Positions 1 through 32,469 of a stretch of DNA of 32,469 bases are shown one piece after another. Under the pieces are notes generated by a model. It did not search any database. It saw only the letters and a program-made list of their open reading frames with translations, and was not told the origin of the DNA. The stretch is from contig CAJFHG010000035.1 in assembly GCA_904379015.1 (NCBI GenBank), positions 1-32,469 on the forward strand, given 5' to 3'. Position numbers and translations under genes: made by a program. The stretch is from Candidatus Paralachnospira caecorum (lineage in GTDB: Bacteria; Bacillota; Clostridia; Lachnospirales; Lachnospiraceae). How positions within the stretch are numbered: position 1 is the stretch's first letter; each line of letters starts with the position of its first letter.

Positions 1-971
1 AGCACTACGACTCCCTTCTTCTCCTCCACATAGATATTGGAAGCTCCCACTCCCTCATCCACATCCAGGGTCTCCATCCGCAGCTCTTCGCCTTCCCACA
101 CCGGGCGGTACAGGCGGGTGCATTTGTCCCCGTCACGGCTGCAGGACAGGATCACCGGCGCTCCTCCGCACATCCCGCTCCAGATCGCGTGGCCGAACCG
201 GATCGGCTCGTCCGCGGTGCAGCTCCAGCCCGTCTTCTCCTTCTTGAACACATTCATATGGTCCCCGTGGAAGGGCGCGATGCACACCATCTCGTCCATC
301 CCGTCGCCGTCCACGTCATACATGCACAGGTCGCTCACCGGTTCCCCGCTCAGCTTCTGCACGCCTCCGTTCCCGTCGATGGCCCATACGCCCTCGTTCC
401 CGCTGACCAGGATATAGGACCCTCCCTGCTTCTCATACGTATACATTCCGTGGTTCTTGAAGATCCCCTCGATCAGGGTCCTCTTCCCCGTCACCTGCAT
501 CTCCCCGTCCAGGGTATATTCATAGACAGAGCCCGGCTGGCTCCAGTCGTCCACAAACTCCTTGTCCCGGCACAGGGTCGCCGCGATCATCTTCCGGCTT
601 CCCGGCTTTCCCGTCAGGGCGATCCTGTGGACGAAGGGGATGTCCGCCACCAGCTTCACCTCCGCCTTCATCTCCGGGGCCGCCGCTTCCGGCAGGCGGC
701 AGCAGACCACCTGGGCTCCCCTGGAGTCAAAGACCGGGTAAAATCTCTGGATGGCCAGGAAGGCGCCGTTTTCCTCCGGAATGGGGATAATGGCCATGAC
801 GCCTCCGTCAAGGCCCGTTATTTTGGACACCTCTTTTGTCTCCGTGTCGATCATCACGATTTCGCCGTCCCGTTCCTCAGAGGCGCTGACACAGTATTTA
901 CGGCCGTTATATTCCATCACCGTAATGCTGTAGCACATGGAAAGGGCCGCCAGCTTTTCCTTTACTATCAT
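1..971 (-). CDS. FG-GAP/beta-propeller-like protein, C-terminus cut by window edge
   Basis: The reading frame is open from an ATG at 971 down to the window edge, giving 323 visible residues without a stop. The ATG follows an AAGGAG-type ribosome site about eight bases upstream. The protein has no signal peptide. It is built of short beta-rich segments with repeated Trp/Tyr-Gly patterns. Residues 219-227 (DVDGDGMDE) match the calcium-binding loop of FG-GAP/VCBS repeats found in beta-propellers. Other blade-like segments are near 38-60, 148-165 and 185-205. The lack of a secretion signal suggests a cytoplasmic protein, which is unusual for FG-GAP proteins. It lies downstream of the TIM-barrel gene in the same direction, across a 113-base gap holding a hairpin, so it may be the last cluster gene or a separate unit. 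Function is unknown. Confidence 0.75.
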   Translation of the reverse strand, partial: MIVKEKLAALSMCYSITVMEYNGRKYCVSASEERDGEIVMIDTETKEVSKITGLDGGVMAIIPIPEENGAFLAIQRFYPVFDSRGAQVVCCRLPEAAAPEMKAEVKLVADIPFVHRIALTGKPGSRKMIAATLCRDKEFVDDWSQPGSVYEYTLDGEMQVTGKRTLIEGIFKNHGMYTYEKQGGSYILVSGNEGVWAIDGNGGVQKLSGEPVSDLCMYDVDGDGMDEMVCIAPFHGDHMNVFKKEKTGWSCTADEPIRFGHAIWSGMCGGAPVILSCSRDGDKCTRLYRPVWEGEELRMETLDVDEGVGASNIYVEEKKGVVV

Positions 972-995
972 GGGAATTCTCCTTCTCAATGGTCA

Positions 996-1023
996 GATGT
1001 CCCGGCCATGCGGCCAGGACATC
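996..1023 (-). other. Intercistronic hairpin before the FG-GAP gene
   Basis: Arms GATGTCC and GGACATC, plus inner GGCC/GGCC arms, form a 12-pair stem (one G-U pair in the minus-strand RNA) around a four-base loop. No T-run follows, so this is not a standard terminator. It sits about 11 bases upstream of the ribosome site of the 971 gene and could act in mRNA processing or as a protein site. Confidence 0.5.
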
Positions 1024-1084
1024 CGTCTTTGATGTATTTATGATTATACAATGCTTTTCTGATCCACGCAAGCACCGCCGCGCA

Positions 1085-2002
1085 TTACATTCCCGCCAGC
1101 TCAAAGCACCGGGTCAGGAACTCTCTTGCATTCTTTTCCTTGTTCCACAGGTTATCTCCGGCATGGCCAAGCACTTCGACCGCCACGGCCATATGCTTCA
1201 CACCCTCGGGCTTGTCATAGGAAGCGATCTTCTTCAGGATCTCCGCGCCGATCTCAGGAGTCAGGAAGCCTTCTGTCTTCCAGTCAGGCGCCTGTGCCAC
1301 GTCCATGTGCAGGTCTCCGAAGCAGGGATGATTGACATCCGTAATGGCATCGCACAGATGGAACTGTCCGATATAAGGGGCTACATACTCGATCGAATGC
1401 ATCAGATCCGTACCGCCCAGCGCTTCATGGGCGCTGTCCCAGTGAATAAACACATTGGGGCAGGCTTCATGGATCGGCGCAAACCAGATTCCGGTCTCCT
1501 TCATGGGACCGATCAGCTGTTTCTTGTAGGCGTAGCGGTCAAGGGGTTCGATGGTCAGGTTCATCCCCAGGCCTTTTACATAATTCGCCAGCTCCACGAG
1601 AGATTCTGCCATGACCTTTTTGGCCTCCGCGCGTTTTTCATCGCCCGGGTCATCACCGCTGGGTACGCCAAAATGCATGAACCCGCAGTCGGCCGCGTAA
1701 CCGGCATGCTCCTTGCACAGCTCAATGGCTTCTCTCCTGCGCCCTTCATCCAGGTCGCACAGAGAAAGCTTCCGCTCCTTCACGTAAGGCGTGGCAAAGG
1801 TCGTCGCCGTCAGCCCGTTCGCCTCCAGCGTTTCTCTTACATACATCCGGTTGTATCTGTCCCGGAAAGAAGGAAGCTCCACATTTTTGTAAAATCCGAA
1901 ATCCGCCGCCCGCTTCAGTACATCGAGCATCCGCTTCTCGTCGTCACGGTAAGGCATGAACATTTCCAGAAGATGCCCTGAAGGCACAATTTTCTGAGCC
2001 AT
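1085..2002 (-). CDS. TIM-barrel sugar-phosphate isomerase/epimerase-like enzyme
   Basis: This 305-residue protein belongs to the AP-endonuclease-2-type TIM-barrel family (xylose isomerase-like), which includes ketose epimerases, inosose dehydratases and 3-dehydroshikimate dehydratases. The expected divalent-metal ligands are visible as Glu152 (IEPLDR), Asp189 (HWDSAH), His215 (FHLCDA) and Glu276 (AVEVLGH). Length is normal. The ATG at 2002 follows AGGGAGG with good spacing. It is 18 bases downstream of the SDR stop, so the two are cotranscribed at the end of the transport/catabolic operon. An isomerase or dehydratase beside an SDR and a shikimate-dehydrogenase-like enzyme suggests work on a polyol, keto-sugar or cyclohexane-carboxylate intermediate. 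The exact substrate cannot be read from sequence. Confidence 0.85.
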   Translation of the reverse strand: MAQKIVPSGHLLEMFMPYRDDEKRMLDVLKRAADFGFYKNVELPSFRDRYNRMYVRETLEANGLTATTFATPYVKERKLSLCDLDEGRRREAIELCKEHAGYAADCGFMHFGVPSGDDPGDEKRAEAKKVMAESLVELANYVKGLGMNLTIEPLDRYAYKKQLIGPMKETGIWFAPIHEACPNVFIHWDSAHEALGGTDLMHSIEYVAPYIGQFHLCDAITDVNHPCFGDLHMDVAQAPDWKTEGFLTPEIGAEILKKIASYDKPEGVKHMAVAVEVLGHAGDNLWNKEKNAREFLTRCFELAGM

Positions 2003-2020
2003 AATCGTTTTCCTCCCTGT

Positions 2021-2782
2021 TTAAATCAAGAATGAACTGCTGATCCCGCCGTCCACGACCAGATCAATTCCGGTTATGAAGCGCGCCGCGTCCGAGGCCA
2101 GAAAGGCAGCCGCCATGCCCAGATCCTTTGTCTGGGTAAAGCCCCTCATAGGAGTCCGGTCTTCGATCTCCTTCAGACGTTCGGGTGTTTTCAGGTTCGT
2201 GTTTCTCAGCATATCCGTATAAACAAAGCCGGGATTCAGGCTGTTGACCCGGATGCCGTAAGGCCCCAGATCCCGGGCCAGGCTTCTGGCCAGGCCCTTC
2301 ATTCCGCTCTTACATACCGTATAAGCCTGTATCTCATGCATTCCCAAGATGGACGCCAGAGAAGAGATCAGGATGATGCATCCTTTTTTCCGCTCCTTCA
2401 TATGTCTCGCCACTTCCTGGGACAGCATGAAGGGCGCCTTCGCCTGAGTCGCGACGATCTCATCAAACTCTTCTGCAGTAAAATCGAAATAATCCTTCTT
2501 GTTATTGATCCCTGCCGTATTGACAAGGATATCCAGCGGCGCCTGGTCCTCCAGCATCTGGATAAATTCCGCGTGCTTTTCTGTCTCCGTCACGTCAAAT
2601 TTATACCAGCTGCATTTGTCTCCCAGCTTTTCGGCCGCTTCTTTCAGTTTTTCCTCGCGGCGTCCCACGATCACCACATGGGCGCCGGCGTCCGCCATCT
2701 CCTCGGCGATGGCAAAGCCGATTCCGGTGGCTCCGCCTGTAACCAACGCGGTCTTCCCCGCAAGTGAAATTTCCTGAAGCAT
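2021..2782 (-). CDS. Short-chain dehydrogenase/reductase (SDR)
   Basis: A classical 253-residue SDR. The N-terminal Rossmann motif TGGATGIG is at 15-22. An NTAGI variant of the usual NAG motif is at 88-92, the catalytic Ser at about 140-141, and the Tyr154-x3-Lys158 pair is intact. The C-terminal half has the PGFVYT region and a DGG near the end, as in 3-oxoacyl-ACP-reductase or gluconate-5-dehydrogenase-like enzymes. It most likely oxidises or reduces a hydroxyl group with NAD(P). The ATG at 2782 is preceded by AAGGAGGGGG, and only 12 bases separate it from the livF-like stop. It is cotranscribed with the importer, which suggests it processes the imported compound. Substrate unknown. Confidence 0.88.
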   Translation of the reverse strand: MLQEISLAGKTALVTGGATGIGFAIAEEMADAGAHVVIVGRREEKLKEAAEKLGDKCSWYKFDVTETEKHAEFIQMLEDQAPLDILVNTAGINNKKDYFDFTAEEFDEIVATQAKAPFMLSQEVARHMKERKKGCIILISSLASILGMHEIQAYTVCKSGMKGLARSLARDLGPYGIRVNSLNPGFVYTDMLRNTNLKTPERLKEIEDRTPMRGFTQTKDLGMAAAFLASDAARFITGIDLVVDGGISSSFLI

Positions 2783-2794
2783 TCAACCCCCTCC

Positions 2795-3502
2795 TTAATC
2801 CATGCCCAGATATACCCTCTGTACCTGGTCATTCTTCATCAGTTCCTCGGCGGTCCCCTCGATCACCGTCTCGCCCTCGGAAATCACATAGGCATAATCC
2901 GCGAAGGCCAGAGTCTTCTCCGCGTTCTGCTCGATGATCACGATCGTTACGCCCATTTTATTGATCTTTTTTACAAATTCAAAAATCTCGTCGACCAGCT
3001 TGGGCATAATACCCAGGGACGGCTCATCCAGGATCAGCAGCTGAGGATCGCACATCAGCGCCCGGCCAATGGCCACCATCTGCTGCTCGCCGCCGGACAT
3101 GGTGCCGGCAAGCTGATTCTTCCGTTCTGCAAGGATCGGGAAGATCCCGTAAATGGTATCCAGCTTTTCGGCGATCTTGCTCTTGTCCTTGACAGAATAG
3201 GCGCCCATCATCAGATTGTCATAGATACTCATCTTGGGAAAGAGATGACGTCCCTCCGGAACCATGCTGATCCCTTTCTGGACCATTTTATGGGACGGTA
3301 CACCGATCAGGCTCTCTCCCTTGTATGTAATCGTGCCGGACATTGCCGGAAGGACGCCCGTAACGGTTTTCAGCGTCGTGGTCTTCCCCGCACCGTTGGA
3401 ACCCAGGATCGCAACAACCTGGCCTTCTTCAACCTTAAACGATACTCCGTGAATCGCGGGCATCTTGGAATATCCCGATACTAAATCTTTAACGACCAGC
3501 AT
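2795..3502 (-). CDS. livF: LivF-type ABC transporter ATPase
   Basis: One of two ATPases of a branched-chain-amino-acid-type (HAAT) importer. The 235-residue protein has Walker A GSNGAGKTT near residue 37, the signature MSGGEQQ, and Walker B LLILDEPSLG, with the family ending of about 230-240 residues. An in-frame upstream extension to 3556 is possible, but the ATG at 3502 has a fitting GGGAGGTG ribosome site and gives the usual LivF N-terminus. The start overlaps the end of livG by 14 bases, indicating translational coupling. HAAT systems carry amino acids, but also amides, urea and aromatic or alicyclic acids, so the name marks the family and not the cargo. Confidence 0.92.
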   Translation of the reverse strand: MLVVKDLVSGYSKMPAIHGVSFKVEEGQVVAILGSNGAGKTTTLKTVTGVLPAMSGTITYKGESLIGVPSHKMVQKGISMVPEGRHLFPKMSIYDNLMMGAYSVKDKSKIAEKLDTIYGIFPILAERKNQLAGTMSGGEQQMVAIGRALMCDPQLLILDEPSLGIMPKLVDEIFEFVKKINKMGVTIVIIEQNAEKTLAFADYAYVISEGETVIEGTAEELMKNDQVQRVYLGMD

Positions 3503-4217
3503 TATGTCCACCTCCCAGGTATGCGTTAATGACCTCCGGATTGCTTGTAACCTCATCCGGGGTGCCTTCCATCAGTTTCTTTCCGGACACGATCACGACC
3601 ACCTTGCTCGAAACACTCATGACCACCTTCATGACATGCTCGATCATCAGGATCGTGATGCCTTTTTTGTTGATCCGGCGGATCAGCTCAATGGCCTCGT
3701 CACGCTCCACGCCGTTCAGGCCTGCCATCGTCTCGTCGAGAAGCAGAAGCTTCGGGTCTCCGGCCAGCGCGCGGGCGATCTCCAGACGCTTTTTCTGCAT
3801 AACATTCAGGCCGGAGGCCATCTTCTCATTGAGCTCGGACAGACCGCAGAAGGCAGAAATCTCTTTCGCGTACTCTGTCGCCTCGTAAACCTTGGAATGC
3901 TTCAGCAGCGCGCCGATCGTAATATTTTCCAGCACGGTCATGTTCTCCAGGGCCTGGGGGATCTGGTAGGTACGTCCCATTCCCAGAGCGCACGCCTGAT
4001 ACGCCTTATATTTGGTGATATCCTTTCCGTCAAAAATGATCTGTCCGGAGGTCAGGTCATGGGTACGGCTGATGGAGTTGAACAGCGTGGTTTTTCCGGC
4101 GCCGTTGGGTCCCACAACTCCGACGATGGTGCCGGCCTCGACGTCAAAGCTCACATCTTCATTGGCCTTCAGGCCGCCGAAGGCTTTTGTGGCATTTTTA
4201 ATTTCCAGAAGAGCCAT
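3489..4217 (-). CDS. livG: LivG-type ABC transporter ATPase
   Basis: The second ATPase of the HAAT importer, 242 residues. Walker A GPNGAGKTT is at 36-44, with a Q-loop region near 85-88. Walker B is LLLLDET at 157-163, and the switch His is in IEHVMK near 194. The signature segment reads LNVMQKKRLEIARAL (137-151) instead of LSGGQ. This Lys-Arg-rich form followed by MAGLN occurs in a known LivG subfamily, so I do not read it as inactivation. The ATG at 4217 follows AAAGGAGGT, and the livM-like stop lies within this ribosome-site region, so the genes are coupled. Confidence 0.92.
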   Translation of the reverse strand: MALLEIKNATKAFGGLKANEDVSFDVEAGTIVGVVGPNGAGKTTLFNSISRTHDLTSGQIIFDGKDITKYKAYQACALGMGRTYQIPQALENMTVLENITIGALLKHSKVYEATEYAKEISAFCGLSELNEKMASGLNVMQKKRLEIARALAGDPKLLLLDETMAGLNGVERDEAIELIRRINKKGITILMIEHVMKVVMSVSSKVVVIVSGKKLMEGTPDEVTSNPEVINAYLGGGHNAGR

Positions 4218-4218
4218 A

Positions 4219-5232
4219 CTAATTTACCTCCTTTGCCGCAGATTTGTTCTTTTTGAACAGCCTTGTCAGCTTTCCGCTGGTGAAAATGGAAATCAGGCCG
4301 TTGGGTATGAACAGTACGATCAGCAGACACAGCACGCCGTAAATGAACAGGTTCAGGCCGCTCAGCTGATTAAACAGCGCACGGGCATACTGGTTGATAA
4401 AGGTCATGATAAAGGCGCCCAGGATCGGCCCCCAGATGGTTCCGATGCCGCCCATGACCACGACCAGAACGATCAGCATGGAGTTACTCAGAGGCAGCAG
4501 GGAAACAGGGTCGATGTACTGGATATACTGTGCGTAAAGCGCGCCTCCGATGGATACGATGGCCGCGCTGATCATATAGGCCCACCGTTTGTAAAAGGTA
4601 GAATTGACGCCGGCGCTCTCCGCGGAATCCTGATTCGCGTTGATGGCGCGGCAGTAATAACCGAATTTCGATCTCTGGATCACTCTGGAAACGATCACAA
4701 ACACCAGCATAAACGCCAGGCAGATAAAATAAAACGGAATCCGGTTCTCAAACTGCAGCGTGTATAAAGGATTTGCGCCTCTCTGGAAGAAGCTGACACC
4801 GGTAGCGCCGCCGATCAGATCCCAGTTGGTGCAGATAATACGCACACATTCTACGATAGCCATGGTCGCAATGGCAAAATAATGGCCGCGGAGACGCAGA
4901 AGCGGATAACCGATCAGAAACGCCAGCGCCATACTGATAATCACGCCGACCCACATGGTGACCCAGGGCGTCATATTGAACCATTTCAGTCCCAGCGCCC
5001 CCACATAAGCGCCAATGGCGAAATACATGGCATGTCCGTTGGACACCTGCCCGGCATATCCGCCGATCACATTCCAGCCAATCCCCATGATCGCCCAGAT
5101 CACTGACAGACAGAGCGTGCTGACAAAGAACTCTCCGTGCGATATAACAGGAATCAGAGCCAGAATGATAAATACGATAATAACCTGCGTGACAAAACTT
5201 TTTTCTGTCTTGATTAATGACTTCAGCCTCAT
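4219..5232 (-). CDS. livM: LivM-type ABC permease
   Basis: Membrane permease of 337 residues with about ten hydrophobic segments. The typical LivM core is present: a GYAGQVSNGHAMYFAIGAY segment near the N-terminus, the LRLRGHYFAIATMA segment, and the coupling-region VVVMGGIGTIWGP motif. A GTG at 5241 is in frame, but the GGGAGG ribosome site points to the ATG at 5232, five bases after the livH-like stop. The N-terminus carries a short basic stretch (KSLIKTEK) before the first membrane segment. It pairs with LivH to form the transmembrane pore. Confidence 0.92.
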   Translation of the reverse strand: MRLKSLIKTEKSFVTQVIIVFIILALIPVISHGEFFVSTLCLSVIWAIMGIGWNVIGGYAGQVSNGHAMYFAIGAYVGALGLKWFNMTPWVTMWVGVIISMALAFLIGYPLLRLRGHYFAIATMAIVECVRIICTNWDLIGGATGVSFFQRGANPLYTLQFENRIPFYFICLAFMLVFVIVSRVIQRSKFGYYCRAINANQDSAESAGVNSTFYKRWAYMISAAIVSIGGALYAQYIQYIDPVSLLPLSNSMLIVLVVVMGGIGTIWGPILGAFIMTFINQYARALFNQLSGLNLFIYGVLCLLIVLFIPNGLISIFTSGKLTRLFKKNKSAAKEVN

Positions 5233-5237
5233 TCCTA

Positions 5238-6089
5238 TCACCTCCCGAACAATCCCTTGGGCTTAAATGTTACAATCAGCAGGAACACGATGCTGACCGC
5301 CATGTACTTGAAGGAAACGCTCAGATAGGTACCGGTGAACAGGTCGATCAGGCCCATGATCATGCCGCCGATAAAAGCGCCTCCGATACTTCCGAAGCCT
5401 CCGAGACATACGGCGATAAATCCGAAGATCATGAAGTTGGTACCGATGCTGGGAGTAAAATAGTAATAATAGGTCATGGCGCAGCCGCCCGCTCCCGCGA
5501 TGGCCGCGGAGATGCCGAAGGCGATCATATAAGCGGTCTGGGTATTGATGCCGACCAGTCCTGCCGCCTCCTTATCCTGTGAGGTCGCGCGGATGGCCTT
5601 TCCCATTTTCGTCCGGTTCATAAACCAGAAAAGCAGGCCGGTTACCACAAGAGAGGTTACGACCAGCACCATTTTCTCCTTGCTGATCGTGATGCCGCCC
5701 AGCGCAATATTACCGCTGATGATCTTTTCCGCGATACTCTTGGTCTGTCCGCCGGCGATCAGGATCATGCCGTTGGAGAGCACCATGCCGAGGGCGAAGG
5801 TCACAAGTCTTTGACCAAGGATCGGTCCCTTCAGCGCCTTTGCGATGATCGTTCTGTAAATAAGGAGACCAAATAAAAACATAGCCACGATAACAATCGG
5901 CATAGCCGCCAGAGGATCCCATCCCAGAGCCGCGTTGATAAAGAACGTTATGTACATGGCCACCATCATAAACTCGCCCTGAGAAAAGCTCAGGATGTTC
6001 ATAACACCCCAGACGAGTGCGATACCCATAGCCAAAAGGGCATATATTGTTCCCATGGTTAAGCCTTCATATAATACCTGTGCAAACAA
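5238..6089 (-). CDS. livH: LivH-type ABC permease, TTG start
   Basis: A 283-residue inner-membrane permease of the HAAT family with around eight membrane segments. It has the characteristic GTIYALLAMGIALVWGVM start and the GGFGSIGGAFIGG motif near the C-terminus that contacts the ATPases. The start codon is TTG at 6089, supported by an AGGAGGGG ribosome site seven to eight bases upstream. No ATG fits the conserved N-terminus as well. It is separated from the binding-protein gene by 125 bases containing a strong hairpin with a T-run, which probably lowers expression of the membrane genes relative to the binding protein. Confidence 0.92.
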   Translation of the reverse strand: MFAQVLYEGLTMGTIYALLAMGIALVWGVMNILSFSQGEFMMVAMYITFFINAALGWDPLAAMPIVIVAMFLFGLLIYRTIIAKALKGPILGQRLVTFALGMVLSNGMILIAGGQTKSIAEKIISGNIALGGITISKEKMVLVVTSLVVTGLLFWFMNRTKMGKAIRATSQDKEAAGLVGINTQTAYMIAFGISAAIAGAGGCAMTYYYYFTPSIGTNFMIFGFIAVCLGGFGSIGGAFIGGMIMGLIDLFTGTYLSVSFKYMAVSIVFLLIVTFKPKGLFGR

Positions 6090-6123
6090 TTAAGGCCCCT
6101 CCTTTCATCTTACTTTTCATTTT

Positions 6124-6176
6124 AAAAAGCAGGCAGAGGAATGGAAACACCATTGTCTCAATCATTCCTCTGCCTG
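6124..6176 (-). terminator. Terminator/attenuator between binding-protein and permease genes
   Basis: A perfect 14-base inverted repeat (arms 6130-6143 and 6163-6176, CAGGCAGAGGAATG and its complement) around a 19-base loop, followed on the minus strand by CTTTTTAAAA. It lies 38 bases after the binding-protein stop and well before the livH-like start. This placement is typical of a leaky terminator that gives excess binding protein over permease. Confidence 0.85.
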
Positions 6177-6214
6177 AAATCAGTCAGCTGACCATTCAGC
6201 ATTCAGGAACCATA

Positions 6215-7549
6215 TTATCTCTCATCCCAGTTCTTTGCCGGATAAGCCAGTTCCATGCCGGCGATCTCTTCAGGATAAATGGTATTCAGGATACCATCCA
6301 TGTACTGGATAATGATGGCTGTGCCGTATTCATTCTGTCCGTCTTCTGCGTATTTGTAGCCTTCCAGTCCGAAAGGATCATCCTCAGGATCCAGATCCAG
6401 GCCTGCGTGCAGCGCTTCCATGATGGCATCGCCGTCCGTGGAGCCCGCCTGGTTCGCCGCTATCGCGATCAGAACGCCGTCCCATACAGAGGTCAGCGTA
6501 TCGCCGATCAGAGTAATGCCCATGTCATCAGAGAAGAGCTTGGCAATATCCTGAGCCGCCTGATTGTCCATATCGGAATTCCAGCGGGATGTGGTCAGAA
6601 CATAATCGGAATCGCTTCCCAGGTTCAGCGTGAAGTCAGAAGCCATGAAGCCGCCTCTCTGTCCGAACAGCATCTTCGGGAAGTAGTTCTGCTCTTTGAA
6701 CGCGGACATGAACAGAAGCGCGTCTGCCGCGTAGGAGCTCATCATGACAACGTCTGCGTTCGCTTCCTTCAGTCTGAGTACTTCAGAAGTAACGTTTGTA
6801 GCGGTCTGGCTGTAGGAGATATTCTCAACGATCTCATAGCCGTGCTCTTTCGCGATTCTTTCCTCTACCTGCGCGATATTGGTTCCAAACTCGGAATCTT
6901 CGGAGCAGAGGGCAACCGTCTTGATTCCGGCGTCCTTCTCTTCATTCAGATAATCCAGATAATTGAAGGACTCTTCGATGAACTGATCATCGCCCGGGAA
7001 GGAACGGCCGAAATACTGATATCCGGCGTCTGTCAGGGTCATGGAGGTACCTTCGGAAATTACGGGCACGCCGTATTTCTCAGCAGCAACCATCGCTGTC
7101 TTTGTGGTAGCGGAAGAGAAGTTTCCGCACAGTCCGATTACGCCTTCCTCGGTGATCAGACGCTCCGCCTCACTGAGGGCTACATCCGCCGTACTCTGAT
7201 CGCCGACTACGAATTCGATCTTCGCTCCGCCCAGATTGGGAAGACCCTCATCCTCTGCGAAGGGAAGACTCAGATCGTCATGCTTGTTGTTGATCACGTC
7301 TTCAAAAATGTCCGCCAGTGCCTGGCATTCCTGTCCGGCCTGTACACCGAAACCGGTGAAGGAAACCATTAAGCCGATCTTAATCGTTTCGCCGCTGGCA
7401 CTGCTGTCATCGCCGGAGTCATCCTGGCCGGCCGCCTCCGTACCTGCCGCCTGCGTCGTGGTGTCGGCATCCTGGCCGTCTCCGCCGCCGCATGCCGCCA
7501 GTGAAAAGACCATAATCGCTGATAAACATACTGCTAAAAATTTCTTCAT
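6215..7549 (-). CDS. HAAT-type substrate-binding lipoprotein
   Basis: The extracytoplasmic receptor of the importer, 444 residues from the ATG at 7549, which has a GGGAGG ribosome site. The reading frame extends to 7603, but that adds 18 residues ahead of a clear lipoprotein signal. The signal is MKKFLAVC followed by a hydrophobic stretch and a FSLAAC lipobox with Cys20 as the lipidated residue. An acidic, Ser/Gly-rich linker follows (about 21-55), then the Peripla_BP_6 type I fold with IKIGLMVSFTGFG. The segment SSATTKTAMVAAEKYGVPVIS is typical of LivJ-like receptors. It determines what the importer carries, but cargo cannot be read directly. Confidence 0.92.
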   Translation of the reverse strand: MKKFLAVCLSAIMVFSLAACGGGDGQDADTTTQAAGTEAAGQDDSGDDSSASGETIKIGLMVSFTGFGVQAGQECQALADIFEDVINNKHDDLSLPFAEDEGLPNLGGAKIEFVVGDQSTADVALSEAERLITEEGVIGLCGNFSSATTKTAMVAAEKYGVPVISEGTSMTLTDAGYQYFGRSFPGDDQFIEESFNYLDYLNEEKDAGIKTVALCSEDSEFGTNIAQVEERIAKEHGYEIVENISYSQTATNVTSEVLRLKEANADVVMMSSYAADALLFMSAFKEQNYFPKMLFGQRGGFMASDFTLNLGSDSDYVLTTSRWNSDMDNQAAQDIAKLFSDDMGITLIGDTLTSVWDGVLIAIAANQAGSTDGDAIMEALHAGLDLDPEDDPFGLEGYKYAEDGQNEYGTAIIIQYMDGILNTIYPEEIAGMELAYPAKNWDER

Positions 7550-7573
7550 ATATGAACCTCCCTTTTTGATATA

Positions 7574-7621
7574 AAAAACGGGAACCGCCGTCTTCTCCTT
7601 CACCCGGCAGCCCCCGTTTTT
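7574..7621 (-). terminator. Terminator/attenuator upstream of the binding-protein gene
   Basis: On the minus strand, outer arms AAAAACGGG (7613-7621) and CCCGTTTTT (7574-7582) enclose a further eight pairs, three of them G-U, making a stem of about 17 pairs. The T-run lies at the end of the 3' arm. It sits 17 bases after the aminotransferase stop and 24 bases before the receptor start, so readthrough here sets how much transporter is made from the upstream promoter. Confidence 0.75.
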
Positions 7622-7638
7622 GTTTCTGGTTCTGCCGT

Positions 7639-8925
7639 TTACAGGGCCGCGATTTCCGCGGATGCCTGAAGGAACTTGTCAACCTCCTCCTTAGAGTTGC
7701 AGTGAATCGGTGATACGCGGATCACGCCGTCCAGGCCGAAGGATTCCACGATTCTCTTGGAATAATGGCTCGGAGACTTGCGCTCGAATACGTAAACTCC
7801 CCTTTTCACGTATTCTTTTACCGCTGATGTCACATCCATGTTGTCAAAGGTGATCGGAAGAATGAAATCTCTCTGTGTCAGATCCGGATTGTCACACTGT
7901 ACCGTCAGGCCCTTGATGGCACGCAGTCCGGGCAGCTTGTCTGTTCCCTCCAGCGCACGGTTCAGAAGCGCGCGCTCATGAAGCTCGATCCGGTTCATGC
8001 CCTCCACAAACAGATCTCTTCTGTTATCGCTTTCCAGATACTGAGAACCCAGCCAGCACACATAATCAACGATCGCGGAATAATTCGCGAACAGATGAGG
8101 CGCCGTAGATCCCAGCTCCCACTGGCCCAGAGGGTAGCAGAGAATCCTGTTGTGAGGCAGCACGGAACATCTGTCCGATACCCAGCCGATGCCGGAGCCC
8201 CGCAGGCCGAAGAATTTATAGGGCGCAAAATCCATCGCGTCGATTTCCAGCTCCTCTACGTTCACCGCCGCGTGAGGAATATGCTGAACCGCGTCCACGA
8301 CAATGTAGATGTCCGGTTTAATGGCCCTCGCCGCTTTTACGAAGGCGGGAATATCATTGACCGCGCCGGTAATGTTGCAGGAATACATGCAGCTCAGAAG
8401 CACCGTATCCTTGTCAACCAGACGCTCCACCTCAGATACGTCGATGCCGCCGGTGGCAGGGTTGCTCTGCATTACGCGCAGCTCCAGATTGTATTTCTCC
8501 GCGTAATACTGCACGGAATCAAATCCTGACGGATGCTCCAGACAGGACACGACCATATTTTTCCCGGGGATCGCGCCCGCGATCGCGCCGATGATATTGA
8601 ACATGGTCTGAGATGCGGAAAGCATCGTAATAATGGATCCCTTATCCGTACCAAAAATCGTCCTCAGATCCTCATAGCCTTTATCCACATAAGCGCCCTG
8701 GATATCGGCCTGCTTCTGATGACGGCCGGGGCAGTCGGGATTTGTGTCCACTTTTACGGACTCGGCGCAGGCTTTCAGCCTCAGAGATCCGCCTGAATTT
8801 TCAAAAAATACCCTTTCGCCGAAATCATCATGATCGATGTTGCAGAAGCGGTCCCGCACCTGCTTCTGGATCTCGTCAGAAAACATCAGGCCCTGCGGAT
8901 AATCGTTCGGATTAATAATTCCCAT
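7639..8925 (-). CDS. Class V aminotransferase-fold PLP enzyme
   Basis: A 428-residue PLP enzyme of the class V family (cysteine desulfurase, isopenicillin-N-epimerase-like and kynureninase-like proteins). The PLP-binding Asp211-x2-Gln214-His215 motif (VVDAVQHIPH) and the Schiff-base Lys237 in FAPYKFFG are visible. SASQTMFN near 103-110 matches the phosphate-binding loop. The N-terminal part (VFFENSGGS) is like the YFDNAATT start of the family. The ATG at 8925 follows AAGGAG and lies 13 bases after the preceding stop. It could remove an amino group, cleave a C-S or C-C bond, or epimerise. Its place with an importer and dehydrogenases favours a catabolic role on an amino-bearing substrate. Confidence 0.88.
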   Translation of the reverse strand: MGIINPNDYPQGLMFSDEIQKQVRDRFCNIDHDDFGERVFFENSGGSLRLKACAESVKVDTNPDCPGRHQKQADIQGAYVDKGYEDLRTIFGTDKGSIITMLSASQTMFNIIGAIAGAIPGKNMVVSCLEHPSGFDSVQYYAEKYNLELRVMQSNPATGGIDVSEVERLVDKDTVLLSCMYSCNITGAVNDIPAFVKAARAIKPDIYIVVDAVQHIPHAAVNVEELEIDAMDFAPYKFFGLRGSGIGWVSDRCSVLPHNRILCYPLGQWELGSTAPHLFANYSAIVDYVCWLGSQYLESDNRRDLFVEGMNRIELHERALLNRALEGTDKLPGLRAIKGLTVQCDNPDLTQRDFILPITFDNMDVTSAVKEYVKRGVYVFERKSPSHYSKRIVESFGLDGVIRVSPIHCNSKEEVDKFLQASAEIAAL

Positions 8926-8938
8926 GATTCCTATCTCC

Positions 8939-9949
8939 TTATTTGTTGTCGGGATCCAGGATGGTTCCCTTGATGAACTCGTCTGCCAGCTTGCCGTCCT
9001 TCAGAATCACATTTCCGTCTACCGTAAGGGTGGGATTTCTGAATACACAGTCAAGGTGAGACGCGCAGTTATTGGTTCCGGCAAAGCCTCTGTCATCGCC
9101 GACTCCGAAATGCACGGTGCCGTAGCAGCCTTCATCCTCCAGCATTCTGCCGGTCAGGTCACAGGCAGGATTCATTCCGATGCCGATTTCACCGATATGA
9201 TACTGCTCGCCGTTCTTATAGGTCGCGCTCAGGTCATCAAGGATCTTTTTGAAAATCTCAGCCTGTTCTCCGCCGGAGATTCCCACGATCTTGCTTCCCT
9301 TGATATCAAACCGGATCGGCTCCTTGATCAGGCCCAGCAGGGGATGAGGAATCGAACCGTCTATGTAGGCCACGCCTTCCATGGTGCCGTCGTTTGCTCC
9401 GATCGCGCACTCAATATCGGGCGGTGAAGAAGACTGGCCGGGGACAATGCTGCGGCCATACTGGGGCAGATTGATCCTTCCGGTAATATCCGCTGTAACA
9501 TGCGTTCCCGAAGGCGTGGTGATTTCCACCTTGCTCCCCTGGAAAACCTTCGCGACACGGTCCATGACCTCGCCCATTCCGATAAAATCCGCGTACAGAC
9601 CGCCGCTCTCCAGCATACGCTGATCGAAATCCGAGCAGTTCAGATCTCGGGCTCCGTTGGCGCACGCATTCCGCTTCGCGTCTGTGGAGGAAATTGAGAA
9701 TGTAGTAGGACGGAAAATAACGTCCGCCGCCATCATGGCCGCTGCCACCAGCGCCGTCGGCTCCTCGCCGTGGGTCGTCTGGGTAGGCATCATGATCAGA
9801 CTTCTTTCAGGATACTCCTCTGCGGCATCCCACAGCGCCTGGGCGATGGGAAGCGCGTCCGGGTCAGTGATGATCAGGATCTTTTCATCCTTTTTACACT
9901 GAGCGCATACATCAAGAAGTGTCTGACAAGCTTTGTAGATCTTCTTCAT
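8939..9949 (-). CDS. M29 aminopeptidase/NicX-family metalloenzyme
   Basis: This 336-residue protein resembles the family containing thermophilic M29 aminopeptidases and 2,5-dihydroxypyridine 5,6-dioxygenase NicX. The metal-binding region is visible near the C-terminus: a conserved GEIGIGMNPACDLTGRMLEDE stretch (only partly shown here by its ends, residues 253-273), then His280 (VHFGVG) and His298-x-Asp300 (SHLD). The ATG at 9949 follows AAAGGGAG. The host appears anaerobic, so an oxygen-using ring cleavage is unlikely; a hydrolase or other metal-dependent reaction is more plausible. It is the second gene of the operon, 41 bases after the AroE-like gene. Annotating it as an ordinary peptidase would be unsafe, because most members of this branch lack a proven substrate. 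Confidence 0.8.
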   Translation of the reverse strand: MKKIYKACQTLLDVCAQCKKDEKILIITDPDALPIAQALWDAAEEYPERSLIMMPTQTTHGEEPTALVAAAMMAADVIFRPTTFSISSTDAKRNACANGARDLNCSDFDQRMLESGGLYADFIGMGEVMDRVAKVFQGSKVEITTPSGTHVTADITGRINLPQYGRSIVPGQSSSPPDIECAIGANDGTMEGVAYIDGSIPHPLLGLIKEPIRFDIKGSKIVGISGGEQAEIFKKILDDLSATYKNGEQYHIGEIGIGMNPACDLTGRMLEDEGCYGTVHFGVGDDRGFAGTNNCASHLDCVFRNPTLTVDGNVILKDGKLADEFIKGTILDPDNK

Positions 9950-9990
9950 AATTTTGCTCCCTTTCTTATATTTTATTATGACTACCGGCC

Positions 9991-10896
9991 TTAAAGACCA
10001 AAGTAGCTGTATACATTTTTCCTGGATTTCTCCATGGACTCCGGCGAGGGCTTGAATCCAAAGCAGAATTCAAAAATCTCCCCCAGCTGTCCCAGCATCA
10101 TATCGACGCCGTAGATCATCTTATGTCCTTTTTCCTTCGCCTTCGCGGCAAATTTTGTCATAGGCGGATTGACAATGTTTTCCATTACGACCGCCTCCGG
10201 TTTCAGCTTGTCGATAAAGCCGAGATATTCATAATCCGCCGGGAATCCGAACAGCCCCTGGGGCGTCGCCTGCATCAGGAAATCGCATCTGGCCGCCGCC
10301 AGATCCAGATTGTCATTGGTGTAAGGAAGATACTCGATTTCCATATCTGTATGCTCGCGGACCACATCGATCAAGTGCTGTGCCCTCGCGGCCGTGCGGT
10401 TGATCAGCGTGACCTTTCTGGCTCCGTGCTCCGCCATGCACAGCAGGATCACTCCCACAATGCTGCCGGCGCCGATGATGGCCACTTCCATGCCCTTCAC
10501 ATCCACGCCCGCGTTGATGATGGCCGCCATGTTTCCTTTTCCGTCGAAGCCGGCGCCGTGAAGCTTTCCGTCCTCATCCACTCTGACCGCGTTGACAGAA
10601 TTGAAAATCCTGGAATGCTCATCCACCACGTCCAGATAAGGAATGATCGCCGCCTTATGAGGCATGGTAATGGTAAAATGTCTCATCCCCAGCGTCTTGA
10701 AGGCTTTGATGAAATCTTCAAGGCCTCCCTCCGGGATCTCCACCGGCCACATGATCTCATCGATCCCGTTTCCCTCAAACAGAGGATTGTAGCCATAGGA
10801 ACCGCTGCTCTGTCCCATCGGACATCCGATCATGGGAAACAGCTTGGTGTTCATCGTGAACGTCAGATGCTTGTCAACATCGATATTCATTGCCAT
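9991..10896 (-). CDS. Shikimate/quinate dehydrogenase-like protein
   Basis: First gene of the operon, 301 residues. The AroE fold is clear. The N-terminal substrate domain contains ITMPHK with catalytic Lys81, NSVNAV with Asn102, and GFDGKG with Asp118. The NADP domain has GAGSIVG (about 142-148) and INRT, which usually signals NADP preference. The substrate loop reads GQSSGSYGYNPLF where biosynthetic AroE has G-H-S-x-S-P-x-x-H-N. A position usually occupied by Ser-Pro is changed, so the substrate may differ from shikimate. A GTG at 10905 lies inside the AGGAGG ribosome site; the ATG at 10896 has correct spacing. Linkage to an importer and a LacI regulator argues for catabolism, not aromatic amino acid synthesis. 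Confidence 0.88.
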   Translation of the reverse strand: MAMNIDVDKHLTFTMNTKLFPMIGCPMGQSSGSYGYNPLFEGNGIDEIMWPVEIPEGGLEDFIKAFKTLGMRHFTITMPHKAAIIPYLDVVDEHSRIFNSVNAVRVDEDGKLHGAGFDGKGNMAAIINAGVDVKGMEVAIIGAGSIVGVILLCMAEHGARKVTLINRTAARAQHLIDVVREHTDMEIEYLPYTNDNLDLAAARCDFLMQATPQGLFGFPADYEYLGFIDKLKPEAVVMENIVNPPMTKFAAKAKEKGHKMIYGVDMMLGQLGEIFEFCFGFKPSPESMEKSRKNVYSYFGL

Positions 10897-10917
10897 TTTC
10901 GCCACCTCCTGTTTTTA

Positions 10918-10931
10918 TAAACTCGAGTTTA
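10918..10931. promoter_or_regulatory. LacI-family operator O1 (perfect palindrome)
   Basis: TAAACTCGAGTTTA is a perfect 14-base palindrome with a central CG, the usual form for LacI/CcpA-type sites. It lies 22 bases upstream of the AroE-like start and downstream of the predicted promoter, a position suited to repression by roadblock. A near copy is at 11129-11142. Confidence 0.8.
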
Positions 10932-10944
10932 GTTTTTTTGGAAA

Positions 10945-10995
10945 ATGAAAGAGAATCGCTGAATTTTTAACAAAATTAGCCTCCTTCTCTTTCAT
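10945..10995 (-). other. Long hairpin in the 5' leader of the catabolic operon
   Basis: Perfect 11-base arms (10945-10955 ATGAAAGAGAA and 10985-10995) enclose an inner imperfect stem (GCT with AGC, and A/T pairs). The predicted transcript starts near 11014, so this structure would fill much of the leader. It ends 13 bases before operator O1. It could be an RNA control element or a binding site; no known riboswitch class is recognised. Confidence 0.55.
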
Positions 10996-11021
10996 GCTTT
11001 CAGTGTTTATCCTATGTCTCT

Positions 11022-11050
11022 GTTTTAGCATAATCACATTTTTCTGTCAA
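11022..11050 (-). promoter_or_regulatory. Promoter of the catabolic/transport operon
   Basis: On the minus strand TTGACA (11045-11050), a 17-base spacer ending in TGC, and TAAAAC (11022-11027). The perfect -35 and extended -10 compensate for the weaker -10. Transcription would start near 11014, giving a leader of about 110 bases that contains the hairpin and operator O1. Confidence 0.75.
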
Positions 11051-11128
11051 TCGTTTTTTGAAATTATGTGCATTCTATCTAACTCCTCCCCCTGATTTTT
11101 ATACAATTTATACAATTTTTATGTTTTA

Positions 11129-11142
11129 TAAACTCGTATTTA
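11129..11142. promoter_or_regulatory. LacI-family operator O2 (near copy of O1)
   Basis: TAAACTCGTATTTA shares with O1 a 13-base run, TTTTATAAACTCG, and differs in the right half. Its centre is 211 bases from that of O1, about 20 helical turns. It lies 24 bases upstream of the lacI -35, so it could serve a repression loop or autoregulation. Confidence 0.7.
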
Positions 11143-11165
11143 CCTTCTTTTAATTGGAAAAACTG

Positions 11166-11194
11166 TTGAATTTCACCGCCCGCGATGATATAAT
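11166..11194 (+). promoter_or_regulatory. Promoter of the lacI-type regulator gene
   Basis: TTGAAT (11166-11171), 17-base spacer and a consensus TATAAT (11189-11194). It is divergent from the catabolic operon promoter. Transcription would start about 25 bases before the GTG start codon. Confidence 0.85.
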
Positions 11195-11226
11195 TCAGGT
11201 ATGAATGAGGGGAAAGGAGTTTTAAC

Positions 11227-12345
11227 GTGGTTACTCGAAATGATGTCGCCAGACTTGCCAAGGTATCTCCGGCTGTTGTTTCCTATGTCATCAATAATTC
11301 CAACTATGTCAGCGAAGAAAAACGCCAGGCCGTGCTGGCCGCCATCGAAAAGCTGAATTACATACCCAATCAGAACGCGAAGAATCTGCGCCAGGGGCGT
11401 ACCCATATGATCGCGGTGGTGCGCGGCTCCCAGCAGAACGATATGTTCAACGACCTGCTTTTTTATCTGGAAAATATCGCCAATTCCCGCGGTTATCACA
11501 TCGCGCTGATCACTGTTTTAAAAACAAAGGATTATTACGCGACGGAGGATTTTGTGGACACTCTGATCAGCCGTCATTATGACGCGGTCTTCGTCGCCAA
11601 CAGCTCACTCACCGAGCAGCAGCTGAACAGGCTGTCGAAAAGCGGCGCGAAGGTCCTGCTTTTTGTTACCCGTGATTATTATATTCTGGATTCTTCCATC
11701 AGCCGGATCGTCCCCCATTACCGGATGGGGGTAAAAAACATTGTCAACCGTCTGATCGAGCTGGGGCACCGGCGGATCTCCATTCTGCCTAACCTGTCCT
11801 ATCCCAAGGATCAGCACAGCGTCAGCAATCACCGTTTCGCGGGATACATGGACGCGCTTATGGATCATCAGCTTGCTCTGAACATGCAGTATGTACCGTC
11901 GTCCTGTCAGAATCTGTCTGATGTCGCCGATTTTGTATACCGCATGTTTGACCCTTCCGTCACCCCGGATCCGCCTACCGCCATCTGCGCGGACGAGCCC
12001 TTCGTGGTGGCTACGGTCCTGAAGCAGCTTGTCTCCATGGGGATCCGGGTACCTGAGGAGGTTTCCCTGGTCTGCTTCAGTAATTCGACTCTGGCTACGG
12101 TCACCACGCCGGAGCTGACTGCCGTCGGCTTTGATCCCAACGAGTTCGCCTCTGTTTCCATGGAAATGATGGAGAACCTGATCAACGGCAATTCCAGCCA
12201 GACCCGGATCATCGATCTGAATTACTACAAACGCAGCAGCGTCGCGCCTCCGCCTTCCCGGAGGCCAAAGGCAAAGCTGCCCGAAACCTATCAATCCCAT
12301 TCCGGCCGCTCCGCGGCGGAACCATCAAAGGAGGAACTGCAATGA
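11227..12345 (+). CDS. LacI/GalR-family transcriptional regulator
   Basis: A 372-residue regulator. The N-terminal LacI helix-turn-helix spans about residues 3-50 ([21 protein letters not shown]), followed by the hinge helix ([12 protein letters not shown]) and a periplasmic-binding-protein-like effector domain (about 60-325). The C-terminal 40-45 residues are rich in Pro, Ser and Lys and go beyond the usual family end. The start is GTG at 11227, with AAAGGAG seven bases upstream. It is divergent from the AroE-like/transport operon, and two matching CG-centred palindromes lie between them. It therefore very likely represses that operon and responds to its substrate or an early intermediate. 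Its stop overlaps the aldo/keto reductase start by four bases. Confidence 0.92.
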
Positions 12346-13463
12346 ACGCAAAAAAACTGGGGTTCGGCCTGATGAGGCTTCCCTCTCTTGATCCCGACGA
12401 TCCTTCCAAAATCGATATCGAACAGGTGAAGCAAATGGTAGATGCCTTTCTTGAAAGGGGATTCACTTATTTCGATACGGCCTGGATGTACTGCGGCTTT
12501 CAGAGCGAATGCGCCGCGAAGGAGGCTCTGGTGGACCGCCACCCGAGGGACAGCTTTACCCTGGCGGACAAGCTGCCCGCACGCTTCCTGAAGACAAAAG
12601 AAGACCGGGACCGGATTTTCAATGAACAGCTGAAAAAGACCGGCGCCGGCTATTTTGACTACTACCTGCTCCACGACGTGGGCGCGGATCACTATAAGAT
12701 CTTCCAGGCCCTCGACTGCTTTACATGGCTCAGGGAAAAGAAGGAAGCCGGTCTCGTGAAGCACATCGGCTTTTCCTTCCACGACACTCCCGAGCTGCTG
12801 GATCAGGTCCTGACCGCCCATCCGGAGGCTGAGTTCGTCCAGCTTCAGATCAATTATCTCGACTGGGACAGCGCGGGCGTTCAGTCGCGCGCCTGCTATG
12901 AAACGGCCGTAAAGCACGGAAAGCCGGTGATCGTCATGGAGCCGGTCAAGGGCGGCACCCTGGCGAAGGTGCCCCAGTCGGTGGAGGAGCATTTCAAGGC
13001 TTATCATCCGGATATGTCCGTCCCTTCCTGGGCCATCCGCTTCGCCGCCGGCCATGACCATGTGATGATGGTCCTGAGCGGCATGAGCAACATGGAACAG
13101 ATTCTGGACAACACCGGCTATATGGCCGATTTCAGGCCTCTGGATGAAGAAGAGCTGCGGCTGGTCCGTCAGGCCGCGGACCTGATCAACGCCGACATCG
13201 CCATCCCCTGTACAGGCTGCTCCTACTGTACCGACGGATGTCCTCAGAACATCCCCATCCCCAGATACTTTTCTCTGTACAATGCCGACAGGCAGGAGAT
13301 CAAGGAGAAAACATGGAGGCCCCAGAGAGAATATTATTCCCGGCTCACCGATTCCTTCGGAAAAGCCAGCGACTGTCTGGAATGCGGCCAGTGCGAAGGA
13401 GTCTGTCCCCAGCACCTGCCCGTGATCCGGTATCTGAAGGAGGTCGCGGATTATTTTGAATGA
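12342..13463 (+). CDS. Aldo/keto reductase with C-terminal 4Fe-4S domain
   Basis: A 373-residue fusion. An AKR barrel occupies about residues 1-275, starting with [11 protein letters not shown], with the catalytic Asp/Tyr/Lys set expected around FDTAWMY and LADKLP. A bacterial ferredoxin-like domain carries two Cys clusters, [12 protein letters not shown] (about 287-298) and [12 protein letters not shown] (about 346-357). This architecture is common in anaerobes and implies electron exchange through Fe-S clusters as well as NAD(P)H. The ATG overlaps the regulator stop (ATGA) and has its own AGGAGG site, so regulator and enzyme are coupled. It probably works on the same substrate as the divergent operon. 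Confidence 0.9.
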
Positions 13464-13513
13464 TATTGACGCAGAAAAGCGGTTTTGGATTTTGTCTGCA
13501 TAGGCGAATTGAT

Positions 13514-13539
13514 GAGAGAGAACCTTCCGGTTCTCTCTC
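13514..13539. terminator. Bidirectional terminator between AKR and nitroreductase genes
   Basis: A perfect 11-base stem (GAGAGAGAACC and its complement) with a TTCC loop, followed on the plus strand by TTATTT. It lies 50 bases after the AKR stop and directly abuts the nitroreductase stop codon on the other strand. Confidence 0.88.
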
Positions 13540-14118
13540 TTATTTGATCAGGATCTCCTCCAGGGAACGCTTGGGGACGAAATGATGTCCGTTCTCATCC
13601 CGGTAATAGCGAATATCTCCGTCTTCCCCAACCGGCACCAGCGTGATCTCTTCATCCGGCTTTCCCAGCGCCACCACCAGCGTGGGAGCATACCGTTCCG
13701 GAATATGGAAAGCCGCGGCTACCCGATCCGGCCGGAAGCTTCCGATCATGCAGCCTCCGTACCCTGCTTCCGCCGCGGCCAGCAGGATCATCTGGGCGCA
13801 GATCCCCACATCCTTCATATAGTTCTCCGGGCGCAGCCTGCTCTCTGTGTCCTGGCAGATCACAATAAACGCCGTCGCGTGATGTCCCTCCGGCGGAAGT
13901 CTGTAATCCTTCAGGGCGATGGCCCAGGTGGTAAGGGGACGCATCTCCCGCACCTCATCCGGCTCAAAGATCAGACGGTATCTGAGCGTCTGCCGGTTGA
14001 TGCTGCTGGGCGCGTATCTGACATGGTCCACGAACTCCTTCAGCTGCTCCTCTGTAAACGTAACGGACTCATCAAAGCTTCTGTAGCTCCTGCTCTTTTT
14101 CAGCAAATCCTTCAGCAT
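13540..14118 (-). CDS. Nitroreductase-family FMN oxidoreductase
   Basis: A 192-residue member of the nitroreductase family. The N-terminal SRSYRSFDES motif is the FMN phosphate-binding site, APSSINRQTLRY the second flavin-binding segment, and MILLAAAEAGYGGCMIGSF the typical helix before the C-terminal flavin contacts. These enzymes are FMN-dependent and reduce nitro groups, quinones or enones with NAD(P)H; the natural substrate is usually unknown. The ATG at 14118 follows AGGAGGGG. It has its own promoter at 14189-14217 and is a single-gene unit, convergent with the AKR gene. Confidence 0.9.
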   Translation of the reverse strand: MLKDLLKKSRSYRSFDESVTFTEEQLKEFVDHVRYAPSSINRQTLRYRLIFEPDEVREMRPLTTWAIALKDYRLPPEGHHATAFIVICQDTESRLRPENYMKDVGICAQMILLAAAEAGYGGCMIGSFRPDRVAAAFHIPERYAPTLVVALGKPDEEITLVPVGEDGDIRYYRDENGHHFVPKRSLEEILIK

Positions 14119-14188
14119 AAAAACCCCTCCTGTTTTTCATAATGATGAAACCTTCTGTTCTATTTTTCTGCCTCCTGAATTGTCTGTT

Positions 14189-14217
14189 ATTATAATCTAT
14201 TTTTTTCAGAATCACAA
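14189..14217 (-). promoter_or_regulatory. Promoter of the nitroreductase gene
   Basis: On the minus strand TTGTGA (14212-14217), 17-base spacer, consensus TATAAT (14189-14194), giving a leader of about 65 bases. Confidence 0.78.
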
Positions 14218-14264
14218 TTTGTCTTTTTATGTCGTTTTCCCCAAAATCGAAGCGCTGTTTTTAT

Positions 14265-14337
14265 GCAATTTAGATATTTTTATCTGCCATCCTTATTTAC
14301 TTTTTCAGGTTGTCAGTATATAATAGACCTAAATTGC
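14265..14337. promoter_or_regulatory. Inverted repeat flanking the busR promoter, candidate BusR sites
   Basis: GCAATTTAG (14265-14273) and its exact complement CTAAATTGC (14329-14337) are separated by 55 bases that hold the -35 and -10. The right copy overlaps the expected transcription start. Paired sites on both sides of a promoter fit a tetrameric BusR-type repressor that bridges two sites. Confidence 0.55.
14296..14324 (+). promoter_or_regulatory. Promoter of the busR-opuC operon
   Basis: TTTACT (14296-14301), 17-base spacer and consensus TATAAT (14319-14324). The start site would be near 14331, about 32 bases before the GTG start codon. Confidence 0.8.
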
Positions 14338-14362
14338 GGCAACAGGAAAGGTGGCGATCATC

Positions 14363-14992
14363 GTGGAACAATCTGTCGTTCCCGCTCAGTATCTTCAAAT
14401 TGCCCTTGATCTGGCAGAACGGATTGCCAAGGGTGAGCTCCCGGAGGGCCGCCGCGTGTACGGCCGTTCCATTATTGCCTCGGAATACGGAGTTTCTCCC
14501 GAAACGGTCCGAAAGGCATTTCATCTTCTGGCAGATATGGAGGTCATTGAAATCAGGCCCCAGAGCGGAGCTGTCGTGCAGTCCGCGGAAAACGCCAGGC
14601 ATTATATCCAGAATTTTTCCGGGAACGCGGACAGCGCTTCCCTGAAGCGGCGCCTGAAGGATCTGATCTCGGAAGCGTCCGCTGTCAACAAACAGCTTCT
14701 GGATACGGCGGCCGCCCTGCTGAAAAGCAGGGACGCCCATTTCTCCCCGGGGCAGCCGTTTCCCAATTATACCGTTCCGGTCCCGGAGGATTCTCCTCTG
14801 ATCGGAAAGAATATAGGAGAACTGAAATTCTGGCAGTCTACCGGCGCGACGATCGTAGCCATCCGCCGTGGACAGACAGTGATCCTTTCTCCAGGACCTT
14901 ACGCAGAACTTCACGGCGGAGACATCGTCATACTGGTAGGCAGTCCCGACGCGGCTGAAGCTGCCTTCCGGCTGGTTACAGCAAAGGAGTGA
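14363..14992 (+). CDS. busR: BusR-type GntR/RCK_C regulator of osmolyte uptake
   Basis: A 209-residue regulator with a GntR winged helix (about 1-70, including ASEYGVSPETVRKAFHLL), a helical linker with LKRRLKDLISEASAVNKQLLDTA, and a C-terminal RCK_C/TrkA-C domain (about 125-205, with GKNIGELKFWQSTGATIVAI). This domain pair is that of streptococcal and lactococcal BusR, which binds cyclic di-AMP through RCK_C and represses a betaine importer. A GTG at 14351 is in frame but too close to the ribosome site; the GTG at 14363 has AAGGTGG eight bases upstream. The OpuC-type importer follows after nine bases. Cyclic di-AMP control here is inferred from the family. Confidence 0.85.
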   Translation: MEQSVVPAQYLQIALDLAERIAKGELPEGRRVYGRSIIASEYGVSPETVRKAFHLLADMEVIEIRPQSGAVVQSAENARHYIQNFSGNADSASLKRRLKDLISEASAVNKQLLDTAAALLKSRDAHFSPGQPFPNYTVPVPEDSPLIGKNIGELKFWQSTGATIVAIRRGQTVILSPGPYAELHGGDIVILVGSPDAAEAAFRLVTAKE

Positions 14993-15001
14993 GTCTTATT
15001 T

Positions 15002-16114
15002 ATGATCGAATTCAAACACGTAAACAAAAGCTATGGGAAGACTCCCATCTTAAAGGACCTGAATTTCACGATCGGAGACGGACAGTTTGTCATCCTGATC
15101 GGTCCCTCCGGCTGCGGAAAAACAACGACCCTGAAAACCATCAACCGTCTGATCGAACCGGACTCCGGCACGATCTGCATCGACGGAAAGGACATCCACA
15201 CCACAGACAAGGTACAGCTCCGGCGGCACATCGGCTACGTCATTCAGCAGATCGGTCTTTTCCCCAATATGACCGTGGCCCAGAATATCTGCGTCGTGCC
15301 GAAGCTTTTAAAATACAGCAAGGCCAGATGCGACGAGATCGTCCATGAAATGCTTCATATGGTAGGCATGGAACAGCATGCTGACAAATACCCTTCCGAG
15401 CTGTCCGGCGGGCAGCAGCAGCGGATCGGCGTGCTGCGGGCCCTGGCCGCCTCTCCGCCCATCGTACTCATGGATGAGCCCTTCGGCGCGCTGGATCCCA
15501 TGACCCGCGAAACACTGCAGGATGAAGTGAAAAGCCTCCAGCAGAAGCTCAACAAAACCATTGTGTTTGTGACCCACGATATGGGAGAAGCGCTGAAGCT
15601 GGCCGACGTGATCATTTTCATGGAGGGCGGCCGGATCGTCCAGATGGCCTCCCCTGAGGAAATGCTGGAGCATCCCGCGACAGACCTGGTCCGCAGCTTT
15701 CTCGGAAAGCATTCGCCGGAAACTCCGGTGCCTTCCAAAGTGGAAAGCTTCATGCGCACCAACGTGATCAGCGTAAAGAAAAACAGGGGCATCCGCGAAT
15801 GTGCCGAACGTATGGCCCGCGGCAATGTGGATACCCTGCTTGTCACCGACGAATCCGGCCGCTACGCCGGCGTTGTCTCCATCGGCGATATCCGCCACTG
15901 GGGCCGCGACCTGGCCAATATCGAGCCTCTGATCCGGCAGACAGCCCGCACAGCGCGGGTGGGCGACGACGCGAAGGAAAGCTTCGATTATCTTCTGGAT
16001 TCCGGAGCCAATTATGTGGTGGTCCTCAATGATGACGATACCATTGCCGGCATCGTGACCAAAACCAGCGTGGCCCGATCTGTGGCGGACAGTCTGTGGG
16101 GTGATGCGAAATGA
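15002..16114 (+). CDS. opuCA: OpuCA-type ABC ATPase with tandem CBS domains
   Basis: A 370-residue ATPase of the quaternary-amine uptake family (glycine betaine, carnitine, choline). Walker A GPSGCGKT is at 34-41, signature LSGGQ at 134-138, Walker B LMDEP at 156-160, and the switch His in VTHDMGEAL. The last 125 residues form two CBS motifs (VESFMRTNVISV onward and the repeat ending GIVTKTSVARSVADSL). In OpuA/OpuC systems these sense ionic strength or bind cyclic di-AMP. The ATG at 15002 is preceded by AAAGGAG, somewhat distant. The stop overlaps the next start by four bases. Confidence 0.93.
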   Translation: MIEFKHVNKSYGKTPILKDLNFTIGDGQFVILIGPSGCGKTTTLKTINRLIEPDSGTICIDGKDIHTTDKVQLRRHIGYVIQQIGLFPNMTVAQNICVVPKLLKYSKARCDEIVHEMLHMVGMEQHADKYPSELSGGQQQRIGVLRALAASPPIVLMDEPFGALDPMTRETLQDEVKSLQQKLNKTIVFVTHDMGEALKLADVIIFMEGGRIVQMASPEEMLEHPATDLVRSFLGKHSPETPVPSKVESFMRTNVISVKKNRGIRECAERMARGNVDTLLVTDESGRYAGVVSIGDIRHWGRDLANIEPLIRQTARTARVGDDAKESFDYLLDSGANYVVVLNDDDTIAGIVTKTSVARSVADSLWGDAK

Positions 16115-16752
16115 AAGAATTATTTGATACTTACGGCGCTCTGCTCATCCGGGCGGTCGGCATCCATACCGTATACGTGCTGATCTCGGTGGTCATCGGC
16201 TTTATCCTGGGACTGCTGTTCGGCATTCTGCTGTCCCGCGTTCCCAGATGGTCCGGCATCATTCTTCCAATTGTTTCGGTCTTCCAGACCATTCCGGGAC
16301 TGGCCTTCATCGGCCTGCTGTTTCTGTGGCTGGGAATGGTACCTGCCACTGTGATCATCGCGCTTTCCATCTACGCCATGTTCCCGGTCATGAAAAACAC
16401 CTATACAGGGATCCTCGGCGTCGACAAAAAATATACGGAAGCCGCCAGAGGCTGCGGCATGTCGCCGGTCCAGACGCTGATACGGGTCGAGCTTCCTCTG
16501 GCTCTGCCCACGATCATCGCCGGCCTGCGCATGGCCGCCATTTACACGGTTTCATGGACGGTACTGGCTTCCATGATCGGCCTGGGTGGCCTGGGCGATT
16601 TTGTGTATCAGGGCACTTCATCCAACAATAATACGCTGATTCTGCTCGGCGCGATCCCGGCAGCCATTCTTGCCATCCTGATCGGCGCCCTGATCGATCT
16701 GCTTCAGAAAAAAGTCACGCCCCGGGGACTCAAAAAGGAGGTGCGCAGATGA
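16111..16752 (+). CDS. opuCB: OpuCB-type ABC permease
   Basis: A 213-residue permease with about five to six membrane segments. The binding-protein-dependent transport signature (EAARGCGMSPVQTLIRVELPLALPTIIAG) identifies it as a BPD_transp_1 membrane protein of the quaternary-amine family. The ATG overlaps the opuCA stop (ATGA), and its own stop overlaps the next start in the same way. It has no binding domain, unlike the next gene, so the importer appears to use two unlike permeases. Confidence 0.92.
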   Translation: MKELFDTYGALLIRAVGIHTVYVLISVVIGFILGLLFGILLSRVPRWSGIILPIVSVFQTIPGLAFIGLLFLWLGMVPATVIIALSIYAMFPVMKNTYTGILGVDKKYTEAARGCGMSPVQTLIRVELPLALPTIIAGLRMAAIYTVSWTVLASMIGLGGLGDFVYQGTSSNNNTLILLGAIPAAILAILIGALIDLLQKKVTPRGLKKEVRR

Positions 16753-18284
16753 CCTGGTCTTTGGTATTTGAACATCTTTTTATTGTTTTGGCCTCCGCCA
16801 TCCTGTCCATTGTCATCGGTCTTCCCCTGGGCATCCTGGCCTATGTATTTCCAAAAGCGCGGCCGGTCATTCTCAAGATCGTTGACCTGCTGCAGACGAT
16901 CCCGTCACTGGCCCTGCTCGGCATCATCATGGTATTTATGGGGGCCGGCAAACCCACCGTCATCCTCGGCATCACCCTTTACTCCCTGCTTCCCATCGTG
17001 CGCAACACCTGTCTGGGACTTCAGGAGGTGGATCCGGGCGTGAAGGAAGCCGCCAGAGGAATGGGCATGAGCAAGCCCTGTCGGGTTCTGAAGATTGAAT
17101 TCCCGCTGGCTTTTCCCACTGTGTTTACCGGCATCCGGATCGCGGTGGTCAACGCCATCGGCACCGCAGTCTTCGCGGCTTTTGTAGGCGGCGGCGGACT
17201 GGGCAGCGTGATCAACCGGGGCATCCGGGTCCAGGATGTGGGACTTGTCCTGTCCGGAACAGCCGCCCTCATGATCATTGCCGTGATCCTCGACCTGCTC
17301 ATGGGCTTTTTTGAAAGTCAGATGCGGAAAACCCGCCGCAGAAGCTCAAAGAAAATGTGGATTCCCGTGGTCATTGTCCTGGCGGCGTTCTGTCTGCTCC
17401 TGCCCTATGGAATGGACAGCGACAGCAGCGACACGGAACTGGTCCTCTATGACGGAGATTACTCGGAGACGCAGATCATGCACCACATGATCAAGCTTCT
17501 GGTAGAGGACAAGACCGATCTGACTGTGACCATCAAGGACCAGATGTCCCAGGTGAACAATTTCAAATCTCTGATCGGGGACAATCACAGCTGCGATATG
17601 ATGATCAGCTATGACGGAACGCTGCTGACCACTTTCCTGGGACTCGACCCGGAAGACGTGCCGGAGGGCCAGAGCCTTTACGACTATGCCAATGAAGTGG
17701 CCGGAAAACGGTACGGCCTGCGGCTTCTGGATCAGCTGGGCTTCGATAATACCTATTCCATTGCCGTTACCCAGAAGGTCGCCGACCAGTATGGCCTGGA
17801 GACCGTCAGCGACCTGATCCCGGTTGCGGATCAGCTTGTATTCGGCGCGGAGCATGAGTTCTTTACTCAGGAAGGAAGTATGAAGTACGGTCCCTTCGTT
17901 GAATTTTACGGACTGAATTTTAAGGATTCCGTATCCGTGGACGTGAGTCTCAAATATACCGCCATTGAAAACGGCAGCTTTGACGTGACGGAAGTATACG
18001 CGACAGACGGCCTGAACCGCAAAGCGAATCTGAAGGTCCTGGAAGACGACAAATCCTTCTTCCCGGAATATAACGGTGCCTTTCTCGTGAGAGAGGATAC
18101 GTTTGAAAAATTCGCGGAGACTGCCCCCAATCTGGAAGAGGTCCTGAACCTGCTGGCCGGAAAGATCAGCAGCGACGACATGGTCAATATGACCTACGCG
18201 GTAGACGTGGAAAACCGAAGCGTAGATGAGGTTGCGGAAGAATTCCTGATCTCCATTGGTCTTCTGGAGGGAAGCGCCGACTGA
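16749..18284 (+). CDS. Permease fused to a solute-binding domain (OpuCC/CD-type)
   Basis: A 511-residue fusion. Residues 1-190 are a BPD_transp_1 permease with the EAA motif near 100-123 (EAARGMGMSKPCRVLKIEFP). A basic linker (192-202) and an extra membrane segment (203-221) place the C-terminal half outside the cell. Residues 228-511 match the OpuAC/OpuCC glycine-betaine-binding fold (YDGDYSETQIMHHMIKLLV onward). Such fusions are known in lactococcal BusAB and in ergothioneine importer EgtU. The loop that usually reads YPEYTGT in OpuCC relatives is ISYDGT (286-291) here, so the ligand may not be betaine. The ATG has an AGGAGG site and overlaps the opuCB stop. Confidence 0.9.
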   Translation: MTWSLVFEHLFIVLASAILSIVIGLPLGILAYVFPKARPVILKIVDLLQTIPSLALLGIIMVFMGAGKPTVILGITLYSLLPIVRNTCLGLQEVDPGVKEAARGMGMSKPCRVLKIEFPLAFPTVFTGIRIAVVNAIGTAVFAAFVGGGGLGSVINRGIRVQDVGLVLSGTAALMIIAVILDLLMGFFESQMRKTRRRSSKKMWIPVVIVLAAFCLLLPYGMDSDSSDTELVLYDGDYSETQIMHHMIKLLVEDKTDLTVTIKDQMSQVNNFKSLIGDNHSCDMMISYDGTLLTTFLGLDPEDVPEGQSLYDYANEVAGKRYGLRLLDQLGFDNTYSIAVTQKVADQYGLETVSDLIPVADQLVFGAEHEFFTQEGSMKYGPFVEFYGLNFKDSVSVDVSLKYTAIENGSFDVTEVYATDGLNRKANLKVLEDDKSFFPEYNGAFLVREDTFEKFAETAPNLEEVLNLLAGKISSDDMVNMTYAVDVENRSVDEVAEEFLISIGLLEGSAD

Positions 18285-18328
18285 TACTCAGAATTTGATC
18301 ACATACAGACTTGCGAAAAGGACCCTTT

Positions 18329-19684
18329 ATGAATACACATACTCTGTTTACCAAAACACCGCCGCTCAGACTGTTCTTTATCGCCGCGATCCCCGGCGCG
18401 ATCAGCATGCTGGCATCTGCCCTGTATCAGCTGATCGACGGCATTTTTGTCGGACGTTTTCTTGGTGAAACAGCCTTTGCGGCCATCAATCTGGCAATGC
18501 CTTTTGTCATTATCAATTTTTCTCTGGCTGACCTGATCGGCGTCGGCTCGTCGGTTCCGATTTCCATCACCCTCGGGAAGAAGGATGGTGAGGAAGCCAA
18601 CAATATTTTTTCCTGCGCCTGTCTGATGATCGTAGGCGCGGGCGTTCTGATCGGCGCGCTTCTGTTTGTCCTGGCTCCGCTCCTGATCCGCGTGATGGGC
18701 GCTGAGGGCGATTTTGCCGCCATGGCCGTACAGTATCTGCGGGTCTACGCGCTCTGTTCCCCGGTCACGACCATCGTATTTGCCATGGACAATTATCTGA
18801 AAATCTGCGGAAAGGTCCGCACGAGCATGGTTTTAAACATTGTGATGTCCGCCATGATCGTCGGTCTGGAATTTACATTCCTGTATGTGCTGAAATGGGG
18901 TGTCTGGAGCGCCGCTCTGGCGACCTGCCTGGGCATGTTCGTCTGCGCGGTCGCCGCCATGATCCCTTTCTGGCGCAGAAAACTGCAGCTCAGATTCGTC
19001 AGACCCCGGTTCAGCGGAAGAATGATCAGACAGATCATCAGCTGCGGAAGCCCCAACTTCCTCAACAACATCGCGGGAAGGATCACCTCGATTCTGATCA
19101 ACTTCCTGCTGGTCCGTCTGGGCGGCGAATCGGCCGTATCCATCTACGGCATCCTGATGTACGTGGAGGGCTTTATCCAGCCTCTTCTGTACGGCATGTG
19201 CGATTCCCTGCAGCCCGCAGTGGGCTACAATCTGGGAGCCGGACAATTTCAGAGAGTAAAAAGCATCGAAAAATGCTGTTTTATATCCAGCGCCATTGTA
19301 TCGGTCCTGTCGGCCTGTGTCATCTTCCTGTTTCCTTCTCAGCTTGCCGCTCTCTTTATGAACGGTTCGAATTCAGAGCTGCTGAACGGAACGGTATTCG
19401 CGCTGAGACTGTTTGCCTTTACCTACCTGACCCGGTGGTTCTCCTTTGCCACACAGAGCTATATGCTGGCGGTGGAAAAGCCGGCATCCGCGTCTCTCAT
19501 CTCAGTCTCCACAGCCCTGGTCTTCCCGGTCATCCTGGTCGCGCTCTTATGGCCCCTGGGACTCACCGGCCTGTGGCTCAACTTCGCGGGAACTGCAGTC
19601 CTGGCAGGCATACTGTCCGCTTTTGTTCTGGTCCATTTTTCCCGTTCCATGGAGAAACAGGCGGCAATCAGCGATCCGGACTGA
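18329..19684 (+). CDS. MATE-family multidrug/toxin exporter
   Basis: A 451-residue inner-membrane protein with about twelve hydrophobic segments and the MATE duplication. The first half starts with AIPGAISMLASALYQLIDGIFVGRFLG, the usual MATE entry motif. Such proteins export cationic or planar compounds using Na+ or H+ gradients. An in-frame TTG at 18311 lacks a ribosome site; ATG 18329 has AAAGGA six bases upstream. It begins 44 bases after the osmolyte importer and may be transcribed with it. It is convergent with the threonine aldolase gene. Confidence 0.92.
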   Translation: MNTHTLFTKTPPLRLFFIAAIPGAISMLASALYQLIDGIFVGRFLGETAFAAINLAMPFVIINFSLADLIGVGSSVPISITLGKKDGEEANNIFSCACLMIVGAGVLIGALLFVLAPLLIRVMGAEGDFAAMAVQYLRVYALCSPVTTIVFAMDNYLKICGKVRTSMVLNIVMSAMIVGLEFTFLYVLKWGVWSAALATCLGMFVCAVAAMIPFWRRKLQLRFVRPRFSGRMIRQIISCGSPNFLNNIAGRITSILINFLLVRLGGESAVSIYGILMYVEGFIQPLLYGMCDSLQPAVGYNLGAGQFQRVKSIEKCCFISSAIVSVLSACVIFLFPSQLAALFMNGSNSELLNGTVFALRLFAFTYLTRWFSFATQSYMLAVEKPASASLISVSTALVFPVILVALLWPLGLTGLWLNFAGTAVLAGILSAFVLVHFSRSMEKQAAISDPD

Positions 19685-19707
19685 GCATTCAGAAACATTT
19701 CAGAGAC

Positions 19708-19730
19708 CGGCGGCGGCATCTCCGCCGCCG
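19708..19730. terminator. GC-rich hairpin between convergent genes
   Basis: Perfect nine-base arms (CGGCGGCGG and complement) around a five-base loop, between the convergent MATE and aldolase genes. No T-run follows on either strand, so terminator activity is likely but not certain. Confidence 0.55.
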
Positions 19731-19759
19731 CGGTCCATCCGCGGTCTGTCCGCGTTCTG

Positions 19760-20782
19760 TCAGAGCAGCGCAGCCAGCTGTTCTACATCTTCCATTTTTG
19801 TGGCCCAGCTGGTCGCGAACCGGACAACCGTATGATTCTCATCCAGCTTTTCCCAGAGACAGAATCGGACCTTCTCTTTCAATTCTTTCATTTTTTCATT
19901 TTCCAGAATTACAAACAGCTGATTTGTGGGCGATTCCAGAAATATGCGGTATCCCTTGTCCAGAAATGCCCGCCTGAGTGTTTCTGCCGTTTCTATGGCG
20001 TTTTTCCCGATTTTCAGGTACAGGCCGTCAGTAAAAAGCGCGTCGAACTGGACCCCCAGCAGCCTTCCCTTGGCCAGCAGGGCGCCCTTCTGCTTGATTT
20101 CTGTGATAAAATGGCGCGGCGCCTGCTTTGTAAAAACCACCGCCTCGCCGCACAGGGCCCCGACCTTGGTCCCTCCTATGTAAAACACCGACGTATACCG
20201 GGCGATATCCTCCAGAGACACATCAGAGGCTTCCGCCGCCAGACCGTATCCCAGCCTTGCTCCGTCCAGATAAAGGGGAATCTCATACTGGCCGCACACT
20301 TCCGAAATCTCCTGCAGCTCCCTCCTGGAATACAGCGTGCCGTACTCTGTGGGATGGGAAATGTAGACCATCCCCGGAAATACCATATGCTCGCAGTTTC
20401 TGTCATGGTAAAAAGCTTCCAGATATTCCCGGAGAGCGCCGGCCGTTATTTTGCCCGCTTCCTGGGGAAGGGTCAGTATCTTATGGCCGGAATACTCCAC
20501 CGCTCCGGCCTCATGGCCGTTAATGTGCCCCGTCGACGCGGCTATGACGCCTTCGTACTGCTTCAAAACCGCGCTGATGACCACCGCATTTGTCTGTGTT
20601 CCCCCGACCAGAAAATAAACCTCCGCCTCCGGACAGCCGCAGGCCTTCCGGATCTTTTCCCGCGCGGCCTCGCAGTATCTGTCATTGCCGTATCCCGGCA
20701 GCTGCTCCATATTGGTGTCGATCAGTCTGCGCAGAACCGCCTCATGGGCGCCCTCACTGTAATCATTTTCAAAATATAACAT
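19760..20782 (-). CDS. Low-specificity threonine aldolase-like PLP enzyme
   Basis: A 340-residue fold-type I PLP enzyme of the beta-eliminating lyase family. Asp173 (YLDGARLGYGL) contacts the pyridine nitrogen of PLP and Lys206 (IGGTKVGAL) forms the Schiff base; both are intact. The N-terminal FENDYSEGAHEAVL and GGTQTN (60-65) are typical of threonine aldolase, which splits threonine or allo-threonine into glycine and acetaldehyde. Length matches the family. The ATG at 20782 follows GGGGAG. It lies 70 bases after the PNPOx-like gene and probably shares its transcript. Confidence 0.88.
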   Translation of the reverse strand: MLYFENDYSEGAHEAVLRRLIDTNMEQLPGYGNDRYCEAAREKIRKACGCPEAEVYFLVGGTQTNAVVISAVLKQYEGVIAASTGHINGHEAGAVEYSGHKILTLPQEAGKITAGALREYLEAFYHDRNCEHMVFPGMVYISHPTEYGTLYSRRELQEISEVCGQYEIPLYLDGARLGYGLAAEASDVSLEDIARYTSVFYIGGTKVGALCGEAVVFTKQAPRHFITEIKQKGALLAKGRLLGVQFDALFTDGLYLKIGKNAIETAETLRRAFLDKGYRIFLESPTNQLFVILENEKMKELKEKVRFCLWEKLDENHTVVRFATSWATKMEDVEQLAALL

Positions 20783-20852
20783 GCTGTTCTCCCCTCATTT
20801 CATTTTCCCTGCTGCCGCGCTCTCAGATGCCGTGCCGCGGCGTCAGCCTTTG

Positions 20853-21326
20853 TCAGCCTTTTTTGATCCGCCGTTTCCCGGTCATCTGCTCCACCAAAAG
20901 CCGGAACACCGCCGTCCTGGGAACTGCAGCCGGATTAAATGCAAATGGTTCCTCATGATAGTGATTCACAATCACATTCAGCCCATGGCATTTTTCCTGC
21001 TCCGGCACCATCTCAATCCTGCCCCGTCCGATCACGCTCTCATATTCCATGGTGCAGTATCCTTTATCCTGATCTGAAACCAGACGATGGGAACAGTCCA
21101 TTTCAAAACTGGCACGGCTGTCCCCGGCGATCAGATCCAGCTTTCGCCCCTCCGATGCCCCGTGAAAGTATAAAATGATCTGTTCCTGATCCCGTTCCAT
21201 TCCAAAATTAAGGGGAATGATATAGGGATAGCCGTCGTCATTCAGCGCCAGACGGCATACATCACACTGTTCCATCACTTTGATGATTTCTTCGGCTTCT
21301 CTGATTTCTCTGTCACTGCGTCTCAT
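20853..21326 (-). CDS. PNPOx-fold flavin-binding protein (Nim-like)
   Basis: A 157-residue split-barrel protein of the pyridoxamine-5'-phosphate-oxidase-like family. It has the CDVCRLALNDDGYPYIIPLNFG start, YFHGASEGRKLDLIAGD and the SFEMDCSHRL segment found in NimA-related proteins, which usually bind FMN or a deazaflavin. The reading frame extends to 21392, but the conserved MRRSDREI start at 21326 has a GAGGA site and fits family length. These proteins are linked to nitroimidazole tolerance by Nim relatives, but most have no tested role. Upstream is the repeat-rich gap next to the methyltransferase operon. Confidence 0.88.
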   Translation of the reverse strand: MRRSDREIREAEEIIKVMEQCDVCRLALNDDGYPYIIPLNFGMERDQEQIILYFHGASEGRKLDLIAGDSRASFEMDCSHRLVSDQDKGYCTMEYESVIGRGRIEMVPEQEKCHGLNVIVNHYHEEPFAFNPAAVPRTAVFRLLVEQMTGKRRIKKG

Positions 21327-21612
21327 CGCTTTTCCTCGCATTCTGTGTTGATTCCCGCGGACAGCAGACCCGCGGGTCCGTGATTCTGGCATTCCTGGTT
21401 TTCATTTTAAGCGATCTGTTCCCTGAACGCAATCAATATCTGCTCATGCAGGCACGGCGCCCTCCGGGCGGATCGCTTCAGCGATATATTCCACTCCGCC
21501 GCAGTGCGATCCTGCGGAGCATTTTGTTTCATAGGGAACGCAGTTTCCCATGAAACAAAAACAGCGGGCACCCGGTTTGCGCCGGATACCCGCCTCAAAA
21601 TTCAGTGAAGCA
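21327..21612. repeat. Intergenic stretch with serial palindromes, candidate dispersed repeat
   Basis: No gene is supported in this 286-base gap. It holds, in order: a perfect 12-base palindrome GACCCGCGGGTC (21367-21378), CGCCC/GGGCG (21458-21470), ATCGCT/AGCGAT (21472-21485), CTCCGC/GCGGAG (21494-21519), and a long hairpin (21522-21560) with 11-base arms TTTTGTTTCAT and five more pairs. Then comes the methyltransferase terminator. The compact run at 21458-21560 resembles intergenic palindromic repeats seen in many copies in related Clostridia; copy number is not testable here. Confidence 0.55.
21564..21593 (-). terminator. Terminator of the corrinoid methyltransferase operon
   Basis: On the minus strand a 12-pair stem (arms 21582-21593 and 21564-21575, two G-U pairs) with loop CGCAAA is followed by TGTTTTTG. 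It lies 19 bases after the UROD-type gene's stop. Confidence 0.85.
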
Positions 21613-22647
21613 TCAGAACAGAATCTGAATCGGCATACGAGCGGACTCAGGATCCTCAATTCCGAATTTTTCTTTATTCAGTTTATCGATCGCGTTGCTC
21701 AGTGACGCATACACTCCGGGATATACGGAACCGGGACCGCCCTGGGCGATACAGGGAATAAAATGCTTCATTCCGTAAGTCTCGCAGACTCTGCGCGCCT
21801 CTTCCTCGCATTTTTCATCCGTCCAGTCTTCCTTGTCCACATTCGCGTTCTCAATGCAGCCCATGAAACTGATCTGGTCTCCGTACTTCGCGATCAGATC
21901 CTTTACATTGTTGGTCTCCATGCAGCCCTGGTACACGTCAATACCCATTTCGATCATGGACGGCACCAGCGTCGCCGCGTAGCTGTCTGAATGATGTACG
22001 ATATATTCCACGCCATGGCTCTTGTAATAACCATAGATTTCCTTATAAGGCTCCAGAAGGAATTCATTGAACATATTCACACTCATGAATGTGTTGTCAT
22101 GTCCGCCCCAGTCGTCATGATGGAACAGCATATCCGGATGAAGATTGCTGCAGATGCCCTCAGCCAGCTTTAACTCCCATTCGGTCAGATACTTGATCAG
22201 GTCATGCATCTCATCCTCATATTCAATATAGTAGGTGAGTGCGTTTACGATCTCGCACAGATGGTGGGTCTGCTCAAACAGGCCGGGAGCTACAAATGCC
22301 GCCTTAAAAGCCTTCTCGCTGTCCACCGCGTCATACATTGCCTTGAACTGATCCCATAATTCCTGTGAGAAATCCAGGGACGGCGCATGAACATAATCAC
22401 GCCAGTGCTCAATATCCTTGACAACGATCTTGTCCGGCGTATGTACAGGGAAGGATCCCGGCGTTCCTTTGGGGAACGTAAACGTGATTCCCCATGCATT
22501 TTCCACATTTTCCATGCCCTCTGTAAGCAGCGGACTTACCGTCATAAATGGATGGAACAGAAGCTGGATCGCCTCATACTGATTCACATATCTGTCCGGA
22601 TTTCCGCCTTTCATACACTCGATCATATTCTGTTTTGCTGTTAACAT
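21613..22647 (-). CDS. UROD-family methyltransferase with altered zinc motif
   Basis: A 344-residue protein of the uroporphyrinogen decarboxylase superfamily, the fold of methylcobamide methyltransferases such as MtaA and of several O-demethylase and chloromethane enzymes. Placement with a corrinoid protein and a pterin methyltransferase supports methyl transfer, not porphyrin synthesis. In MtaA-type enzymes an H-x-C motif plus a distal Cys binds zinc. Here the matching segment is His218-His219-Ser220-Asp221 with no Cys. Cys242 (QGCMET), Cys264 (MGCIEN) and Cys299 (IPCIAQ) are possible ligands, together with HHDD at 176-179. It may therefore use a different zinc site. The ATG follows AGGAGGG. 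It is the third gene of the operon and likely removes the methyl group from the substrate. Confidence 0.85.
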   Translation of the reverse strand: MLTAKQNMIECMKGGNPDRYVNQYEAIQLLFHPFMTVSPLLTEGMENVENAWGITFTFPKGTPGSFPVHTPDKIVVKDIEHWRDYVHAPSLDFSQELWDQFKAMYDAVDSEKAFKAAFVAPGLFEQTHHLCEIVNALTYYIEYEDEMHDLIKYLTEWELKLAEGICSNLHPDMLFHHDDWGGHDNTFMSVNMFNEFLLEPYKEIYGYYKSHGVEYIVHHSDSYAATLVPSMIEMGIDVYQGCMETNNVKDLIAKYGDQISFMGCIENANVDKEDWTDEKCEEEARRVCETYGMKHFIPCIAQGGPGSVYPGVYASLSNAIDKLNKEKFGIEDPESARMPIQILF

Positions 22648-22672
22648 GTAAAAGCCCTCCTATTCTTCCGGT

Positions 22673-23308
22673 CTACGCTACCAGTTCCTTTGCTCTCTGC
22701 GCGCAGGACGCCGCGTCCTCTGTATACGCGTCCGCGCCGATTTCCTCCGCAAATGCTTCGTTGATGGGCGCGCCTCCCACCATGACTTTGATCTTATCGC
22801 GGAAGGAAGAGCTGTTCAGGAGCGCCACTGTATCCTTCATTGCCGTCATGGTCGTAGTCAGAAGCGCGGAGCAGCAGATGATCTTGGTGTCAGGATTCTG
22901 CTCATATGCTTCCACAAATTTTTCTTTCGGCACATCCACGCCCAGATCGATCACTTCAAAGCCTGACGACTCAAGCATCATGGCGACCAGATTCTTTCCG
23001 ATATCATGAAGATCGCCGGCCACCGTGCCGATGATCACCTTCCCGGCCGCTCCCGCGACACCGGACGCCAGATGAGGCTTCAGCACCTCCACGCCATTTT
23101 TCATGGCCTTTGCCGCTACCAGCATCTCCGGAACGAAAATCTCGCCATTCTTGAATTTGGCGCCGACCTCGTCCATAGCCGCGATCATGCCCTCGTTCAG
23201 AATCGCCGTGGGATCACAGCCGGCATCCAGCGCCTCTGTCACCGCGCCTGCCACCTTTTTTGCTTTTCCCTTTAATACCAGATCATAAACTTCCTGAATT
23301 CCTGCCAT
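22673..23308 (-). CDS. Corrinoid (B12-binding) methyl-carrier protein
   Basis: A 211-residue protein in the MtaC/MtbC/MttC family. Residues 1-85 form the helical B12-binding cap (B12-binding_2). Residues 89-210 form the Rossmann B12 domain with the lower cobalt ligand motif Asp99-Leu-His101-Asp-Ile-Gly104 (GDLHDIGKN), Ser147 in CCSALL, and VGGAP at 177-181. All key residues are intact. It carries the methyl group on cobalt between the two methyltransferases encoded on either side. The ATG follows AGGAGG with five to six base spacing, 41 bases after the upstream gene. Confidence 0.95.
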   Translation of the reverse strand: MAGIQEVYDLVLKGKAKKVAGAVTEALDAGCDPTAILNEGMIAAMDEVGAKFKNGEIFVPEMLVAAKAMKNGVEVLKPHLASGVAGAAGKVIIGTVAGDLHDIGKNLVAMMLESSGFEVIDLGVDVPKEKFVEAYEQNPDTKIICCSALLTTTMTAMKDTVALLNSSSFRDKIKVMVGGAPINEAFAEEIGADAYTEDAASCAQRAKELVA

Positions 23309-23349
23309 TGTAAATACCTCCTGATTGATTTGATTATAAATTGATGTTT

Positions 23350-24153
23350 TTATTTTTTCGGTCCAAAAATGCCTTCCCGGTAAGCGCTGATATATTCCAT
23401 ACAGTATTCATCCTCACCCAGCAAAGCCTCCGTCGCGTAAATCACGCCCATCATATCTCTGTTGGTGGGATCCAGGATCGCGCTGTCCAGTCCCGCGTTC
23501 ATGGCCAGCACCGTAAACCCGAGATTGATCATTTTCCTGACCGGAAGATTGAAGGATATATTGCTGACCGCCGCGGTGATATGGATATCCGGATAGCGCT
23601 TCCGCACAGTGCTGATCACTTCCACGTTGGTTTCAATTCCGTTTTCTGAGGTACAGAGCATCTCGACCAGCGGGTCAATGTGCATCCTGGAAGGGCTGAT
23701 GCCGTATTCCTCCGCTTTTTTCATGACCTTGTCAAATACCTTCAGCCGGTCGGCCGCATTCTTGGGAATGCCGGTGTCATCAGACAGCAGACAGATGACC
23801 TCCCATTTTGTATCCGCGATCAGCGGGAAGATCACGTCCATCTTGTCTCCCTCTCCCGATACGGAATTGACCAGTCCCGGTTTTTTACAGTAGGGAAGCA
23901 CCTGGGCAAGCACTTTCACGCTGGGGCTGTCCACGGAAATCGGAAGATCTGTGACTTCCTGGATGCAGTCGATCATCCATTTCAGGGTCTCCACTTCCAC
24001 ATCTTCCGGAACAGACGCGCAGCAGTCGATATACGTCGCTCCTGCTTCCGCCTGCATGCGGGCGCGGTTTTTGATAAATTCGGCGTCGCGGGCAGCGATC
24101 GCCTCCGCCACCGCCGGAATGGAGCCATTTATCTTTTCACCGATAATAATCAT
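23350..24153 (-). CDS. Pterin-type methyltransferase (methyl-corrinoid:tetrahydrofolate)
   Basis: A 267-residue protein of the pterin-binding (DHPS-like) TIM-barrel family, as in AcsE/MeTr and the second methyltransferase of O-demethylase systems. Pterin-binding residues appear as Asp75 (SVDSPS), Asn96 (NSVSGE), Asp160 (HIDPLV) and Asn198 (SNISFNLP). The family-typical D-V-N at the first strand reads D-C-C-A (43-46). The reading frame reaches an ATG at 24174, but only the ATG at 24153 has a ribosome site (GGAGGAGG) and gives the usual MIIIGEKING start. It is the first gene of the three-gene operon and most likely passes the methyl group to tetrahydrofolate. Confidence 0.9.
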   Translation of the reverse strand: MIIIGEKINGSIPAVAEAIAARDAEFIKNRARMQAEAGATYIDCCASVPEDVEVETLKWMIDCIQEVTDLPISVDSPSVKVLAQVLPYCKKPGLVNSVSGEGDKMDVIFPLIADTKWEVICLLSDDTGIPKNAADRLKVFDKVMKKAEEYGISPSRMHIDPLVEMLCTSENGIETNVEVISTVRKRYPDIHITAAVSNISFNLPVRKMINLGFTVLAMNAGLDSAILDPTNRDMMGVIYATEALLGEDEYCMEYISAYREGIFGPKK

Positions 24154-24179
24154 TCTGGTTCCTCCTCCTGACATTTTTT

Positions 24180-24194
24180 TAGCAATCCTTGCTA
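24180..24194. promoter_or_regulatory. Short palindrome in the methyltransferase leader
   Basis: TAGCAA and TTGCTA form a perfect repeat around TCC, just upstream of the ribosome site of the pterin methyltransferase gene. It is a possible operator or small RNA hairpin. Confidence 0.4.
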
Positions 24195-24230
24195 CAAATT
24201 AAATAAGAGCCTTACGCTCACTCTGAGTCC

Positions 24231-24259
24231 ATTGTAACACGGGTAAATCCTGTTTTCCA
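24231..24259 (-). promoter_or_regulatory. Candidate promoter of the methyltransferase operon
   Basis: On the minus strand TGGAAA (24254-24259), 17-base spacer and TACAAT (24231-24236). The -35 is weak, which fits a promoter needing an activator bound upstream at 24290-24310. Confidence 0.5.
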
Positions 24260-24289
24260 TTTTCATAATTACCGATTTTTCTTCTGCCT

Positions 24290-24310
24290 TTTCCTACATT
24301 TTGTAGGAAA
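24290..24310. promoter_or_regulatory. Palindromic operator between pucR and methyltransferase genes
   Basis: Perfect nine-base arms TTTCCTACA and TGTAGGAAA with a TTT spacer. Its centre is about 76 bases upstream of the expected methyltransferase start and about 52 bases upstream of the pucR start. It is the best candidate binding site for the adjacent PucR-type regulator. Confidence 0.72.
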
Positions 24311-24316
24311 GCCCTC

Positions 24317-24345
24317 TTGCCATTTTTCCCGGCAGGAGGTAAACT
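24317..24345 (+). promoter_or_regulatory. Promoter of the pucR-type regulator gene
   Basis: TTGCCA (24317-24322), 17-base spacer and TAAACT (24340-24345), seven bases downstream of the 21-base palindrome. Confidence 0.6.
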
Positions 24346-24385
24346 GTCAGAGTAACCGTTTATCCGCTGTTTTAAGGAGGGTCCT

Positions 24386-25906
24386 ATGCTGCTGAGTTCC
24401 CGTCTGATCGTATGGCATCTGGAGCAGGAATACTCTGTGCAGTCTTCCGTGAAGCTCACCAGTGAACCATACCTGAAATACGCCGTCTGTCACAAATCCG
24501 GCGAGGCATTTCAGAGCGGCCTTGTCTGCATCTGTGAAAAGATCCCGCCGGAATTTTTAAAAAAACCGCTGCACACTCTTCTGGTGGTTACCGCTCCCCT
24601 GGAGCCCTGCCTGCTCCTGGACCATCCCAATCTCTGCGTGATTCCGGACGCGGCCCCCATCGCCCTGATGGAATCCGTAGAAAAAATCTTCCGGAAATAT
24701 GAAGAATGGAACCAGACTCTGTTTGAATCCAGACTGGTGAACGGTTCGATCCAGAATCTCCTCGATCTGACCGACTCCATTATCCCCAATCCCATGATGG
24801 TGATCGGCATGGATTTTACGATCATCGCATCCAAAAATACCTCCTTCGGCGACTTGCCCAATTCCGTGCTGGGCTCCAACGATGAGACGGCCGACCTGAT
24901 CCTCGCGCTGAAGCAGGATCCCAATTATGAGGCAGCCTTTCACCGGGTAGGCTACTTCTATTACTCGGGAAACGGGATCGCCGTTCCCAGCCTCTGCGTC
25001 AACATCCGCAATTATGACCGTACCCTTTACAGGCTTCTGATCACGGAGGGCGCGGTCCCCCTGGACGACACCTTTGGCTTCGTTCTGGAATATCTGGCCC
25101 GGCTCGTCTCCCACGCGCTGTCCACCAACATCGTGAACAGCCACGACATCCGCTGGCAGCTTTATCAGATTTTCCAGACGCTCCTTACAGATTCCCGGGC
25201 GGACTATGTAGAGGTCAGCCGCCGGCTCACAGACTGCGGATGGCTCTCATCTCAGTATTATCTCTGCGTGTTTCTGCAGACCGGACTGCTGGACTACAAA
25301 AATCTGACCCACCGGGCGATCATGAGCTACATTGAAAACATCATTCCCGCGTCCTGCGCCGTAGAACACAGGGGAAATATCGTCGTCTATATCAATCTGG
25401 ATCTGTGCCGGCTGAATGAAAGTGAAATTGAACAGAAGCTGGCCGGCTTTATCCGGGACAGCTTCCTCAATGCCGGATACAGCCGCCGTATGCTGGGGCA
25501 TTTTAATTTTTACAGAATGTATGTGCAGGCTTCTCTGTCCCTGAAAGTGGGCAGCCGCAGATTCCCGCACCGCTGGGTCCACCATTTCAACGATATCGCC
25601 CTCACCTATCTGCTGGAGGAAACGACAAAAAAGCTTCCCGCGTACATGATATGTCACGAGAAGCTTCTCGACTTAAAACACGAATCCGAGCGCAGCCAGT
25701 CCCAGCTTTATCAGACCCTCCGCTGCTATCTGGAACATCAGCAGAACGCCACCCGGACGGCAAACGCCCTGTTCATACACCGCAGCACCCTTCTGTACCG
25801 CCTGGAAAAGATCTGCCGATTTCTGAAATCCGATCTGACGGATCCGGACGAGCTGCTTTACCTGCTGCTTTCCTTCCGTCTTATCGATATGGAAGAACAG
25901 AGCTGA
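24386..25906 (+). CDS. PucR-family transcriptional regulator
   Basis: A 506-residue regulator. The C-terminal 60 residues form the PucR helix-turn-helix (HQQNATRTANALFIHRSTLLYRLEKI). The middle shows the GGDEF-like/sensor region usual in this family. The N-terminal part (about 1-200) has no assigned domain but is similar in size to the ligand-sensing half of PucR proteins. The ATG at 24386 follows AAGGAGGG. It is divergent from the methyltransferase operon and separated from it by a perfect palindrome. It is therefore the likely activator of methyl-substrate use. It is convergent, with a 23-base gap, to the DUF2284/activator genes of the same system. Confidence 0.9.
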   Translation: MLLSSRLIVWHLEQEYSVQSSVKLTSEPYLKYAVCHKSGEAFQSGLVCICEKIPPEFLKKPLHTLLVVTAPLEPCLLLDHPNLCVIPDAAPIALMESVEKIFRKYEEWNQTLFESRLVNGSIQNLLDLTDSIIPNPMMVIGMDFTIIASKNTSFGDLPNSVLGSNDETADLILALKQDPNYEAAFHRVGYFYYSGNGIAVPSLCVNIRNYDRTLYRLLITEGAVPLDDTFGFVLEYLARLVSHALSTNIVNSHDIRWQLYQIFQTLLTDSRADYVEVSRRLTDCGWLSSQYYLCVFLQTGLLDYKNLTHRAIMSYIENIIPASCAVEHRGNIVVYINLDLCRLNESEIEQKLAGFIRDSFLNAGYSRRMLGHFNFYRMYVQASLSLKVGSRRFPHRWVHHFNDIALTYLLEETTKKLPAYMICHEKLLDLKHESERSQSQLYQTLRCYLEHQQNATRTANALFIHRSTLLYRLEKICRFLKSDLTDPDELLYLLLSFRLIDMEEQS

Positions 25907-25929
25907 CGGCAGCTTTCTCAGAATCTCTT

Positions 25930-26481
25930 TCAGATCTGCTTCAGAAGATAACAGGAGGTATAGGCGATCTTCCCGGGCCCGTAATAATAATCCAGCCCGT
26001 TGCGGCTGCAGAGGTCGCTGACCACGATCCCGAACGCCTCCAGAGATGAGATCCTTTTTTCAGGGAAACGGCAGCTCCCCTCCGGCCCGGCACAGGCCGG
26101 ACAGACCGTGCAGCAGCCGCTCCCCAGGGGCAGGACATCCGGATATTTCCGGCGCAGCAGCTCTGCCATTTTGTAAAAATGCGCTTTGTGCTCCGCCTCC
26201 GCTTCCATCATCCCCTCAAAATCCATACTGTCCTCAATCTCTCCCACCGTCTGGACGATGATGCCGCTTCCGTACCCCTTCACCTGCTCCCGGCACTCAT
26301 CCAGGGTGCCGCAGAAAGGCGGACAGGCAAGATTCTTTCCATACATGCCGCAGGTATTGGCAGCGCACATCTCTCTCACCTCCTGACGCAGCTCCAGCGT
26401 GGCACAGTCAAGGACAGCCGCCCTGCTGAATCCCGTATCCAGCGCAAGACATTCCAGATCTTTCCATTCTTCAGTTCCCAT
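25930..26481 (-). CDS. DUF2284 predicted metal-binding protein
   Basis: A 183-residue Cys-rich protein of the DUF2284 family. It contains CAANTCGMYGKNLACPPFCG (about 39-58) and CCTVCPACAGPEGSCRFP (about 128-145), which together could hold iron-sulphur clusters or zinc. Function is untested, but members are often beside corrinoid methyltransferases, as here. The ATG follows AGGAGGA and overlaps the activator's stop by 11 bases, showing coupling. A role in electron delivery to, or maturation of, the corrinoid system is plausible but inferred only from context. Confidence 0.88.
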   Translation of the reverse strand: MGTEEWKDLECLALDTGFSRAAVLDCATLELRQEVREMCAANTCGMYGKNLACPPFCGTLDECREQVKGYGSGIIVQTVGEIEDSMDFEGMMEAEAEHKAHFYKMAELLRRKYPDVLPLGSGCCTVCPACAGPEGSCRFPEKRISSLEAFGIVVSDLCSRNGLDYYYGPGKIAYTSCYLLKQI

Positions 26482-28021
26482 AAAAATCCTCCTGTGCGTA
26501 ACTCATTTCATCCACATAAACATCCATAAAATCCGGCTCCAGGGCAAGCTCCATGAATTCCGCGTTCTTCGCGAGCACTTCAGCGCGGCGAAGCTCGTCT
26601 TCCGAAAGCGCGGCAAGACGCACGCCCGCCCCCGCCGCGTTTCCCACAGGAACGATCCGCTCCTTCAGCAGCTCCGGCAGCAGTCCGATCCCGCAGGCGC
26701 TCTCCGGATTCAGATAATTGCCGAAGGCCCCGGCAAGAAGAACTGTCCGGATATCCGAAAGATCATTCCCCCGTTTTCTGCAAAGGAGCTGGATTCCCGC
26801 GGCAATGGCCGCCTTCGCCAGCTGCAGCTCTCTGATATCCTTCTGGATCAGGCAGACAGTCTCCGAAAAATGCCAGGGTTCCTTCATATATCCGTCCTCC
26901 CGGATCCATCCTGTCTTCAGAAGACAGAAGACCGCGTCCAGAAGGCCGGAGCCGCAGATTCCCGCGGGCGCGCAGTCTCCGATCACATGAAATTTTACTT
27001 CTCCATGTTCCAGATACACATGATCAATGGCGCCGTCGCTCCCTCTCATGCCGCAGGCAATCTTCGCGCCTTCAAAAGCAGGTCCGGCCGCTGTGGAGCA
27101 GACCGTATAGCCGTCCCGGTTCCCGAGCACCATCTCTCCGTTTGTCCCGATATCTACCAGAAGCGTCAGCTCCTCCCGCCGGTCAAATTCTGCCGCCAGC
27201 ATACAGGCTGTGGTATCCGCTCCCACAAATCCGCCGATATTGGGCAGCCAGATCAGATCCGCCTCTTTCCCCGCGCAGATCCCGCAGTCCAGGGCCTTTC
27301 TTCTTACCGTTTCCGTTACCCTGGGCACATAAGGCGCCCGCACCAGCGTATCCACCGGAATTTCCAGAAAAAGATGGTGCATACAGGAATTTCCCGCTAT
27401 CACGATCCGCACGATCTCTTCCTTCTTCCTCCCTGCCTCCTCTGCCAGCGTTTCCAGCAGCTCGCCGACCGTCCGGCGGATACAGCGGCTCAGGCTCTCC
27501 GCTCCGTGCTCCATGGCGTAGCTGCAGCGCGTTACCACATCCGCCCCGAACTGCCTCTGGGGATTCAGAACGCTTTTCAGGCCCAGGAGCGTTCCAGTGA
27601 TCCCATCCATCAGGTACACGACCACGGAGGTGGAGCCCAGATCCACCGCGGCCAGAAGCGGCCGCTCCGCGTTTCCGGGCAATGTTCCCGGACTGCAGGG
27701 AACCTCCCGGAACAGCCCGTCATTCAGGATCTGAACGTGCCTGTTTTCATCTGAAAGGGTTTCCGCCCTGCAATCCTCCCGGATTTCCCTCTGGCAGGCC
27801 AGTACCTCCTGTCCGTTTACCCGGATCCGGCATTTTCCGCATTTTCCCCGGCCTCCGCAGGGGGCGTCCGGAATGATCCCCGCGGCAGTCTCCGCTTCCA
27901 GGACTGTCGTACCCTCCGAAACGGTCACAGTACGCTGTTCATTGACAAAATATATGGTATAGGTTGCATGATTGCTGTCCAAATATTGTCCCACCGCCTT
28001 TCTCCAGTTTATTCCTATCAT
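26471..28021 (-). CDS. Reductive activator of corrinoid proteins (2Fe-2S + ASKHA)
   Basis: About 516 residues. The N-terminal 2Fe-2S ferredoxin domain has Cys55, Cys61, Cys64 and Cys76 (PCGGRGKCGKC, then LAC). It is followed by a DUF4445-type ASKHA ATPase domain with DLGSTSVVVYL (127-137), DIGTNGEMVLG and a GSGLLDAVF segment. This matches RACo-type activators, which use ATP to reduce inactive Co(II) corrinoid to Co(I), rather than RamA, whose Fe-S domain is C-terminal. The start is uncertain. The frame is open to 28228, but homology starts near residue 20; the ATG at 28021 is the closest fit though its ribosome site is weak. It supports the methyltransferase system encoded 2.3 kb away. Confidence 0.87.
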   Translation of the reverse strand: MIGINWRKAVGQYLDSNHATYTIYFVNEQRTVTVSEGTTVLEAETAAGIIPDAPCGGRGKCGKCRIRVNGQEVLACQREIREDCRAETLSDENRHVQILNDGLFREVPCSPGTLPGNAERPLLAAVDLGSTSVVVYLMDGITGTLLGLKSVLNPQRQFGADVVTRCSYAMEHGAESLSRCIRRTVGELLETLAEEAGRKKEEIVRIVIAGNSCMHHLFLEIPVDTLVRAPYVPRVTETVRRKALDCGICAGKEADLIWLPNIGGFVGADTTACMLAAEFDRREELTLLVDIGTNGEMVLGNRDGYTVCSTAAGPAFEGAKIACGMRGSDGAIDHVYLEHGEVKFHVIGDCAPAGICGSGLLDAVFCLLKTGWIREDGYMKEPWHFSETVCLIQKDIRELQLAKAAIAAGIQLLCRKRGNDLSDIRTVLLAGAFGNYLNPESACGIGLLPELLKERIVPVGNAAGAGVRLAALSEDELRRAEVLAKNAEFMELALEPDFMDVYVDEMSYAQEDFYGN

Positions 28022-28082
28022 ACCATATCCCGCGGCCTTTTTCACCTCCCCGCAGATCAGAGCTGAGTTCAAGATTCCCCAC

Positions 28083-28111
28083 TTGCATTCCTTCCGGCAA
28101 TTTGCTATACT
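28083..28111 (+). promoter_or_regulatory. Promoter of the queuosine-salvage operon
   Basis: TTGCAT (28083-28088), 17-base spacer and TATACT (28106-28111). Transcription would start near 28118, ten bases before the preQ1 aptamer. Confidence 0.7.
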
Positions 28112-28127
28112 ATCTGAAGATTCATAG

Positions 28128-28162
28128 ACTGGTTCGAAATCCTCCCAGTATAAAAAACTAGG
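28128..28162 (+). ncRNA. preQ1-I (type 1) riboswitch aptamer
   Basis: Stem P1 is ACTGG (28128-28132) with CCAGT (28145-28149), enclosing a 12-base loop, the same loop length as the Bacillus subtilis queC aptamer. An A-rich tail follows, ATAAAAAACTAGG (28150-28162), nearly identical to that aptamer's tail. P2 can form between CCT (28141-28143) in the loop and AGG (28160-28162) in the tail, giving the H-type pseudoknot. A terminator starts six bases later. The genes downstream are those of queuosine salvage, which strongly supports the call. Confidence 0.9.
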
Positions 28163-28167
28163 CCTGC

Positions 28168-28197
28168 AGGCATCTTCTGAAGAATGATGTCTTTTTT
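28168..28197 (+). terminator. Riboswitch-controlled terminator
   Basis: GGCATC (28169-28174) pairs with GATGTC (28186-28191), with inner TTC/GAA, loop TGAA and a single bulged T, followed by six T bases (28192-28197). Its place between aptamer and first gene indicates an OFF switch by transcription termination when preQ1 is bound. An antiterminator partner was not clearly identified. Confidence 0.8.
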
Positions 28198-28246
28198 GTG
28201 GAGGATTTTTTCCATAAAAAAGAAGCATTCATCAGGAGGTTTTTTT

Positions 28247-29230
28247 ATGCCGAAACTCATCATTGACTGTGATCCGGGAATCGACGACGCCCTGGCGCTG
28301 CTGCTGGCGCTGTCCTCACCGGAGCTTGAAATCGCGGGGATCACCACCGTATCCGGAAATGTGTCGGCCGATCTGGGCGCCGCAAACGCGAGAAAGGTTC
28401 TTCATCAGACGGGCCGTCCGGAAATTCCGGTTTTTGTCGGAGAGATGACGCCGCTTTTGAAAGATTATACGGATGCCAGAGACACCCACGGCAGAGACGG
28501 TCTGGGAGAGAGCTTTCTTCCGGAAGTCCCCGATGCCTCACCCCGGGAATCAGCGGCAGAATTTCTGGAGCAGGCGCTGGAGCAGGAGGAAATTTCCATC
28601 ATCGCCCTCGGTCCCATGACCAATCTGGCCCGTCTTTTTGAAAAAAGACCGGATCTGATCAGCCGCATCCCCAGGCTCGTTTCCATGGGCGGCAGCTTCA
28701 AAAGCCATGGAAACTGCTCCCCTGTGGCCGAATATAATTACTGGTGCGATCCGGAGGCCGCCAGGATCTGCTATGAGCATTTCGCCGCCGCCGGAAAAAA
28801 GATCGAGATGGTCGGCCTGGACGTGACCCGGCGGATCGTCCTGACCCCCAATCTGCTTTCCTATATGACGCGGCTCGATCCGGAAACCGGCGCCTTTGTC
28901 CGGAAGATCACAGAATTCTACATGGATTTCCACTGGAAACAGGAGGGGATCATCGGCTGCGTGATCAACGATCCCCTGGCCGTGGCTTATTACATTGAGC
29001 CATCCATATGCAGCGGCTTCGACAGCTATCTTGAGGTGGAAACAGACGGAATCTGCCGCGGACAGACTATCGTGGATTCCATGGGATTCTGGAACAGGCG
29101 CCCCAACAGCCATGTCCTGACCGAAACCAGCGCCAGGGAATTTATGTATTTCTTCTTTTCCAGAATTCTGAAAAAGGCAAACGGCACAAAATGGAAGCGG
29201 GAGGAACTCTCCTGCCTGGAGCAGCTGTAG
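28247..29230 (+). CDS. queK: Nucleoside hydrolase, probable queuosine hydrolase
   Basis: A 327-residue protein of the inosine-uridine nucleoside hydrolase family. The calcium-binding N-terminus Asp7-x-Asp9-x3-Asp13-Asp14 (DCDPGIDDAL) is intact. VSMGGSF and NDPLAVAYY, also used for metal and ribose binding, are in place. The frame is open to 28184, but ATG 28247 has AGGAGG and gives the family start. Family members split ribosides into base and ribose. Behind a preQ1 riboswitch, and beside an S component and a QueL-like radical SAM protein, the best call is QueK, which releases queuine from queuosine. Pure purine salvage is the alternative, but the riboswitch argues against it. Confidence 0.85.
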   Translation: MPKLIIDCDPGIDDALALLLALSSPELEIAGITTVSGNVSADLGAANARKVLHQTGRPEIPVFVGEMTPLLKDYTDARDTHGRDGLGESFLPEVPDASPRESAAEFLEQALEQEEISIIALGPMTNLARLFEKRPDLISRIPRLVSMGGSFKSHGNCSPVAEYNYWCDPEAARICYEHFAAAGKKIEMVGLDVTRRIVLTPNLLSYMTRLDPETGAFVRKITEFYMDFHWKQEGIIGCVINDPLAVAYYIEPSICSGFDSYLEVETDGICRGQTIVDSMGFWNRRPNSHVLTETSAREFMYFFFSRILKKANGTKWKREELSCLEQL

Positions 29231-29239
29231 CCCCGCTCC

Positions 29240-29255
29240 GCGGACCACGGTCCGC
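29240..29255 (+). other. Intercistronic hairpin after queK-like gene
   Basis: GCGGACC and GGTCCGC with a two-base spacer, ten bases after the stop. No T-run follows, so it probably stabilises mRNA or tunes expression instead of ending transcription. Confidence 0.5.
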
Positions 29256-29306
29256 AGCGTATGCCCCGCCTGCAGCCCATCATCCCTCATCAACAGGAGA
29301 ACGAAC

Positions 29307-29948
29307 ATGAACATCCATCAATCCTCAAAAACCAGCACCTGGCAGATCTGTCTCGTCGCCATGGCCGTCGCTGTCAACATCGCCGGCGGACAGATCGCTC
29401 TGTTTCTGCGGCTCCCCATCTATCTGGACAGCATCGGCACCATTCTGACCGGCGCGGTGCTCGGTCCCTGGTACGGAATGCTTCCCAACCTGCTCAGCGG
29501 TATTTTTATGGGAATGACCGTAGATATTTATTCCCTTTATTTCGCGCCGGTCGGCATGATCACAGGCCTGATGAGCGGTTTTCTTATGCGCGGCTGGAAA
29601 AAGGGACGGGCAAAGCTGTTCCTGACCGCTGCCGGCATCATGATCCCCGGAACGCTGATGAGCGCGCTCATCAACGCCGTTCTTTTCGGAGGCGTCACCT
29701 CATCCGGCTCTTCCGTACTGGTGCAGCTTCTCTCCAAAACGCCTCTGGGACTGACCGGAAGCATTTTTGCCGTCCAGTTCATGACCGATTACGCGGACCG
29801 CTGCGTTTCCGTGTTTGCCGTCAGCGTCTTTCTTCCCCTCCTGAACCGCATACCGGGCATCAGGACGGGACAGAGAGCAGACCATAAACCGGACCGCGGA
29901 CTGGAAGACCGCGCCGCAGAAGGAGGGCAGAACCATGGACCGCTATAA
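29307..29948 (+). CDS. ECF transporter S component for queuosine precursors (QueT/QrtT-type)
   Basis: A 213-residue membrane protein with about six hydrophobic segments. It has the Ala/Gly-rich S-component pattern, including GTILTGAVLGPWYGMLPNLL and FAPVGMITGLMSGFL. These integral proteins bind a vitamin-like ligand and work with the shared energising module EcfAA'T, which is not encoded in this window. Placement in a preQ1-riboswitch operon between hydrolase and radical SAM genes points to queuine, queuosine or preQ1 as cargo. Whether it belongs to QueT or QrtT needs a family search. The last 30 residues are hydrophilic and overlap the next gene by 14 bases. The ATG follows AGGAGA. Confidence 0.82.
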   Translation: MNIHQSSKTSTWQICLVAMAVAVNIAGGQIALFLRLPIYLDSIGTILTGAVLGPWYGMLPNLLSGIFMGMTVDIYSLYFAPVGMITGLMSGFLMRGWKKGRAKLFLTAAGIMIPGTLMSALINAVLFGGVTSSGSSVLVQLLSKTPLGLTGSIFAVQFMTDYADRCVSVFAVSVFLPLLNRIPGIRTGQRADHKPDRGLEDRAAEGGQNHGPL

Positions 29949-30621
29949 CCGGATCACAGAAAAAAATCCCAGAGAAATCGTCCTGCTGCGGGCCTTTCCC
30001 TGTGCCTGGGGCAAATGTACGTTCTGCGATTATATCGACGACAACGGCCGCGACCGGGAGGAGCTGGTGCGCCAGAACCGGCAGATCCTCTCCCGCGTCA
30101 CCGGCAGCCCCGGCGTGCTGGAAGCCATCAATTCCGGCAGCTGCTTTGAACTTCCGGAAGAAACGCTGGAGGATATCCGCGCCGTCGTACAGGAAAAAAA
30201 GATCCGCCGGCTGATTTTTGAAAGCCACTGGATCTACCGGAAACGTCTGGAAGAGATGCGGGAATTTTTCGGCATCCCCATCACCTACAAAATTGGCGTG
30301 GAAACATTTGACTACGATTTCCGCCAGAACGTCCTGCACAAAGGCGCGGATTTCCGGACGCCCCAGGAAGTGGCAGAGTATTTTGACTCGATCTGCCTGA
30401 TGACCTGCGTCAAAGGGCAGACAAAAGAAATGATCCGAAATGACATTTCCGCCATGAAGCAATATTTCGCCCACGGCACCGTGAATATATTCAACAACAA
30501 TACCACCCCGGTCCGGAGGGATGAATCGCTGGTCCGCTGGTTTATGGAGGAATACCGCTGGCTTATGGATGACCCCGATGTGGAGGTCCTGTATGAGATC
30601 ACCGATTTCGGAGTGGGATGA
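29935..30621 (+). CDS. queL: Small radical SAM protein, probable queuine lyase
   Basis: A 228-residue protein with an N-terminal cluster motif Cys23-x4-Cys28-x2-Cys31 (PCAWGKCTFCDY), one residue longer than the canonical C-x3-C-x2-C of radical SAM enzymes. The rest (SGSCFELPEETLEDI, KIGVETFDYDFRQ, MTCVKGQT) follows a shortened radical SAM barrel. Its operon mates and preQ1 control match QueL of Clostridioides difficile, which cleaves queuine to preQ1 so that bacterial TGT can reuse it. The ATG has AAGGAGGG and overlaps the S-component stop. The stop directly abuts that of the convergent phosphatase gene. The assignment rests largely on context. Confidence 0.82.
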   Translation: MDRYNRITEKNPREIVLLRAFPCAWGKCTFCDYIDDNGRDREELVRQNRQILSRVTGSPGVLEAINSGSCFELPEETLEDIRAVVQEKKIRRLIFESHWIYRKRLEEMREFFGIPITYKIGVETFDYDFRQNVLHKGADFRTPQEVAEYFDSICLMTCVKGQTKEMIRNDISAMKQYFAHGTVNIFNNNTTPVRRDESLVRWFMEEYRWLMDDPDVEVLYEITDFGVG

Positions 30622-31164
30622 TCAGTTAAATTCATAACGCAGCACAGCGCAGTTTTTTACGCCGAAAACCGCGAATTCCGCATTGGTCATCTCATAAAAA
30701 TAGGAGTGGACCACCCTGGAAATCCCGTTGTGCGCCACCAGGATATACGTCTTTTCACCGGACTGCTCCCTGATCTCGTCCAGCAGATTGTAGATCCGCT
30801 GGGCCAGCTGCAGCATGGATTCGCCGCCTTCATAACGGCAGCAGAACTCTGCTTTCGCCTTCTGAAATTCCAGCCCGTCCCTGGGCGTGGACTCCCATTT
30901 TCCAAAATTCTGTTCCTTCAGCCGCATTTCCATCCGCGCCGGGATTCCGGTAATGTCTGAAATGTGCTTCGCGGTGTCCGCCGCGCGCACCAGAGGCGAA
31001 TATAAAATCTCATCTGCCTGGATCCCCTCCGCCAGAATACGCCTGCCTGTCTCGGCGGCCTGACGGTGTCCCAGGCCGGTCAGCGGGATGTCTGTCGCCC
31101 CGCAGATTTTATTTTCCACATTCCATTCCGTCTGTCCGTGACGGACAAAATAAACATATCCCAT
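30622..31164 (-). CDS. Histidine phosphatase (phosphoglycerate-mutase-like)
   Basis: A 180-residue member of the histidine phosphatase superfamily. The phospho-acceptor motif is near the start (YFVRHGQTEWN), with Arg-containing SPLVRAADTA and the second catalytic His in VAHNG near the C-terminus. Relatives include cobalamin/alpha-ribazole phosphatases and broad phosphatases; specificity is not readable. The frame is open to 31245, but the ATG at 31164 gives the family N-terminus. Its stop touches the queL-like stop with no gap, so the two transcripts would overlap if readthrough occurs. Confidence 0.9.
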   Translation of the reverse strand: MGYVYFVRHGQTEWNVENKICGATDIPLTGLGHRQAAETGRRILAEGIQADEILYSPLVRAADTAKHISDITGIPARMEMRLKEQNFGKWESTPRDGLEFQKAKAEFCCRYEGGESMLQLAQRIYNLLDEIREQSGEKTYILVAHNGISRVVHSYFYEMTNAEFAVFGVKNCAVLRYEFN

Positions 31165-31248
31165 ATCCTGTTTTTTCCTTTCCCTGGTTCCATGCTCCCG
31201 CGGCGGCATCCGGCAGAATCCGAAAGAAGAATGCCGGATCTTCACACA

Positions 31249-31629
31249 TTATAATTTCCTTCCGCATTTGGGACAATATTCAAAATCCTCCTGCGTCTCA
31301 AATCCGCAGGATCCGCATCTTTTTACGCGGTTCCTCTGTCCTGCCCGCACCTGAGTCAGATGCTCCGGCAGGATTTCCGGCTTTTCGCCGGCGGCGATCC
31401 GTTTTCCGATGGCCGGATCCAGTTCATAAACAGTGCCGCAGCATGTTGTCTGAACATAATAGGTTTTATTCCATTTCACAATGGGGATAAAAAACAGAGA
31501 CAGGCACATACAGGTCATGAAAACACGGTAGCTGCCATAAGAGCCGCATCGGCCGCAGATGACCATCTGATTAAAGTCATAATCCTTTCTGCGCTCATTG
31601 ATTCCAAAAATAAAAAACATGTTTTTCAC
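31249..31629 (-). CDS. Zinc-ribbon protein of unknown function
   Basis: A 126-residue protein with a first ribbon half (VICGRCGSYGSYRV), a hydrophobic stretch (CMCLSLFFIPIVKW, about 41-54) that may sit in the membrane, and a C-terminal zinc ribbon with CGSCGFETQEDFEYCPKCG. The start is GTG at 31629, three bases after AGGAGG, or ATG at 31620, twelve bases after it; neither spacing is ideal. It has a promoter at 31653-31681 and lies 84 bases upstream of the phosphatase gene, likely on one transcript. No specific role can be given. Confidence 0.8.
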   Translation of the reverse strand: MKNMFFIFGINERRKDYDFNQMVICGRCGSYGSYRVFMTCMCLSLFFIPIVKWNKTYYVQTTCCGTVYELDPAIGKRIAAGEKPEILPEHLTQVRAGQRNRVKRCGSCGFETQEDFEYCPKCGRKL

Positions 31630-31652
31630 ACGCCTCCTGTTTTTCTGAATCT

Positions 31653-31681
31653 ATGGTACTACAATCCGCGGTCCGCGTCAA
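31653..31681 (-). promoter_or_regulatory. Promoter of the zinc-ribbon gene
   Basis: On the minus strand TTGACG (31676-31681), 17-base spacer and TACCAT (31653-31658). Confidence 0.6.
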
Positions 31682-31767
31682 TTCGCGGCGCGCTCCGGGG
31701 CGCCGTTCCCGCGCCGCCGTTTCGGAGCGTCTGTTCTGTTTTTCTTCCAGGACGCCGCCCGTACCCG

Positions 31768-31797
31768 CTGACGCTCCGGCAGGACAGGAATTATAAT
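31768..31797 (+). promoter_or_regulatory. Promoter of the GNAT gene
   Basis: CTGACG (31768-31773), 18-base spacer and consensus TATAAT (31792-31797), about 26 bases before the expected ribosome site region of the 31830 start. Confidence 0.65.
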
Positions 31798-31829
31798 AGG
31801 CACAGAATACAGAAGGAGGATTCACGATC

Positions 31830-32186
31830 ATGGAACATATATCATTTCGCTGCGCGGAAGAATCAGACACTGCGCTCATCCTGCAGTTTATCCGGGAACT
31901 CGCCGACTATGAACACATGCTGGAGGAGGTAGTGGCAACAGAAGAACTGCTTCGCGAATGGATCTTTGAAAAGAAAAAAGCAGAAGTGATCTTTGCCCTG
32001 GAGGACGGAACAGAAATTGGTTTTGCCCTGTTTTTTCACAATTTTTCCACTTTCCTGGGACGGGCCGGCATTTATCTGGAAGATCTGTACGTGCGGCCTG
32101 ATCACAGGGGAAAGGGCTATGGTAAGGCGCTTCTGAAAGAACTGGCCCGGATTGCCGGGGACACACTCCGCGATCTGAGTCAGTAA
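31830..32186 (+). pseudogene. GNAT N-acetyltransferase, truncated at the C-terminus
   Basis: An intact promoter, AAGGAGG site and ATG lead into a GNAT protein of 118 residues. The N-terminal part is normal (FIRELADYEHMLEEVVATEELL, FALFFHNFSTFLGRAGIYLEDLYV) and the acetyl-CoA loop RPDHRGKGYGKALL is present. After ELARIA the usual family sequence should continue for about 40 residues with an E-W-x-C-L-D-W-N segment. Here the frame becomes GDTLRDLSQ and stops. The missing part is not visible in any frame before the next gene. This suggests a deletion or recombination joint near 32155, and loss of the C-terminal beta strands probably inactivates it. Confidence 0.72.
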
Positions 32187-32270
32187 CCGGGATCCCGTCC
32201 GGATCCGGCTTATGATCCAGATGGGCTTCCATATTCATTTTCTGCCTGGCACGAAAGGGTGGATGGCATA

Positions 32271-32469
32271 TCAGTTCCATTCCTCCTGCAGCAAAAAGTC
32301 CCGGATATTGCGGTGCTTGATCCCGTTCCGGCTCATATCAAATTCATCCAGGGTGATGACATACTTGGGAAAGTTGTCGCGGACACGGTCATAGACACCA
32401 AACTCCCGCTTAATGGTATCTTCCGAGGCCAGCAGGTAAGCCACCTGGATATATAGCTTGTTCCCCTGA
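32271..32469 (-). CDS. C-terminal end of an AAA ATPase with DUF4143, cut by window edge
   Basis: The last 65 residues of a minus-strand protein that starts beyond the window. The sequence contains KLYIQVAYLLASEDTIKREFGVY, RDNFPKYVITLDEF and GIKHRNIRDFLL, which is the characteristic end of DUF4143-containing ATP-binding proteins (AAA_14 plus DUF4143). These are common, often multicopy, cytoplasmic ATPases of uncertain role, sometimes linked to mobile or defence regions. Its stop lies 84 bases from the truncated GNAT stop, in convergent orientation. Confidence 0.88.
   Translation of the reverse strand, partial: QGNKLYIQVAYLLASEDTIKREFGVYDRVRDNFPKYVITLDEFDMSRNGIKHRNIRDFLLQEEWN

What the first reader, a model, noticed from the sequence alone, without database searches (positions are those of the whole stretch)
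1085..13463. Uncharacterised LacI-controlled uptake and oxidation pathway
Seen: one divergent pair of units encodes a HAAT importer, an AroE-like dehydrogenase, an M29/NicX-like metalloenzyme, a class V PLP enzyme, an SDR, a TIM-barrel isomerase and an Fe-S aldo/keto reductase. All sit around a LacI regulator with two matching operators. I know of no named pathway with this exact set. Inference: the substrate may be an amino- or acyl-bearing cyclic or polyhydroxy acid, for example a quinate/shikimate-like compound or its amide. The dehydrogenases and isomerase would process the ring or chain, and the PLP and metal enzymes would remove nitrogen or hydrolyse a bond.
Basis: partly seen in the sequence, partly recalled or inferred. 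Interest (0 to 1): 0.75.

Follow-up and report, generated by a model that had tools for sequence, protein, structure and literature searches.

The report
Alanine-releasing pathway linked to vitamin-C breakdown
A rare gut-bacterial gene set appears to import an amino-acid-linked sugar acid, split off alanine and feed the rest into a vitamin-C-type route, and one of its unknown proteins looks like a missing enzyme of ordinary bacterial vitamin-C breakdown.

Summary
In detail: ten minus-strand genes (AroE-like, M29-like, class V PLP, HAAT importer, SDR, TIM barrel) face LacI and an Fe-S aldo/keto reductase across two operators found nowhere else in the genome as exact matches. Five genomes share the ten-gene order. 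Quinate/shikimate is not supported. Two clues replace it. (1) Alanine dehydrogenase lies in 4 of 9 related loci and the PLP enzyme's best solved relative is Fgm3, a retro-aldolase, so L-alanine is probably released. (2) The gene cut by the window's left end belongs to an unnamed propeller-like family ('IAU'), next to the TIM-barrel gene in 7 of 9 loci and near it in an eighth. Of 392 genomes of the order, 38 have the ascorbate lactonase UlaG, 37 IAU, 35 both. The three with UlaG but no IAU have the decarboxylase UlaD in the operon; none of the 40 IAU loci read has it. IAU is a strong candidate to replace UlaD. Best model: an alanine C-conjugate of an ascorbate-type acid (ascorbalamic acid is a candidate) is imported, loses alanine, is decarboxylated and enters the pentulose route. 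Substrate and all enzymatic steps are inferred.

The parts
3..989 (-). IAU: 5' part of a gene for an unnamed propeller-like protein (the contig ends inside it)
   Evidence: 65% to the whole IAU of L117
1085..2002 (-). ISO: xylose-isomerase-like TIM barrel, probably a ketose 3-epimerase-type enzyme
   Evidence: PF01261 6.1e-17; E152, D189, H215, E276 invariant in 7 of 7; Foldseek hits include Art22 isomerase, D-psicose/tagatose 3-epimerases and UlaE (model of moderate confidence)
2021..2782 (-). SDR oxidoreductase
   Evidence: PF13561 7.8e-60
2795..3556 (-). LivF-type ATPase
   Evidence: PF00005 2.1e-34
3489..4217 (-). LivG-type ATPase
   Evidence: PF00005, PF12399
4219..5241 (-). LivM-type permease
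   Evidence: PF02653
5238..6089 (-). LivH-type permease
   Evidence: PF02653
6215..7603 (-). HAAT substrate-binding lipoprotein
   Evidence: PF13458 7.8e-45; solved relative 8wch 1.3e-72, ligand not known to me
7639..8925 (-). class V PLP enzyme, probably an alanine-releasing C-C lyase
   Evidence: PF00266; best PDB hit Fgm3 8.7e-21; K237 invariant in 7 of 7
8939..9949 (-). M29-like metallohydrolase
   Evidence: E180, H280, H298, D300 invariant in 17 of 17, E254 in 15 of 17; E254 stands where NicX has H265
9991..10905 (-). AroE-like dehydrogenase/reductase
   Evidence: PF08501, PF01488; K84, N105, D121 invariant in 8 of 8
10918..10931 (.). LacI operator 1 (perfect palindrome)
11129..11142 (.). 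LacI operator 2
11227..12345 (+). LacI-family regulator
   Evidence: PF00356, PF13377
12342..13463 (+). Fe-S aldo/keto reductase
   Evidence: PF00248 1.8e-44 and 4Fe-4S domains; 80% copy in L049

Best explanation
The operon takes up and degrades an amino acid whose side chain is an ascorbate-type C6 sugar acid joined by a C-C bond. Model: the HAAT importer brings it in; the M29-like hydrolase opens a lactone or lactam (inferred); the class V PLP enzyme breaks the Cb-Cg bond and releases L-alanine plus a 2,3-diketo-gulonate-like acid (inferred); alanine dehydrogenase, where present, takes alanine to pyruvate and ammonia; AroE-like, SDR or 2-hydroxyacid dehydrogenases reduce the keto acid (inferred); IAU decarboxylates it to a pentulose (inferred from its place in ascorbate operons); ISO epimerises the pentulose (inferred); an FGGY kinase and AraD lead to D-xylulose 5-phosphate (genes seen in the Amazonia operon). 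LacI represses the divergent unit through two local operators and senses the substrate or an intermediate (inferred).
For: Ten-gene order shared by 5 genomes. Alanine dehydrogenase (TIGR00518, 510 bits, cut-off 391.85, for L117) in 4 of 9 PLP/M29 loci. PLP enzyme nearest in the PDB to Fgm3, described as a PLP retro-aldolase (passage of PMC10367076). IAU next to ISO in 7 of 9 ISO loci and four genes away in an eighth, L069. In Amazonia the operon runs on ISO-IAU-FGGY kinase-AraD-FGGY kinase-Ald; G492 has ISO and IAU with UlaE, AraD, FGGY kinase and a YhcH/YjgK/YiaL-family gene. IAU in ascorbate operons: UlaG within 6 kb in 35 of 40 loci; both in 35 of 392 genomes; UlaD not found in the 40 loci and present in 3 of 3 UlaG operons without IAU.
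Against: Ald was not found in 5 of 9 loci; four of these (window, L047, L050, L051) end at contig ends and L049 was read 3 kb short of its contig's start. Downstream of IAU only two window-type operons could be read: Amazonia has FGGY and AraD, Egerieimonas a DUF1537 kinase and a 2-hydroxyacid dehydrogenase. The Tyr proposed as Fgm3's base is Phe (window) or Gly (paralogue) two residues after the PLP-lysine. The paralogue locus L116 and the distant Klebsiella ISO locus L070 (37%) have no IAU. One PLP/M29/Ald cluster (L115) lacks ISO and IAU and has glycerate kinase and PTS genes. PLP relatives in Caballeronia sit with amino-acid or dicarboxylate transporters (by eye). SBP relatives on plasmids sit with oxoprolinase-type genes in 3 of the 4 regions opened. 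IAU has no homology to a decarboxylase. No substrate was shown.
Confidence: 0.38

Rival explanations
1. The PLP enzyme acts on a smaller gamma-hydroxy or gamma-keto amino acid (for example a hydroxyglutamate type) giving alanine and a C2-C3 acid such as glyoxylate or tartronate semialdehyde; ISO then works like hydroxypyruvate isomerase, followed by 2-hydroxyacid dehydrogenase and glycerate kinase. IAU would be along for another reason.
For: 2-hydroxyacid dehydrogenase in L117, L047, L115, L049, L050 and in the Klebsiella ISO locus L070; glycerate kinase in L115, L058, L059; ISO weakly matches hydroxypyruvate isomerase (34 bits); PLP relatives beside plain amino-acid transporters (by eye).
Against: ISO is far below that family's cut-off (34 against 353); the three loci with glycerate kinase have no ISO, while ISO goes with IAU, AraD or FGGY kinases.
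Confidence: 0.22
2. N-linked sugar-amino acid (Amadori type) pathway: dehydrogenases and ISO free the sugar by beta-elimination, M29 or PLP handle the amino acid.
For: HAAT importer plus sugar enzymes; TIM-barrel lyases and a hydratase of 3-keto-glucosides are among the Foldseek hits.
Against: No Amadori deglycase appears among the family hits of the operon genes (not searched genome-wide); does not explain alanine dehydrogenase with a Fgm3-like enzyme, nor IAU.
Confidence: 0.1
3. Quinate/shikimate-like ring compound or its amide.
For: AroE-like fold and hits; catalytic Lys and Asp kept. The odds are raised from 0.05 to 0.07 because the S-x-S test depends on the alignment register.
Against: All shikimate/quinate dehydrogenase cut-offs missed; S-x-S not kept in the ungapped alignment, and in no register in the two paralogue rows; neighbours point to pentulose chemistry.
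Confidence: 0.07
4. IAU is not a decarboxylase but an accessory step of ascorbate breakdown (lactone, anomer or metal handling), and UlaD's step is done by some protein encoded elsewhere.
For: Only weak FG-GAP propeller matches. Four of 42 IAU genomes have a second OMPdecase-family match. PMC3219644 (passage) found the ulaABCDEF unit in all cases it examined.
Against: IAU stands in operons that hold the other ula genes but no UlaD; 3 of 3 exceptions go the expected way.
Confidence: 0.25

Closest known systems
L-ascorbate utilisation (ulaABCDEF/ulaG) and the yia 3-keto-L-gulonate route
   Same: Pentulose end: UlaE, AraD and FGGY-type genes with IAU; YiaL-family gene near ISO and IAU in G492. 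Routes as described in passages of PMC3219644 and PMC6958661.
   Different: The window operon has no UlaG, no PTS and no UlaD; import by HAAT; PLP and M29 enzymes added.
Fgm3 / UstD / kynureninase (PLP enzymes of Cb-Cg bond cleavage or formation)
   Same: Best PDB match Fgm3, UstD also listed; alanine dehydrogenase as neighbour in 4 of 9 loci.
   Different: Tyr near the PLP-lysine absent; substrate unknown; 133.8 bits against 352.35 for the nearest NCBIfam model TIGR01976.
M29 aminopeptidases and NicX
   Same: Sequence family and metal-ligand positions.
   Different: NicX His265 is Glu254 here; likely a hydrolase, not a dioxygenase.
5-ketofructose reductase / shikimate dehydrogenase (AroE family)
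   Same: Catalytic Lys and Asp retained.
   Different: Carboxylate-binding S-x-S not kept in the ungapped alignment; cut-offs missed.

Membership tests
NicX 2,5-dihydroxypyridine dioxygenase | Fe triad His265/His318/Asp320 (recalled; these numbers fit the aligned chain) | tested here: not met
   His265 aligns with E254; H298 and D300 kept; E180 and H280 present
M29 metallopeptidase | two-metal ligand set Glu, Glu, His, His-x-Asp (recalled) | tested here: met
   E180, H280, H298, D300 invariant in 17 of 17; E254 in 15, Gln in L062 and L063
Shikimate/quinate dehydrogenase | S-x-S substrate carboxylate site (recalled) | tested here: inconclusive
   S-x-G, S-x-A or T-x-A in 8 of 8 in the ungapped alignment; one residue later an S-x-S stands in 6 of 8
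Shikimate/quinate dehydrogenase | NCBIfam cut-off | tested here: not met
   best 133.6 bits against 252; TIGR00507 129.8 against 200.2
Class V PLP fold | PF00266 and PLP-lysine | tested here: met
   95.2 bits against 21.5; K237 invariant in 7 of 7
Fgm3-type retro-aldolase | Tyr near the gamma-hydroxyl as putative base (PMC10367076, passage) | tested here: not met
   Phe239 in the window, Gly in the paralogue at the aligned place; that this is the paper's Y225 (numbering off by one) is my inference
Fgm3-type retro-aldolase | alanine release | not testable with these tools
   only alanine dehydrogenase neighbours
Xylose-isomerase-like epimerase/isomerase | PF01261 and Glu/Asp/His/Glu metal site (recalled) | tested here: met
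ula ascorbate pathway (window operon) | UlaG lactonase and ascorbate PTS in the operon | tested here: not met
   none among the window operon genes; the genome's own UlaG lies on C8 beside another IAU
IAU as UlaD replacement | present in ula operons without UlaD, absent where UlaD is present | tested here: met
   UlaD found in 0 of 40 IAU loci (stretches read) and in 3 of 3 UlaG operons of genomes without IAU
[quoted passage not shown]
   no enzyme data

The most novel reading that the evidence does not exclude
The operon is a catabolic pathway for ascorbalamic acid (C9H13NO8, formally alanine plus dehydroascorbate) or a close C-alanyl vitamin-C conjugate: a PLP retro-aldolase frees L-alanine and 2,3-diketo-gulonate, and a new propeller-fold decarboxylase family, IAU, which also replaces UlaD in many ascorbate operons of this order, makes the pentulose.
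Probability: 0.17. Interest if true: 0.85.

Novelty: new variant of a known kind. Interest (0 to 1): 0.6.

Why it matters
It gives an unnamed gut-bacterial pathway a testable substrate class, and it names a candidate for the decarboxylation step in vitamin-C breakdown where UlaD is missing: of 392 genomes of this order searched, 35 of 38 with UlaG carry IAU, and UlaD was found in the operon of the other three. If right, a propeller-like protein without decarboxylase homology does the job of UlaD.

Tried and rejected
Relatives on plasmids: M29 27 records, PLP 158, ISO 8, AroE 451, SBP 157. I opened regions of 4, 5, 1, 5 and 4 of them; none that I read held the operon; three AroE regions (L120-L122) came without annotation and were not read further; the other records were not opened. 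IAU has no plasmid match. The one scan of named genomes, with the M29 protein, gave five loci. The ISO model found 1 of 392 genomes of the order at E 1e-60 (own) and 2 of 398 of the phylum at 1e-50 (own and G492). The AlphaFold model of the SBP is weak (pLDDT 63) and was not used; the ISO model (71.8) is used for fold class only. Ubiquitin hits of the M29 profile are taken as repeat artefacts.

Papers: 8WCH in none. Ascorbalamic acid in 11 (listing); passages read in PMC10563677 and PMC9229034, where it is a putative metabolite name; its structure as an alanine conjugate of ascorbate is recalled. I saw no paper on UlaD-less ula operons in the listings (10; 20 of 29; 6; 4; 10 of 32); titles and abstract starts only. 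Passages read: PMC3219644 (ulaABCDEF unit found in all cases it examined), PMC9482736 (complete ula operon predicted in segmented filamentous bacteria), PMC6958661 (yia route), PMC10367076 and PMC13397446 (Fgm3, UstD). Searches were listings.
Full report
WHAT IS THERE. The window is a whole contig (C35) of a 2.59-Mb, 55-contig genome. Of five named loci found with the M29 protein the nearest is Candidatus Egerieimonas intestinavium, 92%. On the minus strand run AroE-like (9991-10905), M29-like (8939-9949), class V PLP (7639-8925), binding protein (6215-7603), LivH, LivM, LivG, LivF, SDR (2021-2782) and a TIM barrel, 'ISO' (1085-2002); on the plus strand LacI (11227-12345) and an Fe-S aldo/keto reductase (12342-13463). 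The contig starts inside one more minus-strand gene (3-989), here called IAU. The two operators are confirmed and local: the exact pattern occurs nowhere else in the genome held, although with two mismatches it is no commoner than its control.

SYNTENY. The order AroE-M29-PLP-SBP-LivHMGF-SDR-ISO is shared by five genomes: the window's, L042/L117 (Egerieimonas), L043/L050, L044/L049 and L045/L144 (Amazonia massiliensis) (each pair is one contig read twice, judged by equal contig length). Egerieimonas has alanine dehydrogenase between AroE and M29; L044 has two binding-protein genes. LacI is divergent in L043 and L044, on the same strand in L045 (32% alike), and out of reach in L042; the aldo/keto reductase recurs only in L044/L049. 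A second, diverged version exists in G000 (split over C52, LacI-M29-PLP, and C49, SBP-LivHMGF-SDR-AroE-ISO), in G004 (L051, whole, with a second M29 copy) and in Egerieimonas (L116, without SDR). Identity between the two versions in G000: SBP 26%, LivH 29%, LivM 32%, LacI 35%, AroE 38%, LivG 39%, PLP 44%, LivF 46%, M29 50%, SDR 55%, ISO 71%, IAU 98% over 324 residues. So the front end differs while the back end is shared: two substrates, one common intermediate (inference). C35 and C49 both end in these IAU copies (96% over 991 bases), which would explain the contig break. The ISO model hits 1 of 392 genomes of the order and 2 of 398 of the phylum at strict limits: rare.

ENZYMES. M29-like: E180, H280, H298 and D300 are invariant in 17 of 17 and E254 in 15. 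NicX's His265 aligns with E254, so a NicX-type dioxygenase is unlikely. AroE-like: Lys84, Asn105 and Asp121 kept in 8 of 8; the second serine of the carboxylate site is not kept in the ungapped alignment, though a slip of one residue would give an S-x-S in 6 of 8; all shikimate dehydrogenase cut-offs are missed. PLP: best PDB relative Fgm3 (8.7e-21), UstD further down. Fgm3 is described as a retro-aldolase, and UstD and kynureninase as working through a nucleophilic aminoacrylate (passages). Against a simple transfer: the Tyr suggested as Fgm3's base is Phe or Gly here. ISO: metal site invariant in 7 of 7; fold hits among ketose 3-epimerases, UlaE, IolE and 3-keto-glucoside lyases, in a model of moderate confidence.

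ALANINE. Alanine dehydrogenase lies in 4 of the 9 PLP/M29 loci read: L117 (TIGR00518 above cut-off), L116, L144 and L115. It was not found in the window, L047, L049, L050 or L051; four of these end at contig ends, and L049 was read 3 kb short of its contig's start. This and the Fgm3 kinship suggest that the PLP enzyme frees L-alanine.

IAU AND ASCORBATE. IAU has no Pfam family beyond weak FG-GAP repeats (best 0.0011). Among nine ISO loci it is next to ISO in seven (window, L009, L049, L050, L051, L117, L144), four genes away in L069, and absent from the stretch read in L116; the distant Klebsiella ISO locus L070 has none. In Amazonia ISO-IAU is followed by an FGGY kinase, AraD, a second FGGY kinase and alanine dehydrogenase; in G492 ISO and IAU stand with UlaE, AraD, FGGY kinase and a YiaL-family gene. 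IAU was found in 37 of 392 genomes of the order. All 40 IAU matches of that search outside the own genome were fetched: UlaG within 6 kb in 35, UlaE in 27, AraD/UlaF in 27, UlaA in 25, by BLAST to examples; the examples pass NCBIfam models (UlaG NF008688 622.7 against 306, UlaE NF009689, UlaA NF006919, AraD NF006047). UlaG was found in 38 of 392 genomes, 37 over the cut-off, G390 below it. The two sets share 35 genomes; hypergeometric p about 5e-44, without correction for kinship. IAU without UlaG: G081, G412. UlaG without IAU: G057, G094, G190, one genus; I fetched all three and all carry UlaD in the operon: L217 and L218 pass the subfamily model NF009832 (308 against 250) but not the UlaD equivalog NF009831 (260 and 258 against 294), and L216 is 89% identical to L217. 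tblastn with that UlaD over 50 loci, the 40, seven further IAU loci and these three, hits only the three. The OMPdecase family PF00215, which holds UlaD and PyrF (recalled; its power to find UlaD was not tested here), has one match in 37 of 42 IAU genomes searched, none in G069, two in 4 (G412, G081; weak in G212, G276). So IAU stands where UlaD is missing. I infer that it does UlaD's step or its equivalent.

MODEL. If IAU decarboxylates a 3-keto C6 acid and the PLP enzyme frees alanine, the imported compound is a C-linked alanine derivative of an ascorbate-type acid. Ascorbalamic acid (C9H13NO8 as printed in PMC10563677) has the sum formula of alanine plus dehydroascorbate; it is listed as a putative metabolite in rat faeces and in a plant-derived extract. 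That it is a C-alanyl ascorbate is recalled. Every enzymatic step is inferred; only gene content, order, operators, conserved residues and the IAU/UlaD pattern are shown.

AGAINST. The kinase differs between the two operons readable past IAU (DUF1537 in Egerieimonas, FGGY in Amazonia); L115 has PLP, M29 and alanine dehydrogenase with glycerate kinase and PTS genes and without ISO or IAU; SBP relatives of about 33% on plasmids lie with oxoprolinase-type genes in 3 of 4 regions opened and with a 'putative hydro-lyase' in 3 of 4; PLP relatives of about 50% stand beside amino-acid or dicarboxylate transporters (by eye). A published survey found the ulaABCDEF unit in all cases it examined (PMC3219644, passage). 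These leave room for a smaller gamma-hydroxy amino acid and for another role of IAU.

VERDICT. Observation confirmed; the quinate/shikimate idea not supported; a rare paralogous catabolic operon with an ascorbate-like back end; the IAU/UlaD exchange is the firmest and most testable new point.

Noticed in passing
window 14351-18284: GntR-TrkA_C regulator followed by an OpuA-type ATPase with CBS domain, a permease and a permease-OpuAC fusion: BusR-like control of a betaine-type importer (name recalled).
   Followed up: no
window 21613-28228: URO-D, B12-binding, pterin-binding, PucR-type regulator and RACo genes: looks like an anaerobic corrinoid methyltransferase system, perhaps fed by the importer nearby.
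   Followed up: no
L216, L217, L218 versus L176-L215: UlaD and IAU were not seen together in the ula loci of this order that I read.
   Followed up: yes
L048 and L052: A further M29-like paralogue (41-42%) with HAAT genes, beside frames that by eye are a C-N hydrolase and a GntR regulator: perhaps another unnamed amide pathway.
   Followed up: no
L114 and L119 (S. fredii and R. leguminosarum plasmids): AroE-like (about 30%), sugar isomerase, hydantoinase A/B, amino-acid ABC importer, RidA and an aldolase in one cluster.
   Followed up: no
L062:8980-9957 (Haladaptatus plasmid): M29-like protein (33%) next to TcuA, PrpF-type and tripartite tricarboxylate transporter genes.
   Followed up: no
L058 and L059: M29-like (38%) beside glycerate kinase, with a HAAT binding protein of 37% nearby.
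   Followed up: partly
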